IMG/VR virus record: IMGVR_UViG_3300024980_000003
Location: 1-64,000 of that record
Source: a virus
Strand: one strand, 5' to 3'
DNA length: 64,000 nt
Shown here: in pieces, positions 1 to 64,000 of the stretch
How positions within the stretch are numbered: the first letter of the stretch is position 1
How the letters are laid out: every line of letters starts with the position of its first letter
The notes under the pieces: model-generated
The model's database searches: none
What the model saw: the letters and a program-made list of their open reading frames with translations, nothing else
Told to the model about the DNA's origin: nothing
Made by a program: the position numbers and the translations under genes

Positions 1-31
1 TTATTTTTATTATCACAACGCATTGATTTAA

Positions 32-80
32 TGGAGCCAATGGCGGGAGTCGAACCCGCGACCTACTGATTACGAATCAG
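32..80 (-). pseudogene. 3' fragment of tRNA-Thr (anticodon CGU)
   Basis: Read on the minus strand, this contains an anticodon loop TTCGTAA, a T-arm with stem GCGGG/CCCGC and loop TTCGACT, the 3' acceptor strand CATTGGC, discriminator T and encoded CCA. The expected 5' half (acceptor GCCAATG and a D-arm) is absent; the sequence beyond position 80 is phage-type and identical to that at the right end. It is therefore a tRNA 3' part left or carried by integration, not a working tRNA gene. Confidence 0.8.
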
Positions 81-172
81 GACGGTTATTATTCTGGCCT
101 GTTCTTGCTAGGATTTTAATGTGTCATCAAGTGCCTGTTTTACAGGGCTTGCAGCTTTTCGTCATTCCTTTC
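32..172. repeat. Left attachment repeat (attL-like)
   Basis: The same sequence recurs at 63860-64000 and runs to the end of the window, so it is at least 141 bp long. Only two positions differ, 43 (G versus A) and 59 (C versus T). It begins with the CCA end of a tRNA-Thr read on the minus strand, crosses the anticodon stem-loop (about 67-80), and then enters non-tRNA sequence leading into the integrase. Tyrosine integrases commonly recombine within the anticodon loop of tRNA genes, so this is the probable left junction of the element. Confidence 0.85.
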
Positions 173-212
173 TGTTCCTTTTTGTGACGGTAATAATCTA
201 TTATATGTCACT

Positions 213-237
213 CCCAAAGGCACTACGAAAGGCACTA
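213..237. repeat. Arm-type repeat, left copy
   Basis: A 25-bp sequence shared exactly with 63777-63801 at the other end of the element. Inside it the 10-mer AAGGCACTAC is directly repeated after an 11-bp step. Such paired short direct repeats near both attachment sites, one beside the integrase and one beside the excisionase, are what arm-type integrase or Xis binding sites look like. The function is inferred. Confidence 0.55.
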
Positions 238-243
238 CGAAAA

Positions 244-1440
244 ATGGCATTCACCGACAAGCAGATTAAAGGACTTAAACCCAAGGCAGCGCCCTATCGC
301 CTTTTTGAAAAAGGCCCCGACAAGGGGTTCGGCATCCAGGTAACAGCAAATGGCTCGGTATCGTTTTTCATCCAGTATGCCACAAACGGGAAGAAGCGAT
401 TTTATAACTTAGGACGCTATCCCTCGGTGACGCTTTATGATGCAAGGATAAAATGCCGGGAAATCAGGGCGATGATTGATAACGGCAGCGATCCGCAAGA
501 ACAACACCCCACGCACCGTTTTGGCGTGGTGCGCGACTTGTTTGACTACTATGTAAAAAAGATGCGCGACGATGGCAAGACTACGTGGGTTGATGTGCAA
601 AATGGCCTGAATGCCAACTGCCAAGATATTATGGCTATGCAAGCTAACAAGGTTGATCCTATCCATATTAGGAAAATCCTGCATACGATCATCAACAGAG
701 GATCAGAGGTTCAGGCAAACCGTATCAGGGCTTATTTGAACCGGGCGTTTAAGCTGGGCGTTTACCATGACAATGACCCGGCAAACCTATCGAGTTCAGT
801 GATATTCCAACTCGCTATGAATCCGGTGGAAGCGATACCCAAGAACACGAAAGCCGAAGCCGCCGGTGAGCGCAACCTGTCATTTGGCGAGATCAAGACG
901 CTGTGGCATAGCAACGACATTGGCGAGCAGATGAGCATAGCCGCAAAGCTATTGTTGATTTACGGGTGCCGGATGATGGAGCTGTGCGGGGCCAAGAAAA
1001 ACGAGTTTGATTTTGACGCGATGATCTGGACGATACCTTGGGAGCGCGTTAAAACCAGCAAGAAAAATAAGCGCCCTCACCTGTTGCCGATCACGCCGCT
1101 GGCAAAAACGCTACTGGATCGGCAATTGCTCTATGCCTGGGACTCTGAGTATCTATTCCCCGGTCGGCATGACAATAGCAAACATATTCATCAAACCTCA
1201 TTGAATCATGCCATGAGGCGTGTATCCGGGCTTGATTCTTTCGATGTGAGAGCGTTACGTCGAACATGGAAAACCAGAACGGGCGAAGCTGGCATAGGTA
1301 TTGAAGTCAGGAATCTAATTCAGAACCATAGCCGAACGGATGTTAGCTCGGTGCATTATGACAAATGGAGTTATATCGCAGAAAAAAGGGCGGCTCTTGA
1401 GCGATGGGAGGCGCATCTTATTGGAATGCTGAAGGATTAA
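244..1440 (+). CDS. int: Tyrosine-family phage integrase (DUF4102 type)
   Basis: 398 residues. It catalyses site-specific recombination between phage and tRNA-Thr attachment sites. The N-terminus is the DUF4102 arm-binding fold common in tRNA-targeting prophage and island integrases (about residues 1-85, with the typical LGRYPSVTL stretch). The C-terminal catalytic domain shows Arg in YGCRMMEL, a Lys in the beta-hairpin VKTSKKNK, Arg in RALRRTWKT, His in QNHS and the nucleophile Tyr in VHYDKW. The usual His of the HxxR box is Arg here, a variant I associate with this subfamily. The ATG at 244 is preferred because upstream in-frame starts (205, GTG 121) would put the arm repeats and part of the attachment repeat into the protein. 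The stop overlaps a possible R'' box of the cassette region. It is not an IntI-type integron integrase. Confidence 0.93.
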   Translation: MAFTDKQIKGLKPKAAPYRLFEKGPDKGFGIQVTANGSVSFFIQYATNGKKRFYNLGRYPSVTLYDARIKCREIRAMIDNGSDPQEQHPTHRFGVVRDLFDYYVKKMRDDGKTTWVDVQNGLNANCQDIMAMQANKVDPIHIRKILHTIINRGSEVQANRIRAYLNRAFKLGVYHDNDPANLSSSVIFQLAMNPVEAIPKNTKAEAAGERNLSFGEIKTLWHSNDIGEQMSIAAKLLLIYGCRMMELCGAKKNEFDFDAMIWTIPWERVKTSKKNKRPHLLPITPLAKTLLDRQLLYAWDSEYLFPGRHDNSKHIHQTSLNHAMRRVSGLDSFDVRALRRTWKTRTGEAGIGIEVRNLIQNHSRTDVSSVHYDKWSYIAEKRAALERWEAHLIGMLKD

Positions 1441-1507
1441 CAACCACCATCCAGCCGGATGATTTTAAACAGACTCGCGGCTTGTCCGATTGAGCGCATA
1501 GTTATAC
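1436..1507 (+). other. Weak attC-like or attI-like site after int
   Basis: The integrase stop lies in GGATTAAC, and 60 bases further on is GTTATAC, the same box that ends the clear site at 1786-1882. The interior shows only partial pairing (CAGCCGGATGA against TTGTCCGATTG). It may be a decayed recombination site or simply the entry point of the cassette row. Confidence 0.35.
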
Positions 1508-1517
1508 AGGGGTAAGA

Positions 1518-1784
1518 ATGATAACTGGGGTAGCTATTAGAAATGAAAATATGGTGATAAGCCTACCAAGACCGAATAGGCATTCAGATTGCTTTGCATA
1601 CGCGCAAAGGATGGGAATTAATCTAAGCGAAAGCGAACTTGGAAAGAAAGCGGATCATCAGGGTTTTGTCACGCATACGGGCAAATTCCTAAACCGAGTT
1701 GAAGCGGCAAAATATCTAAAACGAACAAAGCAAAAAACATTATTCCCAATTGGTGGAATAGCAATTAGCGAGGATTTGTGGTGA
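1518..1784 (+). CDS. Small hypothetical protein, first cassette gene
   Basis: 88 residues, soluble, no membrane segment. Residues 48-60 (HQGFVTHTGKFLN) followed by RVEAAKYLKR resemble short phage and cassette proteins with a conserved GF-x-T-x-x-G-x-F-x-x-R-x-E-A pattern; I know no function for that group. An AGGGG stretch 5-9 bases upstream serves as a ribosome site. The stop is 1 base before the R'' box of the following attC-like site, the arrangement of an integron gene cassette. Confidence 0.7.
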   Translation: MITGVAIRNENMVISLPRPNRHSDCFAYAQRMGINLSESELGKKADHQGFVTHTGKFLNRVEAAKYLKRTKQKTLFPIGGIAISEDLW

Positions 1785-1785
1785 T

Positions 1786-1882
1786 GCATAACGCCGTGTT
1801 AAGCGGAAAGCCGCCACACGGTTAATTTTAACGGCGCAAATGCGCTACATGGCGGCTTTTCCGCTTGAACTAAGAGTTATAC
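1786..1882 (+). other. attC-like recombination site
   Basis: 97 bp from R'' GCATAAC (1786-1792) to R' GTTATAC (1876-1882). Between them is a long imperfect palindrome: GTTAAGCGG with AAAGCCGCC on the left pairs with GGCGGCTTTTCCGCTTGAAC on the right, one side carrying extra unpaired bases. Box order, spacers, extrahelical bases and position directly after a stop codon are the hallmarks of integron attC sites. Confidence 0.72.
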
Positions 1883-1893
1883 ATGGTGAAAAA

Positions 1894-2106
1894 ATGAACG
1901 AATGGCCTGGTGGTAAAAGACATGCAATGGATCAGGGAGAACACGAACGCTGGAATGATACGCATTATCCGGGAACGAGGCAGCTTTGTTGCAAGTGCGA
2001 CGAACCGACCGGACGTTGCGAAGAAGATTCTATCTATTCAGAAGACGGTGAGGATGGGCCGTTTTGTGAAGAGTGTTGGCGAGAGCATCCAGAATATGGT
2101 GTATAA
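1894..2106 (+). CDS. Small zinc-ribbon-like hypothetical protein
   Basis: 70 residues. Two Cys pairs (CCKC at about 37-40 and CEEC at about 62-65) and many acidic residues point to a small zinc-binding fold; the segments PGTRQLCCKCDEPTGRCEED and GPFCEECW recur in short phage and mobile-element proteins I recognise but cannot assign. Start at ATG 1894, after GGTGAAAAA. The stop TAA lies inside GTATAAC, the R''-like box of the next site, and overlaps the start of the following gene. Confidence 0.7.
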   Translation: MNEWPGGKRHAMDQGEHERWNDTHYPGTRQLCCKCDEPTGRCEEDSIYSEDGEDGPFCEECWREHPEYGV

Positions 2107-2314
2107 CGCCGAATTAACGTTCGTCGGTACGAACTTTGCGGTGCGGGTTGACAGTAAAAAACGGAGTAGGCCAAAAACAGAACGAGGCAAAGTGTGGGTA
2201 AAATCAGCATCACATCCGTTTTACGTTGGCATAAACGAGCGTGGCATATTTGAGACAAAAGAGGAGGCTGAACGCGCTAAAACAGAAACGTGGGAAATGA
2301 TCGTAAATGTATGA
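2096..2314 (+). CDS. Hypothetical cassette protein
   Basis: 72 residues, basic centre (KKRSRPKTERGK) and a hydrophilic C-terminal helix. The ATG at 2096 overlaps the previous stop, which suggests coupling, but the first 19 codons lie across the attC-like site at 2101-2152. A later GTG at about 2141 is therefore also possible. No family recognised. The stop TGA adjoins another box, ACATAAC (2314-2320), that lacks a clear partner. Confidence 0.5.
   Translation: MVYNAELTFVGTNFAVRVDSKKRSRPKTERGKVWVKSASHPFYVGINERGIFETKEEAERAKTETWEMIVNV
2101..2152 (+). other. Imperfect attC-like site
   Basis: Starts with GTATAAC (2101-2107), contains a 5-bp hairpin GTTCG/CGAAC, and may end with GTTGAC (2147-2152). 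Pairing outside the central hairpin is poor, so it may be degenerate. Confidence 0.4.
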
Positions 2315-2372
2315 CATAACAAACACATCTACTCGCGGCGACGTGGCTGACGGGGTATAATGGAGGGGCAAG

Positions 2373-2558
2373 ATGAGCACCGAAGAAGTTTTTGAAGAAC
2401 TAGGGATAAGCGAGAAGGAGGCTCTGGAATATCTGAATCAATACACATTCGGCAGCAATGAGCTGACTGGGGCGGTCAGTATTGTGCGGTTCGCCGCGTG
2501 GTTTGCGTTTGAATTGTGCAAAAATAACGAAACCAAAAAGGGTGTGCATAACGCCTAG
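2373..2558 (+). CDS. Small hypothetical protein
   Basis: 61 residues, acidic N-terminus, mostly helical, with one hydrophobic helix (IVRFAAWFAFEL) too short and mixed for a confident membrane segment. A strong GGAGG site lies 8 bases before the ATG. The reading frame runs into the attC-like site at 2546 (GCATAAC is translated as part of HNA), as is common for cassette genes. No known family. Confidence 0.65.
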   Translation: MSTEEVFEELGISEKEALEYLNQYTFGSNELTGAVSIVRFAAWFAFELCKNNETKKGVHNA

Positions 2559-2626
2559 TTAAGGCGTAGCGGCACGAACTTTAAACAACACCGCGATGCT
2601 GAACGGTGTCGCCTTGAATGACAGGC
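2546..2626 (+). other. attC-like recombination site
   Basis: 81 bp. R'' box GCATAAC at 2546-2552, left stem GTTAAGGCG, right stem CGCCTTGAAT with one extra base, and a terminal GACAGGC that resembles GTTAGGC with two changes. The upstream ORF ends inside the site. Confidence 0.62.
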
Positions 2627-2629
2627 TAT

Positions 2630-2872
2630 ATGACACTAAAAATACTTGATATAAATGAACATGATTTGCATCTGGTCGGGCTAGAGTTAAACGCATGTCC
2701 ATTTTGCGGAAGCAAAGCGTTTGCGACAGGCAGGTTTATCGAAACATCAGAGATATACCAGTATCGAGTCGCATGTATGAATCACCATTGCGGGGCAAGT
2801 GTCGCATATAATTCTCGTGATCGAAAAGATGCAGCAGATAACGCCATTAGAAATTGGCAAAAACGAATATAA
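2630..2872 (+). CDS. Lar-like restriction alleviation family protein
   Basis: 80 residues. The pattern CPFCGS (about 23-28), a second pair with HHCGAS (about 51-56) and the ending AADNAIRNWQKR is that of the Lar family of small zinc-ribbon proteins; the founding Rac prophage member relieves type I restriction. Function here is by family likeness only. The stop TAA lies inside the R''-like box ATATAAC. Confidence 0.72.
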   Translation: MTLKILDINEHDLHLVGLELNACPFCGSKAFATGRFIETSEIYQYRVACMNHHCGASVAYNSRDRKDAADNAIRNWQKRI

Positions 2873-2923
2873 CGCCTGAATTCACCGGTCGCGCGGCGGT
2901 ACGGTGGAATGAAAATTTAAAAC
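2867..2923 (+). other. attC-like site, degenerate right end
   Basis: R'' ATATAAC (2867-2873), stem GAATTCACCG paired with CGGTGGAATG including one extra base, then a weak right box ending TTTAAAAC in place of a GTT box. Probably a decayed cassette site. Confidence 0.5.
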
Positions 2924-2937
2924 TTTTGGAGAAAATA

Positions 2938-3273
2938 ATGGACTTTCAACGCTTGAGAAACCTGTCCAATGGACGATTGCACACCGAGATTGGCCACATC
3001 TACGAAGACCTGGAGACTATTACTGGCGAGCGCGGATTGATGACTCACATGCTTCCGAGAGCGGTAAGAGCGGTTAAGCCGTGGCTTCGCGAGCATGTAG
3101 CAGACCCACGTTTTTGGGATGGGGAATACGACACCGCGCACACCGGGGAGTACACATTGCCAGAGCCTACAGCAGAAGACAGGTTGGCGATGTTTGAGCG
3201 ATATAAGGCGCAACCGAACCCGCTGGAAGGTAAGGACGTGATTGCGGTGCAGGTGATGCACCTAACGCAATAA
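2938..3273 (+). CDS. DUF7736-like hypothetical phage protein
   Basis: 111 residues. The N-terminal half (LRNLSNGRLHTEIGHIYEDL, then GLMTHMLPRAVRAVKPWL) resembles a short domain seen in many prophage accessory proteins; its role is not known to me. GGAG precedes the ATG by 8 bases. The coding sequence continues into the next attC-like site and stops there (TAA 3271-3273). Confidence 0.68.
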   Translation: MDFQRLRNLSNGRLHTEIGHIYEDLETITGERGLMTHMLPRAVRAVKPWLREHVADPRFWDGEYDTAHTGEYTLPEPTAEDRLAMFERYKAQPNPLEGKDVIAVQVMHLTQ

Positions 3274-3347
3274 TAACGGGACGCGGCGACGCGAATGAAA
3301 TTTAACGAAAGATTAGGGCCGCGTTCCCGTTGATTTACGGGTTAGGC
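3260..3347 (+). other. attC site, best match in the window
   Basis: 88 bp. R'' ACCTAAC (3260-3266) and R' GTTAGGC (3341-3347) fit the RYYYAAC / GTTRRRY consensus exactly. L'' TAACGGGACGCGGC pairs with L' GCCGCGTTCCCGTTGA, the right arm carrying two extra bases that would bulge out of the bottom-strand hairpin. The preceding ORF stops inside it. Its left half is repeated almost exactly at 4026-4057. Confidence 0.82.
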
Positions 3348-3368
3348 TTAATACGGGAGAATAACATA

Positions 3369-3782
3369 ATGAGTTTTACAGATAACACAACAGGCAAATT
3401 TGAGTGGGGGACGCCACAAAGATTTTTTGATGAATTACACCGAGAATTTGGGTTTACGGTTGACGTTTGCGCTAATAAGGAGCTTGCAAAATGCCAAAAA
3501 TACTACGACAAAGAAATGGACGGGCTGAAACAAGATTGGACGGGGGAGATTTGCTGGATGAACCCGCCCTATGGAGCCGCCATAGGTATGTGGCTCAAGA
3601 AAGCGGCCGAGAGCCGTGCGACTGTGGTTTGCCTTGTGCCATCGAGGACAGACAACAAGTGGTGGCACCAATGGGTAATGACGGCATCAGAGATCCGTTT
3701 CGTGAAAGGACGGCTACGGTTTCAGGGTGCAGGGGATGGAGCAAAATTTCCTTCAGCGATAGTAATTTTTAGAGGGGCATAA
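3369..3782 (+). CDS. Phage-type DNA N6-adenine methyltransferase (Dam family)
   Basis: 137 residues. It probably methylates adenine in phage or host DNA. The order fits the compact phage Dam family (PF05869): EWGTPQRFFDELHREFGFTVDVCA at the start, catalytic NPPY motif at about 58-61 (WMNPPYG), and the late RLRFQGAGDGAKFPSAIVIF block. ATG at 3369 is preceded by GGGAGAA. The TAA stop is within the R'' box of the next attC, so the gene forms a complete gene-plus-attC unit between 3341 and 3834. Confidence 0.88.
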   Translation: MSFTDNTTGKFEWGTPQRFFDELHREFGFTVDVCANKELAKCQKYYDKEMDGLKQDWTGEICWMNPPYGAAIGMWLKKAAESRATVVCLVPSRTDNKWWHQWVMTASEIRFVKGRLRFQGAGDGAKFPSAIVIFRGA

Positions 3783-3840
3783 CGCTGGCGTAACCGGCGC
3801 GTAGCGAAGCGGAGCGTCCGCGTTGACGCAAATGTTAGGC
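3777..3840 (+). other. attC site
   Basis: 64 bp. R'' GCATAAC (3777-3783), R' GTTAGGC (3834-3840), inner stem GCGTAACCGGCGCG with CGTCCGCGTTGACGC, an offset base between the arms and a central loop containing a short GCG-rich hairpin. The methyltransferase stop codon is inside R''. Size and layout match the short class of integron attC sites. Confidence 0.8.
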
Positions 3841-3858
3841 CACGATTTTGGATGGAAA

Positions 3859-4065
3859 ATGAACGACTTTAATGACAACTACCCGAAGCAAAGAACAGGC
3901 AAAGAGTGCAAGAAAACGGATTGCGACAGGCATAAGGATTACGTTGCATGGCAATGCGGAACCGCTAGCCTTAATTTTTGCGTGGAATGCAAACATGCTC
4001 ACGTTTCGCAGTACAAGCGCAAGGGGCCTAACGCAATAATAACGGGACGCGGCGAAGCGTTATAA
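3859..4065 (+). CDS. Cys-rich hypothetical cassette protein
   Basis: 68 residues. Cys at CKKTDC, QCG and CVEC with His (RH, HAHV) suggests a small zinc-binding fold. The last third (GPNAIITGRGEAL) is translated from attC-like DNA (4026 onward), showing that the ORF has run into the recombination site; the natural protein may be this fused form. No function recognised. Confidence 0.62.
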   Translation: MNDFNDNYPKQRTGKECKKTDCDRHKDYVAWQCGTASLNFCVECKHAHVSQYKRKGPNAIITGRGEAL

Positions 4066-4066
4066 C
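4026..4066 (+). other. Truncated attC site
   Basis: GCCTAAC (4026-4032) followed by a spacer and L'' that match the left half of the site at 3260 for about 30 bases, then the sequence departs and meets GTTATAAC (4059-4066) with no right stem. It looks like an attC half joined to another site by deletion or recombination. Confidence 0.6.
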
Positions 4067-4122
4067 CACCACTTACGCGCAGTTCTCAGCAAATGCGCGT
4101 GTTTTCACGACATGATTAATAC
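4060..4122 (+). other. Possible attC-like hairpin
   Basis: Begins TTATAAC, has inner arms ACGCGCA and TGCGCGT, and ends near ATTAATAC (4115-4122), which resembles the GTTATAC boxes seen elsewhere in this row. Spacing is right but the end boxes are degenerate. Confidence 0.38.
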
Positions 4123-4135
4123 AGGATGAAGTAGA

Positions 4136-4285
4136 ATGAACGAAGCAGAAAAGCTACGTGCGGCAATAAATACTATTGAATCGAGAGTAGTTGAGTTTTT
4201 GCTTGCCAGAATATTTGGGAGAAAATTCTATTGCAACGATAGAACTTATGCTGAGTACAAAGGTAAAACATACCTGCTTAATTAA
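4136..4285 (+). CDS. Short hypothetical protein
   Basis: 49 residues, basic, helix-forming (MNEAEKLRAAINTIESRVVEF) with an aromatic C-terminus ending KTYLLN. An AGGATGAAG stretch precedes the ATG. It sits between two hairpin elements like its neighbours, and its stop is inside the palindromic repeat at 4280. No family recognised. Confidence 0.5.
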   Translation: MNEAEKLRAAINTIESRVVEFLLARIFGRKFYCNDRTYAEYKGKTYLLN

Positions 4286-4327
4286 GCCAGTAATTCAGCC
4301 TCAATAGTCCGGCGCTTAGTCAAGCCA
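4280..4327 (+). repeat. 48-bp palindromic repeat, copy 1
   Basis: About 42 of 48 positions match the element at 5140-5187, and both copies start at the AATTAA containing the stop codon of a small gene. The arms TTCAGC and GCTTAG are a weaker palindrome than in copy 2. It lies where cassette attC sites would be, but has no standard R boxes. Confidence 0.6.
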
Positions 4328-4345
4328 CAACACACAAGGAACATA

Positions 4346-4612
4346 ATGAGTTTTTCAGAAGAAATAGTCTCAGCAGCAAGGCCAGCAAAAGGTTTTGATG
4401 TTGCGCCATACCGAGTAAAGAGTTTTCCCAAAGGCAACGGGTTAAGTTGTGTATGCAACGCTTACGGCTTTAATTGCACTACTTTTATTACGAAACCGGG
4501 GGCCGTCATGACGACGCTTGATGATGCAACAGAGATTGCAAGACGATGGAACATGGGGAGCGGATTCCAAACCAGTATGCCGATTTTCACGACAATAGGA
4601 AAAACAGAATGA
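4346..4612 (+). CDS. Hypothetical protein
   Basis: 88 residues, soluble, with NAYGFNCTTF and a hydrophilic C-terminal helix (DDATEIARRWN). An AAGGA site lies 6 bases before the ATG. Its stop overlaps the next start (ATGA at 4609), so this and the next two genes are likely one translational unit within a single cassette. No function assigned. Confidence 0.6.
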   Translation: MSFSEEIVSAARPAKGFDVAPYRVKSFPKGNGLSCVCNAYGFNCTTFITKPGAVMTTLDDATEIARRWNMGSGFQTSMPIFTTIGKTE

Positions 4613-4851
4613 CCTTACGCGATGAAATAATGAATTTGCCTTGTGATGATGATTGCTCGTTAATTTATATGATGGGTCATCATGAAGCCAGACATGCTGC
4701 CGCCGAGTTAGCAATAAAGTACGACGCGGCGATGGCAGAAATTGAGCGCATTGCTGACAGGCTGGGGTCAGACAGAAACTATGAGCGCTGCATTGCCGTG
4801 GAAGATTTGCTTCAGGTGTTAGCTAATTTCGATCTTGGCGATGCAGGATAA
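4609..4851 (+). CDS. Hypothetical protein, coupled to the preceding gene
   Basis: 80 residues, acidic, largely helical (RHAAAELAIKYDAAMAEIERIADRL), with a potential short coiled coil. ATGA overlap with the previous stop indicates coupled translation. The next gene follows after 3 bases. No recognised family. Confidence 0.6.
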   Translation: MTLRDEIMNLPCDDDCSLIYMMGHHEARHAAAELAIKYDAAMAEIERIADRLGSDRNYERCIAVEDLLQVLANFDLGDAG

Positions 4852-4854
4852 GAA

Positions 4855-5145
4855 ATGAAACCAGAAGATATTAAATACCCTAGAGATATATTTGCCGATT
4901 TAATTATAGGCAATAGCCCGTATGCTTTTTATTTCTTTCAGTGGGTTCCATATCAAACCGATGCTAAACGATGGCGCTTAAAGCTATTTCATGACGTAAA
5001 GACATTTGATGGTAGAGAGGCATTTGGTATTTGGCCTAATGGAGGAAGTTGCGGCCCGTTTAAAGATGAGGAAGTGGAGTTTATACGGTTGAGCAAAGAG
5101 CAGTTTGGAAGCACCTATCAAGACCCAAGAGATAAGGCTAATTAA
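4855..5145 (+). CDS. Hypothetical protein
   Basis: 96 residues, rich in Phe, Tyr and Trp (YAFYFFQWVPYQ), no signal peptide. It follows the previous stop by 3 bases. It ends in the second copy of the 48-bp palindromic repeat. It is the last plus-strand gene before the lysis block, which faces it across a terminator. Confidence 0.6.
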   Translation: MKPEDIKYPRDIFADLIIGNSPYAFYFFQWVPYQTDAKRWRLKLFHDVKTFDGREAFGIWPNGGSCGPFKDEEVEFIRLSKEQFGSTYQDPRDKAN

Positions 5146-5187
5146 GCCAGTAACTCAGCCTCAACATTCCTGCGCTGAGTCAAGCCA
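5140..5187 (+). repeat. 48-bp palindromic repeat, copy 2
   Basis: Begins at the same point relative to a stop codon as the copy at 4280. Central arms ACTCAGC and GCTGAGT are perfectly complementary around a 12-base loop region, and AAGCCAG is directly repeated at the two flanks. Probably a diverged cassette end or a mobile palindromic unit. Confidence 0.6.
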
Positions 5188-5210
5188 GCCAGCACAATAT
5201 ATAAAAGCAA

Positions 5211-5240
5211 AAGCCCATATCAAGTAAAGACTATGGGCTT
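5211..5240 (-). terminator. Terminator of the lysis transcript
   Basis: AAGCCCATA (5211-5219) pairs with TATGGGCTT (5232-5240). Read leftward the hairpin is followed by TTTTGCTTTT. It lies between the end of the minus-strand lysis genes and the convergent cassette row. Confidence 0.72.
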
Positions 5241-5333
5241 AAAATTGACACTATGACTGATTGCAATCTCAGTATCATAGCGGCCTCATAAGAGGACTTA
5301 AAGCCTGATGCTTATGCAGAGCAGGAAGGACAA

Positions 5334-5795
5334 TTAATCATACTGATCTAATCCGTATTGCCGTATTAAGTTTTTCAGTAAAGCAGCATAAGCCGGGTCG
5401 GTTGCATAGCCAGCCTTGGCGATTGCCTCAGCAAATTCACACCCATTTTCACACAGGAATGCTGGCTTATAGCGTTTGTTATTACGCAAGAACAATGCGT
5501 GATCGGCAATGCTATCGGCCAGTGTTGCGTATTTACGAAAAGGAGCATTAACTTTGGTCTTAACGCCCTTGAAGTATTCCGTTGTCGGCATGAGTACCGA
5601 GTCGCCTTTCCATCTGGAATCAGCCTTAACGCCAAACAGGTTGCAAGCGTTCTTGGTAAGGGCCGATCTACCCCATCCAGATTCAAGTATTGCCTGAGCT
5701 ATGGTTACGCTGGCCGGAACCGAATGCGCTTTGTGAGAGGCTTGAGCACCTGGTATCAGTGAGTTTAAAAATGCTGTGTTGCTTGGATTAACCAT
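5334..5795 (-). CDS. Endolysin, glucosaminidase family
   Basis: 153 residues. It probably cleaves peptidoglycan glycan strands at the end of the lytic cycle. The fold is that of PF01832 (FlgJ-like): VPASVTIAQAILESGWGRS holds the catalytic Glu, then NLFGVKAD, MPTTEYF and the C-terminal ADSIADHALFLRNNKRY helix region. There is no signal peptide, so export would need the neighbouring holin. The ATG at 5795 is used; an upstream in-frame TTG (5810) would overlap the previous gene more deeply. Last gene of the lysis operon. Confidence 0.88.
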   Translation of the reverse strand: MVNPSNTAFLNSLIPGAQASHKAHSVPASVTIAQAILESGWGRSALTKNACNLFGVKADSRWKGDSVLMPTTEYFKGVKTKVNAPFRKYATLADSIADHALFLRNNKRYKPAFLCENGCEFAEAIAKAGYATDPAYAALLKNLIRQYGLDQYD

Positions 5796-6003
5796 AATCG
5801 ACCATATCAATAATGCTTATCTTCTCAGCTCTTGTCATACCTTCCGTTTTTCTAGCATTGCAGCAGACAGCGCATGAGCATGTTTTTGGCGTATTAATAG
5901 CCATGCCGTGATACTTAGGCTCACTGGTTAAATCCCTGCCATAATGAAAACGCCTGTTCTTTTTAAGGCGCTCACGGTGATGAAATTTTAATGCGCGACC
6001 CAC
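5788..6003 (-). CDS. Small basic Cys-rich protein in lysis operon
   Basis: 71 residues. A basic N-terminus (HHRERLKKNRRFHYGRDL) precedes the motif CSCAVCCNARK, resembling a widespread family of short phage and bacterial proteins with CSCxxCxNPRR; its function is unknown to me. The GTG start overlaps the last base of the holin stop (TAGTG) and its stop overlaps the endolysin start, so it is tightly coupled to both. Confidence 0.72.
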   Translation of the reverse strand: MGRALKFHHRERLKKNRRFHYGRDLTSEPKYHGMAINTPKTCSCAVCCNARKTEGMTRAEKISIIDMVDYG

Positions 6004-6245
6004 TATTTCCCCAATGATCTAATAGCCGCTTTCAATATTGCTTTTCTGTTAATCAACTGAAAGACAAAGTTCGTTATATAAGTCAGTATGCCCAAGCAAA
6101 CGCCGAACGCCCCTGCGTGGTGATCGAGTACCGCCAGCCAGTCTGATACCACAAGTCCTCCGCTGATTGAATACGCTAAGTATTGACACAAGCGCACGAT
6201 GTACGCGGTTATCGGTTCTAAATGATCGTGAATACTTAGCGCCAT
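6003..6245 (-). CDS. Probable holin with two membrane segments
   Basis: 80 residues. Two hydrophobic stretches (about residues 20-40 and 47-66) flank the polar DHHAG turn, with a basic tail (NRKAILKAAIRSLGK). This size, topology and GGLVVSDWLAVL block are like small phage holins of the Phage_holin_2_3 type, which would permeabilise the inner membrane for the downstream endolysin. The ATG at 6245 is used; a TTG lies two codons upstream. Overlaps both neighbours. Confidence 0.68.
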   Translation of the reverse strand: MALSIHDHLEPITAYIVRLCQYLAYSISGGLVVSDWLAVLDHHAGAFGVCLGILTYITNFVFQLINRKAILKAAIRSLGK

Positions 6246-6247
6246 GT

Positions 6248-6520
6248 TCAATCCCTTGCGACTTGGTTTTTAAGCCACACTACCCCAAGCTCTAATAGCA
6301 TTCGGATAACCGATTCCGCTATAGGCTCAATCAAGTCCTCGAAGATGATTTCCAGATCAGCTAAAACCTTGTGCCGCTTGTCGGCTCCGGTGGCATCCGG
6401 CATGTCGGCATTGGCTAATTCAATGCGGTTCTTGATGCGTTCAAATAAATCGGCCTTGCCAATCAGCATGACGAACGTAGTTATGGCGGTCTGGATAATG
6501 GATTGAGTTAGGTTATTCAT
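6248..6520 (-). CDS. Hypothetical lysis-operon protein
   Basis: 90 residues, amphipathic helices at both ends (SIIQTAITTFVMLIG and SVIRMLLELGVVWL) around a hydrophilic middle with NADMPDATGADKRHK. No clear membrane segment of full length. The ATG lies inside the end of the upstream lipoprotein gene, implying coupled expression. No function recognised. Confidence 0.62.
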   Translation of the reverse strand: MNNLTQSIIQTAITTFVMLIGKADLFERIKNRIELANADMPDATGADKRHKVLADLEIIFEDLIEPIAESVIRMLLELGVVWLKNQVARD

Positions 6521-6641
6521 CGCATGAGATTCCGAGCATCACGCCGTCAGCTCGTGTTTGAGCGGTTGAGACAACGGGTGATAGGGTTGGGTGACAGGAC
6601 GCGCACCCCGACAGCAAGGCCAGGATGAGCATGGATTTCAT
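6513..6641 (-). CDS. Tiny lipoprotein, possible spanin-like (Rz1-type) protein
   Basis: 42 residues. A short charged start and hydrophobic core MLILALLSG lead to a lipobox Cys (LLSGCAS) at residue 13, followed by a Ser, Thr and Pro-rich tail. Small outer-membrane lipoproteins in phage lysis operons are often o-spanins, but no partner i-spanin with a coiled coil is evident, so the role is inferred only from place and lipobox. The start overlaps the preceding stop (TAATG). Confidence 0.6.
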   Translation of the reverse strand: MKSMLILALLSGCASCHPTLSPVVSTAQTRADGVMLGISCDE

Positions 6642-6841
6642 TACTTGTTAAAGCCGTCGATTTTTTGCGCGGGCGTCGCTTCCGGGATAAACACCGCAAT
6701 GCCGCCAGCAACCAAGGTCAATACGCCCATCCAGTTGTCGAGTTGCACTTGAGGCACTTGGAAGATTCCGGCCAGGAACATGATAACGCGATAGTTAGCG
6801 GGTTCTTTGAGCCGCTCGAAGAGATAGATTAACTTACCCAT
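6641..6841 (-). CDS. Small membrane protein, first lysis-operon gene
   Basis: 66 residues. One hydrophobic segment at about 18-29 (VIMFLAGIFQV) and a second at 39-52 (VLTLVAGGIAVFI) with a basic N-terminus (KLIYLFERLK). It may be a second holin, an antiholin or a spanin-associated protein. Its stop overlaps the next start. Confidence 0.6.
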   Translation of the reverse strand: MGKLIYLFERLKEPANYRVIMFLAGIFQVPQVQLDNWMGVLTLVAGGIAVFIPEATPAQKIDGFNK

Positions 6842-6989
6842 GTAGTGTGTCTCCCGACAGTCTTGAGTTTGAATTATTCTAACACAAACAGACAGCAGAT
6901 TTAAGCGAAACTTGCAATAGGTTTATGGATGAATGCGACCGCCCAGTGAAGTGCGTACGCTTTTCTTAGCACGAAACGCGAGGGCCGAT

Positions 6990-7148
6990 TTAATCAGCGT
7001 CCGCTTTCTGCTCTTGATCTTCTTTAACCTTCACTTTCATGGAGTCTTTAATGTATTCGGATAATGTAATTTTTTTAGAGTCGGCAATTTCTTTCATGGA
7101 TTCCTTTAGCCATGCCGGGACAACTAAATATAATCTTTCTGATTTCAT
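6990..7148 (-). CDS. Ribbon-helix-helix-like small regulator next to tnpB
   Basis: 52 residues. A beta-like start (ERLYLVVP) followed by two helices (LKESMKEIADSK, TLSEYIKDSMKVKV) fits Arc/MetJ-type DNA-binding proteins, which bind operators as dimers. It is divergent from tnpB, and a perfect 10-bp inverted repeat covers both start codons, so it probably represses itself and the transposon nuclease gene. No toxin partner is visible. Confidence 0.62.
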   Translation of the reverse strand: MKSERLYLVVPAWLKESMKEIADSKKITLSEYIKDSMKVKVKEDQEQKADAD

Positions 7149-7195
7149 GCGTATAACCTTGCGTATGATTAATATTGATGTATAATTATACGCAT
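7147..7195. promoter_or_regulatory. Divergent promoter and operator of RHH gene and tnpB
   Basis: ATGCGTATAA (7147-7156) and TTATACGCAT (7186-7195) form a perfect inverted repeat, with a third copy of the core, GCGTAT, at 7161-7166. On the plus strand TTGCGT (7159-7164) and TATAAT (7181-7186) lie 16 bases apart and form a good sigma-70 promoter for tnpB. Operator sites overlap it and both ATGs. Confidence 0.65.
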
Positions 7196-8327
7196 GATGA
7201 TACAAAAATCCTATAAATTCAAGTTCTACCCAAATGCTGCGCAAGCCGAACAGCTGCAAAAAGAATTCGGCTGTGCGCGGTGGACATGGAATCGTGGATT
7301 GATTGAACGGGATTATGCGTATTCTCAATGGGGCGTTAGCCTGGGTTCTTTGCATGACATTGGAAAGAATATAAATCAGTACAAGAAGAATGATTATCCT
7401 TGGCTAAGTGATGCAACATCGAGCGTTATTCAGCAAAAGCTAATCGACCAAGATAAAGCGTTTAATAATTTCTTTAAAGGTCGGGCAGGTTTTCCAAAGT
7501 TCAAAAAGAAAAGCCATGCTCAAAGCATCCGCTATACGCTTGACCAGCGACAGGTTTTAAACAATTACCGGTCTGGTGAATTGTTAAAGCTGCCAAAATT
7601 GGGCGAATTAAAGATTAAATGGTCACAAGTCCCAGGCGGCATACCCAAGATGGTCACGGTATCGAAGTCGGCAAGCGGATGTTATTTCGTCAGCTTCATG
7701 TGTGAGGTCGAGCAAGACTTAAAACCGATGACCGGCAAGGTGATCGGTATTGATGTTGGTATCAAGGATGTGGTCGTAACCAGTGACGGCTTTTATTCAG
7801 GCGCGCCCAGGTTTACCTATAAGTACGCACGGCAATTGAAGAAAGCGCAACGGGTTTTAAGCCGTAAGAAAAAAGGCAGTAATGGATTTAAGAAGCAACG
7901 GATTGTGGTAGCAAAGATTCACGAAAAGATTGCAAACAGTAGAAAAGATTTTTTGCACAAAGTGACAACCAAGCTTGTGTCTGAAAATGATATTTTGTTT
8001 TTGGAAGATTTAAACGTTTCCGGGATGCTCAAGAATCGTAAGCTATCAAAAGCGGTTGCGGATGTGGGCATTTTTGAACTCAATAGGCAAATCGAGTACA
8101 AATCTCAGTGGTACGGCAAGCAGGTTGTTAAAATCAGCCGTTGGGAGCCTACGACGAAGAAGTGTAGTTCATGCGGGAATATTCGCATTATGAAATTATC
8201 GCAACGTACTTATGAGTGCGAATGTGGTTTAGTAATGTGCCGCGATCTTAACGCAGCGCATAATATTAAGGCGGCGGGGAACGTCGTTATGAGTGGAGCC
8301 GTACACCAAATTGATAAAGCCGCATGA
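7194..8327 (+). CDS. tnpB: TnpB RNA-guided nuclease (IS605 family)
   Basis: 377 residues. TnpB uses an RNA made from the element's right end to cut matching DNA. The RuvC-like site appears complete: Asp in GIDVG (about 186), Glu in FLEDLNV (about 278) and Asp in CRDLNAAHN (about 355). The zinc finger is CSSC and CEC, the second pair being one residue shorter than the usual CxxC. An N-terminal OrfB_IS605 domain (SYKFKFYPNAAQ) is intact. No tnpA nearby. A divergent RHH gene may control it. Confidence 0.92.
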   Translation: MMIQKSYKFKFYPNAAQAEQLQKEFGCARWTWNRGLIERDYAYSQWGVSLGSLHDIGKNINQYKKNDYPWLSDATSSVIQQKLIDQDKAFNNFFKGRAGFPKFKKKSHAQSIRYTLDQRQVLNNYRSGELLKLPKLGELKIKWSQVPGGIPKMVTVSKSASGCYFVSFMCEVEQDLKPMTGKVIGIDVGIKDVVVTSDGFYSGAPRFTYKYARQLKKAQRVLSRKKKGSNGFKKQRIVVAKIHEKIANSRKDFLHKVTTKLVSENDILFLEDLNVSGMLKNRKLSKAVADVGIFELNRQIEYKSQWYGKQVVKISRWEPTTKKCSSCGNIRIMKLSQRTYECECGLVMCRDLNAAHNIKAAGNVVMSGAVHQIDKAA

Positions 8328-8445
8328 GAATGATGCTTGTATCAAACGGCCGTGAAACTCGACCTGCTCTAACTGATAGCTTTCGCCTGGAGCGAGGCGG
8401 TCAGCTTGTAAGCGGATTCCAAAGGTTTTGAAGCCTATTTATTTA
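8328..8445 (+). ncRNA. Candidate omega-RNA or right-end region of first tnpB element
   Basis: Noncoding stretch after tnpB with several hairpins, such as GCTTTCGCCTGGAGCGAGGC. In this superfamily the guide RNA comes from the tnpB 3' end plus this region. I cannot fix the exact end or guide start. Confidence 0.38.
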
Positions 8446-8500
8446 ACGGGTGGTTTTGTGTAATCTATTATGCTCCCAAAAAATACCCAGAAGAACAATC

Positions 8501-9406
8501 ATGGATAAAAATACGCTTGCCACAATCACTGGCGACATACAACCTACAGCCTGGTCTGCGTCTGCATTAAAGAAAATGCCGCTTGATGAACTGATTAAAA
8601 AATATGTGTTGGTTGAGCATACGCAATGGTACATGAAATGTATGTTGCTTTACGCTATGAGATTTATATTAAAGTCGAATCAAGAATACGGTAAGGTCTG
8701 CCAGCAATTACGCGAGGACGGCATTTGCCATGAGGATCAAGGGACGATGAACCGTTACGTAAACTCAGGGATTTATCTTGAGAAGATGAAAATATCCGAC
8801 CTTACTAAAGTCGGGTTCAAAAAACAGTTTGTCTATGACTTAGCGGCTCCAATCAATGCAGATATTTCAGAGTCCGTCACTCATGAACTTCGGCAGATAC
8901 CAATCGAAGATAGGCGCAAGCTAACAATCGAAGCAGTTCGAGAAATGATAAGAAAGGCTAAACAGAAACTCAATCCAGCACTTGAGTACGACAGCGTGGT
9001 GGCAACTATTGAAAAAATGCGTGATGACGATCCGGCGCATTATCATGAAGGTGCTATTGATCTTATTAAGCAGTATGCCGAAGAAAGCAAGCAAAATATT
9101 TCTCAGATTGAATCTGAATTGATTGATCGCGGCATAGTCGTGCCAGAACCAGCCCAAGCCCAGCAAGCGGTCTCACGCCTGATGCAGTCCATACTTGATG
9201 AAGAACCGGACACCGTCAAGCCCATGACGCGGCGCAGAGAGCTTATATTAGAATTGTCTAATATGGATAATGGCGCCGTATCGGATGATGATATTCTGGA
9301 AGATTACGCACTACTGGACAAGAGCTATCGGCGCACGTTGTTGAAGCTGGCAGAGCTGCATAATAATAGAAAAAACATCATTCAAGATGCTATCTATAAG
9401 AAATGA
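8501..9406 (+). CDS. Hypothetical protein, DNA-binding or regulatory style
   Basis: 301 residues, soluble, helix-rich and charged. The N-terminal part (DELIKKYVLVEHTQWYMKC, then REDGICHEDQGTMNRYVNSG) could be helical recognition modules, and the C-terminus (ILEDYALLDKSYRRTLLKLAELH) is a likely coiled region. ATG 8501 is used; it lacks a strong ribosome site. It lies between a tnpB element and the structured RNA region and could be cargo. I recognise no family. Confidence 0.6.
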   Translation: MDKNTLATITGDIQPTAWSASALKKMPLDELIKKYVLVEHTQWYMKCMLLYAMRFILKSNQEYGKVCQQLREDGICHEDQGTMNRYVNSGIYLEKMKISDLTKVGFKKQFVYDLAAPINADISESVTHELRQIPIEDRRKLTIEAVREMIRKAKQKLNPALEYDSVVATIEKMRDDDPAHYHEGAIDLIKQYAEESKQNISQIESELIDRGIVVPEPAQAQQAVSRLMQSILDEEPDTVKPMTRRRELILELSNMDNGAVSDDDILEDYALLDKSYRRTLLKLAELHNNRKNIIQDAIYKK

Positions 9407-9423
9407 TGTGTTATAATTACCAC

Positions 9424-9587
9424 CTGTGCAGCGGCGTGGAAGTTACTGGGAATGCTCGGTGACAACGTAGACACGCAGGTTGGGCTGGGGAAACCGTAAG
9501 TGAAAGGCTTACGCGATTGCCGATGGTAAGACGATACACGCCAGCCGACAAATCGGATAGTCGAGAGTAACGTATCGACCTGCACAG
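9424..9587 (+). ncRNA. Structured RNA region, 5' domain
   Basis: CTGTGCAG (9424-9431) pairs with CTGCACAG (9580-9587), closing a domain with inner hairpins such as GTAAG/CTTAC and CCGA/TCGG. No convincing ORF covers 9407-10100. Together with two tRNA-like elements downstream and a terminator at 10041-10072 it suggests a single transcript of about 640 nt. Confidence 0.55.
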
Positions 9588-9604
9588 TTTCATTCTTATG
9601 AGTG

Positions 9605-9722
9605 CCAACAAAAGATACTTTCAATACTCAAACTTCGCTATCAACATTGAGTGGTAGGGAATCACAAAGCTCCTAACTTAGTGGGAGTCTTGGGTAATAG
9701 ACTAAGTGGTATCTTTTGTTGG
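9605..9722 (+). ncRNA. Helical domain competing with tRNA-like acceptor 1
   Basis: CCAACAAAAGATAC (9605-9618) is perfectly complementary over 14 bp to 9709-9722. The last five bases of the right strand (GTTGG) are also the start of the tRNA-like acceptor at 9718, so the two foldings exclude each other. Confidence 0.58.
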
Positions 9723-9844
9723 TGAAATGCGTAGTTGCGATACGCTAGATTTTAAGTTGACTTTGAGACAACGCTAAGAGACTCACTGTCGTAAAGATTC
9801 TTGATATTGAACAAAAAAAGCAGGGATCGCATCCTGTCACCAAC
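9718..9844 (+). ncRNA. tRNA-like element 1
   Basis: Seven-bp acceptor GTTGGTG (9718-9724) with CACCAAC (9838-9844), a D-arm-like hairpin GCGTA/TACGC, and a T-arm-like hairpin GCAGG/TCCTG with loop GATCGCA. The middle is much longer than in a tRNA and no clear anticodon arm is seen. No CCA follows. Not expected to be an ordinary tRNA. Confidence 0.55.
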
Positions 9845-9849
9845 AACCC

Positions 9850-9927
9850 ACACGCATGGCGATTGAGTACCGATAACAAGCCCTATCATGGAAATGTTAT
9901 GAAACGTCATACAGTCGCCAGCCGTGT
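9850..9927 (+). ncRNA. Helical domain preceding tRNA-like element 2
   Basis: ACACGCATGGCGA (9850-9862) pairs with TCGCCAGCCGTGT (9915-9927) at 11 of 13 positions. As in the module before it, the right strand runs into the GTTGGTG of the next tRNA-like element, overlapping it by two bases. Confidence 0.5.
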
Positions 9928-10027
9928 TGGTGTAATGCGTAGGCGAGACGCAATGAGTGTAGTCGTGATGCATGTAAATGCTCCAGCTTTAATAGCGACA
10001 ATGCCGGGATCGCATCCGGCCACCAAC
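9926..10027 (+). ncRNA. tRNA-like element 2
   Basis: Acceptor GTTGGTG (9926-9932) with CACCAAC (10021-10027), D-arm-like TGCG/CGCA hairpin, T-arm-like GCCGG/CCGGC hairpin and a middle with nested GTCG/CGAC and GCAT/ATGC pairs. Its T-arm loop shares GGGATCGCATCC with element 1, so the two are related copies. Confidence 0.58.
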
Positions 10028-10040
10028 TTCAAATCAATCT

Positions 10041-10072
10041 AAGCCTAAGCGCCTATCTCGGTGCTTGGGCTT
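10041..10072 (+). terminator. Terminator after the structured RNA
   Basis: AAGCCTAAGC pairs with GCTTGGGCTT around a 12-base loop and is followed by TTGTTG. It would end the transcript that contains both tRNA-like elements. Confidence 0.6.
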
Positions 10073-10109
10073 TGTTGTCCGCGAATCATTGATAGCAGTG
10101 GGTAAGGAA

Positions 10110-10304
10110 ATGGAAGAAATGAAAGACAAGTTAATTGCATCTGGAGTTAAAAGCATAAATAGATATGGTTATCCCGGATGCAACAAAGACAACATACTTA
10201 CCGATCAGATTTACAAAGCTTTCTTTGCTTCGATGCTAAAGGATAATAAAGGCTTTGGCGCTGATAAGGCGATAGATGAATTGCTGTCCGCATTAGAATC
10301 GTAA
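10110..10304 (+). CDS. Hypothetical protein
   Basis: 64 residues, soluble, with NRYGYPGCNKDNIL followed by helices. AAGGA lies just before ATG 10110. Its place after the structured RNA and before another small gene suggests accessory cargo. No recognised domain. Confidence 0.58.
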   Translation: MEEMKDKLIASGVKSINRYGYPGCNKDNILTDQIYKAFFASMLKDNKGFGADKAIDELLSALES

Positions 10305-10352
10305 GCTCAATTGGGCTTTGTTGCGTCTAAATAACAACCTCATAGGAATCTC

Positions 10353-10589
10353 ATGGCATCGAACCTTATAAATACAGAAGCACTCGAAAAACATTTGATG
10401 GCATCTTTAAACCAAGCCATGACCGAAGCGGCAGAGCCAATCATTCAGCAAGCGGTAAAAGATGCTGAGGCCGCGATAAGGAAACGTCTTGGCGTTATGT
10501 TTGTCGGTATGCTTAATCATTCGTTTGATATACAGCGTGATGGACAGGACTTACGCATTTTAATTCGCCATGATGACAGGCGACAATAA
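10353..10589 (+). CDS. Hypothetical protein
   Basis: 78 residues, mostly helical and Ala-rich (QAMTEAAEPIIQQAVKDAEA), C-terminus basic. AGGAATCTC precedes the ATG. No membrane segment or known motif. Confidence 0.58.
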   Translation: MASNLINTEALEKHLMASLNQAMTEAAEPIIQQAVKDAEAAIRKRLGVMFVGMLNHSFDIQRDGQDLRILIRHDDRRQ

Positions 10590-10658
10590 CCTATTGACTT
10601 ATACCGCCCGTTAGTTCACCCTAGATACTCATTTAAAATAACAACAAGAAGGTGAATC

Positions 10659-10895
10659 ATGAAATTACTAATCGCAGCGGTATTATTTTGCACATCATCC
10701 CTAGCACTGGCTTGGACAGATGCGGAATTCGCCCAGGAGCTACAACAAATGCAGCAACGCGCACAGCAGAACGAGGCGAGAATCCAGCAATGGAACGCAG
10801 AAGATCGGCTGAATCAGCAGCAGCAACAGATTCAGCAGTTACAACAACAGCAAGTGCAGCCGCAACGGTATCGGAAAGAAAATCCGTTGCGGTAA
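10659..10895 (+). CDS. Small secreted Gln-rich protein
   Basis: 78 residues. A signal peptide is clear: KLLIAAVLFCTSSLALA with likely cleavage before WTDAEF. The mature part is very rich in Gln (QQMQQRAQQNE and further poly-Gln), with the look of a coiled or disordered periplasmic protein. AAGGTG lies 6-11 bases before the ATG. It may be a lysogenic conversion gene; function unknown. Confidence 0.65.
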   Translation: MKLLIAAVLFCTSSLALAWTDAEFAQELQQMQQRAQQNEARIQQWNAEDRLNQQQQQIQQLQQQQVQPQRYRKENPLR

Positions 10896-10934
10896 TCAGA
10901 ATAAGGTGCTATTTAAATAATTCACCATAGAGCC

Positions 10935-12194
10935 ATGACAAAAACGATACGAAAAGCCTTTAAATTTAGGTTAAAAATTACACCTGAAACCGATGAAAAA
11001 TTAAATAATTTCGTTGGTGGATGTCGCTTTGTCTGGAACAAGTCGTTGGCTCTGAATCTGGATAGATTAAACAACAAAGAGCCTATTTTGTGGTATCAGG
11101 AGCTTAATTTTTGGGCAACAATTTGGAAGCAGTCTAATGAATACGGTTTTCTAAGCACTGTTCCTTCTCAGGCACTACAGCAAAAACTAAAAGACCTGGA
11201 TAAAGCGTTCAGTGATTGCTTTGATAAGAATCAGCCATTAAAGCGTTGCCCTGTATTCAAGAAAAAAGGACTATCCGATAGCATACGATTCCCTCAAGGC
11301 TTTAAGATCGATCAAGAAAATAGTCAGATTTTCCTGCCCAAAATAGGCTTTGTGAAATATCGCAATAGCCGCAAGGTAATTGTAGAGCCTAAGAATATCA
11401 CTGTAAGCCGCAAAGGTAAGCACTGGTACGCTTCTATTCAGGTTGAGTACGACAAAATAGATATGCCTCATAAATCAACGTCAATCGTTGGTATTGATAT
11501 GGGCGTTAAGCAGTTCTCTACTCTATCTGACGGCACTATATACCAGCCATTAAATAGTTTTAAAGGTAAAGCTGAAAAGTTAGCCAAGCTTCAACGAAAG
11601 CTAAAAAACAAAAAGAAATTCTCAAGTAATTGGAAAAAAGTAAAAACAAAAATAACAAAGTGCCATGAAGAAATAGCCAACGCTCGAAAAGATTACCTTC
11701 ACAAAGTATCAACTGAAATCTGCGAAAACCAAGCCGTGATAGTCGTTGAAGATTTGAAGGTAAAGAATATGAGCAAGTCGGCAAAAGGCAACCATGAAAA
11801 GCATGGAAAAAACGTTGCTCAAAAATCAGGATTGAACAAGTCAATTCTCGATCAAGGGTGGGGCATGTTTTTTCAAATGCTGGACTATAAGCAAGCCTGG
11901 AATGGTGGCATGGTTCTCAAAGTGCCTGCGCACCATACAAGTCAAACTTGCCCATGTTGCCAGCATGTAGCCAAAGAAAACAGACTCACACAAGCTGACT
12001 TTGTTTGTGTCGATTGCGGCTACAGCAATAACGCCGATATAGTTGGAGCATTGAATGTATTAAGCCGGGGACACCGGCAGTTAGCCTGCCTAGCGAGTGG
12101 TGAAGTAATACCACCGGCAACAGGAACCAGTGGTAAGCGGCGACGCAAGATCACTTCTGAGAAATCAGGAATCACCATTCCTTTAGGGCGGTGA
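10935..12194 (+). CDS. tnpB: TnpB RNA-guided nuclease, second and unrelated copy
   Basis: 419 residues. Domain order is N-terminal OrfB_IS605 (KAFKFRLKITPE), RuvC-like core and C-terminal zinc finger. Catalytic residues are Asp in GIDMGVKQF, Glu in VVEDLKV and Asp in NNADIVGALNVL; zinc Cys are CPCC and CVDC. It differs strongly from the tnpB at 7194, so the two came from separate insertions. The basic tail after the finger (GKRRRKITSEKSG) is encoded by DNA that also forms the 3' guide-RNA scaffold. No tnpA is present. Confidence 0.9.
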   Translation: MTKTIRKAFKFRLKITPETDEKLNNFVGGCRFVWNKSLALNLDRLNNKEPILWYQELNFWATIWKQSNEYGFLSTVPSQALQQKLKDLDKAFSDCFDKNQPLKRCPVFKKKGLSDSIRFPQGFKIDQENSQIFLPKIGFVKYRNSRKVIVEPKNITVSRKGKHWYASIQVEYDKIDMPHKSTSIVGIDMGVKQFSTLSDGTIYQPLNSFKGKAEKLAKLQRKLKNKKKFSSNWKKVKTKITKCHEEIANARKDYLHKVSTEICENQAVIVVEDLKVKNMSKSAKGNHEKHGKNVAQKSGLNKSILDQGWGMFFQMLDYKQAWNGGMVLKVPAHHTSQTCPCCQHVAKENRLTQADFVCVDCGYSNNADIVGALNVLSRGHRQLACLASGEVIPPATGTSGKRRRKITSEKSGITIPLGR

Positions 12195-12203
12195 GGATGT
12201 CAA
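12166..12203 (+). ncRNA. 3' end of omega-RNA scaffold of second tnpB
   Basis: Terminal hairpin CACC(ATT)CCTTTAGG(GC)GGTG followed by AGGATGTCAA. In this superfamily the guide begins directly after such an end, here at 12204 (TATCAATCACC...). The 5' extent of the RNA inside the gene is not defined. Confidence 0.55.
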
Positions 12204-12244
12204 TATCAATCACCCTGCAAAACCCATAGAGACAAGGAACACGA

Positions 12245-12415
12245 ATGACCAATAAAACAGATGGCAACTATTTCCTTACCATGCTAATGGTTTGCGTAGC
12301 TCCACCTGTTCTGTTCCTGCAATGGCTATTCCTTGGTGATAAGTTCGGTCATGGAAAAGCCATTGTCTTTGTGGTGACTATGTTCCTGTTCGGGTCGGCC
12401 TTCTTCTTTAATTAA
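12245..12415 (+). CDS. Small membrane protein
   Basis: 56 residues with two hydrophobic segments (TMLMVCVAPPVLFLQWLFL and AIVFVVTMFLFGSAFFF) joined by GDKFGHGK, typical of small phage-borne inner-membrane proteins. AAGGA lies 9 bases before the ATG. Its last codons overlap the end of the convergent giant gene. Confidence 0.62.
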   Translation: MTNKTDGNYFLTMLMVCVAPPVLFLQWLFLGDKFGHGKAIVFVVTMFLFGSAFFFN

Positions 12416-15400
12416 TTGAAGTAAGGGTGCGACCTTTCCACCGCCATGCGTGACACTTCGTTAGATCGTTGCATCAGTGCGTTAATCCTATCGCGCTTAT
12501 CAGTAGCACTTAGATTGCTGCGGTAAATTACATCCACCTGCGCCCTGAGTCTGCTCAACTGCTTGCCGGAAGCTTCCAGTTGACGGCGCTTGCTCAACTT
12601 GTCGGCATTATCGGTCATTAGCTCGTTGGCCTTGTCGATATTGCCTTCTTTCTTGTACGCGTTAATCGTCTTATGGATTTGATTGACTTCGTTCAGCATA
12701 TCGTAAAACTCAGTACCGTATTTGGTGTGCAGCGTGGGACGCTCCTGATAGAACGCTTTCACGACCGGCAAACTGTCAATCCTCATCGCTGGCTGATCCG
12801 GCATCCCCGATAACTGCCTAACCATCATATCCGATGCGCCCAAGGCGTACATGCCTAATGCGCCAAGATAGCCATGCAGTAAATGCTCCAGACGTTTGGG
12901 CGATGCACCTAATGCTTCCGGCAAGGACGCGCTTAACGCTCGCATGGTTTCGCTAGTGTATTCGTTATAACGTGCGCTCGGCAATTTGCCTTCGTCGGCC
13001 ATGCCTTCAATCGCCCTGCCGGTAAACATATCCTTGTTGGAGTACAGTTCGATGAACGGTTTGAATAGCTGCGGTACTGGATTGAAAGCCAAGGTATCGC
13101 TTGCGCCATGCCCCATGCGTTCGGCGTAAGTTTTCAAACTGTCTTTGCCGATCAACGCTCTCGCTGAACGCTCAGGAACAGTGCCAAAGATCAAGCCTAA
13201 CTCGAACGGTTTAGGTATCCTAAAGTGTTGATTTCCAAAGAAGAAATGCCAGTAGGTGTCTTGATCCCACGGTTCCAAAGCTTCGTAATCATCGTTATCC
13301 GAATTGAGTGCCAGCAATGCCAAAGAGAACATGGCAATCGATAAGCCTTTCGCCAGAATCATTTTCCGCGCTTCCTTGGTCTGACCTGCTTTCGCCAATC
13401 GATACAGGCCAACCAATCGGGCATTGAAGAACGGCAGCATGTCACTCATGGCCCGGATCAGCGTAAACGATCCCTGCATCGAAAAGTCCATCAGGTCTTT
13501 GGCTTCAAACAGGTATTTGGCTTTTTCTGCCCCCGCGCGTTTAGCGTTTTCAAGAATCGCTTCACGGCTGGCGTTTTCAATCGCATCGCCCACGGACCGG
13601 TACATTTCCCAATACTTCTTCGGGGTGTCGAGAATGGAATCTTTAAAGCCTTGAACGTCCTTAATGCCGCGCCTTCTCAGTGCCGCATCCATCGACTCCC
13701 TGGCCGCATCCGGGTTGCTGTAGTTGCCATAGCCGCCCTGGAATGACGCCCCGGCAAACATCATATCGACATAGCCACCTTCTTCGTTGAAAGACTTAAT
13801 CGCCCCATGAATCGAGTCAACACCGAGCTTAAAGCCTTTTTCTTCGGCAATCGTCCAGGAGTGCATGGCGTCACGGATAAAGTTTCTGGCCATGAACGTC
13901 GGGTCGGCGGTCACAGCACCGGTCAGCAAATGCTTCATGTAGCGCATTGGCTTGAAGATGCCGCCGAACGGGATTTGATTTACGGCCGTCAATGAAGTCA
14001 GCAGCATGGCATCGTTGACTTTGTAGTATTCCGACTTACCATCACGCATAACCCTAACCACATCGGGATCAGTCGGCGCTTGCATGGCCCACATCTTGGC
14101 AATACCACTCGTCAAATCAGACGGCATGGCCTCGACGATTTCTTTCGGCAAGCCCGATTCCAGCATCAGTTTTTTAACCTGCTCCTTGGGGATCAGTGCC
14201 GCCTTTAATTCAACTCTCTGGATAGCCTCGACAAAGCGCGAGCCTTCCAGATTATTCAGCGTTTTGTTCAAGGCGTCGTTCTTCATCGACGCATCGATCA
14301 AATGCGCCCAATTCTGCATCATGTTGCCGAGTGGGTCGCTCATCGGGTTATCGCCGCCTTTCAGCATTTTGATACCGGAGGTTTGGTGGGTCAGTCCACC
14401 CTTACCGCTTGGGCCTGATTTCTTGCCTTCGATCAGCCGGTAAAACGGGATATAGTCGGCGCTCTCGAACAGCTTACGCGCTTCCGCATCCACCAGTCCG
14501 GCCTCTTGCGCCAAGTCCAGCACCGAGCTATTCATGGCGGCGATGTCATCAGCCACACCTTGATAGTCGTCTTGTTCCAATTTCAGCAAGGCATCGATTT
14601 CGTCACGACTGAAATTGTTCTCTTTGCCTTCCTTAAACAATCGGTCTGCTCTGCGCCCGACCATCCAGGCAGTGAAGTTTTCCAAGTCATCCTTGACCGG
14701 CTGCAATAGCTCGGCAAACGACTTGCTGCCGTCTTTTTTCTGGATAATGCCGCCCTCCCATTTCGGCGCACCATGCAACAGCAACGCTTGCATCGTTGAG
14801 CTTGAGCCGGTTGATAGTCTTGCACTGATATAGCCTGATACCGAATGCGCCACATCGCCGAGGATTTCTTTCTCTGCGCGCTTAATGCCGATGAACTTAT
14901 CGAATATGCCCTGCTCCAGTTGCGGCTTCATTTCATCCCATTTCTGCCGGATGGCTTGAACATTAGCTTTCAGCCCGAGACTGATAATGTCGGTGATGGC
15001 TTGAGATAGCGTTTTCTTCGGGCCGAGTCCGGCCTTGCGTTTAGCTTCTTTGATAACATCGCTATCGACAGCCCTACTATACTTCACTCCGGTTTTATCG
15101 CCGCCCTTGGCTTCATAGTCATAGGCATCACCATACCAGCGTTCGGTTTTGGGACGGTTTTTATTCTTGGCGTCTTTGCTCAGTCCTACTTTGTCGCCGC
15201 CGTAGTTCTCGTAATCGTAAGCGTTGCCTTGCCATTTGTCGGCGTTTCTCGGTGCAGGAATATGATTCATTTCCTTGCCATTGAATAGCACAATCACATC
15301 ACTGTCTTGAATGTCTGCGGTGGCGCTTGGTGGCGTGGATTTGCGTTGCTCGGCGGTTAGTTCTTGTCGGGCTTGTGTGTTTCTTGACTCAACCTCTCCA

Positions 15401-18400
15401 GCTAGTCTTTTGTATTGCTCATGTGCCGTTAATGTGTTTTCTCTGGATAAGATGTTGCGCCGATCTTGCTCAAGATCAATATATTCTTGGTTCTCTGGGA
15501 ATTCACTTAACTTATCTAGCAATTCAAAATAACTTTCGGTCTGATCATTTGGCACATCATCCCAATTTAACGCTCTGCCTCTAGGCGTGTCTTTGCCATA
15601 GGTATCCTTTATTTTGATAAAGTCACGATTCTTCTTCCTGACCAGATTACCAAACTCAGGATTAGCGTCCATTAAGCCGAGTATCTTTTTATCGAGCGGC
15701 CTTCTTAGCTCATCGGTAATGTCTTTGTCTCTGAACTGGCTAGGACTTCCGCCAGTTGCAAAGCCTTCAATGCGCTGAATGCCATGCTGTATTTCATGGA
15801 GCAATACGGACATCATATTTTCTTTGCCGAAACTGCCCTCGTTCAAATGAATCAGCTTATCAGTGGCGCTGTAATTTCCTTCGGCCCCCAAGTCTTTAGT
15901 AATCAATACCCCGATTTTGCCGAGTTCTGGATACGCTTCAAACAGTTTCGGATGGTCGATAAAATCACTCAGCCTGTGCAAGCGTTTGCCATTCAGCGCC
16001 CAATCATGAAAGCTGTCGCCCCATGACGCATCGCTATCATCGATTTCAAAGCGCCACTTGCCGTCTACGCCTTTAAACCAGCCTGTTTCCTGCCGTACCG
16101 TTTCAGGATTATCTCCTGCTTCGATGCGTTGCTGTGCGCTGGATAGCTGGTAGGTGTCGGCAGTCTTGGCGTTTTGTCCGGCAAAGCTTTTGAGTATGCC
16201 GTTGCCCGTACCAGTGCCATTAACCTTTGCTCCGTATTTCGATAGCGCCGTTAAATCAGCTGGCGTGAGTGACTTGATAAATCCAAGGTCAAGGCCATTC
16301 CTCACCAAAAACGCCCGAATCGTTGCCACTAAATCGGCAAAGGTCTTTTTCAACAGGCCGGTGAAGGAGTCGGGATTCTGCGACCAGAGGGATACCATGT
16401 AAGCGCGGAATTCCGAAGCTTGATCTTTGACCGGCGTTTCTGCGGCCATTACGCGCTTGTAGGCTGCGAGTTCTATCGCGCTGCCAATACCTTTAGCGGC
16501 TCGGTCAAAACTGCGCTGTAGCTGTGCTTCAAAGCGGTCTATGGCGGCTTTGACTAGCGGGTCTTTGGATTCTGAGCGGTGAAGAAGCTCGTGACTAAGA
16601 ACGGACGACAGGTTGTTCTTGTTGAGCATATCCGAAACCAAATAAAGCTGATCTCGTTTCTCATCGTATAGGGCCTCTACGCCAGACATGTTGCTAGACT
16701 TCTTGATTTCTCCTGAATTAAAGTCTATATTTATTGCTGACGCTAATGGTGTGGCTTTAGACTTCGTGTCGAGCAAGGCATTATGACCTGCGGCTATGCC
16801 ATTAGTCGTCTTTCTATTTGAATAAAAAGTGATAATAGACTCTTTATTTCCTTTTGCCGATACAACAACTTTAAATCTAACCCCACCTGAATTAAGCGTA
16901 TAAATATGCTTTTGTCCTGCAATATCAAGTTTGCCATCACGAACTACTTTGCCTAGATCAAGAATCTCATTTGCTGTTATATAGCCTTTTTTACCGCTAA
17001 AATGATCGAGTAAGATATGCGTCTTACCAAATCTCTCATGCCCTTGTGATAAATTAACAAATTCCTTTACATGCTCAAGGTCGCTTTTTCTGATCTCTGA
17101 GCGAATTTTTGTATCAGTGATAACATCATAAATACCTTTCTGTTCTTTAGATAGACTTGATGTTGAGCCTATTTCTTTTATAAACCCATCAATTAAAGAA
17201 GCTATTTTGGCTTGCGTATATTTTGTTGGCTTAATCCTTGACTCTAACGCAATTCCACGCTCTTGCAGATGCTTGGGCAAATCCTCAACCGTTTGCACGA
17301 TATTCAAAATCCCCGCATCCACCAGCTTATTCACGCGCTTAGGCAATAGCTTCTTGATGTCGGCTACGGTGCTGCCGGTGGTGGGTTGGGATTTGCTGGC
17401 TTTAATGTCCTGTTTCCAATCAATGCCCTTTCTTTCAAGAAGTCGCCTTGCTGCCTGAGTTGCATCATTATCAGGATGTCCATTGGCCGTGGCAATCGTA
17501 GCTTCTCTGGTGGTTGGCGGCCTTATCTTTCCGTTTGCCACCTTATCTGCATATTCTTTTCGCAGTTCACCCCTACGTATTATTAGTTCGTGATCTTTCT
17601 TGGCTTGAGCTTGAACCTGTCTTCTGTGCGTATTAGGACTTTTACGGTTAGAACTCATGTGTAACGCGGCGTCGCCAATATCCTGTCTGGATGCACCATT
17701 TGACGCTAGATATTCTTCCTCTGTCATTACAGGAATATCACCCTGCTTCTCACCAGTCACCTTGGCTAGGCTTGGTTGGGATGGTTCGGAAGTAACCGCC
17801 GATGGTGCGCTTCGTTCGAGTGGCGTCAGCGGTGTTGTTTGTTCGCTTATCCTTTCTTCCCCTTCGCCCGATACATCGGATTCAGCATCGCCGCCTGTTG
17901 CTGGCGTTTCATCTCGGCCTGTATTTGCTCGTCGGTTTGGTAGTACTGTGCTGGCTTTTGGGGATTGGGTTTGGTCATTTGCTTGTTGCCTTGGTCTTGC
18001 ATATATTACTGATTGATCGTCTTTCGATGTGGCAATAACATCATTTCCACTTACCTTTAACGCTCTCGTTAAAGAAGCGAATCCAGCCGATGACAAGCCG
18101 CTAGGGAATGTTAGCTTTACAGTGCCTTCTTTATCCGGCGTGGAAATAGCGTGGATTCCGTATTCATCAAGAATCGCCTTGCCAACTTCGTGCGCTTCGA
18201 CCGATTTATCTCTAACAATTAGCCTGTTTGAGCTATAATTATCAGCAACACGGCCCTCATCGGTATTGCTTATTTTTGCAATATTGCTTGAGGGTTCTTT
18301 TTTTGTGAGCACATCAGAATCTTGTACAGAATCCGCTTGATTAAAGTCAACGCCCCTTACCCTGTCAGCGCCAAATCTGCCTCTTGCCCATCCAGTTATA

Positions 18401-21171
18401 TCTTTAATGGTATCGCGCTTTGAATTGATTTCGTTTATTTCGGATGGAGTAAAGCCTTTGCTGGCTAAATTATCGCCAGCTGCCACTTTCGGCGCATGAC
18501 CAAACCCACCCTCTACCGGCACCACATGATGCGTGGCTTCGCTGATGTTGGGATAGCCTTTGCTCTTTAAGGCAACCTCGGCTGATTTTGCCGTCTTGAA
18601 GGGTTTGTTTTGGTTGCTTAGGGTTGGTTTTAATTCCCCTTCAATGCTTTCACCCAGTCCTCCGAGTAGTCTGGATGAAGTATTTGTACGCTGCATCGCG
18701 TTTTGCGATTGTGTAGCCTCGCCATTTGCAGTCTTTGTTTTTTGTTGGGTCTTGTTTTCTTGGACATTTGCTTTAGCCGATGTTTCCGTCTTGAAGGGTT
18801 GGTTTTGGTTGCTGAGTGTGGCTACATTTGCGTTATCCGCACCTGGTGTAAGTTGTCCTTTATTTTGCTGAACTGTATTTTTCTGAACTTGTGCCGCTGG
18901 TTCTGCTCCGCTCGCCAATGCAGGATTTGATTGACGATCATTGGGAATCTGTATTTGTTCACTCGTAGGTTTAACCGTCGCTTTGTCAGATTCTGCGCTC
19001 GGCGTTTGTGTCGATATAGCTTCATTTTTTATATCCTGTTTAATCGGCGCTGCATCTTCATCGGATGGGGTGCTTAGGGTTGGTTTAGCATTACCTCTGA
19101 CTGAATCAATTACTTTCTGAGCAACGCTATTTTTGCCATGTGTGCCGTATTCATCACCAAGCACTGACTGAGAAAACACATAGGCAATATAATCATCCTT
19201 GGTCATGCCTTGCGGTATTCTTGCATCTTCACTATTAGCAAAAGATTCAATGCGTTTAATTTCGTCGCCCAGCTTTTCAACTGTTAAGTCGCCGTTAGTT
19301 AAGCGTTGAACTAACTCGGCTGTTTTTCGTGCATTTTCTCTGTGCTGCTTAACGCGATTATTGCGCTTGCTTTCATTGATTGCGCCAATAGACATGGATT
19401 CGCTATTGGAATAAGGATGGTATCTATCGTCAAAATCGACAACATTCTTATTGTCTTTGTATTTCTTATTGGCGAATTCATCAGATTTAACCGTTTCTGA
19501 TTCAGCGTGTTTTGTTAAGGCCGAGACAATGGCATCCGTTGACGCTTTTCTTTGCGCTGTTTCTTTCTCTGCGCCAGCAAACCAATCCTCATTGAATAAG
19601 TCTGTAGCGTCACCTAATTGACCAGCATTGCCGTTTCCTGCCTCGCCTGTAGCTGACACTCCATCAGCATTATCGTATTCTGTTGCGCCTCGATGATCTG
19701 CTGGGCGAATAGCATCGCTTGCTGCCAGTCCTGTTGCGTTGGGTTTTCCTGTGTTGGGTATATCGGTTGTAACATTGTTATTCGTGTTCGGTTGAGTGGT
19801 CTTGGTTGATGGCGGTTGTTGTGCTTTGCGCTGTTCGGCTAGGCGTTGGTTGAGCAGGTCTTGCGGAGTTAATTCATTGCTTGCTGCTGTAGCTTCCAGA
19901 TTATCCGCTTCGCCATTAATGCCGACGCGTCCAGCATTGCCTCGTAATTTTTCTGTTGCATCATAAATAGGGTTATTTTCCTCGGGCTCGATAGCGATAT
20001 TATATCCATCTAAACCACCTTCGCCAGTAGCCAGAGTATCAGACGGTCTAAATGGCTGTTTCTGTTCATCTGATATAGATTCACTTGCGGATATTTCTTG
20101 TTGTAGCCCTGATCGTTCCCCATTGTTTCCCCTTATGTCATCGGTTGTTGGTGTTTGAATAACAGGCGCTTTCGCGGCGGCTTTGGATAATGGGCTAGAG
20201 ACCGCATTGACACCACCACCCATTAAGCTTCCCGCTAATGAGCCTTCGACAAAGTTTCTACCCATGCCTTGCGTTACGGGCTTATCTTCGGCCAAGTTTT
20301 GCAGACCTGTTTCAGCTATCGACTGCAAGCCTTCCTCAATCGGGCCTTCTTGTATCGCGCCGCCGATAACACGTCTAGCCAGCGATTGATTCACATCGCC
20401 CATACCAGCGCTGACTCCGCCTGCCGCTATCGCATCAATATCAGCCAACGCAATATCATCTAAGCCAAATCGGTTAGCAATGCGATTGGTAATGCGATTG
20501 CTTTGATTGCCGATTAATGCGCCCGAAAAGCCTGTGCCTGCCGCTGCTAATGCCGCTATCTGTGGGTCAACGCTCTCGTCAATGTTCGCCATTGACTGGC
20601 CGGCCATGATCGCACCTTCACCGACATTACCGGCTAAGGCGGCACGTTTGGCTACTTCCGCCGCCGTTCCGGTTTTCGCTAAGGCATTAAGGCCCGTTGC
20701 AGTCCGTCCTAATGCGCCACCCGCATACATAGAGGGCAATGACTCGACAACGGTTCCCATGATAGCGCGTGGATTCGTAGCGTACGCCTTTGCAACATCC
20801 AGGGCATTCGTGTTGGGATCATCCCACACCTGATTGACATTCTGCCGCGCTTGCTGCATTGCCGGTGAATAAGCGTTATCTGCATCTTTAGCCCATTGGC
20901 TAGGCTTGAATCCAGTGGCGTTACCAATCGCATCGGTCGCCCTATCGAATGGCCGGTTAATCCCCAATAAGCTAGGCTGAATATCGGCCAGTCCTGTGAT
21001 TGCGCCGGGGATCTGCATCACGCCCTTGCCAAGGCCGACTAAGGTATCGTTGATAATCCCCTTGTTGCCTTGGCCGGATTGCCCTGAAATAGGCTTAATG
21101 TCAGACAAATCAATAGCGGCACTTTTATTGATCGGCTGAATATCCGATAAATCCATAAAATCATCTGACAT
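12412..21171 (-). CDS. Giant polyvalent virion protein (2919 residues)
   Basis: Probably packaged in the capsid and ejected into the host. It fits the large polyvalent proteins described for phages and conjugative elements, which string together effector and protective domains. Visible parts: a Gly/Ala-rich N-terminal half up to about 330; long low-complexity Gln/Ser/Thr stretches to about 1250; a nuclease-like segment ending VKFKVVV-style (FKVVVSAKGNKESIITFYSNR, residues about 1434-1455, reminiscent of Barnase-EndoU-type domains); a zincin-like SHELLH at about 1526; a second zincin-like LLHEIQH at about 1788; and a C-terminal 900 residues like domain LPD38, with a hydrophobic segment near 2610. 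Last gene of the leftward late operon. Confidence 0.8.
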   Translation of the reverse strand: MSDDFMDLSDIQPINKSAAIDLSDIKPISGQSGQGNKGIINDTLVGLGKGVMQIPGAITGLADIQPSLLGINRPFDRATDAIGNATGFKPSQWAKDADNAYSPAMQQARQNVNQVWDDPNTNALDVAKAYATNPRAIMGTVVESLPSMYAGGALGRTATGLNALAKTGTAAEVAKRAALAGNVGEGAIMAGQSMANIDESVDPQIAALAAAGTGFSGALIGNQSNRITNRIANRFGLDDIALADIDAIAAGGVSAGMGDVNQSLARRVIGGAIQEGPIEEGLQSIAETGLQNLAEDKPVTQGMGRNFVEGSLAGSLMGGGVNAVSSPLSKAAAKAPVIQTPTTDDIRGNNGERSGLQQEISASESISDEQKQPFRPSDTLATGEGGLDGYNIAIEPEENNPIYDATEKLRGNAGRVGINGEADNLEATAASNELTPQDLLNQRLAEQRKAQQPPSTKTTQPNTNNNVTTDIPNTGKPNATGLAASDAIRPADHRGATEYDNADGVSATGEAGNGNAGQLGDATDLFNEDWFAGAEKETAQRKASTDAIVSALTKHAESETVKSDEFANKKYKDNKNVVDFDDRYHPYSNSESMSIGAINESKRNNRVKQHRENARKTAELVQRLTNGDLTVEKLGDEIKRIESFANSEDARIPQGMTKDDYIAYVFSQSVLGDEYGTHGKNSVAQKVIDSVRGNAKPTLSTPSDEDAAPIKQDIKNEAISTQTPSAESDKATVKPTSEQIQIPNDRQSNPALASGAEPAAQVQKNTVQQNKGQLTPGADNANVATLSNQNQPFKTETSAKANVQENKTQQKTKTANGEATQSQNAMQRTNTSSRLLGGLGESIEGELKPTLSNQNKPFKTAKSAEVALKSKGYPNISEATHHVVPVEGGFGHAPKVAAGDNLASKGFTPSEINEINSKRDTIKDITGWARGRFGADRVRGVDFNQADSVQDSDVLTKKEPSSNIAKISNTDEGRVADNYSSNRLIVRDKSVEAHEVGKAILDEYGIHAISTPDKEGTVKLTFPSGLSSAGFASLTRALKVSGNDVIATSKDDQSVIYARPRQQANDQTQSPKASTVLPNRRANTGRDETPATGGDAESDVSGEGEERISEQTTPLTPLERSAPSAVTSEPSQPSLAKVTGEKQGDIPVMTEEEYLASNGASRQDIGDAALHMSSNRKSPNTHRRQVQAQAKKDHELIIRRGELRKEYADKVANGKIRPPTTREATIATANGHPDNDATQAARRLLERKGIDWKQDIKASKSQPTTGSTVADIKKLLPKRVNKLVDAGILNIVQTVEDLPKHLQERGIALESRIKPTKYTQAKIASLIDGFIKEIGSTSSLSKEQKGIYDVITDTKIRSEIRKSDLEHVKEFVNLSQGHERFGKTHILLDHFSGKKGYITANEILDLGKVVRDGKLDIAGQKHIYTLNSGGVRFKVVVSAKGNKESIITFYSNRKTTNGIAAGHNALLDTKSKATPLASAINIDFNSGEIKKSSNMSGVEALYDEKRDQLYLVSDMLNKNNLSSVLSHELLHRSESKDPLVKAAIDRFEAQLQRSFDRAAKGIGSAIELAAYKRVMAAETPVKDQASEFRAYMVSLWSQNPDSFTGLLKKTFADLVATIRAFLVRNGLDLGFIKSLTPADLTALSKYGAKVNGTGTGNGILKSFAGQNAKTADTYQLSSAQQRIEAGDNPETVRQETGWFKGVDGKWRFEIDDSDASWGDSFHDWALNGKRLHRLSDFIDHPKLFEAYPELGKIGVLITKDLGAEGNYSATDKLIHLNEGSFGKENMMSVLLHEIQHGIQRIEGFATGGSPSQFRDKDITDELRRPLDKKILGLMDANPEFGNLVRKKNRDFIKIKDTYGKDTPRGRALNWDDVPNDQTESYFELLDKLSEFPENQEYIDLEQDRRNILSRENTLTAHEQYKRLAGEVESRNTQARQELTAEQRKSTPPSATADIQDSDVIVLFNGKEMNHIPAPRNADKWQGNAYDYENYGGDKVGLSKDAKNKNRPKTERWYGDAYDYEAKGGDKTGVKYSRAVDSDVIKEAKRKAGLGPKKTLSQAITDIISLGLKANVQAIRQKWDEMKPQLEQGIFDKFIGIKRAEKEILGDVAHSVSGYISARLSTGSSSTMQALLLHGAPKWEGGIIQKKDGSKSFAELLQPVKDDLENFTAWMVGRRADRLFKEGKENNFSRDEIDALLKLEQDDYQGVADDIAAMNSSVLDLAQEAGLVDAEARKLFESADYIPFYRLIEGKKSGPSGKGGLTHQTSGIKMLKGGDNPMSDPLGNMMQNWAHLIDASMKNDALNKTLNNLEGSRFVEAIQRVELKAALIPKEQVKKLMLESGLPKEIVEAMPSDLTSGIAKMWAMQAPTDPDVVRVMRDGKSEYYKVNDAMLLTSLTAVNQIPFGGIFKPMRYMKHLLTGAVTADPTFMARNFIRDAMHSWTIAEEKGFKLGVDSIHGAIKSFNEEGGYVDMMFAGASFQGGYGNYSNPDAARESMDAALRRRGIKDVQGFKDSILDTPKKYWEMYRSVGDAIENASREAILENAKRAGAEKAKYLFEAKDLMDFSMQGSFTLIRAMSDMLPFFNARLVGLYRLAKAGQTKEARKMILAKGLSIAMFSLALLALNSDNDDYEALEPWDQDTYWHFFFGNQHFRIPKPFELGLIFGTVPERSARALIGKDSLKTYAERMGHGASDTLAFNPVPQLFKPFIELYSNKDMFTGRAIEGMADEGKLPSARYNEYTSETMRALSASLPEALGASPKRLEHLLHGYLGALGMYALGASDMMVRQLSGMPDQPAMRIDSLPVVKAFYQERPTLHTKYGTEFYDMLNEVNQIHKTINAYKKEGNIDKANELMTDNADKLSKRRQLEASGKQLSRLRAQVDVIYRSNLSATDKRDRINALMQRSNEVSRMAVERSHPYFN

Positions 21172-21179
21172 GGTAATCC

Positions 21180-23300
21180 TTATTGCTTGTTTTGTTTGGC
21201 TGAGGCGAGTGCGTTCTTGCCTTCCGGTGTTGCCAGCCAGGCTTTTATTCTGGCTCTGGCTGATTCATCAAATTGGTCTGGGTTGCTATCAAATTGAAGC
21301 GCTAAGTCGGTATTGGTAGAGACACGTTTTGCCTGTTGAACGGCTTCTTCATCAGTGAACCGGCCGGTTTTCTTATTCAAGACTCGCGCTGTCTCTCCGG
21401 TCACAGTTCCCATTGGGTCATATTGTTTCTCATTGATAGCTGCAAAGTTGTCTTGATTGAGTTTGTCATACGCCAGTTTATTTGCTGCCGCTGCCGTACC
21501 GGTTGCTGCGTCACGATCCAGCGCATCTTTACGGATGTTTTCGTTCAGCGTATCTCTGGCTAACTGATTCTCAGCGGCATAATTGTTTTGCGCCGGTAAT
21601 TGAGCATTACCACGCTGATCGCCATAATCACGAGCTTGCTGCAATAATGGTGCGTTTCTAGCTGCCTCATTGACTCCGCTATTTACTGAATCCCAATATG
21701 CTTTTGATTCATACGGACTTGCCGCCAGAAACGCCCCGCCATTATCATTGCTTTGCGCGTATGCGCCTAAGCTTGGTGCTTTAGTCGCACTATTGCCATT
21801 CAATGCCTCAGCACTTGGATTAGCGCCTAAATTGATACCACCCGGCCCGTAGATATTGGTGTCTCGGGTATGTTCTATCGGCTGATCGTTATAGTAAGGC
21901 GCACCGTTTTTATAGCCCTGCAAAGTACGCACACCTGCACCCGCAGGATTGGCTTTATTAATCGCGTTAATGTCGTCGGCTGGTGGCGTTATTGTACCAG
22001 ATTTCGTTAAGGCTTGCGGCTGATTTACTGTAGCGTTATGCGTCATATCGTATACTTTGCCGCCGATGTAGCTACCTAAGCCAGCCAAACTGTTATCTTG
22101 ACTACCCTGATTGTCAACAGGCTTCGGCTCAATTCGCATGGCGTTAGGGTTGACCTTGCTTGCATTACTAACGGCGGCTAACGGGGATAGTGCGGCATTG
22201 CCAACGCCTTTAATCTTATTGGCAAGGTCTTTGATTACGGGAATGCCATTATCAACATATTGAGGTTCAACTAATCCACCCCCTGCATAGCCTTTCACCG
22301 CAGGAAACATAGCTTGCATTTTGGATTTCAGTTCGGGATGCTGGTATTCGTAATTGTTCACCAAGTCATGCGCGGCATTGCCAACTGTACCGGCATCAAC
22401 GGCATTCGCGGCTAATGGTCTTGGCATTGCGCCTAAGCCTTTCATCATAGGCTGAGCGTTGGGCATTGATACCGATGAATCCGGCAGGTTTCGGCCAAAG
22501 CCTGGGCGCATTGCGTTAGCTGGATTAGGTTCTGCGAATACCCGATCACGTAAACTCTGGCCAGTTGGTGCTGATTCCGCTACCGGATTCGGCGGCATGC
22601 CTAAGCGTCCACGCAAATCAGGGGCTTGCGGATTACCCGCTACGTTGCCGGTTAATGCACGATCCCGCAAACTCGGCATGGGCGCTGCTTCGGGTCTTGG
22701 TGGTAATCCCACTCTGCCACGTAAATCCGTCGCTCCGGGATTGCCGGGGACATTGCCGCTTAATGCCCGTTCACGCAAGCTAGGTTCTTCGTCGGTGACA
22801 AAACCGCCGTCCCGATAGCCTTTCACGCCTAACCCCGCCTCACCTTCGGCTTGTTCGTTATCCGGCCTAGCCTCGGCGCTTTCATTGTCAATCAGCTTGT
22901 TTACAAAGTCCTTTCCCCAATACGCGACCGCTTCTTTCGACAAGTGAAATTCGCCGTTCGAGACGTTGGCATCGACTTGTGGCTGTGCGTCTTGTGCTTT
23001 CGGTGCGGCGGCTTCCAGTTTATTCAGGAAGTCAATGCCTAACGCATCTACCTTGTCTTTTGGGATGATTGCGCTATCAACCGGCAACTTGGCTGGAATG
23101 CTGTCGCTGGTGCCGGTGCCGGGGCCTTTGATAATGCCGCCTTCCGCATAGTGTTGTCGTCCGGGCTTCTTTGGCTGGCTCGGCAATCCCAATTGCGGCA
23201 CAAAGGTTTCAAAGCTATTAATGCCTTTCGCCAGCCCTAGTGTTTGCTCGTTGAGCTGTTGCGCCAGATTGTGTTGTTGTAGTTTTTGACCTAATGACAT
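21180..23300 (-). CDS. Virion-associated repeat protein
   Basis: 706 residues. After a short helical start there is an EGGIIKGPGTGTSDSIPAKL block, common in phage structural and ejection-type proteins, then three tandem copies of a unit like SLRDRALTGNVAGNPQAPDL (about residues 180-290). The remainder is rich in Asn, Ala and Gly. It lies directly before the giant protein and behind the coiled-coil protein, so these three probably form the internal or ejected protein set. The ATG at 23300 gives MSLGQKL with AGGA-type spacing; an upstream reading would overlap the previous gene by over 100 bases. Confidence 0.65.
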   Translation of the reverse strand: MSLGQKLQQHNLAQQLNEQTLGLAKGINSFETFVPQLGLPSQPKKPGRQHYAEGGIIKGPGTGTSDSIPAKLPVDSAIIPKDKVDALGIDFLNKLEAAAPKAQDAQPQVDANVSNGEFHLSKEAVAYWGKDFVNKLIDNESAEARPDNEQAEGEAGLGVKGYRDGGFVTDEEPSLRERALSGNVPGNPGATDLRGRVGLPPRPEAAPMPSLRDRALTGNVAGNPQAPDLRGRLGMPPNPVAESAPTGQSLRDRVFAEPNPANAMRPGFGRNLPDSSVSMPNAQPMMKGLGAMPRPLAANAVDAGTVGNAAHDLVNNYEYQHPELKSKMQAMFPAVKGYAGGGLVEPQYVDNGIPVIKDLANKIKGVGNAALSPLAAVSNASKVNPNAMRIEPKPVDNQGSQDNSLAGLGSYIGGKVYDMTHNATVNQPQALTKSGTITPPADDINAINKANPAGAGVRTLQGYKNGAPYYNDQPIEHTRDTNIYGPGGINLGANPSAEALNGNSATKAPSLGAYAQSNDNGGAFLAASPYESKAYWDSVNSGVNEAARNAPLLQQARDYGDQRGNAQLPAQNNYAAENQLARDTLNENIRKDALDRDAATGTAAAANKLAYDKLNQDNFAAINEKQYDPMGTVTGETARVLNKKTGRFTDEEAVQQAKRVSTNTDLALQFDSNPDQFDESARARIKAWLATPEGKNALASAKQNKQ

Positions 23301-23310
23301 AGGAAAATCC

Positions 23311-24495
23311 TTATACGGAAATAATGGTAGGCGTTGCGTTGAGGTACGACGAAGAACCGGAAATGTGCGCCCCGACACTGACGCCGGAAGTGATACCAGC
23401 GGCCACTTGTGCGAGTAGTTGCGCTTCGGCTTTCTGGCCTTCAATCAGCAATTCTTTTTGGGCAATCAAGGTCGCAATGTTGGCTTTCGCCACTTCAATG
23501 GTTAAGTCGGCTTGCTTGGCTGAATAGTCGATCTCGGCTTTCTGGACGGCAATCTGCGCCTCAATGCGCTTGCCTTCGGCTTCGATCAGGGTTTGATAGA
23601 CATTGGCATCGGCTTGGTAAAGCTTGATCTTGCCTTCGGCATAGGCAACTCCGGCATCGACTAAGCTTTTGAATACATCGACATTGAGCCTGTTGACTTC
23701 GGCCAGCAGTTCAACGCGTTTGGCTTCGGCTTCGACGGCCAGTTGCAAGAAGGCATTGTGGGCATTGTTTAGCGCAATCTCTAAAGTCGCCGCTTGCTGA
23801 ATGGCAAACTGCAAATTCTTCTGTTCCAAATCGGCCTGAGCCACCGCGATATTGCGCGATTCGGTAATATCCGCTTCGGCTAATTGCTCGTTAGCTTGAT
23901 AAATCGCTTCGACCTGATCGCCTTGCGGCAAGCTCCAGCCGGAACGGGCAAAGCTGCGGTTAATCGCGTCAATCGTGCCTTGTGCCGTGGCTCGGGTGCG
24001 TTCTCTGCCTCTATCCCATATTTGCTGCTCAATAACAGGATTCAGGCCCGTCTGCCGGAAATTGTTAATCAGCCCATCCAGAATCCTAACCAAGTCATCG
24101 AGCAACGTGGACGAGTATTCCGATTGCGTCGGGAAGTTGGCGTTAATCTCGGTGATGACCGGCAACGCGGGACGGTTGAAATCAATATCGGTCGGCTTAA
24201 CCGGCGCATCCCCGCTGATGATGAAATCCTCGACCTGCGAGAAGTCCGATAGCGGCGGCAATTCGGCATCGGTAATCTGCGGGATATTTGCCAGTTTCGC
24301 CAGTTCGTTGTTCAACGCCTCCAACTTGATCGGCAGTTCATCGAGCAACTGGTTGCGGTGCGCTATCGCCTCATCGACGGTGTTTTCGGTAAAGGTCTTG
24401 ATCCCGCTAGAGTCGGGATACCAATAGGAATCTTCTAAGCCGAGTCCCGGTTCGGGGAAGTCAGACTTAATAGGGGGGACTTGTATGATACTCAT
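23311..24495 (-). CDS. Coiled-coil structural protein
   Basis: 394 residues. Residues 1-110 are Pro-rich and acidic; from about 190 to 370 the chain is almost continuous helix (QANEQLAEADITESRNIAVA and similar) with many Ala and Glu, a long coiled coil. It ends in a short Gly/Ser tail. It sits among the internal or tail-associated genes, so an ejection or tail component is likely. A GGACACCCC stretch precedes the ATG, with a dispersed hairpin at 24517-24531 just upstream. Confidence 0.62.
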   Translation of the reverse strand: MSIIQVPPIKSDFPEPGLGLEDSYWYPDSSGIKTFTENTVDEAIAHRNQLLDELPIKLEALNNELAKLANIPQITDAELPPLSDFSQVEDFIISGDAPVKPTDIDFNRPALPVITEINANFPTQSEYSSTLLDDLVRILDGLINNFRQTGLNPVIEQQIWDRGRERTRATAQGTIDAINRSFARSGWSLPQGDQVEAIYQANEQLAEADITESRNIAVAQADLEQKNLQFAIQQAATLEIALNNAHNAFLQLAVEAEAKRVELLAEVNRLNVDVFKSLVDAGVAYAEGKIKLYQADANVYQTLIEAEGKRIEAQIAVQKAEIDYSAKQADLTIEVAKANIATLIAQKELLIEGQKAEAQLLAQVAAGITSGVSVGAHISGSSSYLNATPTIISV

Positions 24496-24516
24496 GGGGT
24501 GTCCTTTAGGATCATA

Positions 24517-24531
24517 GCGTCATCACGACGC
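24517..24531 (-). repeat. Dispersed leader hairpin, copy 1
   Basis: GCGTCATCACGACGC. As RNA from the late strand it forms a 5-bp stem with a 5-base loop, 21 bases upstream of a structural gene start. Identical copies occur at 28642 and 33995, a shorter one at 42398. Confidence 0.65.
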
Positions 24532-24544
24532 GAATTTATTTAGC

Positions 24545-24754
24545 TCACCACTTATCGAGTGGGCATTTTGATTTTATCAGCACATTGGCGGCTATCTTGA
24601 ACTTCACGAGACAGCCGCACTGTTGGCATTGCTTAATGCCTGCGACTTCGCCCAACTGCTCGCAGTCCAGGCAGATAGCCAGTGCGTTCGCCATAAACGC
24701 CTTACCTTCTGCAATCAGCGCGTGAGGCTTGTCATCGCAAGTTTTACAGGTCAA
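24545..24754 (-). CDS. Small zinc-ribbon protein
   Basis: 69 residues. Cys pairs CKTC (3-6), CLDC, CQQC and a late Cys indicate a zinc ribbon; the layout resembles the DUF6171-type small phage proteins. It begins with TTG (MTCKTC) overlapping the end of the previous gene by 11 bases. No function known. Confidence 0.6.
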   Translation of the reverse strand: MTCKTCDDKPHALIAEGKAFMANALAICLDCEQLGEVAGIKQCQQCGCLVKFKIAANVLIKSKCPLDKW

Positions 24755-26378
24755 CGGCTTTCACCAACTCTGACAACAGCGTAAACTCGCCCACTTTGAT
24801 ACTCAGATCAACACCGGCGGTTGTTTTAACCGGAATCTCCGTAGTCTGGTAATACTGGCCGCTACTGTCCTTGATCAACAGCCATACTTTGACATGGCCG
24901 GTGTTGTTCCAAACCCTGACGTTATGCACCCCATCTTCAACTTCGCAGGGAATGCCGAAGCGCTTTTGCATGGCGTAGGTGTTCTTGTCTGTGCTAATAA
25001 CATTCGCTCGGCTATTCGCCGTCATGTTATACGAATGGTAAATCCGGCAATCGTCAACAACCACGCCGCTCAAGCCGACATCGGTGTATTGCGTGTCAGA
25101 AGAATTGGCTCGGGCGGCATATTTAGACAGAACCGAATCTTCGTAGCCGTACTGATCGCCGGTGGAGGACGGAATCATGAACAGGCCGAACTCGCCGTTG
25201 CCTTGCCGGGTATCGGTAAACACGATATTGCTGCCGTCGATATAAAACCCCGAATAACTGATAAAGCCGTTATTATCCACCCGCTTGTTGATCGCCTGAA
25301 TACGGGTATTGTAAAAATCAAACTCAAAGTAGGTTTTGGTCGATTCCTGGAAAGGCGCATAATTTGCAAAGGACAGGTTGTAGCCTTCCTCAGATGCAGC
25401 ATTGGCGGTTGCTACAAAATTGTCCCGATTAGCATTCCAGTTGTCAAAGTTCATTTGCCCTGTGGTGACGCCGCCCGGATAGTTATACTCGGAACCGGCA
25501 TCCCTTGCACACTGGTCAGGGAAAAATGGAGCTACCACTTGACTATGACCACCGCCATAATGGGAGGCTAAGCCTTCATACGTATAGCCAAAGTCTTTGG
25601 TGTAGGGGACGGCACCGATCGCCAAATAATTGACAGCCCCAAGCAGCGTACAACTACAAGGAATCGTTTCTTCCTCCCACGTCACATCGGTGCCGTAATC
25701 CGCATCCACGCCGCACGTGCCTGAACTATAGGTATAGCTGGTCACATACGTCCAGCCCGGATTCAGCGTTGGCCTAAATTCAGTCACCGCCTCGGTTGAC
25801 CAGGTAATCGGCCCTAATCCAGTCACCGTGTGCGTATACACTCGGGTTTGTACGCATACCTGCTGAAATTTCACATTAGGGTCGTAATCGCCGTTGACGT
25901 AGCTATATAAATCCACGTAGAACGCATTATTGTGGATGAAGCCTGGAAAGTCGTTGCCATTGTTCTCGGCAATCACTTCGCCGTTGTACTTGGTTAGAGT
26001 CTTGCCGGATGGCGTTGTCAGTGAAACTTCGTAATAGTCCTGTGCAATACTATCATCAATGAAGTCTTGCACGATATAGCCGATGCACTTAGGAATGCTG
26101 TCCGTAGACGCAACCGCCAGCGCTGTCACATCCACGCCGATCTCGTCAATATCAGCCAGCCCATACTGATTAGACCGCGCATACAGCTTAACCTGATCTT
26201 CCAGCGTCTTGCGGGTAATGCCGTCCTTAATGCCGCCTAGCTGCATCTTGCGCTTCAATTCTCCGAGCAGTAATCGCGCTTTGGCTTCATACGTCGCGCA
26301 CAGGTTAGGATCTCCCAGAAAGTTCCGCAGTACCGGGCCGAGTTCCAAACCGCCGATGTGCTTGCCGTTGAAAAACAC
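24744..26378 (-). CDS. Virion structural protein, possible tail or fibre part
   Basis: 544 residues, beta-rich with many Tyr, Asn, Thr and Gly, no signal. Early helical region (EAKARLLLGELKRKMQL) followed by jelly-roll-like strands. It lies in a block of fibre-like genes. No family recognised. The start overlaps the last base of the upstream stop. Confidence 0.55.
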   Translation of the reverse strand: MFFNGKHIGGLELGPVLRNFLGDPNLCATYEAKARLLLGELKRKMQLGGIKDGITRKTLEDQVKLYARSNQYGLADIDEIGVDVTALAVASTDSIPKCIGYIVQDFIDDSIAQDYYEVSLTTPSGKTLTKYNGEVIAENNGNDFPGFIHNNAFYVDLYSYVNGDYDPNVKFQQVCVQTRVYTHTVTGLGPITWSTEAVTEFRPTLNPGWTYVTSYTYSSGTCGVDADYGTDVTWEEETIPCSCTLLGAVNYLAIGAVPYTKDFGYTYEGLASHYGGGHSQVVAPFFPDQCARDAGSEYNYPGGVTTGQMNFDNWNANRDNFVATANAASEEGYNLSFANYAPFQESTKTYFEFDFYNTRIQAINKRVDNNGFISYSGFYIDGSNIVFTDTRQGNGEFGLFMIPSSTGDQYGYEDSVLSKYAARANSSDTQYTDVGLSGVVVDDCRIYHSYNMTANSRANVISTDKNTYAMQKRFGIPCEVEDGVHNVRVWNNTGHVKVWLLIKDSSGQYYQTTEIPVKTTAGVDLSIKVGEFTLLSELVKAVDL

Positions 26379-27352
26379 TAGATTTTCCTGGTCAGCTTTT
26401 CCACATTAAGAACAAGGTCATCGACCACCGCCGAGCTGCCCGCGACATTCTCCAGCTTGAATTTCCAATATTTCCCCTTGCAGCCTCGGCCTAAATTCGC
26501 CTTGCTGGTTTTCATTTGCGTGGTCGCCGCTATCGTGTACGGATTAGCGCCGGTTGTTTCGTCAGTCACCGTAAGTTTAAGTTTGCCGCCTTTTACCCCA
26601 AGCCACGCATCCGGTATGCGCTTTAAGTAATGGTCGCCAAAGTCCAGCCGTCCGGTTTCGATGAAGGCGTTTATAGCCGTGCCATTATCAGTTGCACCAG
26701 AAAGCGTGTGTATGCCGGTGCTATCAGCCCCAAGGCTATTTGACAGGCTATTAAAGCCATAATTCTCAAACTTACTGACAGCAAAAGTGTTGAGATTAAT
26801 CGCATAGCCATAGAACACCTCATTGGCAAGGAAATCATACGTGGCATCCAGATAGCCCGTAGCCGCCGTGTACGCATTGAAATCGTAAGACGCATCCAGA
26901 TAGCCGATGGACGGCGTATAAGCCAGCAGATCATAACTGACATCGATATAGCCGGTCTTTTGCTGATAGGCTTGCAGGTCGTAAGTGGCATCGAGATAGC
27001 CGACTTTCCGGCTGTACGCCAGCAGGTCATAGCTGGCATCCAGATAGCCTGTTTGCTCCGCGTAGCAGTTCAGGTCATAGCTGCCGTTGACATAGCCGAC
27101 TGCTTCCGTATAGGCCAATAGGTCATAACTGGCATCGACATAGCCGGTTTGTTCGGAGTAGGCTAACAGGTCGTAACTGGCATTCAGATAGCCGACCAGC
27201 GCCGTACGTACCGGCAGAGCAAACGCTACAGACGGCGATACCGGATAGCTCAGGGTCTTGACGAACTGCCCGTTGCCAATCGGTCGCATCACGACGACCG
27301 GGGCTTTAAGTTCCCTGCGCCGCCTGATCCAGTTGCCGCCGTTACGGAACAT
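26378..27352 (-). CDS. Structural protein with eight 16-residue repeats
   Basis: 324 residues. Residues 53-180 are eight tandem copies of a 16-residue unit of the form xGYLDASYDLLAYxxx, with Gly-Tyr at the start and Tyr-Asp in the middle kept in every copy. The C-terminal 140 residues are a beta-rich domain (VTDETTGANPYTIAATTQ). Probably a fibre or spike-associated protein. DNA repeat copies differ mainly at third codon positions and at the linker. Confidence 0.62.
   Translation of the reverse strand: MFRNGGNWIRRRRELKAPVVVMRPIGNGQFVKTLSYPVSPSVAFALPVRTALVGYLNASYDLLAYSEQTGYVDASYDLLAYTEAVGYVNGSYDLNCYAEQTGYLDASYDLLAYSRKVGYLDATYDLQAYQQKTGYIDVSYDLLAYTPSIGYLDASYDFNAYTAATGYLDATYDFLANEVFYGYAINLNTFAVSKFENYGFNSLSNSLGADSTGIHTLSGATDNGTAINAFIETGRLDFGDHYLKRIPDAWLGVKGGKLKLTVTDETTGANPYTIAATTQMKTSKANLGRGCKGKYWKFKLENVAGSSAVVDDLVLNVEKLTRKI
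26813..27196 (-). repeat. 48-bp tandem repeat inside a structural gene
   Basis: Eight units of 48 bp encoding the 16-residue repeat above. Copies are diverged enough to be stable but can still change in number by recombination. Confidence 0.75.
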
Positions 27353-27792
27353 TACAGTTCTTCGAGTGTCGCGCTAATGATGCTGATAGCTGAGTTCGTG
27401 CCAGCGCCGGTATTCCACAGCACCAGCTCGCTACTGACCGGGATATACAGACCTTCCGGCCATGACCAGTAGATCATCGAACCGATAGTGGCCGGAAAGG
27501 TGACACCCTCCACAAATGCGGTTGGCACGGTAGGGGCTGCCGACCATGCCGTGGCAATGCGTGACGTTCCTGCCGCGCCGCCGAGCACGGTATTGAGTGG
27601 CGCTACACCACTGGTTTGCGTTCCCGCCGCTGCGGCTATCCCTAATGAAAACTCGGAATCCGTGGCGCTGCCGATGACAATCTTGAGTTCAGTCAGTTTG
27701 ACCGCATTGGTCGCATTGGTTAATAGCCCCCAGCAAGGCGTATTGGTTGCCGCCCCGGCCGCTGTTCTTGCCCGATATTGAAATTTAGCCAT
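27352..27792 (-). CDS. Virion structural protein
   Basis: 146 residues, Ala, Thr and Gly-rich beta protein (KLTELKIVIGSATDSEFSLG, then MIYWSWPEGLYIP). Composition is like small capsid-decoration or fibre-accessory proteins. It is adjacent to the repeat protein with overlapping stop and start. No family assigned. Confidence 0.55.
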   Translation of the reverse strand: MAKFQYRARTAAGAATNTPCWGLLTNATNAVKLTELKIVIGSATDSEFSLGIAAAAGTQTSGVAPLNTVLGGAAGTSRIATAWSAAPTVPTAFVEGVTFPATIGSMIYWSWPEGLYIPVSSELVLWNTGAGTNSAISIISATLEEL

Positions 27793-27801
27793 GATGATCC
27801 C

Positions 27802-28617
27802 TTAAATCTTTACGTTGAAGCCAAGACTAAAGCCATTTGCCAGCGTCTCGGTGAATGAATTGGCCGGAACTTCGCGTTTGATCCAGATCGCTTTACAGTA
27901 GGTCGTGCCAGCGGTTGAACTGAGATTGAACGCCGTCAATGGTGCTGCCGAAGTCGGTGATGAGAAGGTCACGCCAGCCGGTGCGCCGGTTTCTGAGCCG
28001 GTATCAGCCGGGTAATCGGTGCCTGATACGCCTGCGCCGGTGCTGGGAACTTGCGTGGCAAGGCCGATGCTGATGGTGTCCAGTCCCGGTGTGTTCGAGG
28101 CAATGAACAGTTCAATATCCACCTTGTCGTCCGTGGTCGCTACGGTGCCGGTGTTCTTGATAAAGATGCAGCGGTATTCAGTCAGCCCTGCCAGTGATTG
28201 CGCCTTGCTGACGTTATCGAAGATTTTCAGCGATTGCGCGGTAATCGCTACCGTATCGGTAGCGCTGGCAGACGGCAACGAGGATGCAACCACGGTCACA
28301 TGCAACACACCGCCATTATTTAGGCCTTGCAGCGCATAGGTGCCGCTGGTCGAGACATTAACGGCGGTGCCGGTCTGTCCTCCGTAGGGAGTCCAACTGA
28401 GGGTTTTTGTTGTAGACGAATAGGTATAGCTTAAGGTGCCATTACCGAGCGAGTTGCCAGAAGCATCCCCTAACGTCACGCCGAGAATGGGCGTGGTAGC
28501 GGTAGCGAGTTGCGACAGGATTTTGGTTGATGAGATTGCGCCTCCTGTAGAGGCACTGGCTGTACTATTGCCAGCGCCCCCAGAGAGGTAAAATGCGAGT
28601 TCACTTAAGTTACTCAT
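27802..28617 (-). CDS. Virion structural protein, Ig-like
   Basis: 271 residues, Ser/Thr/Gly-rich. Repeated beta patterns (LSYTYSSTTKTLSWTPYGG, VNVSTSGTYALQG) look like immunoglobulin-type or fibre domains. A leader hairpin lies at 28642-28656, 25 bases before the ATG. Fibre or decoration role inferred from position. Confidence 0.55.
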   Translation of the reverse strand: MSNLSELAFYLSGGAGNSTASASTGGAISSTKILSQLATATTPILGVTLGDASGNSLGNGTLSYTYSSTTKTLSWTPYGGQTGTAVNVSTSGTYALQGLNNGGVLHVTVVASSLPSASATDTVAITAQSLKIFDNVSKAQSLAGLTEYRCIFIKNTGTVATTDDKVDIELFIASNTPGLDTISIGLATQVPSTGAGVSGTDYPADTGSETGAPAGVTFSSPTSAAPLTAFNLSSTAGTTYCKAIWIKREVPANSFTETLANGFSLGFNVKI

Positions 28618-28641
28618 TGGTTGCCTTCTATGAGGATCGTG

Positions 28642-28656
28642 GCGTCATCACGACGC
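28642..28656 (-). repeat. Dispersed leader hairpin, copy 2
   Basis: Exact copy of the 15-mer at 24517, located in the leader of the 28617 gene. Confidence 0.65.
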
Positions 28657-28685
28657 GGTTGCGCTAGTGCGCGGTTGTTACTGCT

Positions 28686-29015
28686 TTAATCGTTGTTGTT
28701 AATCAATACGCCTTTATAGCCAACTGATTCGACGGAATAGTAATCGGTTCCCCATCCACCCGTTTCATATTCTCCATAATTACCGGCTTTAATATCGGCA
28801 TCGATGATTTGGAACGCTTCCTCTTCGCTATGCGCCATAGTAAAGAAACTGAATTGACCGTGACCTTGCGGAATGAATCCGTAAAGTTTCAGCTCTTTTT
28901 CTTCATGCTGCTCTGATGGTTCATAGCCATGCTCGATAAACTTATCCCTTAATTCATCCGTAGACATTGAATCAATGCGCTCTATCGCTTGTTTGGCTAA
29001 GTCTTGGATGTTCAT
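28686..29015 (-). CDS. Hypothetical acidic protein in the late block
   Basis: 109 residues, acidic, no repeats, with YGFIPQGHGQFSFFTMAHSE and a Tyr/Gly-rich end. Its composition is unlike the surrounding structural proteins, suggesting an accessory insertion (moron). No family recognised. Confidence 0.58.
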   Translation of the reverse strand: MNIQDLAKQAIERIDSMSTDELRDKFIEHGYEPSEQHEEKELKLYGFIPQGHGQFSFFTMAHSEEEAFQIIDADIKAGNYGEYETGGWGTDYYSVESVGYKGVLINNND

Positions 29016-29021
29016 TATGCT

Positions 29022-29231
29022 TTATGCCCGTAGCAATCGCCATTTCCAAGACCGAAAGCGAACCCCAAGCCGCAAGAAATAGTTAGCTGTCAATCGTAAA
29101 ACCCATGCTGCGTATCTGCGTTCTACCCTAAGCTGATGACCGCAATCACAGCAACCGGCAGGATAAGCGGGTTCATTATGGAGGGAGCAATCGCTTAGAT
29201 GCTCGTCACTGGTTGAATTGGCTGTTGCCAT
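29022..29231 (-). CDS. Small Cys-rich protein in the late block
   Basis: 69 residues. A CCDC pair with nearby Cys and His in the first half, and a very basic C-terminus (RLGVRFRSWKWRLLRA). GGAG precedes ATG 29231. Together with the previous gene it forms a non-structural-looking pair. Confidence 0.55.
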   Translation of the reverse strand: MATANSTSDEHLSDCSLHNEPAYPAGCCDCGHQLRVERRYAAWVLRLTANYFLRLGVRFRSWKWRLLRA

Positions 29232-29256
29232 AAAACACTCCTTGGAATTTAAGCAA

Positions 29257-30474
29257 TTATAACACACCACGCAAAGTTTCTGCGGCAATATACTCGGCAT
29301 TAGCCAGCGTGTTAGCGGTTGCCTCTTTCCCGACGAAGATTAGGTAATCTGTTCCGTCCTGCTGTAGTATAGTTTGCGAACCTTCTTTAAAAAACTCAAT
29401 TGCCACATCTTTGTAGCTGATTTCGACTACGCCTTCCGGCGAGCATTGCAGCCAGCCCCGATCCGACATCACGTAAGCCACCTTGCCGTCAGGATGGTAG
29501 ACTTCCGAGCCTTTAACGGTCGCGCAGTCTTGCAGCTCTTCGTAAATCGCCGGACCGTCGCCGTCAATGTTGGTGATCCGTCCAAATTTGTTTTGTGTAC
29601 CGATATAGAGCACGTTCGGGCAGGATATGATTGTTTGCACGGTGCTGTCCAGCCGGAAGTATTGGCCTTTGTGTTGCAAGCCGTAATTGTGCAAGTCTGT
29701 CCAGTACACTTTATCGCCGACTGCGTAGTAAAGCCTGCCGTAATGGGCTTTGATTATTGATACAGGTTTAGGCGTGAACGCAAATTGCGTGGACAGCGGC
29801 ACGGTGCAAATGCGATTGGTCAGGGTGATCTGGTCAATGTCAGCCGAGAACTCGCCGTAAAGGTACAACTCTTTACCGTTGACTGAGCTGATATAGATAG
29901 CCACACCAGTACAATATGAAGGCGGAATGGGGAAGTTGTTCAGGTAAATGCCGCCGCCCTCAGGAACCGTGACGCGCTTACTGTTGCCGGTGCCGCCTTC
30001 CTGCCCGTCCGAACCAAGATAAGTGATGGCTATCCGATAATCACCTGCGAACAGTCCACCCACCGATACCGCTGTTGCATCCGGTTGCCTTGGTGGTCGT
30101 GCCGTACCCCACTCATAACTTACACCCCCAACAATCTTGCCAGAAGATAGCTCATTAGCCCAATAGACAGTATCAGCAATTTGAGTATAGAAGCACCGAG
30201 AACTTCCGATAGCACTTTGTAGAACTGTCGCGGTATCGTCATCATTCAGCCTCTTTAAATCGCCGTCCTCAACAAATAGCGTTATATCATCGGTGGCATG
30301 AATCCACTTGCAATCGCCCGAGTAGCGCAAGGTTTTGCCGGGTCGCGGAAACAATACCGTGCCGTCGTCTTGAAATAACACGTTCACGGCATTGAATAGC
30401 TTACCTTCCGGCAACGCGGTATCTTTGGCCCGGTTATTGAAGCCCTGAAACTTGGGAAGATTTACATCAGTCAT
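29257..30474 (-). CDS. Beta-propeller-like tail or head-completion protein
   Basis: 405 residues. Repeating short beta patterns with Gly, Trp and Tyr (GDLKRLND, HYGRLYYAVGDKVYWTDLHNYG, GKVAYVMSDRGWLQCSPEG) indicate a propeller. Comparable proteins close the head-tail junction of short-tailed phages (P22 gp10 role), but identity is not certain. The stop of the preceding gene overlaps its start. Confidence 0.58.
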   Translation of the reverse strand: MTDVNLPKFQGFNNRAKDTALPEGKLFNAVNVLFQDDGTVLFPRPGKTLRYSGDCKWIHATDDITLFVEDGDLKRLNDDDTATVLQSAIGSSRCFYTQIADTVYWANELSSGKIVGGVSYEWGTARPPRQPDATAVSVGGLFAGDYRIAITYLGSDGQEGGTGNSKRVTVPEGGGIYLNNFPIPPSYCTGVAIYISSVNGKELYLYGEFSADIDQITLTNRICTVPLSTQFAFTPKPVSIIKAHYGRLYYAVGDKVYWTDLHNYGLQHKGQYFRLDSTVQTIISCPNVLYIGTQNKFGRITNIDGDGPAIYEELQDCATVKGSEVYHPDGKVAYVMSDRGWLQCSPEGVVEISYKDVAIEFFKEGSQTILQQDGTDYLIFVGKEATANTLANAEYIAAETLRGVL

Positions 30475-30722
30475 CGTGGGTACACTATGCCGATAACGGC
30501 ATTATTTTTAGGCCAAGATACAGTCTTGCCTGGGTTTTTATCCATCAGCAGTTTAAGCTCAACGCGAGCTTGAGAATCCAACACCTCTACTGCTACCTTG
30601 TTGTTTACCCAAGGCTCGTAAAAATTGGTATTGGCCTTATCCACAATAGAATCAGGGAAGCCGTCAATGTACGGGTAAGGCTGGCCGATGCTGTCCCAGT
30701 TTTGATAAGATGACTGACTCAT
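30471..30722 (-). CDS. Small late protein
   Basis: 83 residues, soluble, aromatic N-terminus (SYQNWDSIGQPYPYIDGFP). Lies between two structural genes with 4-base overlap to the next. Probably a minor virion part. No recognised family. Confidence 0.52.
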   Translation of the reverse strand: MSQSSYQNWDSIGQPYPYIDGFPDSIVDKANTNFYEPWVNNKVAVEVLDSQARVELKLLMDKNPGKTVSWPKNNAVIGIVYPR

Positions 30723-30725
30723 TAT

Positions 30726-31241
30726 CTAATCTCCAATTTTAACTTTGAGCAATAGTTCTACTTTCTCTGTGTTCGATTTTGTTGCCAGTACATTAATTTC
30801 AAATTCACCCGCGGCAATAGCCGCATCCGGCAATGCGTCGATCATAAACTGACACGAGGTGCCGGTGTTGCTGGTTGATGACACGGTTACGCCATGAGTG
30901 CAGGTATAAGCGACTGATGAAATAGATTCAGTCGCCGGCATCAGAGTATCCAGCATTCCCTCCCACGTTAAACCTAATGCGCCGTCTGTAGACTCCTCCC
31001 CCGGCACATAGCTTAATGTCGGCGCTGTTGCTCCGCTTTTGCCCGGATTCTTAACCCGATAAATAAGGCCGGTATAGACAGGCGGCACCATAATGTCGTA
31101 ATTATCATCATCGTATTTGCGATAGACCTTATTAGCTTCCCACGGATCGGCACGGAAGATAATGCCCATCAACCTTTTTGAGTTGGGTTTGTGATTGCCA
31201 GCTATTCGATAGCCGCCCGTTTGTAGCGCGTCATAAAGCAT
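30726..31241 (-). CDS. Late structural protein
   Basis: 171 residues. N-terminal half has mixed charge (ADPWEANKVYRKYDDDNYD), the C-terminal half an Ig-like beta pattern (HGVTVSSTSNTGTSCQFMIDAL). Likely fibre-associated. Function unknown. Confidence 0.52.
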   Translation of the reverse strand: MLYDALQTGGYRIAGNHKPNSKRLMGIIFRADPWEANKVYRKYDDDNYDIMVPPVYTGLIYRVKNPGKSGATAPTLSYVPGEESTDGALGLTWEGMLDTLMPATESISSVAYTCTHGVTVSSTSNTGTSCQFMIDALPDAAIAAGEFEINVLATKSNTEKVELLLKVKIGD

Positions 31242-31277
31242 TAGCGTTTCCTAATGGATGATGGTGTTAGGTTGGTG

Positions 31278-33008
31278 TTATACGATGATTTTACCATATT
31301 GCGCTTCAACAATCAGGCTATTGGGCTGCGAACAGGCGATAATGGTATTGCTTTGCTTCTCGACAATAACCCATTCCACGGAAGTCCGATCAGCGGTTAG
31401 TGCAACATTGCCTATTGACAAGGTGACTGCTCTACCAGCCAAGGTTAAATCGATATTGACGCCGACTGCGCCCTGACTAAAATCAAGGTTCTGCCCGGAT
31501 AATAGCCGCTGGATTTCAGGGATCAATGTGCCGGTATTAAGCGTAATGCTCTGACCGGTCAACGACTTGTCCAATGACGGCACTAGAGAACCGGCAACAA
31601 TTGATAAACTCTGCCCATTCAAGGTTAGCGTCACATCGTTGTTGATAACGGTCAGCGTTCCGGTTTCAGCGGTAATGGTTTGCCCGGACAGGATCGCGCT
31701 AATGATTGGCGATAACGAGCCTTGCTGAATGCTGATTTCAGCACCCGGCACATTAACCGCTGTTGTCGGTGCTAAATTGCCGCCACTTGCATTTTGAGAT
31801 AGGCCGGATAATGCAATACTTAATCCACTGGATAAGCTGCCCAATGCCGATGAAGATACCAATCCCGACAAAGCAAGCTGCAAGACGGGCAGTAAATCAC
31901 CTAAAGCTATTACGGCTTGCTGGCCCGTTAGCGTAATTGAGCTTGATGGGCTAAGCGAACCGATTGCACTACCTACCTGTAATCCGGTTAGTGTCAGCGA
32001 TATATCGTTAATCCCTGCCGTGACTTCGCCTGCTGATAGCGTCAGAGATAGCCCAGACAGGGCAAGTTCGTTGCTCGGCGCTAACGACCCTCCAGCCGCT
32101 GACAATGCAGCACCGATGAGCGCAATGACTTGTTCAGGCGATACCGAACCCGATGAAGCAGTCACCGATTGACCTGTCAACGCATTGCTTAGGGATGGCG
32201 ATACCGACCCTTTAGAGCAGGATGCGCTTAATCCAGACAGCGACAAACTAACATCACTACTTATGCTGATCCATTTCCTAGATCGAAGCGGATACCAGAG
32301 TTCAAACCGAGTTCCTGGGTCATTGATCGCGGCAATTTGCTCAGGCGTTAAAGCTACATTCCAAATGGCCGCCTCGCCCAGTTTTGAGTCGGTAAATAGA
32401 GAATTAGATGATCTGCTGAAACAACCCAGCGCCGTGTTTGTTAATGCCGATGGATAGGCATTGCTCCCTGTATTAGATACTGCGTTGCTACCGTTCAAAT
32501 AGACGGTTCTCAGCACATCAGATGTATAGACATTGATCGCATTCGACCATTGTCCGACGCTACAGGTTGCTGTTGTCTCGGCAATATTGGCAAAGTCAGT
32601 GTCGGTAATTTGCGCCCTGATTGTGCCACCGGACATTAACACGATATACCAATACTTACCATTATTACTTGAATTTCCACACCCCATTAAGCCGCTTGTG
32701 GTTAATGTCGTCGGGTTAAACCAGATGGACGCTGAAAACGGGTAGGATGTAACAGGGGGAGCCGTTGTAGTTAGATACTGACTTGAAGCCGCTGCTAAAT
32801 CAATAACCGGCTCACCGTACTTTCCAGCACTCATTTTCCCGGAAGTTCCCGGTTGCATGTGCGCGTTACCGCATAAATCTGGAACAAAATTAGCGGTGGA
32901 TGCTCCGCCCATCGGCCACCAGTTGACTAATCCTTGCGCCTGAATGCAGTCTTTATTGAGCGCAAATGGGCCGACAGGCGGCTTTGATTTATCCCAACGA
33001 CGATGCAT
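31278..33008 (-). CDS. LamG-like adhesin with tandem repeats, probable tail fibre
   Basis: 576 residues. Residues about 25-235 form a concanavalin/LamG-type fold (GLVNWWPMGGAST, PFSASIWFNPTTL, GEAAIWNVALTPEQIAAI), a sugar-binding domain common in phage fibres. From about 250 to 540 there are about a dozen tandem units of roughly 22 residues with the core LSGLSxxxxxGSLSP or LTGQSxxxxxGTL, probably a beta-solenoid or stalk. The order fits a receptor-binding protein with a repeat stalk. Confidence 0.7.
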   Translation of the reverse strand: MHRRWDKSKPPVGPFALNKDCIQAQGLVNWWPMGGASTANFVPDLCGNAHMQPGTSGKMSAGKYGEPVIDLAAASSQYLTTTAPPVTSYPFSASIWFNPTTLTTSGLMGCGNSSNNGKYWYIVLMSGGTIRAQITDTDFANIAETTATCSVGQWSNAINVYTSDVLRTVYLNGSNAVSNTGSNAYPSALTNTALGCFSRSSNSLFTDSKLGEAAIWNVALTPEQIAAINDPGTRFELWYPLRSRKWISISSDVSLSLSGLSASCSKGSVSPSLSNALTGQSVTASSGSVSPEQVIALIGAALSAAGGSLAPSNELALSGLSLTLSAGEVTAGINDISLTLTGLQVGSAIGSLSPSSSITLTGQQAVIALGDLLPVLQLALSGLVSSSALGSLSSGLSIALSGLSQNASGGNLAPTTAVNVPGAEISIQQGSLSPIISAILSGQTITAETGTLTVINNDVTLTLNGQSLSIVAGSLVPSLDKSLTGQSITLNTGTLIPEIQRLLSGQNLDFSQGAVGVNIDLTLAGRAVTLSIGNVALTADRTSVEWVIVEKQSNTIIACSQPNSLIVEAQYGKIIV

Positions 33009-33009
33009 A

Positions 33010-33513
33010 TTAGGTACCTAAGTCGTTGACAGTAGATTCCTTCAGTATGGTATCGGTATCGTTCGTGTTCGCGGTAGTTTGTCCTGACACATTGCGAAAC
33101 AGAACCTTATGCTTCCAAGGCGGACGCGGCACTTCCTTAGGAATGCTCTGCATTACATCCGGCGCACCCGCATGAGCCGTCCCCGCGTCCCAGGTAAAAA
33201 TGAAGTCAGGCGCCCAGGCCGGGTAAACGGTCGTGCTGCCATCCGAAGATGCGCCGATGGTCGGGTAAGTGCCACTATTGCCTTCATCGACAATAAACCA
33301 GCATTGAGCTATGGTCGCATTGGCCGTTGGATTGCCGCCAAACTTGGCACTCAACTTATACCCTGACATCAATTCCGGCCCTGCGGCGGTCGGGGTTATT
33401 TCAGGCCCCAGCCTGCATGTAGAGGTTGCCAGATTGCGTAGACCTGTAGTCGCAACGCCATCGATAACGGTCGCTAAAGAGCCGATGGCCGCTCTGGTGA
33501 ATGTCGTTGTCAT
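33010..33513 (-). CDS. Late structural protein
   Basis: 167 residues, Thr and Ala-rich beta protein with PPWKHKVLFRNVSGQTT near the end. It starts 2 bases from the previous stop. No family recognised; position places it with the fibre and decoration group. Confidence 0.52.
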   Translation of the reverse strand: MTTTFTRAAIGSLATVIDGVATTGLRNLATSTCRLGPEITPTAAGPELMSGYKLSAKFGGNPTANATIAQCWFIVDEGNSGTYPTIGASSDGSTTVYPAWAPDFIFTWDAGTAHAGAPDVMQSIPKEVPRPPWKHKVLFRNVSGQTTANTNDTDTILKESTVNDLGT

Positions 33514-33514
33514 G

Positions 33515-33970
33515 TTACGCTAATCTCAAAAGACCCGTCGTTGCATCATTGGTGGGCATGGTTAAGGTAAAGTTCCCCGCCGTCACCGTAGTTGATCCGT
33601 ACGTGTAAACCGCAACCGCCTTATCGCTTTGGGTTGAGTTATACAGCAGTACCGCATCCACTGCGCCGCCAGTGGTCAGTGTCGTCCAGGCAAAAGACGC
33701 GCTCGGTGTCCAGTAAGCGGTGGTGCCTGTTGCGGCGGGAGCATTGGCATTCGTGACTGTCACTCCTCCTGCGGTATAACTCGCATCCGATACTTCGCCG
33801 GTGACAGAATAGGCGGTAGTGGCTGCGCCCAATGATGCAGTCGTGTAGAACAACGCCGCCTTGAAGGTGTCTTTGGTGGTTGCGCCTCTGACAACGGTAG
33901 TTCCGAACGCATGAATGCCGTTTAGCAGTTCGGTCTTGAATGATGTAGCAATCGCTGCACTATTTGACAT
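33515..33970 (-). CDS. Late structural protein
   Basis: 151 residues, very Thr/Ala-rich (YTAGGVTVTNANAPAATGTTA), no charged surface clusters, typical of capsid decoration or fibre parts. The leader contains a dispersed hairpin at 33995. Function unknown. Confidence 0.55.
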   Translation of the reverse strand: MSNSAAIATSFKTELLNGIHAFGTTVVRGATTKDTFKAALFYTTASLGAATTAYSVTGEVSDASYTAGGVTVTNANAPAATGTTAYWTPSASFAWTTLTTGGAVDAVLLYNSTQSDKAVAVYTYGSTTVTAGNFTLTMPTNDATTGLLRLA

Positions 33971-33994
33971 GTTATTGATCCTTATAAGAAAGTG

Positions 33995-34009
33995 GCGTCA
34001 TCACGACGC
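33995..34009 (-). repeat. Dispersed leader hairpin, copy 3
   Basis: Exact copy of the 15-mer at 24517 and 28642, 25 bases upstream of the 33970 start. Confidence 0.65.
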
Positions 34010-34023
34010 GAAAATGAATTGGG

Positions 34024-34290
34024 TTAGCCTATGACGCCTTGCTCTGCGCCAAGTTCCGGCCCTTTGAATAGACACACATGGCAGCTTTCTTTCGCCAGCT
34101 CGCCAGTGTCTTTAAAGTGGTAGCGCTCGATAAAGGTCATCGTGCCGGTTTTGTTAATATCCAGCGTCAAACTGCCGTCTGATGTTTTCAGTACGCCTTC
34201 GCAAACGATCTGATCCTGCCATTCCTGCGAGTAGGTCAGTTCTGATTCCGGCACATTGCCGCGAGTTGTCCAGATTAAGGGTGCTGTCAT
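34024..34290 (-). CDS. Small late protein
   Basis: 88 residues, mixed beta (GSLTLDINKTGTMTFIERYHF) with two Cys near the end (SCHVCLF). CAGGA precedes the ATG. No recognised family. Confidence 0.55.
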   Translation of the reverse strand: MTAPLIWTTRGNVPESELTYSQEWQDQIVCEGVLKTSDGSLTLDINKTGTMTFIERYHFKDTGELAKESCHVCLFKGPELGAEQGVIG

Positions 34291-34377
34291 GAGTTTTCCT
34301 GTTGTTGAATAAGGGCCATTTATTGACTCGGGAAAATGAAGGAAACCCAAGCTGGGAAATGGCGAAAATTGTAGGGG

Positions 34378-35034
34378 TTAAAAATAAGCTTTATTGCGGT
34401 GCGGCCTGTTGGAATACTCCTTGCGGCGGCTGGTCGCTTTCGGCCTGTTGCCAAAGTAATCCGTAAACTGTTTTTCGTAATAGGTCGCCTTGATCGGGTT
34501 GAACATATCCGCATCCTGAATGCTATAGGCCCGATACAGCACCCAATCGACCAAGTGCCGATGGTGTGTGCGATTCATTTCCGGCGCTTGTCCTGTACTA
34601 ACCAGTTCATCGGGAATGCGGTAGGTTTCCAGCTTGAGCGTAAAGGCCGCATCAGGCTGTGGGTACAGCTCCAGCGTGGTATCGTAGTGCAGGTAATGCG
34701 TCGGCGTGCCGGTTTGCTCACGCCAATCATTGCTAACCCTGTCCAGTTCAATGCGGTCTGTAGCGGTCAGTCGCGTGGTAGCTCCGGCGCTATCGACCAG
34801 TGACACATAAGGCAGCGCATAAATGCTGTCATCCAATATATAAACCGACTTTCCCGAAGTGACGCTGACAGTGCAAAACGCACTGGTTTTGTCGAATATC
34901 AGGTTCGCCCTAATACACGCCTCCTCAATCGCTTCATTCAGGTACATAAGGAACTTCGGTACCGACAGGAAATTGGCTTGCGCATCGTCATCGAACTGAC
35001 TGCGATACAGTGTTTCCAGTTCGCTAACGCGCAT
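34378..35034 (-). CDS. Head-tail adaptor-like protein
   Basis: 218 residues. N-terminal helices (LMYLNEAIEEACIRANLI), a central beta part with GKSVYILDDSIYALPYV, and a C-terminal helical segment with MNRTHHRHLVDWVLYRAYS, a pattern seen in phage adaptor proteins that join the portal to the tail. Located just downstream of the capsid genes, as such adaptors are. Start overlaps the previous stop. Confidence 0.62.
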   Translation of the reverse strand: MRVSELETLYRSQFDDDAQANFLSVPKFLMYLNEAIEEACIRANLIFDKTSAFCTVSVTSGKSVYILDDSIYALPYVSLVDSAGATTRLTATDRIELDRVSNDWREQTGTPTHYLHYDTTLELYPQPDAAFTLKLETYRIPDELVSTGQAPEMNRTHHRHLVDWVLYRAYSIQDADMFNPIKATYYEKQFTDYFGNRPKATSRRKEYSNRPHRNKAYF

Positions 35035-35399
35035 TACAGCAATCCGAACTGTTCAATCAAGCGTGTCACTTCGGCCCGTTGGCTTTCGGTGCTTTTACGC
35101 TTATCCAATTTGAAACCATTAAAATGCGTGGCAGCAAATTCAATCAATGCGTCGCTATCCATATTTGCTACCGCATCAACGGTGTCCTGAATATCTTCTT
35201 CGGGCTGATCTTTAACTTCAATCTCAACCGGCTTGGCTTTCTTGTCGTCGCTTTTAACGAACTGGTCGGGATGGCGCAGGAACTTGACTGCCCATTCTTC
35301 AGGAACCGCTTTGGTTTCGCCTTGCTGAAAGACGATCTTCGAGCCGTAGCAACCGTCCACATACGTGTCACGCTTGCCGATATAGGTAATTGCAATCAT
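35034..35399 (-). CDS. Late protein after the capsid genes
   Basis: 121 residues. The N-terminus (ITYIGKRDTYVDGCYGSKIV) resembles small head-completion proteins; the C-terminus is helical and acidic (EEDIQDTVDAVANMDSDALIEF). AAGGATAG lies before ATG 35399. Function by position only. Confidence 0.55.
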   Translation of the reverse strand: MIAITYIGKRDTYVDGCYGSKIVFQQGETKAVPEEWAVKFLRHPDQFVKSDDKKAKPVEIEVKDQPEEDIQDTVDAVANMDSDALIEFAATHFNGFKLDKRKSTESQRAEVTRLIEQFGLL

Positions 35400-35469
35400 A
35401 ACTATCCTTTGCTTGAACAATTCCCCGCCAGGCTTGCGCGATAACGGGGAGTTGCCAGGAGGTTAAAGG

Positions 35470-35955
35470 TTAAGCGGGTACGCCTTTCCAGATGCCGTCC
35501 ACGACCACATCCAAACGACCTACGGCGGCATGGTTAGCCCCGGCAATGGTCAAGGTCAGGTAGGCGTCTTTCGGCAAGGTCACCGGAGCCACGGCCAGGT
35601 TAGCGGCTGCGGTTCGGCCTTGCGCGGCGGTGTCTAGGGCTGCATCGAAGTAATCCGCGTCTTGCGGTACTGCGGTACTGTCCACACCGTCCACATAAGC
35701 AAAACCAATATCCGCCGTCGTTGCCGCCGTGAACGCGTCAGAGACAATGGACAAGCAGCCATGCAGTTGCAAGCCCGCCGGTAAAATGCCGATTCTCACT
35801 ACATCAGCCACCGCTACCGCAGTCGTCTGGTCGGAATCCACGAACACGCCCGAGGCATTGGTTGCGAACGTATACACGCCTTTCCAGGCATTGCCGTACG
35901 GCGCGGTGCTGAACGTGTCCAGCTTGTTGATTTTTTTCTTTGTTACATTAGCCAT
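35470..35955 (-). CDS. Capsid-associated protein, possible decoration
   Basis: 161 residues, Ala/Thr-rich with regular strands (FAYVDGVDSTAVPQDADYF, PKDAYLTLTIAGA). It follows the capsid gene within 3 bases, where decoration proteins are often encoded. No name assigned. Confidence 0.58.
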   Translation of the reverse strand: MANVTKKKINKLDTFSTAPYGNAWKGVYTFATNASGVFVDSDQTTAVAVADVVRIGILPAGLQLHGCLSIVSDAFTAATTADIGFAYVDGVDSTAVPQDADYFDAALDTAAQGRTAAANLAVAPVTLPKDAYLTLTIAGANHAAVGRLDVVVDGIWKGVPA

Positions 35956-35957
35956 GA

Positions 35958-37235
35958 TTAAACTCCAGCAATTTTGACCGCCGAATCGATGGCGATCACG
36001 CCATTATCGGTGTATTGGCTTTGGGTTCCGTGATCGATCAGGAAGCGGATTTTACTCATACCGTTCATCATGCCGATCAACACTTCCAGCTTGTCGCCGT
36101 GATCCAGTTCTTTTTCAGACCAGAAGAACGGGTTGCCGGTTTTGTTGTTCATGCCGAACGCAGAGGCCAGGGCTTGACCGCCTAACAGGATTGAACGATC
36201 CACCGCATAGCTAGTACCGAACGCCGCTGGCACTAAGTCAGTCGATGTTTCTGTTTCAGTGGTGTAGCTTGCGCAGTAACGCAACGAGTCACCGGCATAG
36301 AAGCGGATTGGTTTCGGCATTTTGACGATCAAGATGCCCATCCACAATCCCGCTTCGCCCATGAATAACGGGTTCTGTCCGGCCATTTGCGCTCTGGACA
36401 TGGCGTTGGCTTGCAAGGTGCGGAAGTTGGTAGACTGCACGAATGAGGTATAGTTCTCGCTTGATACCAGCAATACTCGCAATGGAGAATCATTACCCAT
36501 CTTGTCGCCGTCAAAGATGACCGGCGCAGGAGGCAATGGCATCGAGTCGAGCACTGTGCGGATACCATCCACGACATCCGAGTTCAATACGTCGGTAGTG
36601 GCGATGCTGATTTCGTTAGCGGCGGCGGCAATATGTTCAATACCGGAGCCGGTAGACATGTAGTGACGGTTCTTGGTGGGCGCTTTCACCGAGTTTACGC
36701 AGATTTTCGCAAAATCGGCATCTGATGCCAGCGGTACTGCCCACTCGATGTTGTCGTGGAAACCACGCGCACCAGCCATGTGAACCAGGGCTAACTGATC
36801 CTGCAAGCGGTTCATGTACGCTTCGCCCAAGTTACGGGCCAATGAGCGCAACTGCCACTTGGTGCGTTGTTGGGTCATCGCGTCACCGGCTGAGATCGGC
36901 TTACGAGTCTGGTTGATGCGGAGCTTGTCTTGCGAGAACGATAACGCTTCGCCCAAGCCTTCCGCATTTTCGCCGCCCATGATCGGCTTGCCGCCTAAAT
37001 GGTTGACCAAATCAAAGCGCACTTCATCGCCAGCGGTCTTTTGCAAATCTTTACAAACGACAATCGGGTAATTGCTGCTGGACTGGACTCTGAGATTATT
37101 TTCAGCATCCGCCTGAGTAGGCAGCTTGCCGGTTAAACGGTTTAGCGTGGTATTGCGCTGCATCGATGCAGCAAACAAACCAGCCGATTGAATATGAATG
37201 GCCTGATCGCCACCATAAGGGATATTCGTTGCCAT
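35958..37235 (-). CDS. Major capsid protein, N4-gp56 (DUF4043) type
   Basis: 425 residues. Key blocks match the DUF4043 family: PIVVCKDLQKTAGDEVRFDL, LRINQTRKPISAGDAMTQQR, LARNLGEAYMNRLQDQLALV followed by HMAGARG, VKAPTKNRHY, and MWMGILIVKMPKP-like MGILIVKMPKPIRF. ATG 37235 (MATNIPYGGDQ) is preceded by AAGGAAACC. Its leader has three 71-bp tandem repeats carrying the dispersed hairpin. It forms the icosahedral shell. Confidence 0.88.
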   Translation of the reverse strand: MATNIPYGGDQAIHIQSAGLFAASMQRNTTLNRLTGKLPTQADAENNLRVQSSSNYPIVVCKDLQKTAGDEVRFDLVNHLGGKPIMGGENAEGLGEALSFSQDKLRINQTRKPISAGDAMTQQRTKWQLRSLARNLGEAYMNRLQDQLALVHMAGARGFHDNIEWAVPLASDADFAKICVNSVKAPTKNRHYMSTGSGIEHIAAAANEISIATTDVLNSDVVDGIRTVLDSMPLPPAPVIFDGDKMGNDSPLRVLLVSSENYTSFVQSTNFRTLQANAMSRAQMAGQNPLFMGEAGLWMGILIVKMPKPIRFYAGDSLRYCASYTTETETSTDLVPAAFGTSYAVDRSILLGGQALASAFGMNNKTGNPFFWSEKELDHGDKLEVLIGMMNGMSKIRFLIDHGTQSQYTDNGVIAIDSAVKIAGV

Positions 37236-37238
37236 ATA

Positions 37239-37451
37239 AGGTTTCCTTCGGCGGCTCAATGCCGCTCATCTACGGGATTTAGCGCGTCATCTCGACGAGC
37301 GTTTTCTTTGGGGTTCCTTCGGCGGCACAAGACCGCCCATTTACAGGATTTAGCGCGTCATCTCGACGAGCGTTTTCTTTGGGGTTCCTTCGGCGGCACA
37401 AGACCGCCCATTTACAGGATTTAGCGCGTCATCTCGACGAGCGTTTTCGGT
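37239..37451 (-). repeat. Three 71-bp tandem repeats in the capsid leader
   Basis: Units start near 37239, 37310 and 37381. Each contains CCTTCGGCGG, a GGCGG/CCGCC-type hairpin and CGTCATCTCGACG (at 37285, 37356 and 37427), a variant of the dispersed hairpin. They fill the gap between the scaffold-like gene end and the capsid ribosome site and contain no real ORF. Confidence 0.85.
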
Positions 37452-38411
37452 TTAAACTACACGCGACATCAGTTTTTGAATTTCTTCCGGCGATTTGTTG
37501 GCAAACAACGACTCCAATTGTCTCGGGGTCATGGTCAACATCGCTTCGCTTACGTCCGTTGTCCCTGCCGTGCCTGCCGGAATGTCCGAGAGGCTGTTAG
37601 GCGTGGGCTTTTTGACATTCGCTAAAACTTCTTTCGCTTTATCTTTGGCATTGGCTTCGGGTTCTGCCTCGACCTTTGCCGGGTTCGCATCTTTATAGGC
37701 AGAAATTAACTCTACAACCTGAGCCGCGTTGCCTCGATCAAGCACCGTGTTGTACTGATCTCTGACAAATGACGGATGGCTATTAATCCACGCTTCCAGT
37801 TTCGGGTCGCTCACGACCTGCTGCCAGTCGGCATGGGCATTAGCAATAGCATTAAAGTGCTTGTCTTGGGCGCTTTCCTGAACAATTTTCTGAACCGGTT
37901 GAATCTGTTCATTGATTTGCTGCTGGAATGCTGCCAAACCTTGCTTAATGCCGTCATCAATCATGCGTTGGATAAAGGGCTTCATATCTTCGGCGACTTC
38001 GGGGAAATCCCCTTGGTACGCTTCCAGTACCGCTTCTTGAGCTTTGGTATCGCCAGTGCCCGCATCATCGACTTTGGCCGCTTGCAGTGCCGCTATCAAT
38101 TCCGCTTGCTGTGCCGCGAACTGCTCCCATTGAGAAGCTTTCTGCTCCAGTTGCGCCGCTTTATCTCGGGCATCCACTAACTCCTGATAGGGAATGGTGT
38201 GTTTGCCGTCTTTCGCTAGTAACTCAGGTTCGGGGTCTTTTATTGCTTCCTGTCCAGGCTCAGGCGTTGCGCTGGTTTCCTCGTCGGCTGCTGCCGGGTC
38301 GGTATCGCCTTGATCGTCAATCGTGCCGCCATTTACAACGGAGTCTTTCTGATCGTCAGTGAGTTGATAAAATTCGTCCGGGTTTGCTGCAAAATAATCT
38401 GCGTCTTTCAT
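37452..38411 (-). CDS. Probable scaffolding protein
   Basis: 319 residues, very acidic and helical (EEETSATPEPGQEAIKDPEP, AAQLEQKASQWEQFAAQQAE), with the C-terminal SEAMLTMTPRQLESLFANKS typical of a small binding motif. Its position between portal-side genes and the capsid, its charge and its coiled-coil content fit a scaffold that guides shell assembly. ATG 38411 used; no strong ribosome site precedes it. Confidence 0.72.
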   Translation of the reverse strand: MKDADYFAANPDEFYQLTDDQKDSVVNGGTIDDQGDTDPAAADEETSATPEPGQEAIKDPEPELLAKDGKHTIPYQELVDARDKAAQLEQKASQWEQFAAQQAELIAALQAAKVDDAGTGDTKAQEAVLEAYQGDFPEVAEDMKPFIQRMIDDGIKQGLAAFQQQINEQIQPVQKIVQESAQDKHFNAIANAHADWQQVVSDPKLEAWINSHPSFVRDQYNTVLDRGNAAQVVELISAYKDANPAKVEAEPEANAKDKAKEVLANVKKPTPNSLSDIPAGTAGTTDVSEAMLTMTPRQLESLFANKSPEEIQKLMSRVV

Positions 38412-38541
38412 TCGTTGTTGCTCCAATGCTATCCCGTAGACGGGCTAACCTGCCGTATCGTCGCAGTCACGTTATTGGATAGGGGTATTATACATCAAAT
38501 GTTGATAATGAATAAAATATTTACTCATTGTCAACTGTCAA

Positions 38542-39234
38542 TTAATAGTCGCCGAGTAAAATCCAAGTGACAGTAATCGTGCCGCTCAGAGTTTGTGTTG
38601 CATCAGCATCGACATCAGTGGTGGTCGCATAAGCCGTATTGATATACAAGTCTTTGGCGGTGCTGGTGCCGTCGAATTGAGCTGAGGCCGCCAGCGCTGC
38701 CCCGACTGCCGTTCCTGCGACATTGACGGTTGCCGATGACGTGAACGCGGTAGACGGCAGCAAATCCGCCATGGTGCTGTTTAGCGTGGTGCTGGATGCG
38801 GTCGCCGTACCTAACGCTAATGCGCCGGTTGAGCTTGCGTTTAACGTGCTGGCCAGTGCGCTGGTGGTTTTTTGCGCGATGGACGCGGTAACACCCAACA
38901 CCAGGATTCTACCAGCAGGGAAGTCATACAGCTTCGTGCCTTGGTATTCGGTGCCATTGACCACGGTTTGCGCCAAGTCAGTCAATGTGAATACAGTCTG
39001 ATGCACAACACCATCAAACGTGTCGACTGCACTGAGCGTCGCTAACGCGGCCACGCCGGAAGTCAATGCTCCGCTTCGGCCTAATACCGTGAATACGTCA
39101 GTATGGTCGTTGTAATACTGGATCAATGACTCATCAACATCATCAACCATTCCGGCTGTCCAGTTGTCTTTGGCCGGTACTTCGCCAACCCGTTTCGGGT
39201 GCGTCGCTGTTTGTAAAGCTTTAACTATGTACAT
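38542..39234 (-). CDS. Virion protein between scaffold and portal
   Basis: 230 residues. After a mixed-charge start (HPKRVGEVPAKDNWTAGM) the protein is Ala, Thr and Ser-rich with beta patterns, ending TQTLSGTITVTWILLGDY. Likely decoration or head protein. Function unknown. Confidence 0.58.
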   Translation of the reverse strand: MYIVKALQTATHPKRVGEVPAKDNWTAGMVDDVDESLIQYYNDHTDVFTVLGRSGALTSGVAALATLSAVDTFDGVVHQTVFTLTDLAQTVVNGTEYQGTKLYDFPAGRILVLGVTASIAQKTTSALASTLNASSTGALALGTATASSTTLNSTMADLLPSTAFTSSATVNVAGTAVGAALAASAQFDGTSTAKDLYINTAYATTTDVDADATQTLSGTITVTWILLGDY

Positions 39235-39242
39235 AGCTATCC

Positions 39243-39818
39243 TTATTGAGTTACGTAGAGATTGAATGTGCCGTTAGTGTGACTATTGACATCCACCCGA
39301 ACGGCACGAACGGGAGTGGTGTAGAGATGTTCAGTATTGGCGGTCTTTCCTGCTTCGGCAGTGAACGCGACCGCTCCGGCATTGGCTTCGTCATAAGTAT
39401 GCTGAATGTCAAAGTTGATGGTGCCGCCAATGGAGACTGCGGCAGTAGCGGGAGCCGTGTGCATATCCACCCAAGGCGTTTGCGCGGTAGCGGCCCAACC
39501 AATGTCGAAGGTATCAGCGCCAATCGTCGCTGATGGAGTGGCCGAAGTCAGTGAATAGAACGCGAAGGTACTGGTGACGGTGGCTGATACGCCTGGAGCG
39601 GCCAGCGTTTCGGTCAGTGCTTCGCCATTAGGTCCAACACCAAGCAAGGTAATGGTCTTGGCGCTATGGTCGGTGGCGGCATCATTGCGAATGGTCACAT
39701 GATGCGCCAGTCCGTCCCCGGCTTTAGCGGTGGCAATCGTCCAGCTTGCGCCGGTAACATTACTGGCGTGTCCGGTCAGACTGGCTGCGGCGACGGTGTA
39801 AGATTGTTTATAGTTCAC
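39243..39818 (-). CDS. Virion protein
   Basis: 191 residues, Ala/Thr-rich beta protein (HVTIRNDAATDHSAKTITLL, GGTINFDIQHTYDEAN), ending NGTFNLYVTQ. Similar in style to the previous gene. Probably head decoration. Confidence 0.57.
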   Translation of the reverse strand: MNYKQSYTVAAASLTGHASNVTGASWTIATAKAGDGLAHHVTIRNDAATDHSAKTITLLGVGPNGEALTETLAAPGVSATVTSTFAFYSLTSATPSATIGADTFDIGWAATAQTPWVDMHTAPATAAVSIGGTINFDIQHTYDEANAGAVAFTAEAGKTANTEHLYTTPVRAVRVDVNSHTNGTFNLYVTQ

Positions 39819-40204
39819 TGTAGTGTTCCTTTAGTTAGATGGTTTGGCGATGCCAAAGATTCGTTGTTTCTACCGGCCTGATAAATTAAATTGCATAAAT
39901 CAATCAATTCGTCCTCATCAAATTGATAAAACCTTGCTGGTTTTTTATTGTTTAAGAAGTAAAATGGCTTGTCATTCTTAGCAATCTTTACTTTGTCAAG
40001 CAACTCATTGATCAGGAGTATCGTTATTTCCGTCTTTCCATCTAATGGGAAAAGAAAGAAAGGCAATATGTTTGCTAACTCGTTCCAGTGAAAAAACGAT
40101 GGTGTTTTCTCGTTTTTGTTAATTTGTATCATCTTAACTATATGCTTTGCGGCATATAACATCTCGCTTTCACTAATAGTTATATCTTTTTCGTTATCGA
40201 TCAC
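39815..40204 (-). CDS. Hypothetical protein after the portal gene
   Basis: 129 residues, Lys, Asn and Phe-rich, unlike the Ala/Thr-rich virion proteins around it, so it may be an inserted accessory gene. Its start overlaps the portal stop by 4 bases and its stop overlaps the next start. No family recognised. Confidence 0.57.
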   Translation of the reverse strand: MIDNEKDITISESEMLYAAKHIVKMIQINKNEKTPSFFHWNELANILPFFLFPLDGKTEITILLINELLDKVKIAKNDKPFYFLNNKKPARFYQFDEDELIDLCNLIYQAGRNNESLASPNHLTKGTLQ

Positions 40205-42384
40205 TGCGTCGCTCCTAAATTGTCGGTGATTCTTTGTGTCTCAATGCCGCCATTAGCGCCCAGGCTCGGGGATTCGGGCAGAGCTGGCGTCATAGGGTTA
40301 GTGTTTGTCGGCTGTGTGGGTACTGCAATTTGTTCAGGTTGCGGAAAGTTCGGGTCAACGCCACCGGGATTCGGGGGCTGATAACCGGCATTCATCATAA
40401 TGGCATCGGCAATCGGCGCAATGGTCGGCATTGATGCTACTTGAGCGCCGCCTTGCATCGCCGCATACTGCGCTTCGGTCATAGTCTTGACGGCATTGGC
40501 CTCGATCTGCTTAATCTGTGCATCACTCATCATCTGCTTGATTTCCAGTTCCTTCATCTTGCGCTGCATTTCTTGCGCTTCCGGCGAAGGCTGCGCGTCA
40601 GCGTCCTTAATCGCCTTGATAATCGCGTCTTTGTCCGGCACATCCATTAGACTCAGCATGTGCGGCATCATGATGCGCTGGTATTCCTGTGGCGAAGCTT
40701 TATAAGCCTCGCTCAATGAGGCTAATTGCTGGTTGCGGTAACTGGACGTACTCGGCACATCATCCAGAACCACTTTCAGCATAGTGCGCTCAACGTCATT
40801 AGTCAGGTATTGAATGCCGCTGTCGTCAGTAATCGGGCGGTTCAGTGTGACAACCCGGTCCTCTTTCAGTGCGCCGCCGTCAATCAGAACATCCTCTTGC
40901 TTGCCAATCGAATCCTGAACGATCATTGATAACAGCAAATCACCGACTTGAGCGCGGGACTCCCTGAAATTGTCATCAATGTTTGCCAATGACTGCTGCG
41001 ACTGCTCAACCTGCGAGTTGAACTGTACGCCCGAGGTAGCACTGTTATTGTTGCCCTGGAACTCATCACTAATGCCGCCGACTTTGGTGATCGCGTTTCG
41101 GGCATCGTTGAGCATCTTGTACTGCTGCTCGTTCAGCTCGAAGTTTCGATCCACTTTAAACGTCGCACCCGGTTGCGCCATATGTGCGGCATCCAACACA
41201 ATGTCTGCATCGGGCCTAGCTATCTCCTGCCTAAAATGCTCATCGTCTCCCAATACTGCGCCTTCGGTGCGAGTCGTAACCGTGGCCGCCAAACCCCAAC
41301 GAATCTTGCTGATCGAGGCATTGATATTGTCCTGCATGTACATCATGCCGCGAATCCGGCCAAACGGTACGCCGGTCCTGTCCTCGCGATGCCCCCAAAA
41401 CGGCACATAAGGAAAATGCTTGTGCCGGTACGGTGACAGTTCATCACGGAGCTTATGAGGCCCAGCGAACCAGGCTTGATGCACTCGACTGATGGTTGCG
41501 TACTGCGGCTGAATGCCTTGGCTGATCGCCAGCATATGCATCGGGTCGTCCTGATCCAGTTCGACCACGCGGCCATCCTGCATTTTCAGCACTAAAGCCT
41601 GTTCCCAGGTGCGATACCAGACTTCAAACAGCCGGATTTTTCGGTGTTCCACATCACGCCATTGCTGTTCTTCAATCGACCAGCCGCGCTCGTCGTTCTG
41701 CGCTTTGTACAGTCCGGTTGATTGACCACCATCGAGCATGAACGCATCCATGCCATTCCAGCCCGATACCGATTGCTCGATAATATCGGCCTGGTCAGCA
41801 AACATCAATTTGGCAATGTCTTTATCAACCCACTTCATGCGAATCAAATACCGCGCATCGGACAGCATCGGGCATTTTGCCAACCAATCCCACCAGACTT
41901 CGTTACGATGCACAAACTGGCAGCGATACGGGTACTTGAACGGGTCGGATTCCCGCGATACTTCCACCCATCCTAAGCCAACCGATACCTGAGACTCGTA
42001 AGCATCTGAACAGGAACGGTCTGCCCGACTCTTGCGCTCAGCCTGGTTCAATTTGTAATTGTATGCGTCCGCGACTTCCTGTCCGTCTTTGTCGCCATCC
42101 GGCACGACTCGCCAATCCGTGCGCTTTTTCGCTTCTGCGCCCAAGATAGACTCAATCGCCAAGCCTATTAGCGGCTCAACCGCAGGCGGCAAGCCAATCA
42201 GCGCCATTTTCTGCAAAATGTCCGAGTCGAGCTGGTTGCCGTCCTTGTAATCCATCTCCTTGTCGGCTTGCGCTCTCCAGGCTGGCTGATTCAATAGCTC
42301 ATGGAAGAAGCCGGTAAACTGCTCCAGCGTCAATCCGTCCGACTCAATCGCGTCACTGGTATCGCGTTCCGCATCAATAAACAT
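40201..42384 (-). CDS. Portal protein, P22-like
   Basis: 727 residues. It forms the dodecameric ring through which DNA is packed. Features: early acidic helical start, WVEVSRESDPFKYPYRCQFV then NEVWWDWLAKCPMLSDARYLI (portal core), HKHFPYVPFWGHREDRTGVP followed by GRIRGMMYMQDNINASISK (stem/crown region), LNEQQYKMLNDARNAITKVG and a long C-terminal helical barrel from about 580. This set of blocks is that of the P22-like portal family. It directly follows large terminase. Confidence 0.8.
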   Translation of the reverse strand: MFIDAERDTSDAIESDGLTLEQFTGFFHELLNQPAWRAQADKEMDYKDGNQLDSDILQKMALIGLPPAVEPLIGLAIESILGAEAKKRTDWRVVPDGDKDGQEVADAYNYKLNQAERKSRADRSCSDAYESQVSVGLGWVEVSRESDPFKYPYRCQFVHRNEVWWDWLAKCPMLSDARYLIRMKWVDKDIAKLMFADQADIIEQSVSGWNGMDAFMLDGGQSTGLYKAQNDERGWSIEEQQWRDVEHRKIRLFEVWYRTWEQALVLKMQDGRVVELDQDDPMHMLAISQGIQPQYATISRVHQAWFAGPHKLRDELSPYRHKHFPYVPFWGHREDRTGVPFGRIRGMMYMQDNINASISKIRWGLAATVTTRTEGAVLGDDEHFRQEIARPDADIVLDAAHMAQPGATFKVDRNFELNEQQYKMLNDARNAITKVGGISDEFQGNNNSATSGVQFNSQVEQSQQSLANIDDNFRESRAQVGDLLLSMIVQDSIGKQEDVLIDGGALKEDRVVTLNRPITDDSGIQYLTNDVERTMLKVVLDDVPSTSSYRNQQLASLSEAYKASPQEYQRIMMPHMLSLMDVPDKDAIIKAIKDADAQPSPEAQEMQRKMKELEIKQMMSDAQIKQIEANAVKTMTEAQYAAMQGGAQVASMPTIAPIADAIMMNAGYQPPNPGGVDPNFPQPEQIAVPTQPTNTNPMTPALPESPSLGANGGIETQRITDNLGATQ

Positions 42385-42397
42385 GTAGTGTGTCCTA

Positions 42398-42410
42398 CGT
42401 CATCACGACG
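42398..42410 (-). repeat. Dispersed leader hairpin, copy 4 (short form)
   Basis: CGTCATCACGACG, the 13-base core of the repeat, 14 bases upstream of the portal start and just after the terminase stop. Confidence 0.6.
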
Positions 42411-42420
42411 ATGGTTAAAA

Positions 42421-43629
42421 TTATAGCCGCCAGTTTGCCGCTGAGCGTGGCTTGTGTTCTCGCTTGGTTGACTTAAACCGCCTTGCGCTTTCACAGGCAT
42501 AGCGCAACGAGTCGATTACATGGTTGTTTTTATCTTCAAGAATGTTCGTCACCTTATCGGTCGTCTTGTCGATCTTGTAGCTGTAAGTTGACAATTCATC
42601 AATGGTATGAGCGCAACGAGGATGAACGACAATATCGAAGGACTGCAAAAAAGTAATGCCTTCTTCCACTGATCCAGGGCCTTTAATCGCCGCCGCCATT
42701 TTCGGGAAACCATGCTGCTGCATGTACGAGATTGTTTCCGGTCTGGCGCTATCCGCTATTATAAACCATTTATTAGCTTCCGGTATCGTACTAAACAACT
42801 CCGGCAGGTTGACGATTTCACAGCCCACCAGATACGCTTCATAATCGATATACAGCCGGTTGCCGTCGATATGAGAACGTACCAACGCGCTCGGGTCATT
42901 GGAAAAGCCCCAATCCGCACCGAAGTTGAAACAGGTTCCGGGCTTGGACTCGAATTCTTCAATCGTCCAATTCCTGAATACACGCGCTTCCGAGTTTTGC
43001 TGATACTTGCCCAGCCAGATATGGGCGTACTTGTCAGGGTCGCGGCGTTTGTCGTACTCCATTTCTTCGCGGAGTACATCGGGAAACCACGGGTTATCAA
43101 CATAGTTCGCTTCAACTACTATCGCATCAGGCGGCGTTGATTCTCCACGCAACAGCATATCAATAGGGTCGGTGTCTTTGCAGGGGTTCCAGCTAAACCA
43201 TAGCTCACTGCCGGGCTTTCGGATGGTCGGCCTGAGCAAGTCCAAACTGCGCTGACTCACGCTTTGCGCTTCTTCCACCCAGGCAATATCATAACCTTCC
43301 AGTGACTTGATACTGTCGGCGGTATGGTTCTGCATCCCGGCAAAGATGATCTGGCCGCCGTTCTTGCATTTGATGATGGATTCTTGCACCTCAAACAAAT
43401 GTCCAACGCTCATTTGCTCGATCTTGGTTTCAAGTAGCTTCTTGACTGACTGGTTTAATGACTTCTGGATTTCCCGAACGCAGACCGCATCGGTCTTAGC
43501 CATGACCATGCGTTCAATCAGCATTTCCGCCATGAACCAGCTCTTGCCGCTACCACGACCACCATAAACACCTTTATAGCGGCTCGGGTACAGTAATGGC
43601 TCGTAAACAGCAGGGGTTTGTATTTCCAT
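42421..43629 (-). CDS. terL: Terminase large subunit
   Basis: 402 residues. ATP-driven DNA packaging motor and nuclease. Walker A GGRGSGKSW (about 24-32), Walker B IAWVEEAQ (about 116-123), nuclease Asp in GADWGFSND (about 240) and further acidic residues in IIADSA and NNHVIDSLRYA. Length and order fit the Terminase_3 (PBSX-type) family. The start overlaps the small subunit stop (TGATG). Confidence 0.92.
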   Translation of the reverse strand: MEIQTPAVYEPLLYPSRYKGVYGGRGSGKSWFMAEMLIERMVMAKTDAVCVREIQKSLNQSVKKLLETKIEQMSVGHLFEVQESIIKCKNGGQIIFAGMQNHTADSIKSLEGYDIAWVEEAQSVSQRSLDLLRPTIRKPGSELWFSWNPCKDTDPIDMLLRGESTPPDAIVVEANYVDNPWFPDVLREEMEYDKRRDPDKYAHIWLGKYQQNSEARVFRNWTIEEFESKPGTCFNFGADWGFSNDPSALVRSHIDGNRLYIDYEAYLVGCEIVNLPELFSTIPEANKWFIIADSARPETISYMQQHGFPKMAAAIKGPGSVEEGITFLQSFDIVVHPRCAHTIDELSTYSYKIDKTTDKVTNILEDKNNHVIDSLRYACESARRFKSTKREHKPRSAANWRL

Positions 43630-44090
43630 CAAGGCTTGACGATAACCCGGCGTATTTCGTTGATTTGGGTATTAACCTGAACAGCGGTATCAGGCGTCTT
43701 ACCCAGTACCGCCTCACGACCTTTATTAATCGTTTCCGCTCTGGCTCGAAAGTCGTTCTGGTTTTCGCAGGGTTCTGCCATTGCTTGCTTGACGTTGGTT
43801 ATTGCTGCATTGTTGAAAAACAGAATATGTTTTGTGCGCTCGTCAACCAGTTCATTGTGGATTGTCAACGCCTGTTGATTTAGCGTTGATTTTGCCTCTT
43901 CAAGCCGCACCGCGTCTAGCAATAGCTGTTGTTTTTCACCACCTTTAATCCAGCCTTCTGCTTTAGCTTTTCGGCTAATCGCAGCCTTGTCGATAGTGGT
44001 TCTTTCATTGATCTGAGATAGCGATAAACCGGCCTCGAAATACTCCTTAGCATCAGTCCACTGTTTATCAGTAATCTTGATGTTTGCCAA
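43629..44090 (-). CDS. terS: Terminase small subunit
   Basis: 153 residues. An N-terminal helix-turn-helix (FEAGLSLSQINERTTIDKAA followed by ISRKAKAEGW) recognises phage DNA, followed by an oligomerisation helix (LNQQALTIHNELVDERTKHI). Coupled to terL by overlapping stop and start. TTG at 44090 is chosen because GGGAG lies 9 bases upstream; an in-frame TTG at 44108 is the other choice. Confidence 0.8.
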   Translation of the reverse strand: MANIKITDKQWTDAKEYFEAGLSLSQINERTTIDKAAISRKAKAEGWIKGGEKQQLLLDAVRLEEAKSTLNQQALTIHNELVDERTKHILFFNNAAITNVKQAMAEPCENQNDFRARAETINKGREAVLGKTPDTAVQVNTQINEIRRVIVKP

Positions 44091-44188
44091 ACTAATGTCT
44101 CCCGACAATATTCGTATATTCTTATGTACTTATATTGTAACACAACCCCAATTCGGATATAAAACTTTAGCGCCAATACTAAAAATAA

Positions 44189-44219
44189 TTGTGTACAACA
44201 CAATATATTTGTGTATAAT
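44189..44219 (+). promoter_or_regulatory. Operator and promoter for the 44271 gene cluster
   Basis: TTGTGTACAACACAA (44189-44203) is a near-perfect palindrome; TATAAT lies at 44214-44219. The palindrome covers the -35 region. It is divergent from the terminase genes, whose own promoter is probably in 44110-44160 (TTGTGT ... TATAAG read leftward). Confidence 0.55.
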
Positions 44220-44270
44220 AAGACCCAGTTCAGCGATAACGCGAACATAATTAAACTGGGGAATGATGTC

Positions 44271-44546
44271 ATGAGCACTTATAAAATTGATTCACACTGT
44301 TTAGGCGATTTGAATGAAACACAAATGGAACAATACGCACAATATTGTTCTGACGTTGCCAATGCTGCCGGGCTAGATATAGAATTTGAAATTGATTATA
44401 GGAACGGCGGGGACAGAGGGGACGGAGTGGAATCGCAACTATATCAATATGTGTGGGAAAATTGCGATTATTGGACAGACAATAATGAATTGAAGGAGCG
44501 TGAAATTAAAAAAGCAGCGGACTATTTTAGAAATGACTCCATCTGA
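44271..44546 (+). CDS. Hypothetical acidic protein
   Basis: 91 residues, acidic, no membrane segment, with LNETQMEQYAQYCSDVANAA and NCDYWTDNNELKEREIKKAA helices. It starts 52 bases after the promoter. Its 3' end overlaps a short remnant of a gene like 44927-45097. No family recognised. Confidence 0.6.
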   Translation: MSTYKIDSHCLGDLNETQMEQYAQYCSDVANAAGLDIEFEIDYRNGGDRGDGVESQLYQYVWENCDYWTDNNELKEREIKKAADYFRNDSI

Positions 44547-44572
44547 GCAATGCAAAGGAGCAAGAAAATGAA
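44534..44572 (+). pseudogene. Truncated start of an MTPSEQC-type gene
   Basis: ATG at 44534 opens MTPSEQCKGARK and stops at once. The first seven residues equal those of the intact gene at 44927, after which the sequence runs into the ribosome site and ATG of 44568. It looks like a gene start left behind when the 44568 gene was inserted or duplicated in. Confidence 0.5.
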
Positions 44573-44930
44573 AATAGAAATTTTAAACAAAATTGGCAAC
44601 AAAAAATTAATTGCTGCTTTTGAAGCGAGTGACATGCAAGTTTTCGGAAAAATCGCAAGCAAACTCTACGCCAAAGCAAGAATCGTACAAGATAAGAAAG
44701 AGTTTTTACTTGCAGAATGCATTAAGTATTCAAGAAATGAAGACACTTCTATCGAAACAGCAATGGAAAAGTTCAATAACATGAATGCTCAAGAAATCGG
44801 CTTAAAAGCAAGAAACTACATCCAGGCGTCTGAAAAATATTTAACTGAAACTGATCCGTTGCGTAAATACGATATGAAAGAAACAGCATATGAAAACGCC
44901 TATGAAAACGCATTTAGAGCTAATTCATGA
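44568..44930 (+). CDS. Hypothetical helical protein
   Basis: 120 residues, Lys, Ala and Asn-rich, nearly all helical (KKLIAAFEASDMQVFGKIAS), C-terminus with a duplicated YENAYENAF. AAAGGAG precedes the ATG. The stop overlaps the start of the following regulator-like gene. Unknown function. Confidence 0.6.
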   Translation: MKIEILNKIGNKKLIAAFEASDMQVFGKIASKLYAKARIVQDKKEFLLAECIKYSRNEDTSIETAMEKFNNMNAQEIGLKARNYIQASEKYLTETDPLRKYDMKETAYENAYENAFRANS

Positions 44931-45097
44931 CACCTTCAGAACAATGTAAAAAGGCGGGGTTAGACAGCCTCGCCGAGTTCGTCAGGATCAGCGGTGAATC
45001 CGAGCAAAATATTTTAAACTGGCACAAAAAAAGGCCGCTCAGATTCAAACTCTTATTAGCTGGATGCGTGAACGAAAAGAGAAATAACTCTAAATAA
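44927..45097 (+). CDS. Small phage regulator-like protein (MTPSEQ family)
   Basis: 56 residues. MTPSEQCKKAGLDSLAEFVR then SGESEQNILNWHKKRPLRF is a pattern known in short phage proteins with a helix-turn-helix-like fold, often near regulatory genes; they may bind DNA. The ATG overlaps the previous stop (ATGA). A terminator follows. Confidence 0.62.
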   Translation: MTPSEQCKKAGLDSLAEFVRISGESEQNILNWHKKRPLRFKLLLAGCVNEKRNNSK

Positions 45098-45101
45098 TCA
45101 T

Positions 45102-45139
45102 CGTCCACGCAATCCGCGTTAAAGCAAATTGCGTGGACG
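45102..45139 (+). terminator. Strong terminator between convergent genes
   Basis: CGTCCACGCAAT (45102-45113) pairs perfectly with ATTGCGTGGACG, followed by a TATTTTT run on the plus strand. It also lies within the last codons of the minus gene at 45119. Confidence 0.75.
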
Positions 45140-45253
45140 CCTATTTTTCAATAGCCAGTCCAAATAGGCAATAATAGCCAACTCACCATGACCGGTTATA
45201 TCATTGCCTTTGCAGTACCAAAGTCCGTATTGTTTTTTAAGCTTGGGTTTCAC
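45119..45253 (-). CDS. Small hypothetical phage protein
   Basis: 44 residues. KPKLKKQYGLWYCKGNDITG followed by a helix ending in DWLLKN; short phage proteins of the form KPKxxxxxGxWxC are common but undescribed. It begins with GTG overlapping the deaminase stop (GGTGA). Confidence 0.55.
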   Translation of the reverse strand: MKPKLKKQYGLWYCKGNDITGHGELAIIAYLDWLLKNRRPRNLL

Positions 45254-45828
45254 CGAATGCCTTTACTCGCTGTCACTTCGGTTTGATGGTTGTACTGCCC
45301 TACTACAGCGTAGCTCTTATCTTCCGGCACTTCTGTTACCATCACGAACTTCATCTGCCCGCACTTCTGCCCCGGCGTTAATGCTAGATAACCATGCTCT
45401 GAGTCGTTCTTGAATTCCATCGTCAACTTGCTGTTATGCCAACCACAATCACAAAATCCGGCCAGTTGATGCGCCCAAAAGTTTCTGGCCTGGCTGCTCT
45501 TGAGTACGTATTCTGCGGTGATATTGTTCGGCAGGTTGAAAGTCTCAACGGTTTCAGCTAACGCCACTTGGCCCGGCTTTAATACCAGCATTTCACCGTC
45601 TTTCAACTCAACCAACTCAAGGCTGATGTTTTGCTTATTGGCTAAATCAGTGAATAGCTCAATCGCCTTGGTGTCCTTTGTCACAATCCAAGGCTGAGGC
45701 TTTTCGATGTAAAACCGATTGCCTAGCGTGACTTCGATACTAGCTGGATTAATGTTTTCCAATGGCGCATCAATAACGCCGTTCGCTACCAATTCAGCTA
45801 ATTCGGTATGGCTTAATAAACCTCTCAT
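45250..45828 (-). CDS. dcd: dCTP deaminase / dUTPase superfamily protein
   Basis: 192 residues. Nucleotide-pool enzyme converting dCTP toward dUTP. Family blocks: INPASIEVTLGNRFYIE (near the start), LKPGQVALAETVETFNLP, EYVLKSSQARNF (Ser-Ser-x-Ala-Arg nucleotide site) and AGFCDCGWHNSKLTMEFKN, where trimeric deaminases hold the catalytic Glu in the family motif. Probably supplies precursors or alters dUTP for phage DNA replication. Coupled to the small gene at 45119. Confidence 0.85.
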   Translation of the reverse strand: MRGLLSHTELAELVANGVIDAPLENINPASIEVTLGNRFYIEKPQPWIVTKDTKAIELFTDLANKQNISLELVELKDGEMLVLKPGQVALAETVETFNLPNNITAEYVLKSSQARNFWAHQLAGFCDCGWHNSKLTMEFKNDSEHGYLALTPGQKCGQMKFVMVTEVPEDKSYAVVGQYNHQTEVTASKGIR

Positions 45829-45841
45829 TCTTCATTTTTCC

Positions 45842-47050
45842 TTACATTGTTGTGCTTTTATCAAGCATTTTTGGATTAACTACGTGCCTGGCTACTTCGC
45901 CATACTCTTTATGCAGGATGATTGCCTTCATATCACGACCTGTCCGATAGCCCAGATTAGCCGCATACGCATCAGCCGGAGCCAATACCCTGAATGACTC
46001 GCAGCGTACCCCGTTAAAGTCTTTTACGCTGTCATGGTGAATATGGCCTGTCCACCAATATCTAAATTCAGTCTCGCCCCAATCACTCGCGCGATCTGAT
46101 GCCATTATCATTGGCAATTTGTCATGCTTTACCTTATCACCGTGATGAGTTCCCACCAGGCACTTGCCGAACCGCCAATAATGGTAATGGCTGGGGCTTC
46201 GGTCTATGGTTATCCTTGACTCATTTTCATAGATATTATGCAGGCACTCGGTTAAAAATATCGATGAAGATGGATCGTGATTGCCAATCTCAATAATCAC
46301 ATGCACATATTCATGCTTTTCAAGCGCTTTAGCTATCATGTAACGCACTGTCTTTATTGCCGCCCTGACCATCTTAGGGAATCTGCCGTCCGCATCCAGC
46401 AAATGCTTGTGAGCTGGAGTGACCGCTTCCCAAGAATCGTAGTGCATAAAATCGCCTAGCAGCGCAATCAGTGCTGTTTGACAGTTGGGCGACGACTCCA
46501 CCAGATGATCGATTGAACCCATCAGCAAGCGAGTACCGATAGCAATGTCGTAATCTTCGCCGGTTTCAGGCATCCAACTTAGCATCCCAAAATGGTGATC
46601 CCCGACTGGATAACAGGCCGCCAAATTAGCGTCCACAACCTCTGGCTTGGGTATCGGCTTAATCCTTGGTAACTCAGCCGCCATAGCTTCCAAAGCTTCC
46701 TTGAATATCTCCGCCTGCCTTTCACTATCCGCCGTCGATTTAATCCACTGAATCTTAGCCTCGCCGGTGGTCATGTCGTACAGCGTTGATGCGCCTTTCA
46801 ACTTAAAACCATCCGGCACCGGATGCACCAGGTTATGCTTTGGCGAATAACCCATAGTGGCCGCCTTAAACTGCACCGCCTGCACCGCGCTGGAGATAGT
46901 CGATTTGTTGATGCCCAGCTTTTTCGCTGCGGCTCTCTGACTGCCCTCAGAGGCTATCGCCGCTAATATCTCTTTCTGTCGTTCGGTTGCGTAATCGCTG
47001 AGGTTAATGTCAACGGGCTTTATCTCTCTTACTGCGTTGTTGTTAGCCAT
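45842..47050 (-). CDS. Metallophosphoesterase with N-terminal DNA-binding domain
   Basis: 402 residues. Residues about 20-60 contain a helix-turn-helix (RAAAKKLGINKSTISSAVQA). From about 145 the calcineurin-like motifs follow: GDHHFGM, LGDFMHYD, GNHDPSSS, GTHHGDK and TGHIHHD. The substrate is not known; phages with this arrangement are frequent, and such enzymes are proposed to act on nucleic acids or nucleotides. Confidence 0.8.
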   Translation of the reverse strand: MANNNAVREIKPVDINLSDYATERQKEILAAIASEGSQRAAAKKLGINKSTISSAVQAVQFKAATMGYSPKHNLVHPVPDGFKLKGASTLYDMTTGEAKIQWIKSTADSERQAEIFKEALEAMAAELPRIKPIPKPEVVDANLAACYPVGDHHFGMLSWMPETGEDYDIAIGTRLLMGSIDHLVESSPNCQTALIALLGDFMHYDSWEAVTPAHKHLLDADGRFPKMVRAAIKTVRYMIAKALEKHEYVHVIIEIGNHDPSSSIFLTECLHNIYENESRITIDRSPSHYHYWRFGKCLVGTHHGDKVKHDKLPMIMASDRASDWGETEFRYWWTGHIHHDSVKDFNGVRCESFRVLAPADAYAANLGYRTGRDMKAIILHKEYGEVARHVVNPKMLDKSTTM

Positions 47051-47085
47051 GCCTAGCCTGATTTTTTAGATTGGTGCAGATTGAG

Positions 47086-47328
47086 TTAGGTTTTAACTGT
47101 ATCAACCGGATAGCGTAATTCCAGAATTAACTGTAACTCGTGAATCGCTTTTTCAATATCAACCCTACCCTTCCCAGTGGGCTTATCATGCCTTGTCGCT
47201 CTTTTTACAATACAACCCTCAAGGAATGCCAGCTTGTTGGCTTCAATAAATTCTATCGGCTGAATCTTACAATCTTTGTAGTGTGAGCCGCCGATTTGAA
47301 CATTTAACGCTGATTCTTGCTTTTGCAT
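47086..47328 (-). CDS. DUF3310 family protein
   Basis: 80 residues. VQIGGSHYKDCKIQPIEFIE, GCIVKRATRHDKPTGKGRVD and IEKAIHELQLILEL are the diagnostic blocks of DUF3310, small phage proteins that regulate or accompany nucleotide metabolism; mechanism is not established. It overlaps the upstream membrane peptide gene by 25 bases. Confidence 0.8.
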   Translation of the reverse strand: MQKQESALNVQIGGSHYKDCKIQPIEFIEANKLAFLEGCIVKRATRHDKPTGKGRVDIEKAIHELQLILELRYPVDTVKT

Positions 47329-47399
47329 AATTCATCTATCCAGATTGTTACCAGTGCGCCGATACAGATACCGACCATTATTAGCAGCATGTTTTCCAT
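47304..47399 (-). CDS. Tiny single-span membrane peptide
   Basis: 31 residues: one hydrophobic helix (MLLIMVGICIGALVTIWI) and a charged tail (DELCKSKNQR). It sits in a chain of overlapping short genes, which supports translation. Confidence 0.45.
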   Translation of the reverse strand: MENMLLIMVGICIGALVTIWIDELCKSKNQR

Positions 47400-47579
47400 C
47401 TAGTCCCCATTAAATGCCTGACTTCTGGCATCATCTTCATCAATCCCGTTGGCGCATTTAATCGCTACCCGCTCAAGAAAGTCTTGCTCTTTCTCATAAT
47501 AAATAGGCAAGCAGTTCTCGTTGCATCTGGCTCGATACCAGCCTGAATCGTTGTCGTAGGGTTCTTGGTTATTGCTCAT
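47400..47579 (-). CDS. Short acidic hypothetical protein
   Basis: 59 residues, acidic, with ARCNENCLPIYYEKEQDFLE and KCANGIDEDDARSQAF. Start overlaps the VRR-NUC stop (ATGA). No family recognised. Confidence 0.52.
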   Translation of the reverse strand: MSNNQEPYDNDSGWYRARCNENCLPIYYEKEQDFLERVAIKCANGIDEDDARSQAFNGD

Positions 47580-47935
47580 TTCAAATACTCTAAAATTGTT
47601 TCTCTTGCACTATCCCAACCATGACACACATCAACACGATAATTCTGCTCTTGCAGGTCAGCATGCCATTGCTTTTGCTCAGGGCTAACAGTGCCGCCTT
47701 TTTGCCGCTTCATTTCAATAAACAGTCCGTTGTAACCACCCTTGGCTACCGGCATGAATAAATCGGGAACACCTTTTTTAACGCCTTCGGCCTTGAGCTT
47801 TGTTGCTACCGCGATATGACGATGACCGCCATTAGGTATGGCAAATAACAGTTTCAGTTCCGGTATTGTCTTGGCTTGGGCTTTAGACCATCGAATTAAT
47901 GCTGATTGCTCTTGATGCTCTAGGTCTTTAATCAT
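47576..47935 (-). CDS. VRR-NUC nuclease domain protein
   Basis: 119 residues, a stand-alone VRR-NUC domain (PD-(D/E)xK fold), a structure-specific DNA nuclease of replication or recombination. Key residues: Glu in HQEQSAL, GVPDLFMPV (Asp), LFIEMKRQKGG (Glu-x-Lys) and the later QKQWHADL helix. ATG 47935 overlaps the previous gene's end and has AAGAG before it. Confidence 0.85.
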   Translation of the reverse strand: MIKDLEHQEQSALIRWSKAQAKTIPELKLLFAIPNGGHRHIAVATKLKAEGVKKGVPDLFMPVAKGGYNGLFIEMKRQKGGTVSPEQKQWHADLQEQNYRVDVCHGWDSARETILEYLK

Positions 47936-48119
47936 ACTCTTTTGACCAGTCATCACGACACTCAGGTCCACAAAACCGGCGCTCAATCCCTGTAGGTTCT
48001 TCGCACCATAAGCAATGGCCGCTTGGGTTTGATGTATTTATCGGCTTACTTGATACAGCCTGAATACGCATCTGCAATAGCCGCGATTCGACCTCATCCG
48101 ATCTATCTGCTTCATCCAT
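47928..48119 (-). CDS. Small zinc-finger protein
   Basis: 63 residues. CLWCEEPTGIERRFCGPECR holds four Cys in a CxxC...CxxxC pattern, a treble-clef or ribbon-type zinc finger in short phage proteins. The acidic N-terminus (MDEADRSDEVESRLLQ) is helical. Overlaps neighbours on both sides. Confidence 0.65.
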   Translation of the reverse strand: MDEADRSDEVESRLLQMRIQAVSSKPINTSNPSGHCLWCEEPTGIERRFCGPECRDDWSKEYD

Positions 48120-48231
48120 TATTAATTCCTTTCCATAGCAGCTTTGCTCCGAGATAGAGCGCTGAGGCTGCTATGCCGATAACCCCGATAACGAGTATCA
48201 GGGCGTTGGTGATTTTAGATAATAACCACAT
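48112..48231 (-). CDS. Small membrane protein
   Basis: 39 residues with one long hydrophobic helix (ALILVIGVIGIAASALYLGA) and a basic end. It overlaps the next start by 8 bases. Role unknown. Confidence 0.48.
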   Translation of the reverse strand: MWLLSKITNALILVIGVIGIAASALYLGAKLLWKGINNG

Positions 48232-48234
48232 AAA

Positions 48235-48651
48235 TTAAAAGGGAATGTCGTCATCGAAGTTGTCTTGCGCTGGCGCTTGCGGTCTTGCTGCCTGTTGCTG
48301 CGGTTTTTGTGCTGGCTCGGCCTGTGAGCCTGAGTCATTGCGCTTACCGACGAGATCAATAATATTGGCATTCAGCTCTAAACTGGTTTTAGTAGAACCG
48401 TCTTGCGCTCGGTATTCGCTTTGAGTTAATTCGCCTGAAATGAACACCTGCTGGCCTTTCTTCAAGAAATCCTGCAACTGACCTTCCGCTCTCTTACCCC
48501 ATACCGCCACTCTAATCCATAAAGTCTGTTGCTTCTCCCCAAAGCCGATATTGTTGGCTACGGTCACGTTTAAAACCGCTTGACCTGATGGTAAATAACG
48601 GACTTCCGCATCACGGCCGACAGTGCCGGTAAAACTAAATACGTTCGACAT
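48235..48651 (-). CDS. ssb: Single-stranded DNA-binding protein
   Basis: 138 residues. It coats single-stranded DNA during phage replication and recombination. OB-fold blocks GTVGRDAEVRYLPSGQAV, WIRVAVWGKRAEGQLQDFL and KGQQVFISGELTQSEYR are typical; the tail is Gln, Pro-rich and ends DDDIPF, the usual acidic tip that binds partner proteins. Confidence 0.93.
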   Translation of the reverse strand: MSNVFSFTGTVGRDAEVRYLPSGQAVLNVTVANNIGFGEKQQTLWIRVAVWGKRAEGQLQDFLKKGQQVFISGELTQSEYRAQDGSTKTSLELNANIIDLVGKRNDSGSQAEPAQKPQQQAARPQAPAQDNFDDDIPF

Positions 48652-48673
48652 ACTTAACTCCTGTTTAAATTAA

Positions 48674-49009
48674 TTACAATTCCTGCTCGAGCCACTCTAT
48701 TTCCGCAATAGCTTGGCGATGCGTCTTGTTGCACAGCTCGACAATACGATTTGCCGCATACTGCTCTGCTGTTTCTGAATTGATGTATTTATCGTAGAAC
48801 TGCCATGCTTTTTCTACGTCCAGTTCAAATCCCACTTCATCATGCTCATGCACCTTGCCGCCCAGCTTCACAATATCAGCCAGCATATAGCAGAATGTTT
48901 CTTGCGATTCGCACAGGTACATCAAAAAAATAATATCTTCTCGGCCTTTGATGGTGATTTCTGGAACTTCGCCCTTGAGAATGGCTAACTGCCTTGAAAT
49001 TCTGCTCAT
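48674..49009 (-). CDS. Hypothetical protein
   Basis: 111 residues, acidic and helical, with IIFLMYLCESQETFCYMLAD and a C-terminal EIEWLEQEL. It sits between ssb and replication-linked genes. No family recognised. Confidence 0.6.
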   Translation of the reverse strand: MSRISRQLAILKGEVPEITIKGREDIIFLMYLCESQETFCYMLADIVKLGGKVHEHDEVGFELDVEKAWQFYDKYINSETAEQYAANRIVELCNKTHRQAIAEIEWLEQEL

Positions 49010-49086
49010 AGTTTTTCCTTTTTTTTGTAGGTGTTAATTATACTACTTTCTTTATAAAAATTAGTGATTTATTTACGTATTTTTAC

Positions 49087-49329
49087 CTATTTTCCGTTAG
49101 GGAATAGCCGTATAAATTCAGCCGTCATCCGGTCGATTTCAGCTCTAGTGGCCTTTGTCAGTGCTGAGTAAACCTTTTTGGCTTTACCACTGTTCTCAGC
49201 CCTACGTTTGGCGAATATCGCCTTGTATTTGCCTCCCGTCTCATGCGCGATACCGGCATCCAGTAAATCGCTATGCAGCATCTTTAGTTGCTCGGCCGTC
49301 ATGCAAGTTAGATAATTTTGTAAGCTCAT
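49087..49329 (-). CDS. Hypothetical basic protein
   Basis: 80 residues, basic, with KYKAIFAKRRAENSGKAKKV and a helical C-terminus. The start overlaps the previous stop. DNA or RNA binding is possible from charge only. Confidence 0.57.
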   Translation of the reverse strand: MSLQNYLTCMTAEQLKMLHSDLLDAGIAHETGGKYKAIFAKRRAENSGKAKKVYSALTKATRAEIDRMTAEFIRLFPNGK

Positions 49330-49574
49330 TTTCCTAGTAACTCGATTGTTCTTGCTAAAAGATGCAATTCAGAACCGTAAATGTTCTCGAACTGCTGCTT
49401 TGACATGTGAATTGAAAAATCCCCTTGGTGATGCTCTCTGCATAAAGGGATTGTCAAGAAGTCGTCTTTTATGCGCTCTGCTCTAATGTGATGCACATTG
49501 GCTGGTTGCTGGCATATCAGACACCCAAGCGAAGCAACCTTTCCCATGTGACGCTTTGCTGCCGCTTTACTCAT
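49326..49574 (-). CDS. HNH-related small nuclease (Ref/YbcO-like)
   Basis: 82 residues. CLICQQPANVHHIRAE, PLCREHHQGDFSIHMSKQQF and the ending LLARTIELL match the compact phage family that includes Ref and YbcO-like nucleases, with zinc Cys and the HH pair as metal ligands. Probably aids recombination or branched-DNA processing. It overlaps genes on both sides. Confidence 0.72.
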   Translation of the reverse strand: MSKAAAKRHMGKVASLGCLICQQPANVHHIRAERIKDDFLTIPLCREHHQGDFSIHMSKQQFENIYGSELHLLARTIELLGK

Positions 49575-50029
49575 ACAAACCTCAACATTTCATTAACAAC
49601 CCGATCAAGGTCATTCTTTGTGTAATTGGTTAAAACCTTTTGCAATACCACATCGGCAACCTTGCTATACACCGATTCAAATTCATCCTGCTCCATGCTG
49701 GCGAAGCTCATTGATTTAGCTTCATATCGCACGTCGCCTTTGATGTTGACTACCGGATAGCCGAACCCTGACATAATCAATAAATCCTTTCTGAATCTTT
49801 CCTTGTTTTTCTCTATCTGTATGCCCTTGTATTCATTAACCGGCATTTCCCATGCATCAAAAGCCACATCAAGCATTTTGAAAAACTTGCGGTGAAATGC
49901 CAGATTTCTTGGCTTGGTTATCTCGGCCTTGAATTCATCGTTAGGCTTCATTGCATCCATTGCCTCGACGCTGTTCTGATCTACCGGCACAAAGGAGTTA
50001 TAGAGTTTTCGCAAATATAATGTAGCCAT
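49571..50029 (-). CDS. DUF1367 family phage protein
   Basis: 152 residues. KPNDEFKAEITKPRNLAFHR followed by KFFKMLDVAFDAWEMP is the signature of DUF1367, frequent in the nin-like regions of temperate phages next to Ref/HNH genes. Biochemical role not established. Confidence 0.82.
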   Translation of the reverse strand: MATLYLRKLYNSFVPVDQNSVEAMDAMKPNDEFKAEITKPRNLAFHRKFFKMLDVAFDAWEMPVNEYKGIQIEKNKERFRKDLLIMSGFGYPVVNIKGDVRYEAKSMSFASMEQDEFESVYSKVADVVLQKVLTNYTKNDLDRVVNEMLRFV

Positions 50030-50069
50030 TAAACCCTCTGCCCATTACGTCTTGCGATAGCATTGTATT

Positions 50070-50807
50070 TCAAAATAGAAATCCTCTTGATTGCATAAAA
50101 TCAACAGGATGCTTGGCGGATTTTTGAAGATTGCATTTTTTTCTTAGAAGCTGAATATTGTCATCAGTATTAGTGCCACCTAGCTTTAGCGGCATAATAT
50201 GATCCATGTGATAGTCCTCGCCTAACGGCAAATTGCAGCATGGGCATTTTCCACGTTGTAATTTAAATAGTTTTTCAGCTAGTCCTAGTGATAATCTACC
50301 TCCAGAAGATTTAACAAGCGCCCTTCGATTATGTCTATATATTGTGCATTTTTCTGGATTATTTTTTGCCCACTCCTTAGCTAGTAAGGCTTTCTTTTCT
50401 TTATTTTTAGATGACCACAGCTTGCAATTTTCATATGTTTTTTCTTTATTTTTTGCATACCAAATATTTTGTGTTAATTTTATTGCATCTTTGTTGTTTT
50501 TATAATAAGCCTTGCGATACTCAATTATTTTTTCCTTATTGTTTTTTACCCATGACTTGCTAGATTCAAGCGACTTTTCTTTATTATTTGCATAATATAA
50601 TTTTTTCTTTTCTTTTATTTCTTTTATATTAGCTTCCCTATATGCTTTGTCATTTGATGCTTTTTTTTCCCTATTAGCTTCTCTATAGGCTTTGTCAACT
50701 TCTGCCTTTCTAACTTTATTTGCGGCTCTATATTCAGCCGCCTTGTCTTTATTTTTTGCGCGATATGCCGCATCTACAAGTTTTTTTTCTTCTTTAGTCT
50801 GTGCCAT
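50070..50807 (-). CDS. HNH endonuclease with lysine-rich repeat arm
   Basis: 245 residues. Residues about 10-160 consist of roughly a dozen repeats of 12-13 residues with a core like AYREANKEK or YYxNNKEK, strongly basic and probably a helical DNA-binding arm. The C-terminal 60 residues are an HNH domain: CPCCNLPLGEDYHMDHIMPL, LGGTNTDDNIQLLRKKCN. It lies as a free-standing insertion among replication genes, as homing-type nucleases do. AT-rich relative to its neighbours. Confidence 0.78.
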   Translation of the reverse strand: MAQTKEEKKLVDAAYRAKNKDKAAEYRAANKVRKAEVDKAYREANREKKASNDKAYREANIKEIKEKKKLYYANNKEKSLESSKSWVKNNKEKIIEYRKAYYKNNKDAIKLTQNIWYAKNKEKTYENCKLWSSKNKEKKALLAKEWAKNNPEKCTIYRHNRRALVKSSGGRLSLGLAEKLFKLQRGKCPCCNLPLGEDYHMDHIMPLKLGGTNTDDNIQLLRKKCNLQKSAKHPVDFMQSRGFLF

Positions 50808-50847
50808 TTCGATACCCATTGAATAGTTGGGTTAAGAATACATTAGG

Positions 50848-50905
50848 GTGTGAGGAAACAAGGTATTCAAGCTTGCTTGTCGGGTTCGATGCCCTATCCT
50901 CACAC
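50848..50905 (+). ncRNA. Mini tRNA-like hairpin
   Basis: GTGTGAGGA (50848-50856) pairs with TCCTCACAC (50897-50905), and just inside the right strand lies a T-arm-like GGGTTCGATGCCC. The space where D and anticodon arms would be is only 24 bases. Not a functional tRNA; it may be a decayed tRNA or a tRNA mimic. Confidence 0.45.
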
Positions 50906-50959
50906 GCTTATTATACTATTTATTTATAAATACTTTTGTTTTAACTGCCACTTATTAAT

Positions 50960-51202
50960 TCACCCATTATGTCTACGCGCTCCATTACGCAACGCTATGC
51001 AATTTAGAATCTGTTCTGTCTGTACGCTATGCCCCACCCCTCTCGCTGGCTCAACGATGATCCGGCTATTCGGGTTCGTGTTGCGCGGCCTTGGCTTGAG
51101 TTGCAGGTTTCTCGCTCTAATGTCGGCTGCTGTTGTGTGTTTCATAAATGGATAGTTCCAGAGATTCAAGGGATCGATAAAATTCCAATGACCATTATTC
51201 AC
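50960..51202 (-). CDS. Hypothetical basic protein
   Basis: 80 residues, basic, with ADIRARNLQLKPRPRNTNPN followed by SRIIVEPARGVGHS. It begins with GTG overlapping the stop of the 24-residue gene upstream (GTGA), consistent with coupled translation. No family. Confidence 0.5.
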   Translation of the reverse strand: MNNGHWNFIDPLNLWNYPFMKHTTAADIRARNLQLKPRPRNTNPNSRIIVEPARGVGHSVQTEQILNCIALRNGARRHNG

Positions 51203-51273
51203 TTCATAATCCTACTGATAACGAACAGCCACAACAAGCAGCCGATAACGTAGATGATCGAAGCATCACTCAT
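51199..51273 (-). CDS. Tiny membrane peptide
   Basis: 24 residues, one hydrophobic span (ASIIYVIGCLLWLFVISRI). It overlaps both neighbours by 4 to 8 bases, the main support for it. Confidence 0.4.
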   Translation of the reverse strand: MSDASIIYVIGCLLWLFVISRIMK

Positions 51274-51373
51274 GACCATCGCTCCATATCAACCAGCCCA
51301 GCCCCACAATAGCCACCGCACAACCGGCAATCGCCCTGGCGAGATAGGCGTGGTTTTGTATTAGCTCAATCAT
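51266..51373 (-). CDS. Tiny membrane peptide
   Basis: 35 residues with one hydrophobic span (AIAGCAVAIVGLGWLIW). The start overlaps the methyltransferase stop and the stop overlaps the next start. Confidence 0.42.
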   Translation of the reverse strand: MIELIQNHAYLARAIAGCAVAIVGLGWLIWSDGHE

Positions 51374-52965
51374 GCGGCCTCCAGCATAATCGAAGTATCC
51401 AGTTTAAGTTTTTCGCAGGCCGCCAAATGTGACTCCATCAGCTGCTCATCGGTGGGTTTGTCATAATATCGGGTTTTTGGCATCACCATAGCGCGAGTGA
51501 CCTTTTCGGCATCTTCAAACTGTTTCCAAAACGCCTTGGAAGCTTGAGCATCATCCGCCGGCAACCATTGACGCTCTTTGCCGACTAACCGATTCAACCG
51601 ATCGATGACAACTTTATTGGTTGGGAAAAAATGTATAGTCCCTACGCCAGGGTAATAGCGTACATCAAAGTAATCAGTTGACAGCCGCTCGCCCTTAGAT
51701 AGCTGTGTAAGCGCCGTTGAATCCTCGAACAGGTCATAAAGAGAAACCAAGCAATTTGCTTTCCCGTCTAACATCGCGAAGGTTTTATCAAAATCCGCTA
51801 GTTTTTGTTTTGCCTCCCAGCTTAAAAATCCATAAGAACGGACATTCGGCAAAATAAACCGCGTCATTTGCACCCTGAATGCCTGTTCCTTGTGCCGGCT
51901 GTTTGATTTCCATCCGCGGTAATACGCTCTATTCTCTGGGATGTATTTAGTTATTTCATCAAAACAGTCCAATAACATTTGCATATTCATGTCGGTTTGA
52001 CTATTGACCAGGCCCAGCAGAAAGCCGCGTATGTTTGACTCAGTAAAACTGAGCTGGGAAACCGCTTCAAAATCGGCATGCAGTTTTTGATACGCTTTTG
52101 ATGATAAATACTTACTGAACTCGGTCGAGTTTAAAACGTTCGACCAGGCTTTCTTTTTTAGTGAGTTATAACTACCGTTAAAACGCTCCTGTAGCTCGCC
52201 AGCCACAACCTCAACGTCTTTAGGTTGATTGATCGCCTGTCCTAGTAATCGGCTGTAATAATTGGCCTCCTCCTGCGCCAATTCAGCGGCTCTTAACGAC
52301 GCTACAGCGGCATTGAATACGGCAATGGCATTACTGATTGAACTGCCCTTGATGGCTAATTCCTGTTTGGCTTCGCGCTCTATGCCAACCGGACTCTCTA
52401 CGTGCAGTCCATGTGTGAAATTGTGCTTGAGGTCGGCTTTTTTCTCGATCCAAATTAGCGCAACCTCCACATTGGTTTTGCGTTGCGTGTCCGGGTCCAT
52501 GAACGCCTGATCGATAAACTCAACTGCGCCGCCGCTCGCCTCAATTATATTAATCAATCGCTTTCTTTGCGCTGAATATGGATTCTTGACAGTTTCGGCA
52601 TTAACGATGCTGACCAACTCGCCATCGACCAGCAAATCCCAGGCCTTTAACGTATGCTCCGCTCCGGCATTAAAGGGCGGATTCATGATGATATGGCTAT
52701 ACAGCGCGGCTCCATCAAATTGCATAAAGTCGCCATCGATCACCCGCAATTTTTTGTCGCGTAAAATTGCTTGATTGCTCAAGTCGATTTCAATGCAGTC
52801 AATCCGTTCCGGGGTGCGGCTATAGTGTCCTGTGATAAACGGTGCCACTAGATCGCCTCGACCGGCTGATGGGTCAAGGATTCGGACAATGTTTTTATTT
52901 TTGAATTTGCCCTTGGCCCTAATAGCAAGGCTAATGGGCGTTGGGTAAAATTGGTTATCTTTCAT
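51370..52965 (-). CDS. N6-type DNA methyltransferase with DUF4942
   Basis: 531 residues. The N-terminal 180 residues carry a class I SAM-dependent methyltransferase: ILDPSAGRGDLVAPF (SAM binding, about 28-42), CIEIDLSNQ, and catalytic NPPFNAG (about 95-101), the N6-adenine type. The rest (from about 230) is a DUF4942-like domain (YYRGWKSNSRHKEQAFRVQM, KERQWLPADDAQASKAFWKQ). Phages use such enzymes to protect their DNA from restriction. ATG 52965 overlaps the previous stop (TAATG). Confidence 0.85.
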   Translation of the reverse strand: MKDNQFYPTPISLAIRAKGKFKNKNIVRILDPSAGRGDLVAPFITGHYSRTPERIDCIEIDLSNQAILRDKKLRVIDGDFMQFDGAALYSHIIMNPPFNAGAEHTLKAWDLLVDGELVSIVNAETVKNPYSAQRKRLINIIEASGGAVEFIDQAFMDPDTQRKTNVEVALIWIEKKADLKHNFTHGLHVESPVGIEREAKQELAIKGSSISNAIAVFNAAVASLRAAELAQEEANYYSRLLGQAINQPKDVEVVAGELQERFNGSYNSLKKKAWSNVLNSTEFSKYLSSKAYQKLHADFEAVSQLSFTESNIRGFLLGLVNSQTDMNMQMLLDCFDEITKYIPENRAYYRGWKSNSRHKEQAFRVQMTRFILPNVRSYGFLSWEAKQKLADFDKTFAMLDGKANCLVSLYDLFEDSTALTQLSKGERLSTDYFDVRYYPGVGTIHFFPTNKVVIDRLNRLVGKERQWLPADDAQASKAFWKQFEDAEKVTRAMVMPKTRYYDKPTDEQLMESHLAACEKLKLDTSIMLEAA

Positions 52966-53120
52966 TATATCATCCCCCAATACTCAGGCTTCATCGTCCT
53001 GACGGTTGTTGTGCTGCGGTTATCGTTTATCGCCGCATCCTGCCGGGTACGGTGCGCTATGCGTTTTTCCAGTGGATCAAACCAGCCCATGATGAATCTT
53101 GTGATTAAAATTGTGTCCAT
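52965..53120 (-). CDS. Short hypothetical protein
   Basis: 51 residues, basic, with LITRFIMGWFDPLEKRIAHR. A strong GGAGG lies before ATG 53120; the end overlaps the methyltransferase start. Function unknown. Confidence 0.57.
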   Translation of the reverse strand: MDTILITRFIMGWFDPLEKRIAHRTRQDAAINDNRSTTTVRTMKPEYWGMI

Positions 53121-53122
53121 GA

Positions 53123-53923
53123 TTAACGCCTCCCCCGGTAGCTTTCCCAATCAAACTTAACCCAAGTTCCGTTTTCTTTGAGACGGTCAAAACTGCGCTC
53201 TGTGATGAATTCAGAAAAACCCTTAGTACCAAGATTGGTTAACAGTATCGTCGGCTTCATATCGCGGTAACGGCGGTTGATAATGTCAAACAGCAATACT
53301 TGTTCGTTTTCTGTACCGTTTTGTACGCCAACCTCATCAATCACTAGCAAATCGATTGATCCAAGCAAGTTCAGTACGTCTGTTTCCGATTGCTCCGATC
53401 CTTTGCGCCAAGTGTCTCGAACCATACGTACCGCATCCAGCGCATTAATGTACATAGCGGTATAGGACGGCATAATGGATTGAGCAATCGCCAAGGCCAA
53501 ATGGGTTTTGCCGGTTCCGGCCTTGCCCGAGAAAATCAGCGAGGTTCCTTCTTTGGCATGGTCGGTAAAGTTCTTAGCGAAAGATTCAGCAATAGCGAAA
53601 GCGTTTTCCTGTCCGGCGTTTGACGCAATAAAGTTATCAAAGCTGCGTTCACGAAAGCGCAGCGGAATACCGGCTTGATTCAATCGGTGTTCAATGCGCT
53701 TTTGTTTTTTCTGAGACTCGATTTCCAGCCTGATCTTTTCATCTTCTTCGGCCCTGATCTTTCCGCACGTCTGACAGCCTGACCAGATGATCTTGTTTTC
53801 AAAAAACAGATGGCCGTTTTCGATATAGGGGCCATGTTTTTCGCAAGTTGACGGCCGGGTTAATTGGTCGCCAATGCTCATGGCGCTGGTGTCGATTATT
53901 TTTTTCAAACTAGAAACTGCCAT
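53123..53923 (-). CDS. dnaC: DnaC-like replicative helicase loader
   Basis: 266 residues. AAA+ ATPase that loads host DnaB at the phage origin. An N-terminal Cys set (CEKHGPYIENG, CQTCGK) is a possible zinc motif, then Walker A FSGKAGTGKTHLALAIA (about 139-155), Walker B DLLVIDEVGVQ (about 204-214), and an Arg-finger-like FITERSFDRLK. It follows the initiator directly, overlapping its end; lambda P and DnaC hold this place. Confidence 0.85.
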   Translation of the reverse strand: MAVSSLKKIIDTSAMSIGDQLTRPSTCEKHGPYIENGHLFFENKIIWSGCQTCGKIRAEEDEKIRLEIESQKKQKRIEHRLNQAGIPLRFRERSFDNFIASNAGQENAFAIAESFAKNFTDHAKEGTSLIFSGKAGTGKTHLALAIAQSIMPSYTAMYINALDAVRMVRDTWRKGSEQSETDVLNLLGSIDLLVIDEVGVQNGTENEQVLLFDIINRRYRDMKPTILLTNLGTKGFSEFITERSFDRLKENGTWVKFDWESYRGRR

Positions 53924-54680
53924 CTTCATTCACCCCTTCGTTGTAGTCGATGCCAGCAAGTGACATTCTTGATTGCTTAGGTTTGTTTTGTTGAGCAGGT
54001 CGGTTGGCGTACCAATCAGCATTAAATCCCTGCCAGTTTCTTTCGATTGATATGCGAACAGCTTCCTCAATTAAAATTCCAGCCTTGTCAGCTTCGCGCT
54101 GAAAACCATTCATTGCAGTTTTAGTGATAGCGGCTTTTTTCCCCTTCCTGAACACTACAAAATCTTGAGCAAGTTCGCCATCAATTCCGTACTCAAGCAG
54201 TAACAAAAAGTCAGCGCCAAGTTTTCTATTATTATTTACTGGTGGTTGCTTTACTGGTGGTTCTAATGGTGTTTCATGTTCAGGGGTTGAACTTATCGGG
54301 TTCAAGGGTTGAACTTTTCGCAGTTCAAGGGTTGAACTTATCGTTGATGCATGAATCTTTCGTAACTCTTTGATTATTTCGATAAGTTCACGGTCTGAAT
54401 TTATCGGTAGTTCACTCCTTAGACTTATCGTATAAGTGTTTACCGTTTTTCCCTTGCCTATCTCACTGTGAGATTCAACTTTTAATATCCCAACGCCCTT
54501 TAAAATCTTTAGGCATTTGCTCAAAGTCGCCTTTGCCATTCCTGTTTTTTGCGCCAAAGTGTTGTAGCCAGGATAAGCAAAACCTTCGTTATTGGCGCAA
54601 TCGGAAATAGCCAGCAATACGATCTTCTCCGCTGAATTTAACGGCATATCCCAAGCTTCATTCATATATTTAATAGACAT
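53910..54680 (-). CDS. Lambda O-like replication initiator
   Basis: 256 residues. The N-terminal 90 residues form a winged helix-turn-helix (MPLNSAEKIVLLAISDCANN, PGYNTLAQKTGMAKATLSKC) that would bind origin DNA. The middle (about 110-150) is Pro/Thr-rich and encoded by the iterons at 54279-54343. The C-terminal part (from about 155, WQGFNADWYA) may bind the helicase loader. Order initiator then DnaC, with the origin inside the initiator gene, is as in lambda. Confidence 0.8.
   Translation of the reverse strand: MSIKYMNEAWDMPLNSAEKIVLLAISDCANNEGFAYPGYNTLAQKTGMAKATLSKCLKILKGVGILKVESHSEIGKGKTVNTYTISLRSELPINSDRELIEIIKELRKIHASTISSTLELRKVQPLNPISSTPEHETPLEPPVKQPPVNNNRKLGADFLLLLEYGIDGELAQDFVVFRKGKKAAITKTAMNGFQREADKAGILIEEAVRISIERNWQGFNADWYANRPAQQNKPKQSRMSLAGIDYNEGVNEDGSF
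54279..54430. repeat. Iterons, probable replication origin
   Basis: Three direct copies of a 22-23 bp unit with core GGGTTGAACTTATCG (54284, 54329) or GGGTTGAACTTTTCG (54306), each preceded by GTTCA so that GTTCAAGGGTTGAAC is also an inverted repeat. Further ACTTATCG-type half sites lie at 54380-54390 (inverted) and 54423-54430. They are within the initiator gene. Confidence 0.7.
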
Positions 54681-54721
54681 AGTTGTACATTTCTTTCATA
54701 ATTGACCCGCGTTGATAAAAA

Positions 54722-54764
54722 GCCCTGGTAATCTTTGGTCGGATTCAGGGCTTTTTTGTTTTAA
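54722..54764. terminator. Bidirectional terminator upstream of initiator
   Basis: AAGCCCTG and CAGGGCTT flank an 18-base loop; TTTTTT follows on the plus strand, and read leftward GGGCTTTTTATC follows. It separates the initiator from the genes at 54782 and beyond. Confidence 0.6.
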
Positions 54765-54781
54765 AAAATCCGCTTTACTGC

Positions 54782-55021
54782 TTATTTAATTACTCTCAAA
54801 AATACCGGCTTTTTAGCATCGGTTTCTTTTTCGTAATGACCCTGAAAAATATCTTCGCCATAGCTGTCAAACACAAAATGACGGATATTCCATAGAATGG
54901 TGTCTTGCGCTATTATTTGATCCTGCATGGAATTAATAAGGTCTAACTGGCTCTTGATAGTCTCAAGTAAATAAACTTGGTTCTCCCTTAGCTCAGTTAA
55001 TTCTTTTTCAATTTTATCCAT
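54782..55021 (-). CDS. Coiled-coil hypothetical protein
   Basis: 79 residues. Residues 1-45 form a heptad-type helix (IEKELTELRENQVYLLETIK then SQLDLINSMQDQI). The tail is mixed beta. GGAG precedes ATG 55021. Possible oligomerisation partner of replication proteins; no family. Confidence 0.6.
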   Translation of the reverse strand: MDKIEKELTELRENQVYLLETIKSQLDLINSMQDQIIAQDTILWNIRHFVFDSYGEDIFQGHYEKETDAKKPVFLRVIK

Positions 55022-55097
55022 TTCGTTACTCCGATAACCCGACAATAAATGAGCGTAGCAACATGGTCGGAGACATGCGTTCGGCTGGCCTGCCTAG

Positions 55098-55325
55098 CTA
55101 CGCAACAACTGGTTTAAATAACTTGCACTTTCTCTTGGCCGTTCCGCCGTAAAACAAGCCATACTCAGGCGCATTGCCTCTCACTATTCTGGCCCTGCGA
55201 ATATCAGAATCACTGGGCCGTTTAGCCAGTCCAGCCTCGTAGGATTCGCACCGGCCAATACCGTGACCAAAGCCGATTGTGTCTTTAGTGAAAGAAGCGC
55301 AATCACGGCAACAGACCTGATTAAT
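55098..55325 (-). CDS. Cys-rich small phage protein with apparent ATT start
   Basis: 75 residues. CCRDCASFTKDTIGFGHGIG followed by RCESYE fits short phage zinc proteins of the CxxCxxF...G.GxG.C type. No ATG, GTG or TTG is found in frame before this region; AAGGA lies 9 bases before ATT 55325. Either it uses ATT, or it is translated through coupling from the upstream gene. The open frame ends at TAG 55098. Confidence 0.5.
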   Translation of the reverse strand: MNQVCCRDCASFTKDTIGFGHGIGRCESYEAGLAKRPSDSDIRRARIVRGNAPEYGLFYGGTAKRKCKLFKPVVA

Positions 55326-55731
55326 GCGCCGATTCCTTGCCCATCAGCGCCAATAAAGCATCAACATCAGCTTGTGTATTCAATGGCACCGTAAACGCCT
55401 GAAACACGGCCATATCGCGGCTAATTTCCAGCATCTTGCGGGTATCTTGCAGAAAATCACGCGCGGCATACACCAACGCACACTCCCGGCACTCGTCTTT
55501 GAACCCTGCGCCCGTTGTGGACACCATGACTTCATGCGCGTTACCCATCGCCGTTATCTCGTACAACTCGCCCCAGGCGGTCTTGATGCAACTAGCAATC
55601 GCCAGTGTTAGCTTGCCGTTCATTTTCAGGACGCACTCAACGCGCTCCCCGTTTCTTATTCTTGTTAGCAGAAAATCATAGTCGCTGTCTTGGTCAGGGT
55701 GCTGGTCTATCCACTGTTGAGCTGAATTCAT
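55321..55731 (-). CDS. Hypothetical protein
   Basis: 136 residues, acidic, mixed alpha/beta with GKLTLAIASCIKTAWGELYE and Cys pair CRECALVYAARDFLQ. It lies in the leftward early operon. No recognised family. Confidence 0.6.
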   Translation of the reverse strand: MNSAQQWIDQHPDQDSDYDFLLTRIRNGERVECVLKMNGKLTLAIASCIKTAWGELYEITAMGNAHEVMVSTTGAGFKDECRECALVYAARDFLQDTRKMLEISRDMAVFQAFTVPLNTQADVDALLALMGKESAH

Positions 55732-55789
55732 TATTTTTATATCCGCCGGTAGGTATTTCTACCTAAGTAAATTTGCGTAAGACTATGAT

Positions 55790-55984
55790 CTATATATTAT
55801 TTATATTGATCTGTAACGCTTCGATCATTATTCTGGTCTCAGCTTCTTTTTCTTCAATGTCTTTAACCACGAGATTAAACATGTACTCAGACGGCGTGAC
55901 CCCGGCGACATTGGCAAGATTAAACACCTTGCGCTTGACTTCTTCGGGGCCGGTGAATGAGAAAACAGCATCTTTTTTAGCCAT
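55790..55984 (-). CDS. Ribbon-helix-helix-like regulator
   Basis: 64 residues. A strand (DAVFSFTG) followed by EEVKRKVFNLANVAGVTPSE and a second helix MFNLVVKDIEEKEAE, as in Arc/MetJ proteins. It is divergent from the small gene at 56001, with 16 bases between them, and is probably a DNA-binding control protein of the early region. Confidence 0.62.
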   Translation of the reverse strand: MAKKDAVFSFTGPEEVKRKVFNLANVAGVTPSEYMFNLVVKDIEEKEAETRIMIEALQININNI

Positions 55985-56000
55985 TTTTTGGAGTCCTACA

Positions 56001-56222
56001 ATGAAACATGTCAGTGAATACATACTGGAAATAACCCAGCTCCAAACCCTCTTGCAATCGCGCTTAAACGAGCAGGAGGCGTTAATCTCAACGATCACTG
56101 CCAATCCTGACAGCATCAGCACATTAGCGTCCATGCCGAAGCTGGAGGCCGATCTGTGCGTATCTCAAGCACTTAGCGGCAGGATTAATAAGGTCATCCA
56201 TGCAGCTAACTCCCATCGGTGA
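56001..56222 (+). CDS. Small helical protein, divergent from RHH gene
   Basis: 73 residues, almost all helix (VSEYILEITQLQTLLQSRLN then EQEALISTITANPD). GGAG lies 10 bases before ATG. It faces the cro terminator. No family recognised. Confidence 0.52.
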   Translation: MKHVSEYILEITQLQTLLQSRLNEQEALISTITANPDSISTLASMPKLEADLCVSQALSGRINKVIHAANSHR

Positions 56223-56225
56223 AAA

Positions 56226-56246
56226 AAGCCCTGTGTTACCAGGGCG
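56226..56246 (-). terminator. Terminator after cro
   Basis: GCCCTG/CAGGGC hairpin at 56227-56246; read leftward it is followed by TTTTTT. It closes the cro message in front of the small convergent gene at 56001. Confidence 0.68.
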
Positions 56247-56266
56247 AACAGGAGGAATGAAAATTG

Positions 56267-56464
56267 TTAATCGGTTGGATAGATTTCCTCAAACAAATCG
56301 CCGGGCCTTACGCCTTCTTTCATGGCGACTACGTTTATATGGTCAGGAGACATTGGTTTTTTACCATTAATCCAATCGGACACGGTTGCTTGAGATACAC
56401 CAATGCTCTCGGCCATTGCCTTTTGTGTGCTATATCGGCTGTAAATTTCGTGGAGTATTTTCAT
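56267..56464 (-). CDS. cro: Cro-like repressor
   Basis: 65 residues. YSTQKAMAESIGVSQATVSD then WINGKKPMSPDHINVVAMKE is a YdaS/Cro-type helix-turn-helix. It is divergent from the CI-like gene and would bind the same operators to favour lytic growth. ATG 56464 is used. Followed by a terminator. Confidence 0.82.
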   Translation of the reverse strand: MKILHEIYSRYSTQKAMAESIGVSQATVSDWINGKKPMSPDHINVVAMKEGVRPGDLFEEIYPTD

Positions 56465-56474
56465 GAGACACATT

Positions 56475-56517
56475 ATAGCCGATAGCGAAACATTAGCAAT
56501 AGTTAATAGCGAATTAA
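56475..56517. promoter_or_regulatory. Operator set between cro and cI
   Basis: ATAGCCGATAGCGAA (56475-56489) and TTAATAGCGAATTAA (56503-56517), with AGCAATAG between, are related sites. The first is the reverse complement of TTCGCTATCGGCTAT at 57821-57835, so the same repressor should bind both places. The divergent starts at 56464 and 56538 flank it. Confidence 0.72.
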
Positions 56518-56537
56518 ATTTAGCACATAATAAGCCT

Positions 56538-57263
56538 ATGAAATACCCAGATTATGCGAGAAGGTTCAGGCTGCTATGTGCCGAGTCGGAAGCACCTAAA
56601 GTACAAAAGGAACTCGCTAAATGGCTGGGATACTCTCAGGCGACCATTAGCGACTGGCTGAATGGCGAAAAACTACCGTCAATGGACACAGCTCTCAAGC
56701 TTGCTGAAAAATTTGATTGCTGCGTTGAGTATCTTTTAACGGGAAAAGGAGATAAATATAAGCCTGTTCACAAAACAAATAGCTTTCCGGTGCATAATAT
56801 CGCCTCCCATAAAACAAAAAGAGGCGATATAAACAATGTCGAGGAAATTGAATCAAAGAAAGGGAAGGTTCCGTTGATAGGCTGGACGCAAGCCGGGGCC
56901 TGGGCAGAGGCCGTTGACTTATACGAGGTAGGCGACGCAGAGGCTTGGTATGATTGTCCTGTCCCGCATGGAAAAAGAACCTTCATATTAAAAGTAATTA
57001 ATGACTCAATGACATCACCGTACCCTGGACAAAAGAGCTATCCAGAGGGGACGATGATTTTCATTGATCCCGATAAAGAGGTTGTCAATGGCAGCAAAGT
57101 GATTGCGAAAATTGTTGATAGCAACGAAGCCACCTTTAAAGTATACCGTGAAGATGCAGGGACTCGGTGGCTGTTTCCGCTGAATCCAGCCTATGATAAG
57201 ATACAAGTCGCTGACGGCATGGCTATTATCGGCGTATTGATCGGCTCATTCATGCCGGAATAA
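56538..57263 (+). CDS. cI: CI-like repressor with S24 peptidase domain
   Basis: 241 residues. It keeps the prophage silent and is inactivated by RecA-stimulated self-cleavage. N-terminal HTH (VQKELAKWLGYSQATISDWL, about 21-40). Cleavage site Ala-Gly in TQAGAW (about 122), catalytic Ser in INDSM (about 157) and the Lys in ATFKVY. ATG 56538 gives the usual length. It is transcribed away from cro; a terminator follows at 57283. Confidence 0.92.
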   Translation: MKYPDYARRFRLLCAESEAPKVQKELAKWLGYSQATISDWLNGEKLPSMDTALKLAEKFDCCVEYLLTGKGDKYKPVHKTNSFPVHNIASHKTKRGDINNVEEIESKKGKVPLIGWTQAGAWAEAVDLYEVGDAEAWYDCPVPHGKRTFILKVINDSMTSPYPGQKSYPEGTMIFIDPDKEVVNGSKVIAKIVDSNEATFKVYREDAGTRWLFPLNPAYDKIQVADGMAIIGVLIGSFMPE

Positions 57264-57282
57264 TAAAATAACTCCTCAGATA

Positions 57283-57306
57283 AGCCCGTGTAATGCGGGC
57301 TTTTTT
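57283..57306 (+). terminator. Terminator after cI
   Basis: AGCCCG/CGGGCT hairpin followed by TTTTTT (57301-57306). It overlaps the stop of the convergent HNH gene. Confidence 0.75.
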
Positions 57307-57775
57307 ATCCAATGAAAAAAAAGTCACCATAGTGTAGTTTTGCTGCATTTCTATATGCCAATGCAGCTTCTTCTTCTGTTTTAAAACTACCCAATCTTAT
57401 CTGCTTCTTATTTACATTAATTGTAGCCCTATATCGATTGCGCCTATTATCCTTGTGAACGCCTTTAAACTGTGACGTTTTTTGTTTGTGCTTAACGCAA
57501 TTGAATAAGTTTTCACTTCTTGTACACGCTCGCAAATTTTCCCTTCTATTGTCCAAGCCATTATGATTTATATGATCTACATCCAATACTGGATCGGCAT
57601 TCATTATCATTCTGTGCATTCTTATACGCTTCCATTTTCCATCTACTTTGCAGCTTGTTAGTGCGTATTTATTGTTCCCTCCAATACTTACACGCCACTT
57701 ATATTCCGATAAAAAATCAAAGTCAGCATCGTCTACTAATGCCACAAACCCACCATTAAGCTTAATCTCTCTCAC
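57305..57775 (-). CDS. HNH-AP2 homing endonuclease
   Basis: 156 residues. REIKLNGGFVALVDDADFDF starts the family, HNH_3 block MHRMIMNADPVLDVDHINHN then GLDNRRENLRACTRSENLFN, and a C-terminal AP2-like strand domain (SQFKGVHKDNRRNRYRATIN, RLGSFKTEEEAALAYRNAA). Free-standing homing nucleases of this kind insert between phage genes. GTG 57775 is used as GAGAAG lies before it; reading from upstream ATGs would enter the operators. It separates cI from the right operator. Confidence 0.85.
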   Translation of the reverse strand: MREIKLNGGFVALVDDADFDFLSEYKWRVSIGGNNKYALTSCKVDGKWKRIRMHRMIMNADPVLDVDHINHNGLDNRRENLRACTRSENLFNCVKHKQKTSQFKGVHKDNRRNRYRATINVNKKQIRLGSFKTEEEAALAYRNAAKLHYGDFFFIG

Positions 57776-57820
57776 AATTAACTTCTCTAATAACAATAAA
57801 AAAGTCATTGTAACAAATAA

Positions 57821-57863
57821 TTCGCTATCGGCTATTGACATTTGTTCGCTATCAGCGATAATA
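57821..57863. promoter_or_regulatory. Right operator set
   Basis: TTCGCTATCGGCTAT (57821-57835) and TTCGCTATCAGCGATAA (57845-57861) are 24 bp apart; the second is almost a perfect palindrome. The first recurs inverted at 56475. They likely carry the promoter of the rightward early operon. Confidence 0.72.
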
Positions 57864-57879
57864 ACCCAGACTTAAACGA

Positions 57880-58345
57880 AACACTATTTCCAAAGCCCTT
57901 CCAGCCGAAGGCCCGGTATCAATCCCGGCGAATGATTGGCAGCCCCCTGAAATACGGGACGTAGCGTGCAGAAAATAGCTCTTTTAAGACGCATTCACCG
58001 AGTGCTTCTCAAAAGATCAACCGATTTCAGCCTCCCCTGGAACTCAACCCGGTAGCAATGCCGGGTCTTTTTCGGATGGAAGCAATAAGAACACTTGCGG
58101 AACTATGTAGTGATAAACCCGCAAATGATGACCGCCTGAAAGAAGGCAACTGATACCTAGCCAGTCGTCCAAAGGAGACTGAATAAACGGCCTTTGCAGT
58201 TTGCTTAACTTAACCGTGACAGCATGAAATAAAAGCTAGGCATGACTAAGCCATTCCGGGTAAGTGAGTGGCAACAAGGATTGATACTAAAAGTGACAAC
58301 GGTTCATGCGTCCGGAGCACAGACGTTGTTTAAATTAGCGTCAAT
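57880..58345 (+). ncRNA. Long structured leader of the early right operon
   Basis: No ORF with good support lies from 57864 to 58589. Hairpins include CCGG/CCGG at 57912, a terminator-like stem at 58047, GCCT/AGGC at 58133 and CAGTC/GACTG near 58162-58181. The 3' part has CAACAAGGATTGA (58272-58284) perfectly complementary to 58341-58353, the latter running into a tRNA-like element. Arrangement is like the region at 9424-10027. Confidence 0.5.
58047..58072 (+). terminator. Terminator-like hairpin inside the leader
   Basis: ACCCGG (58047-58052) pairs with CCGGGT (58061-58066), followed by CTTTTTC. It would stop most transcripts before the recombination genes unless antitermination occurs. Confidence 0.62.
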
Positions 58346-58349
58346 CCTT

Positions 58350-58455
58350 GTTGGTGTAGCTCAGTGGTTAGAGCTGGGGGCGGCATGCCTAGTAGTCAAT
58401 TAACTAGCGAACCCTGTAAGTAGACTCAGCGCCGGTTCAAGTCCGGCCACCAACA
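58350..58455 (+). ncRNA. tRNA-like element 3
   Basis: Acceptor GTTGGTG (58350-58356) with CACCAAC (58448-58454), a canonical D-arm (GCTCAGTGGTTAGAGC) and a canonical T-arm (GCCGGTTCAAGTCCGGC). Between them, instead of a 17-base anticodon arm, are 55 bases with a GGCATGCC palindrome and a CTAGT/ACTAG hairpin with loop AGTCAATTA. No CCA is encoded. It is closer to a true tRNA than the elements at 9.7-10.0 kb. Confidence 0.62.
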
Positions 58456-58589
58456 CTAATATGCCCAATCTTATCTGTTGCCGCACGGCTTGAAACATGC
58501 ACGAAACAGAAAGCCCATGAGAATTGGGCAATCAATAACGCATAAATTAACAAACCAGTAGTTTTGCTGGTCTTGAGAGCGAGAAAATT

Positions 58590-58853
58590 ATGAATACATA
58601 TACAGCACCAACGTACCAGATGTACGGAGTTATGAATGCTCTAAAGGACGAGCTACGCAAGCACCTAAGGCCGGGCGAAATGCTGATATGGAGAGATGCA
58701 TTCAGATGGATTAATGATAGCGGCGTACTATCGAATCACTATGAATGCATGGAGCTGCCGCAGCTATGTGATGACTTTAACTATGATGTTGTGCATGACT
58801 TTCGGCATGTGGCGATAGTGCGCCCAAAACAATCAAGAGAGGTGATGCTATGA
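58590..58853 (+). CDS. Hypothetical early protein
   Basis: 87 residues, with LKDELRKHLRPGEMLIWRDA and a helical-beta C-terminus. First protein gene of the right operon; GAGCGAGAAA lies before ATG. The next gene overlaps by 4 bases. No family. Confidence 0.62.
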   Translation: MNTYTAPTYQMYGVMNALKDELRKHLRPGEMLIWRDAFRWINDSGVLSNHYECMELPQLCDDFNYDVVHDFRHVAIVRPKQSREVML

Positions 58854-59134
58854 CAAAAAGACTAATCGGAATCGACCAGGCCGACAGAAGTTGGCTTTTA
58901 AACAACACAAGAAAAGTGGACCCGGCAGGAGTTGCGTATAACGTGGTGACGCTGATTGCGTTAATGGCAACGGTAGTAATCCTGTTCGCGGCATCCAGCG
59001 CAGTCAGCGCGAAAGAGCCGATGTGCTATGTAGTGGATCATGAGCAAGCGGAATTGGTAGTAAGTTCAGACATGGATGAATACCTTGGCAAGTATGGCAA
59101 GGGTCAACTGGTTGAATTAGGTGATTTGCAATGA
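58850..59134 (+). CDS. Small membrane-anchored protein
   Basis: 94 residues with one membrane segment at about 34-52 (LIALMATVVILFAASSAVSA), a basic cytoplasmic start and an acidic outer part. Overlaps both neighbours (ATGA). Role unknown. Confidence 0.62.
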   Translation: MTKRLIGIDQADRSWLLNNTRKVDPAGVAYNVVTLIALMATVVILFAASSAVSAKEPMCYVVDHEQAELVVSSDMDEYLGKYGKGQLVELGDLQ

Positions 59135-59268
59135 GCGAGCAGCCCAACCAAGACGCATTGGACGGGGAACATCAATGTAATGACCCCGTTAATTGGGAAG
59201 CGTTACATGCCAACAGCGAAACACTAAAATTGAACCGGAGCAAAGACCATGAGCAAGAAACAGTTTAA
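59131..59268 (+). CDS. Short acidic protein
   Basis: 45 residues, hydrophilic, with Asn, Glu and Asp. The start overlaps the previous stop and the end overlaps the next start by 20 bases. Support is mainly this packing. Confidence 0.42.
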   Translation: MSEQPNQDALDGEHQCNDPVNWEALHANSETLKLNRSKDHEQETV

Positions 59269-59386
59269 AGAGCAATGCGAAGAACTTGAAGCAATGGGGT
59301 ATTCGTTGCTTGAGCTTGAGCCAGAATCAAAATATGCCCGTTACATGCTTAACGGGAATGTTAGAGTTATCGGGAGAAAGAAATGA
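59249..59386 (+). CDS. Short hypothetical protein
   Basis: 45 residues, with QCEELEAMGYSLLELEPESK and a beta end RYMLNGNVRVIG. Overlaps the next gene (ATGA at 59383). No family. Confidence 0.5.
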   Translation: MSKKQFKEQCEELEAMGYSLLELEPESKYARYMLNGNVRVIGRKK

Positions 59387-60219
59387 CCAACATAGCGACA
59401 ATCAAAAAAGAATCGCAAGTACCGGCGCTGGCTATCAGCGAGACTGAATTAATGGATGTATTGCGTAATTCTCTTTATCCAGGCGCACAAGATAACAGCA
59501 TCAAGATGGTTATTGGTTACTGCAAAGCGTCTGGCCTTGATCCTATGCGTAAGCCGGTTCATATCGTGCCGATGTGGGATAGCAAATCAGGCTCCATGCG
59601 TGATGTGATTATGCCGGGGATCGGTAGTTATCGATCCGATGCCGCTAAATCAGGGCAATACGCTGGCGTTTCCGTTGCTGAGTTCGGGCCTGATATTACT
59701 GAAAACATTGGAGGCGTTGAAATCACTTACCCGCAATGGTGCCGAGTCATTGTCAAGCGTCAGATAGCTCATGGGCAAATAGCTGAGTTTGCGGCTACGG
59801 AACGCTGGAAAGAAAACTATGCGGTGCGCGGAGGAAAGGATAAATCAATTGCGCCTAATGCCATGTGGTCTAAGCGTCCTTATGCCCAGCTTGAAAAATG
59901 CGCCGAAGCGCAAGCACTCAGAAAAGCGTTTCCAGAAGTCGGTTCGCAACCCACTGCCGATGAAATGGAAGGAAAAGCATTTGACGATGGCGCAACCGTG
60001 ATTGACGGCGCAACCGGAGAAATTATCAACAAGCAGACAGTAAGACCGGCACTGGAATATTGCACCGCTGAAAAGTTTCAAGAGAACCAGGCCAAGTGGC
60101 GCAACCTGATCGAATCCGGTAAAGAGACTGCGGATAACTTAATCATTAAACTCAAATCTAAAACCCTGTTCACCGATGAGCAGATGACGGAAATCAAATC
60201 TTGGGAAGCAGGAGAATAA
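59383..60219 (+). CDS. bet: Single-strand annealing recombinase (Red beta/RecT superfamily)
   Basis: 278 residues. It anneals complementary single strands during phage recombination. Typical blocks: LRNSLYPGAQDNSIKMVIGY, ASGLDPMRKPVHIVPMWD, MPGIGSYRSDAAKSGQYAGV, RWKENYAVRGGKDKSIAPNA and MWSKRPYAQLEKCAEAQALR. The C-terminus is helical and may bind SSB. It is followed at once by the partner exonuclease. Confidence 0.93.
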   Translation: MTNIATIKKESQVPALAISETELMDVLRNSLYPGAQDNSIKMVIGYCKASGLDPMRKPVHIVPMWDSKSGSMRDVIMPGIGSYRSDAAKSGQYAGVSVAEFGPDITENIGGVEITYPQWCRVIVKRQIAHGQIAEFAATERWKENYAVRGGKDKSIAPNAMWSKRPYAQLEKCAEAQALRKAFPEVGSQPTADEMEGKAFDDGATVIDGATGEIINKQTVRPALEYCTAEKFQENQAKWRNLIESGKETADNLIIKLKSKTLFTDEQMTEIKSWEAGE

Positions 60220-60221
60220 CC

Positions 60222-61913
60222 ATGCAAATACATGACTTAGAGCAAGGTTCGCACGAGTGGATTCAGTTCAGACGAAACCATGACGGCGCAAGCGAAATAG
60301 CCGCAGTAATTGGCATTTCCAAAAACACCACTCGCAATGAACTGTTGCGACTCAAAAGCACTGGAATGGAAAAGGAATTTTCTGATTACGTGCAAAAATA
60401 CGTGTTAGATAAAGGCCACGAAGTCGAAGCATTAGCAAGACCTATTGTCGAGTCAATGATTGGCGAAGAACTTTACCCTATAGTTGCATCTAAAGGTGGT
60501 CGTTTATCAGCTTCATGCGACGGACTAACGCTGATGGGAGAGTTTGGCTGGGAAAACAAGCAGTATAACCAAGAATATTTTGATCTGGTTTCATCGGGTA
60601 TTGTGCCAGAAGAACACATACCACAAGTACAGCAATGCTTAATGGTAACAGGCGCAGAAAAGTGGTTTTTTACCGTATCTGACGGCACCCAAGAAAGAAC
60701 CGCTGGCGTATGGGTTTATCCTGACCAAGATTGGTTTAATCGCATCGAATCAGCATGGAATCAGTTTCATAAAGACCTTGCTGATTATGTTCCGGTAGCC
60801 GTCATCGAGCCACCCAAAGCCGAAGCCATTAAAGACTTGCCAGCGGTAACAGTGCAAGTGCGCGGCGAACTAACACTGTGCAACATCCAAGATGTAACAC
60901 CATTGTTTGATAAGTTTCTGGCCGAAGCTAAAACCAATTTGGTGACTGATGAAGATTTTGCCCAAGCCGAAGCCGAAGCAAAACTTGGCCGGGAAACCGC
61001 GAAACGCTGCAAGCTGACCGCCAAAGCCGTAGTCGATCAGATGCTATCCATCAGCGAAGTAACACGCACATTGGAAGAATATGCGGCCAAGTTTGACGCG
61101 CTGGCATTGAGGCAAGAAAAGGCGGTTAAGGAACAAAAAGAAACGCGCAAAGCGACGGCAAAGCTTGAGCGTGACAAAGCGTATGCCGAGCATATAGCGG
61201 TATTGAATGAAGAAATTAAGCCTATCTATTTGGCATTAAGCACGACCGACAAGCCTGACTTTGTTGGCGTTATGAAAGGACAGCGTACTTTAGCCAGTAT
61301 TTATAACAAGCTTGATACCGAACTAGCTCGTGCCAAGATTGCGGCTGATGCCGTGGCTAAGTCAGTCAGATTGAATCTAAACCTAATTAATGGGCAGCCA
61401 ATCTACAAGTTCTTATTCAACGATATTCAGAATATTATTTATAAGGATTTTGATGATCTGAAATTGTTAGTTGATTCGCGCATTGAAGCGCATCAAAAAG
61501 CCGAAGCCGAAAAGCTGGAACAAGAGCGAGAACGCATTCGCCAAGAAGAACAAGCCAAGGCGAAACGCGAAGCTGAAGCCAAGTTACGCGCGGAACAGGC
61601 CGAAAAAGAGCGTATTGAGCGCGAGGCTAAGCAAGCTTCGGCACTGGCTGAGCGTGAAAGGCTTGAGCGTGAAAATCAGGAAATGCTTGAGCTGGCGAAA
61701 AATAAAGCCGGCACCGAAGAACCTACTGCTATTGCGCCAGCGAAACAAGCAGAAGTCGAGCATGTTGTTGAGCAGCTTATTGATAACGCAAAGCAAGTGC
61801 GCCCAACGGCAGATGAATTACTTAAACTCATATCGTCTCATTATTCAGTGTCTATTGGTACCGCTATTGATTGGATTGTTGAGGCGGCTGAGTCAATTCA
61901 GGAGTCGGCTTAA
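60222..61913 (+). CDS. YqaJ-type recombination exonuclease with long C-terminal extension
   Basis: 563 residues, over twice lambda Exo. Residues 1-200 are the YqaJ nuclease: QGSHEWIQFRRNHDGASEIA, catalytic Asp in SASCDGL and Glu-x-Lys in WENKQY. It makes single strands for Bet. From about 210 the chain is a helical extension with a long charged coiled coil (about 425-500, Glu, Lys, Arg and Ala-rich). The extension might hold DNA or partner proteins. ATG 60222 has GGAGAA upstream. Confidence 0.82.
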   Translation: MQIHDLEQGSHEWIQFRRNHDGASEIAAVIGISKNTTRNELLRLKSTGMEKEFSDYVQKYVLDKGHEVEALARPIVESMIGEELYPIVASKGGRLSASCDGLTLMGEFGWENKQYNQEYFDLVSSGIVPEEHIPQVQQCLMVTGAEKWFFTVSDGTQERTAGVWVYPDQDWFNRIESAWNQFHKDLADYVPVAVIEPPKAEAIKDLPAVTVQVRGELTLCNIQDVTPLFDKFLAEAKTNLVTDEDFAQAEAEAKLGRETAKRCKLTAKAVVDQMLSISEVTRTLEEYAAKFDALALRQEKAVKEQKETRKATAKLERDKAYAEHIAVLNEEIKPIYLALSTTDKPDFVGVMKGQRTLASIYNKLDTELARAKIAADAVAKSVRLNLNLINGQPIYKFLFNDIQNIIYKDFDDLKLLVDSRIEAHQKAEAEKLEQERERIRQEEQAKAKREAEAKLRAEQAEKERIEREAKQASALAERERLERENQEMLELAKNKAGTEEPTAIAPAKQAEVEHVVEQLIDNAKQVRPTADELLKLISSHYSVSIGTAIDWIVEAAESIQESA

Positions 61914-62099
61914 ATGAACCATAAGCCCCCTATCCTGAACTGGCAGCAAATCCGAGCCATTGTAGACGATCTCAAGCAAAACGCCGACCGCTACGAGAAG
62001 ATCAGTAAGTTAACGCCGTTGCAATTTTCGGCACTGTATCAGCGGAATCTGGAGTTTGGGATTCCGTTTGATGAACTGGTTGATGAGATTAAAAAATGA
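61914..62099 (+). CDS. Short hypothetical protein
   Basis: 61 residues, helical, ends EIKK. Follows the exonuclease stop directly and overlaps the next start (ATGA). No family. Confidence 0.58.
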   Translation: MNHKPPILNWQQIRAIVDDLKQNADRYEKISKLTPLQFSALYQRNLEFGIPFDELVDEIKK

Positions 62100-62305
62100 T
62101 TAGGTGTGCTTGCGGAGGGGGAACCAAGATAAGCAACACCCGAGACTATGGCATTAACTCAACACGCCGTCATCATCGGTGCGTTCAATGTGGAGTTGCG
62201 TTTTATACGATTGAATCTATCGAGGACAACAACCTCTATCTGGAACTGGACAGACTGAGAGAAAAATTAAAACAGATAGGCGCTATAGCGCAAGGTGATT
62301 TATGA
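62096..62305 (+). CDS. Zinc-ribbon transcription-factor-like protein
   Basis: 69 residues. CACGG and CVQC with an RRHHRC link form a zinc ribbon resembling the first part of NrdR or Ogr-like proteins (NSTRRHHRCVQCGVAFYTIE). DNA binding is possible. Overlaps neighbours. Confidence 0.62.
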   Translation: MIRCACGGGTKISNTRDYGINSTRRHHRCVQCGVAFYTIESIEDNNLYLELDRLREKLKQIGAIAQGDL

Positions 62306-62670
62306 GCAGAGAATTATTGAAACAGGCTCTTGATGTAATAGAGGGAGTATTTTATAGAAATGATACCTCTGATAGAAAGAGAGCCATTGCATTTGTTGAG
62401 AAAATAGAATTGCATCTTGAAAAGCCTGAGCCTGAGCCAATATGTGCATCATGCAAGGCGATTGGAGCTGCTTACAGCATTGGCAATGAGCGGCAACCGC
62501 CCAAGCGAGAGCCGTTGAGAGGTGATGTTAATCGGTTAATTGAATTAGTTATCGAAGCGGGCGAAAACAGAAAGCATGGCGATTTTAAGTTAATGCACAT
62601 CGATATTGGTGAGGCGATTGAAATTGCAACAGCACTAAAAGCCAATGGAATAGGAATTGATAATGAGTAA
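62302..62670 (+). CDS. Hypothetical protein
   Basis: 122 residues, with a single CASC pair near the centre and helical ends. Overlaps neighbours by 4 to 8 bases in an early operon. Function unknown. Confidence 0.58.
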   Translation: MSRELLKQALDVIEGVFYRNDTSDRKRAIAFVEKIELHLEKPEPEPICASCKAIGAAYSIGNERQPPKREPLRGDVNRLIELVIEAGENRKHGDFKLMHIDIGEAIEIATALKANGIGIDNE

Positions 62671-63031
62671 GCATACTAAAGAACATTGGATTTGTGACAA
62701 ATACAATAACGTCAATGATTCTCAAGGCAGAACCATAAAAGTTCAAGGTTTTGCGTTAAGTAGCGGAGAAGAAGTAAAGGAAAACACTAGGAGAATCGTC
62801 GCTTGCGTTAATGCGTGTCGCGGCCTTGACACTAAAGACCTTGAAAAAAATGGACTGGTTTCAGCGGTTGGCAGTGAACTAATAAGGCTGGAAGCGATTA
62901 ATGCGGAACTGGTTGAGGCGTTGAGCGATGTTATGCATCTTCTTGAGTATGGCGCATCAGTTCATGGTCTTGTTAGGCCGACAAAAGAAAAAGCACTGTC
63001 AGCCCTAGCCAAAGCCAAGGAGCAGAAATGA
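62663..63031 (+). CDS. Hypothetical protein
   Basis: 122 residues. KEHWICDKYNNVNDSQGRTI, then RRIVACVNACRGLDTKDLEK is a pattern common in phage early proteins with a NARRIVACVNAC motif; they are undescribed. Start at 62663 inside the previous gene end. Confidence 0.65.
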   Translation: MSKHTKEHWICDKYNNVNDSQGRTIKVQGFALSSGEEVKENTRRIVACVNACRGLDTKDLEKNGLVSAVGSELIRLEAINAELVEALSDVMHLLEYGASVHGLVRPTKEKALSALAKAKEQK

Positions 63032-63246
63032 TTGATAGAGAAACAATCGAAAACGAAATAGACAATCTTCTAAACTCGTCATTTAACCGTAACGACATTT
63101 TAAAATTTGCCGAGCAAATGGCGGCACTATCTATGGCAGACGCGCTGGAAGAAGCCGCATTTATGGTATCTAAACTAGCGCCAAATTGGTCGCCCGAAAC
63201 GATAGCAAAAGAAATACGCGCAATGAAATATAAGGAATCGAAATGA
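63028..63246 (+). CDS. Hypothetical protein
   Basis: 72 residues, helical, acidic, with IENEIDNLLNSSFNRNDILK. Overlaps the genes on both sides. No family. Confidence 0.58.
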   Translation: MIDRETIENEIDNLLNSSFNRNDILKFAEQMAALSMADALEEAAFMVSKLAPNWSPETIAKEIRAMKYKESK

Positions 63247-63572
63247 GTAACACAACACCAAGCTCTACCTGGAGTAAGAACGGCGAACCCGATCCACATG
63301 GCACCCGCTACGACTGCGAACGCGCGATGCTGTGCAAAGGCGAATTGACTGATGACGAACTGGCAAACGCGCTTTATCGGTGCGACCACCGGACGAGCTT
63401 TGAAAGCATCGGACTAATTACGGCGGCTAAGGATCGCATCAGGTGGCTGTCAAGAAAACTGGAAGGTCCAGATTTGACGAGCTACCGGAAAGGCGTAGAG
63501 GACCGGCAAGGGGGAATCAAAAGACCTTATCGAACAACTCCAATTCTGCAATATAATATCAGTCGAGGATAA
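63243..63572 (+). CDS. Hypothetical protein
   Basis: 109 residues, hydrophilic. TRYDCERAMLCKGELTDDEL and NALYRCDHRTSFESIGLITA then KDRIRWLSRKLE resemble short phage proteins found before excisionases. No known role. Confidence 0.6.
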   Translation: MSNTTPSSTWSKNGEPDPHGTRYDCERAMLCKGELTDDELANALYRCDHRTSFESIGLITAAKDRIRWLSRKLEGPDLTSYRKGVEDRQGGIKRPYRTTPILQYNISRG

Positions 63573-63575
63573 TTT

Positions 63576-63773
63576 GTGATTGAAGAACAAAAAACAAAGC
63601 AAAAAGAATTTCTACGCATATCTGATATGCTGGTTAAGATGGGCGGGATAACCCGCAAACAGTTTTGGATGCTACGCAAAAAAGGCCATGTGCCTGAACC
63701 AATCATTCCCGATCCGCCGATCTGGAGACTGAAAGATGTGGATGCGTTTTATGACAAGCGAGCCGGGTTATAA
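63576..63773 (+). CDS. xis: Probable excisionase, AlpA-like
   Basis: 65 residues. FLRISDMLVKMGGITRKQFW then LRKKGHVPEPIIPD and WRLKDVDAFYD form a winged helix of the AlpA/MerR-like group that directs excision. It starts with GTG, with GAGG 8 bases upstream, and is the last gene before the right attachment repeat, next to an arm-type repeat. Confidence 0.75.
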   Translation: MIEEQKTKQKEFLRISDMLVKMGGITRKQFWMLRKKGHVPEPIIPDPPIWRLKDVDAFYDKRAGL

Positions 63774-63776
63774 TTT

Positions 63777-63801
63777 CCCAAAGGCACTACGAAAGGCACT
63801 A
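63777..63801. repeat. Arm-type repeat, right copy
   Basis: Identical over 25 bp to 213-237, again with AAGGCACTA twice in direct repeat. Lies directly after the probable xis. Confidence 0.55.
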
Positions 63802-63818
63802 TCATTTTTGATGGGCAT

Positions 63819-63849
63819 AAAAAAAATCCTTGAGATTGAGTTCAAGGCT
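63819..63849 (-). terminator. Terminator downstream of the tRNA-Thr fragment
   Basis: Read leftward, CCTTGA and TCAAGG pair and are followed by eight T. This is how a host tRNA gene would end, so the fragment at 63860 may be derived from a former host copy. The left fragment at 32-80 has no such hairpin in the 31 bases available. Confidence 0.65.
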
Positions 63850-63859
63850 TTGATTTAAT

Positions 63860-63908
63860 TGGAGCCAATGACGGGAGTCGAACCCGTGACCTACTGATTA
63901 CGAATCAG
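63860..63908 (-). pseudogene. 3' fragment of tRNA-Thr, second copy
   Basis: Same extent as 32-80, with T-stem ACGGG/CCCGT in place of GCGGG/CCCGC: a base pair changed on both sides. The 5' half is again missing and replaced by phage-type sequence. Confidence 0.78.
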
Positions 63909-64000
63909 GACGGTTATTATTCTGGCCTGTTCTTGCTAGGATTTTAATGTGTCATCAAGTGCCTGTTTTACAGGGCTTGCAGCTTTTCGTCATTCCTTTC
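63860..64000. repeat. Right attachment repeat
   Basis: Matches 32-172 at all but two positions and is cut by the window end. It continues into the integrase leader rather than into a tRNA 5' half. Confidence 0.85.

Follow-up and report, generated by a model that had tools for sequence, protein, structure and literature searches.

The window analysed here, which covers positions 1-64000 of a viral record of 64,014 bp, begins and ends with the same sequence: the 3' part of a tRNA gene followed by the leader of a phage integrase. The original prediction described both ends as phage-type junctions at tRNA-Thr(CGU), a description that is borne out, and saw in them a possible tandem array of prophages. 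What arrangement of phage DNA would place such a junction at each end of one record? The features that bear on this question are collected in Table 1.

Two versions of a tRNA-Thr 3' end

The repeat predicted at 32-172 and 63860-64000 is present. Bases 27-172 and 63855-64000 are 97% identical, and in the full 64,014-bp record the repeat runs on to 186 and 64014. The last mismatch between the copies is a C at 59 against a T at 63887, after which 60-186 and 63888-64014 are identical over exactly 127 bp. Because this identity stops at the record's own final base, 64014, the record carries no right-hand sequence past the shared overlap. A second integrase leader had been proposed to start at the right end; leader sequence does lie there, but since the source stops 14 bases past the window, it consists of the shared overlap only.

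ARAGORN found no tRNA in the whole window. The T-stem of the left copy reads GCGGG/CCCGC and that of the right copy ACGGG/CCCGT, a compensatory change of pair 49-65 from G-C to A-U that leaves both stems fully paired, as had been predicted. The proposal that the copies derive from two functional tRNA versions also holds up, as the left T-arm is that of an intact tRNA-Thr in the bacterial genome G415 and the right T-arm that of an intact tRNA in genome G443. The further proposal, that the T-stem difference excludes a circular molecule, fails: a contig that enters through an integrated left junction (attL) and exits by way of attP, the attachment site in free phage, gives the same picture. Contig ends that are repeats might also be pure direct terminal repeats of a linear phage genome. 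The difference in the T-stem, the divergence of the copies left of the core and a sister contig that is opened at another place (G001, below) make that reading exceedingly improbable.

The integrase adjoins the attachment core, with 163 bp between the end of the core at 80 and the integrase start at 244. The window has four occurrences of the motif AAAGGCACTA against 0.16 expected, in pairs spaced 12 bp apart on either side of the core, and comparable paired motifs precede several related integrases, as judged by eye. The 65-aa ORF that adjoins attP was matched by neither Pfam nor PHROG at E 0.001 and, by its position only, is possibly an excisionase. Downstream of the tRNA 3' end is a hairpin whose fold is weak; it is suggestive only of a terminator supplied together with the tRNA end.

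Table 1. Features of the window that surround the two tRNA-Thr 3' ends.
Feature	Position	Strand	Basis
Non-phage flank, probably bacterial sequence downstream of tRNA-Thr(CGU)	1..31	.	Not common to phage right end
attL core (most likely): displaced tRNA-Thr(CGU) 3' part, from anticodon loop through 3' end, with T-arm G49-C65 of host type	32..80	-	Window 25-80 equal to G415
127-bp exact repeat of 63888-64014; inferred graph vertex merging attL and attP	60..186	+	Sequence identity; ends of G001 overlap by 127 bp at another place
Probable arm-type sites of the integrase, two copies of AAAGGCACTA spaced 12 bp apart (216-225, 228-237)	213..240	+	Motif count
Tyrosine integrase, 398 aa (P0001)	244..1440	+	Pfam Arm-DNA-bind_3 and Phage_integrase; phrog_1 integrase
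Small ORF, 65 aa, adjoining attP	63576..63773	+	ORF call
Second probable arm-type pair (63780-63789, 63792-63801)	63776..63803	+	Motif count
Weak hairpin with T-run downstream of tRNA 3' end	63815..63858	-	-8.1 kcal/mol, z -1.86, 11/200 shuffles as good
attP core: phage-borne tRNA-Thr(CGU) 3' part, T-arm A49-U65	63860..63908	-	T-arm as in G001, G002 and the intact tRNA of G443
Integrase leader start, second copy; overlap continues to contig end 64014	63888..64000	+	Comparison with full record

Probable integrated and free forms of one phage

Two viral contigs reveal the context of the right copy. The first, G001 (IMGVR_UViG_3300024967_000001, 64,401 bp), is a sister phage whose integrase is 94% identical to that of the window and whose right end is 96.6% identical to window 63544-64014. 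The second, G002 (IMGVR_UViG_3300004178_000008), comes from a second sample, and all of its 26,559 bp are identical to window 37389-63947. Since phage right end, tRNA core and integrase follow one another without interruption in G001, whose core has the T-arm ACGGG/CCCGT of the right copy, and G002 shares this T-arm in its core, the sequence comparison identifies the right copy as attP. An exact search of viral contigs with the core and the phage T-arm returned G001 and G002 only, and no attL or attR contig; records near to the window may have been omitted from this search. A broader tRNA-Thr pattern was found in eight viral contigs, of which G002 and G001 belong with the phage of the window, and the remaining six resemble the window at most over the tRNA piece.

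The left copy is most likely attL, as its core is that of a bacterial tRNA-Thr(CGU) and its flank is absent from the phage. Window 25-80 equals 56 of 56 bases in G415, where ARAGORN predicts an intact tRNA-Thr(CGU). The best genome match that extends into the flank is in G421 (88% over window 1-80, tRNA part included), and a full-length match to bases 1-31 was found in none of the genomes examined. An exact search of viral contigs, again possibly lacking records near to the window, gave no match to part of the left flank with the start of the core. The left flank is probably host chromosome. It could instead be that the left 59 bases come from another element, or from a variant of the phage with a different right end, which the use of the tRNA-Thr site by several elements and the flank's lack of a full-length match would allow. 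This is very unlikely, as the right ends of G001 and G002 resemble the window's right end and not its left flank, and as the left core agrees throughout with the bacterial gene. The simplest reading of the G-C and A-U pairs is a host version and a phage version of the tRNA, and with the two versions read in this way a single insertion together with free phage suffices.

The lengths of the overlaps suggest how the two junctions came to lie on one contig. The ends of G001 overlap each other by exactly 127 bp, at a place unrelated to the overlap of the window. A usual largest k in metaSPAdes is 127, and from these overlap lengths the k of the record was probably 127. The first 60 bp of G002 are an exact copy of a segment of a 71-bp tandem repeat, and the contig ends exactly 60 bp beyond base 63887, the last difference between attL and attP, as if its assembly, with a k of 60, had broken at the same branch as that of the window. 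Both assemblies appear to break where two differing left neighbours join one sequence, which suggests a de Bruijn graph in which attL and attP merge into one integrase leader. A circular or concatemeric form fits the exact 127-bp overlap, the overlapping ends and identical attP of G001 and the shared stop point of G002.

We therefore consider it very probable that the record represents a single temperate phage whose integrated and free (circular or concatemeric) forms coexisted and were joined by assembly. The phage genome would be 63,828 bp (60 to 63887), with an integrase that uses the 3' part of tRNA-Thr(CGU) as its recombination site. At the left end, attL would comprise host flank, the displaced host tRNA 3' end and then the integrase; at the right end, attP of phage that is not integrated, in circular or concatemeric form, would comprise the phage right end, the phage-borne tRNA 3' end and the integrase leader. 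In a sample that contained both integrated and unintegrated forms, the attL and attP paths would merge at the first base past their last difference, and a de Bruijn assembler could come in via one path, go out via the other and halt after one 127-base k-mer. Once integrated, the phage would restore the tRNA at the other junction, attR, by means of the tRNA 3' end that it carries. This removes what is likely a false lead: a viral contig with phage-type junctions and diverged repeats at its ends can combine integrated and free forms in a mosaic, and an overlap of exactly one k-mer that reaches the last base of a contig offers a quick test for such mosaics.

The tRNA-Thr(CGU) site and the probable host

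A search of genome contigs with the integrase returned only a distant integrase from Grimontia (36%), which was used as the centre of two class searches with 369 genomes drawn for each. Window 1-82 was matched in 34 genomes (E <= 1e-9) and the integrase in two (E <= 1e-60). Genome G258 was the top match in both, so its family was examined. Within that family, 60 of 237 genomes matched window 1-82 (E <= 1e-13), 19 of them with at least two copies of the tRNA 3' end; up to three candidates were scored per genome, so the copy counts are lower bounds. Exactly one intact tRNA-Thr and one truncated copy were present in 17 of these 19 genomes, in 11 of the 17 on one contig. In G421 there are two intact copies plus a fragment at a contig end (L099, not matched in the reading of T-stems). 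G591 has one intact and two truncated 3' ends on three contigs (L118, L119, L120) with two T-arm types, which makes it a candidate case of different elements accreting at a single site.

The T-stems of the intact and truncated copies are identical in 11 of the 17 genomes and different in six, so a T-stem difference is not the rule. In two of the six, G418 and G422, the intact copy has A-U at pair 49-65 and the truncated copy G-C, with both stems fully paired and one T-loop base different too; in the other four the T-stems differ otherwise and are not all fully paired. The two copies of G418 lie on separate contigs. Those of G422 are 6.5 kb apart on one contig and flank an element with its own integrase-like ORF, and thus diverged T-arms at both ends of a single element do occur. 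This 6.5-kb island (L127, 137-6764), inserted in the same tRNA-Thr, encodes by eye an integrase-like ORF and a 770-aa primase-like ORF, and is possibly a phage satellite.

Integrases related to that of the window are found at 30 places in 29 of the 237 genomes (E <= 1e-50). We inspected by eye the bases upstream of 25 of the 30, together with those of the Grimontia integrase. A truncated tRNA 3' end lies ahead of the integrase in 21 of these 26, with anticodon GTT in 17, CTT in two and CAT in one, and tRNA-Thr in one. The other five had no tRNA end within the 330 bases read, two of them being matches that start inside the gene. tRNA-Thr(CGU) is an insertion hot spot in the host-like family.

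The tandem array of the original prediction, with at least two prophage copies at one tRNA-Thr site, would make the right junction a seam and the left one the outer attL. At a seam, phage right end, core and integrase leader would follow one another just as they do in attP; the observed junctions therefore fit an array, as had been proposed, and the ends of G591 indicate that accretion at tRNA-Thr may occur. An array is nevertheless superfluous once attL and attP coexist, and G001, with its overlapping ends, passes through attP without a host junction. Moreover, 17 of the 19 multi-copy genomes fit one insertion, although these counts are of tRNA 3' copies among at most three candidates per genome and not of adjacent phage copies. 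Free and tandem forms have identical junction sequences, and nothing observed favours the tandem form. The ends are best read as an assembly mixture of integrated and free phage, and as such do not point specifically to a series of prophages. We consider a tandem array very unlikely and infer that the attP form was free; the likelihoods we give to the array and to coexisting integrated and free phage are judgements and not computed odds.

The match of the left core to bacterial tRNA-Thr genes points to a host group. PF02461 (AMO) scored above its cut-off in all eight genomes of G258's family that were tested and in none of 14 controls. The proteins from G415 and G258 are nearest to particulate methane monooxygenase subunits in PDB, with bit scores of 521 and 560, respectively, for methane monooxygenase against 279 and 272 for ammonia monooxygenase. 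On these matches and scores, the family, which we take to be Methylomonadaceae, probably consists of methane oxidisers of the Gammaproteobacteria. Judged by the tRNA match, the phage would infect this family. Among the titles listed from one library of open-access literature, none dealt with a tRNA-Thr phage of methane oxidisers.

An F116-related temperate phage

The record is an F116-related temperate phage, where homology of the portal and head proteins together with gene order is our own choice of criterion and not a published demarcation. Its P22-type portal is 49.7% identical to those of the F116-like phages (Hollowayvirus) F116 and phiC725A, within a range of 47.7-49.7% across the 15 best phage records, these two included. 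The head protein is 52-55% identical to the eight matches listed, which are mostly from Pseudomonas phages and do not include F116. For the terminase, the best matches are Xanthomonas phage PBR31 (70%) and others, with F116 not among the best eight of 2029. The order of terminase, portal, head protein and giant protein is that of F116, the size is similar (63.8 against 65.2 kb), and the integrase lies beside the attachment site, as it does in F116-like phages. The probable hosts are methane oxidisers, whereas the F116-like relatives are Pseudomonas phages. The phage also encodes a repressor (56463-57263) with Peptidase_S24 and a CI-type helix-turn-helix, as well as RecT and a RecE-like exonuclease. 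A DNA search of 50,697 phage records gave no match to the first 2 kb of the phage.

Several further features were observed along the phage genome. A stretch of about 1.5 kb with a TnpB/OrfB-family gene (6925-8416, gene at 7194-8327) is missing from G001, where the match that stops at 6924 abuts the one that begins at 8417, the two overlapping by 13 bp. This is a clean insertion, for which G001 supplies the empty site to compare. A second TnpB-family gene (10935-12194) lies inside 10896-15076, which is unmatched in the compared parts of G001. At 12412-21171 is a gene for a 2919-aa protein with the large-polyvalent-protein domains LPD38 and LPD23, in a position like that of the giant proteins of F116. 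Repeats spaced by 48 bases at 26826-27208, in ORF 26378-27352, correspond to a 16-residue protein repeat. The 71-bp unit within which G002 begins is present three times in tandem at 37240-37452, adjoining the major head protein gene.

In the tRNA-targeting prophages and islands with tyrosine integrases that Islander catalogues (PMC4383910), the tRNA 3' end of the element rebuilds the gene and the displaced fragment marks the opposite end, as would be the case for this phage. The contig here shows attL and attP and not attL and attR; otherwise there is no difference in principle. According to PMC5217972, phiC725A, itself F116-like, inserts at a 17-bp site between two tRNA genes, whereas the site here is the 3' part of tRNA-Thr. 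The same paper describes phiC725A as kept both as a prophage and as an episome, a precedent for attL and attP occurring together.

Virions of phiC725A, as PMC5217972 reports, contained attP and hybrids of the attL side only. By analogy, the host junction may have been caught only at the integrase side because the phage packages outward from the integrated copy in one direction, a reading that we regard as unlikely. The terminase, portal and head genes lie on the minus strand and are directed at the integrase and attL. Should packaging run toward attL, particles would contain the host DNA left of position 1, giving a one-sided, att-anchored transduction by a methane-oxidiser phage. Together, these analyses provide a probable host group, and tRNA-Thr(CGU) as the insertion site, for an F116-related phage.

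Follow-up and report, generated by a model that had tools for sequence, protein, structure and literature searches.

The provirus and its cassette array

The DNA analysed here (the window, 64,000 nucleotides) comprises positions 1 to 64,000 of the IMG/VR virus record IMGVR_UViG_3300024980_000003, which is 64,014 bases long. The record is an integrated provirus: a 158-bp direct repeat is present at both ends (16..172 and 63842..64000, 97% identical) and holds the 3' end of a tRNA gene, which from its sequence is probably tRNA-Thr. Close to the left repeat lies the gene for a tyrosine integrase (244..1440, plus strand) with Arm-DNA-bind_3/DUF4102 and Phage_integrase domains, the arm domain being of the DUF4102 type (PF13356, E 1.4e-17 in a Pfam scan). 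The provirus also encodes a repressor, an O-like replication protein, a phage major head protein, and a RecT-like annealing protein with a RecE-like exonuclease (59383..61913, plus strand). Among named phages, the terminase is closest to those of Xanthomonas phage PBR31 (70%) and of environmental phages from Manatee Spring, and the portal protein to those of Pseudomonas phage 8P and F116-like phages (48-50%). The att repeats, integrase, repressor and head protein, together with the related portal and terminase, identify a P22/F116-like provirus. An earlier note on this DNA had described a prophage carrying a row of cassettes beside a DUF4102 phage integrase, and the att repeats and domain matches agree with both points.

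The array occupies 1436..4115, directly behind the integrase gene, with all genes on the plus strand and all attC sites on the minus strand. Its left end is the sequence GATTAA|C, which the integrase stop codon (TAA, 1438-1440) overlaps. Here lies a degenerate attC site (site 0, 1436..1507), the right half of which is intact and carries an R''-type box, GTATAAC on the minus strand. It is followed by a gene for 88 amino acids with no assigned function (1518..1784), missing from a related contig (L001) at the same place, and by the complete attC site A (1786..1882), which is inverted relative to the genes and is recognised by both site-finding methods described below and by folding. The next gene (1894..2106, 70 amino acids, CxxC-rich) has a TAA stop that is also the TAA of the box GTATAAC, the left box of an attC remnant (2101..2150) whose body does not score as attC. 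Beyond the remnant are a gene for 61 amino acids with no assigned function (2373..2558), common to L001, and site B (2546..2631), in which the left, cleaved R' box GTTATGC is intact and the right R'' box is degenerate.

A gene for a Lar-like restriction-alleviation protein (2618..2872; PF14354, E 1.9e-9) is separated by a weak, degenerate attC site (2867..2922) from one for a DUF7736 protein (2938..3273; PF24875, E 1.1e-16), also common to L001. Site C (3260..3347) precedes the gene for a Dam-type DNA N6-adenine methyltransferase (3369..3782; PF05869, E 1.1e-28), which is followed by site D (3777..3840) and an open reading frame of 68 amino acids with no assigned function (3859..4065). These Pfam matches bear out the Dam and Lar-like cassettes proposed earlier. 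At the right end is a chimeric half-site (4023..4115); its left half is of the site C type and its right part resembles the L001 hairpin at 10022-10087. Remnant half-sites are thus found at both edges of the array (1436-1507 and 4023-4115).

Detection of attC sites

Sites were sought with a covariance model (R1), our own equivalent of an attC model. It was trained on 16 attC sites from known integrons (class 1, Vibrio) and from phage TJE1, which is active with IntI1; each site was oriented as its cassette gene, and none was taken from the window. The search space was 264 kb. A second scorer combines a PWM with pairing and works without Infernal, its weights being derived from the same alignment as R1.

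R1 matches the window at 1786-1882 (39.6 bits, E 1.4e-6), 2546-2631 (28.5 bits, E ~8e-4) and 3777-3840 (28.4 bits, E ~8e-4) and, weakly, at 2867-2922 (20.1 bits, E 0.09); the 264-kb search gave no further window match at E <= 5. Run unfiltered, R1 returns only 3777 and 2867 in full length; we think that the other sites are missed because their long loops exceed the hit length of the unfiltered model. The second scorer gives 57 for the site at 1786, 48 for 2546, 39 for 3260 and 36 for 3777; elsewhere in the window the highest score is 28.5, and shuffled DNA (241 kb) reaches 23.8. The site at 3260-3347 is contributed by this scorer and is absent from the R1 matches. The four sites that the earlier note had placed at 1786, 2546, 3260 and 3777 are therefore all recovered by the second scorer and three of them by R1, the covariance-model check having added the weak match at 2867. 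Their identification as attC holds, since R1 was built from known attC sites and the second scorer lies well above shuffled DNA.

Folding, which had been suggested as a further check, supports some of the sites: DNA folding z values reach about -4 at 1786 and lie between -2.2 and -2.8 at 3260; the signal is weak at 2546 and absent at 3777. Sites A and C show the R''/L''/L'/R' architecture with an unpaired base and a folded single strand. Sites B and D have attC architecture according to the covariance model, but their predicted folds are weak. At the gathering threshold, Rfam gives a single tRNA-like match and no family at the hairpins.

At least four attC sites lie within 2.1 kb. No match to the integron integrase model TIGR02249 was found in the window record or in L001, and the window record contains no complete integron (an intI gene with attI). 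These features make the array a CALIN, carried by a P22/F116-like provirus, in line with the earlier description of a CALIN-like row that lacks IntI.

Opposite orientation of attC sites and genes

All R1 matches in the window, in L001, in the virus contig L002 and in phage MW202573 are on the minus strand, and the genes between them are all on the plus strand. For the Dam, Lar and DUF7736 genes the coding strand is backed by Pfam. In a canonical cassette the gene lies on the same strand as the attC site downstream of it, as is found in class 1 integrons, Vibrio, Shewanella and TJE1; this arrangement is not found in the window, L001 or MW202573. The earlier note had assumed the canonical layout, with each gene followed by its own attC site and joined at the right-hand GTT, and had taken the left box as R'' and the right box as R'. 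The polarity of the sites gives the opposite, the two names having been exchanged because the boxes were named by gene direction. Every site in the window has its cleaved R' box, which reads GTTATGC or GTTAGGT on the minus strand, on the left. Likewise, the right end of the site at 2546, formerly read as an anomalous R' box, is by polarity a degenerate, non-cleaved R'' box. The inversion of the sites predicts that IntI would cut at the left box (RYYTAA|C).

The bottom strand of attC folds more stably than the top strand. When the scorer sets the polarity, 152 of 216 virus sites and 323 of 476 bacterial sites have the more stable fold on the bottom strand. This folding bias supports the polarity independently of the genes.

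Reversed polarity in virus and bacterial contigs

Two orientation-neutral DNA patterns identified 63 further virus loci with attC-like sites, and the first of them identified 80 loci in bacterial genomes, mostly Lysobacteraceae. Because the patterns are biased towards a single type of L box, it is mainly the corresponding attC family that was sampled, and the survey is not a census. R1 sees 245 sites in the 63 virus loci and the four starting sequences. The polarity of an interval was taken from the longest open reading frame on each strand between neighbouring sites.

Before redundancy removal, 78 virus intervals are reversed and 23 have gene and site on the same strand; in bacteria the numbers are 43 and 301. 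In the non-redundant set the ratios of reversed to same-strand intervals are 69:12 in viruses and 43:299 in bacteria. Counted per non-redundant contig, 33 virus contigs are reversed, 5 normal and 8 ambiguous; in bacteria 60 are normal, 1 is ambiguous and 2 are reversed (L188 and L244), both calls being tentative and L244 ambiguous on inspection. Reversed and normal contigs are thus distributed very differently in the two groups (33:5 vs 2:60, Fisher p = 9e-19). In the virus arrays, 80 reversed-strand open reading frames match 13 Pfam and 65 PHROG families, and 80 same-strand open reading frames match 1 and 4, respectively, all from a single open reading frame. The reversed genes are rich in DNA modification functions (N6_N4 methylases, Dam, D12, Mom) and also encode RNA ligase, PAPS reductase-like and queuine-transferase-like proteins. 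The cleaved box contains GTT in ~99% of 223 virus sites, a figure to be read with the scorer's own preference for GTT.

Among the 50 attC-bearing virus contigs, many of which are fragments, 16 contain TerL as judged by one family model. Only two of the 50 contain IntI above cut-off, which means that some virus contigs may be bacterial. TJE1 has normal polarity and the reversal is therefore not universal. A separate R1 search of 50 records, mostly contigs from a terminase search (many of these being fragments) together with L002, which came via Dam, found arrays only in L001, L002 and MW202573. The array is found in so few relatives that it is not a fixed trait of the lineage. With the second scorer no site was seen in P12002L, and a blastn search with the array found nothing among named phages and plasmids.

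Gene exchange and its junctions

The contig L001 (64,401 bases) has an integrase 94% identical to that of the window. Homology between the two stops at 1507, where a GTTATAC box ends; beyond it L001 has a single unrelated gene, in the place taken in the window by site A and two genes. Homology restarts at 2103, within a box, spans two attC sites and the Lar and DUF7736 genes, and stops again inside site C (~3283-3333). L001 also has a second array far from its integrase (14430-15090), with sites 87-88% identical to A and C. This array begins GCGGTAA|C at the stop of a gene whose counterpart in the window ends GCGGTAA|TCAG and is followed by no array.

The two sequences give four informative junctions. 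One is an exact left-box cut (L001 14435) and one a left-box start (2103); the others are at a right-box end (1507) and inside a hairpin (~3283-3333). Two of the four are away from the predicted cut, so IntI cutting alone cannot explain the mosaic. The comparison with related phages suggested in the earlier note thus shows different genes between the same hairpins, as expected, but junctions only partly at the cut box. Site C is chimeric relative to L001: its left half resembles the L001 site at 9420 and its right half the site at 14429. Such chimeric hairpins indicate that annealing or homologous recombination within attC occurs too. Given several degenerate or chimeric sites and the off-cut junctions, the array may be partly decayed.

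The Dam gene recurs in the phage contig L002, again within a reversed attC array; L002 and the window are otherwise unrelated, 90% DNA identity being confined to 3369-3777. The gene is also present in two further virus contigs (L003 and L004) in which no attC was found. Another pair of virus contigs, L152 and L156, has a common 651-bp block (94%) with left boxes bounding both ends. In a strict analysis of virus junctions the numbers at left and right boxes are 4:2 for starts and 5:4 for ends, and as support for left-box cuts these statistics are weak. A count of 13:0 left-box starts was considered as strong support and rejected, a bacterial control having attributed it mostly to shared attC sequence at the left edge. 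A stop codon overlaps the TAA of the box in 92 of 202 cases in virus arrays and 253 of 449 in bacterial arrays; the overlap is frequent in both and gives no specific support for entry at stop codons.

Origin and exchange of the cassettes

We propose, with a probability of about 0.6, that the array is an IntI-less, mirror-image attC cluster of a P22/F116-like phage whose cassettes are swapped by host IntI acting in trans and are later rearranged by annealing. The recombination unit would be an attC site with the gene downstream of it. A chromosomal integron of the host is the likely source of the recombinase, and cassettes would be gained and lost in such a host. IntI would bind the folded strand, here the coding strand, and cut the left box RYYTAA|C, in many cases right where the gene before it has its stop codon. 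Arrays may start at a gene-end TAA-C, which is G|TTA on the opposite strand, a possible attG-like target. Entry at TAA-C would fix polarity against the operon, so that only reversed genes would be expressed with the phage and kept; alternatively, polarity may arise because the coding strand is exposed during transcription. Chimeric sites would form later, when attC repeats anneal, and RecET-type annealing of this kind probably contributes.

A different possibility, which we consider unlikely though the most probable of the alternatives, is that the hairpins derive from attC but are no longer acted on by IntI, and that phages exchange genes by recombination across the 20-90 nt attC repeats, carried out by the RecE/RecT-like proteins or host RecA. 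The provirus has RecT- and RecE-like genes. Moreover three chimeras (site C, the half-site at 4023 and the site at 9420 in L001) have their joint within the hairpin, an outcome that single-box IntI cutting cannot yield, and virus junctions are scattered over left boxes, right boxes and elsewhere. However, annealing alone offers no reason for the uniform polarity, the ~99% retention of the GTT box or the bottom-strand folding bias, and the start of the second L001 array is exactly the predicted IntI cut.

It is improbable that the array came by passive capture of part of a host's chromosomal integron, the situation in Vibrio phage Va_90-11-286_p16. Captures of this kind exist (PMC9892861; contig L093), but a captured piece would retain normal polarity, as in 60 of the 62 classifiable bacterial contigs; moreover the cassettes carry phage-type genes, and L001 has two separate arrays. 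Least probable is that the hairpins are regulatory RNAs or terminators resembling attC by chance: they do sit between co-directional small genes, and weak terminators have been suspected in attC hairpins (PMC9892861), but R1 scores R, L and spacer features beyond the hairpin with values far above shuffles, and no Rfam family matches them.

To a broader proposal we give even odds: phages may have a cassette pool of their own, in which attC lies upstream of the gene and on the other strand, compatible with bacterial IntI but mutually silent with the bacterial pool. Phage genes would be antisense to the promoter of a host integron, and host cassettes antisense to phage operons. The polarity would be selected, either by entry at TAA|C stops or by exposure of the coding strand in transcription or replication.

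Relation to known systems

Phage CALINs with DNA methylase cassettes have been described, including that of MW202573 (Qi et al. 2023, PMC9892861). In that work, recombination with attI1 was seen for five of the six virulent-phage attC sites tested, and the TJE1 sites worked with IntI1. MW202573 likewise has an attC cluster without IntI; its terminase is 65% identical to that of the window and its sites are reversed too, whereas TJE1 has normal polarity. The window differs from these phage CALINs in being an integrated provirus, in the position of its array next to the integrase, and in having a relative with exchanged genes. Neither the part of PMC9892861 seen nor the other literature searched, with subscription papers mostly outside the scope, contains a statement of reversed polarity. 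Phage CALINs were published in 2023; by this search, the reversed polarity appears to be the new part.

The sedentary chromosomal integrons and CALINs of Lysobacteraceae (Xanthomonadales) have the same attC motif, spacing and stop-codon overlap as the window. They differ in that gene and attC lie on the same strand (60 of 62 classifiable contigs) and in that many have at least 10 sites. Insertion of cassettes at attG (Loot et al. 2024, cited in PMC12444791 and PMC11023631) would, by analogy, explain how cassettes can enter without attI at a short GTT sequence, which here would be TAA|C at stops. For this parallel just one array start has an array-less relative (L001 14435).

Integrons have also been described as libraries of anti-phage defence (2025 papers cited in PMC12444791). 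Their cassettes serve the conflict between phage and host; in the window a phage is the carrier and the genes are likely to act in counter-defence, namely Dam and Lar here and Mom-like genes in other arrays. That the reversal recurs in dozens of virus contigs and hardly ever in bacterial integrons suggests a stock of exchangeable anti-defence genes, in reversed form, belonging to the phages themselves. If phages use mirror-image attC sites for anti-restriction genes, one recombinase would serve both sides of the conflict, and there would be two cassette pools, neither expressible in the arrays of the other. The polarity rule would then be a simple computational test for the phage origin of CALINs, and comparison of the two pools makes the origin and orientation of cassettes directly testable.

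The repeats AATTAAGCCAGTAAYTCAGCCTCA...GTCAAGCCA form a second family, which the attC model does not recognise as attC. They are placed after gene ends, 3' of the attC array in the window (4279-4345 and 5139-5187), and the family is present again in the related phage L001 (10380-10428).

Two candidate OrfB/TnpB-like genes, recognised by the appearance of their sequence, are found in the provirus at window positions 7194-8327 and 10935-12194. Comparison of the window with L001 finds neither gene at the matching positions of that phage, and the spot corresponding to the second attC array of L001 is filled in the window by the gene at 10935-12194. At window 58350-58455 Rfam gives a tRNA-like match of 106 nt (46.7 bits); ARAGORN reports no tRNA there.

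In the virus contig L118 a tyrosine integrase gene (7825-8988, within 6877-9239) is flanked by two reversed attC sites, the one behind the gene being 79% identical to site A of the window, a complete attC. Two further virus contigs, L129 (3300020202_000093) and L108 (3300034053_000051), contain attC sites plus an integron integrase (IntI) above the NCBIfam cut-off; these are candidate phage-borne integrons, or else bacterial contigs wrongly assigned to viruses.

The hairpin core ACAACCACCATCCAGCCGGATGATTTTAAACAGAC occurs in the window at 1440-1481 and in L001 at 9733-9800. At two places in L001 this core is followed by differing genes, which shows that hairpin and gene have been reassorted.

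Follow-up and report, generated by a model that had tools for sequence, protein, structure and literature searches.

The tRNA-like domain of tmRNA consists of an acceptor and a T-arm, the remainder of the molecule being inserted at the position of the anticodon arm. STnc100 (Rfam RF02076) has been until now an orphan sRNA, of which we know no description as a tRNA-like RNA; its consensus runs UGGUGAAU, a hairpin, an insert and a hairpin flush on CACC. Published reports describe both STnc100 and its relative PasD as expressed sRNAs borne by phages (PMC12370729, PMC13192938). The bacterial Y RNA YrlA (RF02553) has a tRNA-like domain (Chen 2014, as cited in PMC7790460) and has been proposed to inhibit a tRNA nuclease competitively (PMC7790460). 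Finally, GOLLD and ROOL are large phage RNAs with one conserved architecture, located near tRNAs, and the linker of GOLLD can itself contain tRNAs (PMC12286853). The modules analyzed here share with tRNAs the acceptor, the D-arm, the T-arm flush on the acceptor and the contact between D- and T-loops, but have neither anticodon arm nor 3' CCA. Their topology is that of the tmRNA domain, from which they differ by the presence of a D-stem and by the lack of a CCA and, in our phage, of a tag. Their locus resembles those of GOLLD and ROOL in being a large phage RNA near tRNAs but is modular and exchangeable; neither RNA was matched there in Rfam, even at E ≤ 10, and the link with GOLLD raised by the original prediction is thus not supported.

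We analyzed a window of 64,000 nt from an IMG/VR virus record of 64,014 nt and studied the locus located between the ORFs 8450-9406 and 10110-10304; all RNA features given below for this phage are on the plus strand. As originally predicted, no recognizable protein gene accounts for 9407-10109, the ORFs present there being without any protein family match. Searching Rfam with cmscan, at gathering thresholds and at E ≤ 10, gave no match at the locus beyond chance-level ones, and ARAGORN called no tRNA in 9407-10109. The folding of the whole stretch was better than that of shuffles (z -5.1), and we recovered the predicted structured RNA with two tRNA-like modules, a long helix before each of them and a terminator in last position, the modules being backed by covariation. 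The stretch 9424-10079 forms a non-coding unit that likely has a promoter and a terminator of its own. An extended -10 element, TGTTATAAT (9409-9417), was read directly 7 nt ahead of 9424, where pairing begins in the 5' domain; the closest relative, L235, whose flanking genes are ~90% identical, has TGATATAAT at this position. A generic promoter scan listed none at the locus, and the promoter at 9409-9417 is a putative one. The terminator (10041-10079), also read directly, has a 13-bp stem, AAGCCUAAGCGCC/GGUGCUUGGGCUU, with a U-rich tail, and is 96% conserved in L235.

The 5' domain (9424-9587), with the closing stem CUGUGCAG/CUGCACAG, folded better than shuffles when taken alone (z -3.3), in agreement with the closed domain initially proposed, whereas the comparative support concerns only the modules. 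It contains a 5-bp hairpin (9560-9579) flush on the closing stem in T-arm fashion and is possibly a third, divergent module; no homologue of it was found, L235 having an ORF in its place. In the first long hairpin (9604-9723), GCCAACAAAAGAUAC (9604-9618) pairs with GUAUCUUUUGUUGGU (9709-9723), overlapping the 5' strand of the following acceptor; the region 9597-9724 is 89% identical to L235. Module 1 (9716-9846) is composed of an acceptor (9716-9724/9838-9846), a D-arm (9729-9745), an insert (9746-9819) and a T-arm (9820-9837). Its acceptor includes the predicted GTTGGTG/CACCAAC (9718-9724/9838-9844) and is longer than first noted, with 9 bp, and its D-loop GUUGCGA and T-loop GAUCGCAU could pair through UGCGAU/AUCGCA. 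The second long hairpin (9850-9927), obtained by folding, pairs ACACG-CAU-GGCGAUUG (9850-9865) with CAGUCGCC-AGC-CGUGU (9912-9927), a helix that recurs elsewhere with compensating changes (GGGGAUUG/CAGUCCCC and GAGGAUUG/CAGUCCUC). Module 2 (9926-10027) has the same GTTGGTG/CACCAAC acceptor (9926-9932/10021-10027), a D-arm (9936-9952), an insert (9953-10002) and a T-arm (10003-10020), with a D-loop AGGCGAG and a D/T-loop pairing, GCGA/UCGC, of 4 bp only. The T-arm GGGATCGCATCC is identical in the two modules, as noted at the outset, and the inserts of the window measure 50-74 nt.

A second unit is present in the same phage (58272-58454), read from its fold and from an Rfam tRNA match of 46.7 bits with an insert. 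Its acceptor, GUUGGUG/CACCAAC (58350-58356/58448-58454), is that of both modules, its D-arm and T-arm (58431-58447) are canonical tRNA arms, and a 56-nt insert replaces the anticodon arm; ARAGORN called no tRNA for it. Here too, a hairpin, CAACAAGGAUUGA/UCAAUCCUUGUUG (58272-58284/58341-58353), overlaps and competes with the acceptor. The relative lacks this unit at the corresponding place, where only the downstream end of the unit matches.

A blastn search with the T-arm sequence matched two phage non-coding gaps, and a D-arm pattern built from the common layout matched at least 120 viral stretches, as well as 80 stretches in a one-genome-per-species collection. In the comparison set of 172 non-redundant modules, the acceptor (with inner GGUG/CACC) is followed by a D-arm; a hypervariable insert then stands in for the anticodon arm, and the T-arm that comes next lies flush on the acceptor. 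A 30-nt core query occurred in 228 phage records; among complete E. coli genomes it was found in 1326 of 5426, with 1829 places in total, of which 834 lay on plasmids. The carriers include P1, HK633, CUS-3, PY54, phiKO2 and many Klebsiella and Pseudomonas phages, and most of the confirmed hosts belong to the beta- and gammaproteobacteria. Matches in odd taxa, namely Bifidobacterium (L217), Bradyrhizobium (L220) and Rhodospirillaceae (L209), had no T-arm partner and are probably due to chance. Two matches of the T-arm pattern (L004 and L005), located in apparent coding stretches, are due to chance. We did not find this family in Rfam or in the open-access papers searched, and it has apparently not been described so far, at least in the open-access literature; in the records examined, the module has no annotation of its own. 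The P1 genes plp and upl (L127 2155-2724), annotated antisense to RNA modules, are probably spurious.

When modules were picked by their D-arm alone, a T-arm flush against the complementary strand of the acceptor was present within 250 nt in 101 of 120 phage-contig stretches, among the matches listed, and in 64 of 79 from genomes, against 1.1% and 1.6% in the respective shuffled controls. The motif complementary to the D-loop was found in the T-loop in 99/101 of the former (among the matches listed) and 62/64 of the latter. We then aligned 70 cores with their inserts removed: 93.3% of the cells were paired and both sides had changed in 16 of the 24 pairs, percentages that are biased upward for the acceptor and T-stem, whose pairing was used in collecting the modules, whereas the D-arm-only test is unbiased. 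In these cores, 160 cells carried a double change (50 in shuffles), and sliding the register made the fit worse in every case. The pairing between D- and T-loops, which was no selection criterion, also covaries (e.g., GCUGAU/AUCAGC vs UGCGAU/AUCGCA). The loops fall into classes, GGCUGA with UCAGC, GGCGA with UCGC, and GUUGCGA with GCAA or UCGCA, and loops from different classes do not fit each other; since class B was retrieved via the T-arm alone, its matching D-loops were unselected. A further solution, UGCUG with CAGCA, occurs in L235, whose D-arm is unrelated. An open search for all pairs of hairpins with kissing loops returned only noise outside the known class. The compensatory changes that alignments were expected to reveal in the proposed module stems are thus present, and we are confident in both the structure and the family.

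Because the upstream hairpin often repeats the 3' strand of the acceptor, the 5' strand of the latter can pair in two ways. A strong helix between the upstream DNA and the stretch running into the acceptor was present at 104 of 156 non-redundant loci (15 of 156 after shuffling). The end of this helix peaks at -1 and -4, just before the acceptor, and at +7/+8, the end of the acceptor strand, and in the latter kind the upstream strand duplicates the 3' strand of the acceptor. Both helices of the locus (9604-9618/9709-9723 and 9850-9865/9912-9927) compete with the acceptor stems. Energies computed without the D/T pairing were, for the upstream helix versus the acceptor, -64.2 vs -61.0 kcal/mol in module 1, -57.4 vs -57.1 kcal/mol in module 2 and -67.3 vs -62.8 kcal/mol in the 58-kb unit; for the 51 modules in which a helix invades the acceptor, the median difference was 3.6 kcal/mol in favor of the upstream hairpin. 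The alternative pairing would, somewhat more probably than not, act as a functional two-state switch.

The comparison with L235 revealed exchanges between conserved flanks. This relative has an ORF of 66 codons where our locus has the 5' domain, followed by helix 1, which is kept (89%), by another tRNA-like element in place of module 1, with a different interior and an identical acceptor, and by a genuine tRNA-Met(CAU) in place of module 2, then by the same terminator. The locus is thus a cassette array and not one fixed RNA of 640 nt like GOLLD, so that the single ornate RNA initially proposed is not supported as an evolutionary unit. The inserts formed 148 clusters among the 172 modules and, in 32 of 39 pairs with the same insert, the downstream DNA was unrelated; it is thus the core, not the insert, that is conserved. 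Insert length varies from about 7 nt to about 160 nt or more, and the structure of the inserts barely exceeds that of shuffles (mean z -0.5). Considering the inserts as mimics of anticodon arms was too weakly supported to be retained (8 of 172 vs 2.8 in shuffles). One module insert (L100 522-740) holds a tRNA-Pro called by ARAGORN (581-666).

We explain the locus best as a self-contained RNA gene, assembled from the cassettes of a phage tRNA array and encoding tRNA mimics that would act as decoys, a reading to which we give, as a whole, a probability of about one half. The mimics retain the tRNA elbow (acceptor, D-arm, T-arm and D/T contact), a free insert replacing the anticodon arm. The unit would be transcribed and processed: the upstream hairpin would form first and hide the acceptor, and the tRNA-like fold would then be permitted by a nuclease cut (possibly by RNase III, given a helix 14-25 bp long) or by strand exchange. 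The folded mimic would occupy a host protein recognizing the elbow, candidate targets being RNase P, the ribosome-rescue protein SmpB or a defence nuclease that cuts tRNA. We favor a decoy or mimic because the elbow is conserved, even with canonical tRNA arms as loops, while the length of the insert varies; taken separately, this function is proposed tentatively. The role of YrlA as an inhibitor of a tRNA nuclease offers a precedent. Both YrlA and the modules are RNAs with a tRNA-like domain, but the modules differ from it in sequence and in forming tandem phage cassettes; the best score of the YrlA model was 11.8 bits, elsewhere in the record (cut-off 69), and no Rsr/TROVE gene was found in the phage record. 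A single host target is not obvious since the carriers are diverse (P1, lambdoid, Taipeivirus and N4-like phages), and the decoy leaves the inserts of ~160 nt unexplained. As model phages carry the module, its role is directly testable.

The named RNA nearest to the modules is STnc100, which likewise starts with GGUGAAU followed by a hairpin, a variable insert and a hairpin flush on CACC, and which shares with them phage and prophage locations near tRNAs. The two window modules have this layout (GGUGAAAU and GGUGUAAU), but the sequences of the D- and T-hairpins differ, the T-loop of STnc100 having 5 nt, and the STnc100 covariance model gave no match at E ≤ 10 in 8800-10700. Both kinds occur in P1 (L127 2763-2882) and in Taipeivirus P01; the third P1 module scored 33 bits with the STnc100 model (E 6e-6, below threshold), and in Taipeivirus P01 a match above threshold lies within the module-bearing non-coding region. 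STnc100 would thereby join a family of tRNA mimics. This common architecture, the reported expression of STnc100 and Pas RNAs (PMC12370729, PMC13192938) and the recurrence of identical inserts in unrelated contexts are what one would expect of a regulatory sRNA on a tRNA scaffold, the frame only protecting and processing the RNA and the hypervariable insert pairing with mRNAs, as proposed for STnc100 and Pas sRNAs. Inserts of only 7-12 nt leave little guide space, however, the conservation of sequence is confined to the core, and the complementarity of the window inserts to their own phage did not exceed that of shuffles; we regard this alternative as rather unlikely.

The company of real tRNAs bears on a second alternative. 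A tRNA was located within 1.5 kb of the module at 24 of 168 loci, 23 of them on the same strand (7% for random positions), so that the likeness of context to large phage RNAs near tRNAs, suggested by the original prediction, is real. At several loci the spacing is only 2-7 nt; in phage ZC03 the module occupies a gap within a 10-tRNA array, in lambdoid phages it lies between Q and the holin gene, and in P1 it lies beside tRNA-Asn and tRNA-Thr, the real tRNA-Asn itself satisfying the module descriptor. Such positions, within tRNA arrays and the lambdoid Q-holin leader, would suit a processing punctuation, the tRNA fold being an RNase P-type cut site that separates RNAs in late or tRNA-array transcripts, with neutral inserts. 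The window unit, however, apparently has its own promoter and terminator and no other gene in its transcript, and we consider punctuation slightly less probable still than the sRNA. In Taipeivirus P01 (L130 1294-4020), an apparently non-coding region of 2.7 kb beside a tRNA cluster contains several modules, STnc100 and a tag domain.

Enteric modules are often preceded by an SsrA-like tag domain, unannotated in the phage records examined, as in P1 (L127 1587-1670), HK633 (L129 2252-2330), Taipeivirus P01 (L130 2274-2350), Bas80 and others; further tag domain loci are L131, L010, L019, L026, L036, L057, L060 and L175. It is formed by a conserved GACUUUGCGG...CAAAGAUAAAU and a 10-codon tag resembling the E. 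coli SsrA tag (e.g., ANDDVVLMAA, ANDEQFLAVA or ANDDLMMVAA), and the module hairpin strand ACAACAGGUAAGAGC comes after it. Exactly 10 residues are encoded at 81/81 distinct loci, and a class-A D-arm follows on the same strand within 1.3 kb at 31 of 72. Both observations are compatible with phage trans-translation, the enteric tag domain and module acting together as a divergent tmRNA whose tag would have been lost in our phage. Against it, the modules have no CCA end, the tag motif is absent from the window and the first search gave a tag in only 11 distinct module loci; moreover, tmRNA had no Rfam or ARAGORN match in the window, nor any Rfam match above threshold elsewhere examined, and this alternative seems improbable to us. 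For the mimic that we prefer, the tag domain hints at a place for the modules in ribosome rescue. A more specific version remains speculative and is about as doubtful as the sRNA: the tRNA mimic, with two states and an exchangeable insert, would interfere with ribosome rescue or tRNA surveillance in the host, or hijack them, and in enteric phages it would be coupled to the phage-encoded SsrA-like tag domain; if true, the modules would be a widespread, undescribed class of phage RNA aimed at these systems.

That the modules are decaying, functionless tRNA genes of a phage array, as real tRNAs close by and the partial tRNA contained in the L071 insert might suggest, is very improbable because the modules covary, with compensatory changes, conserved competing hairpins and a near-invariant core in beta- and gammaproteobacterial phages.

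Two IS605-type TnpB-like genes lie on either side of the RNA locus (window 7194-8327 and 10935-12194), and a single ORF of 2919 codons occupies 12412-21171 on the minus strand.
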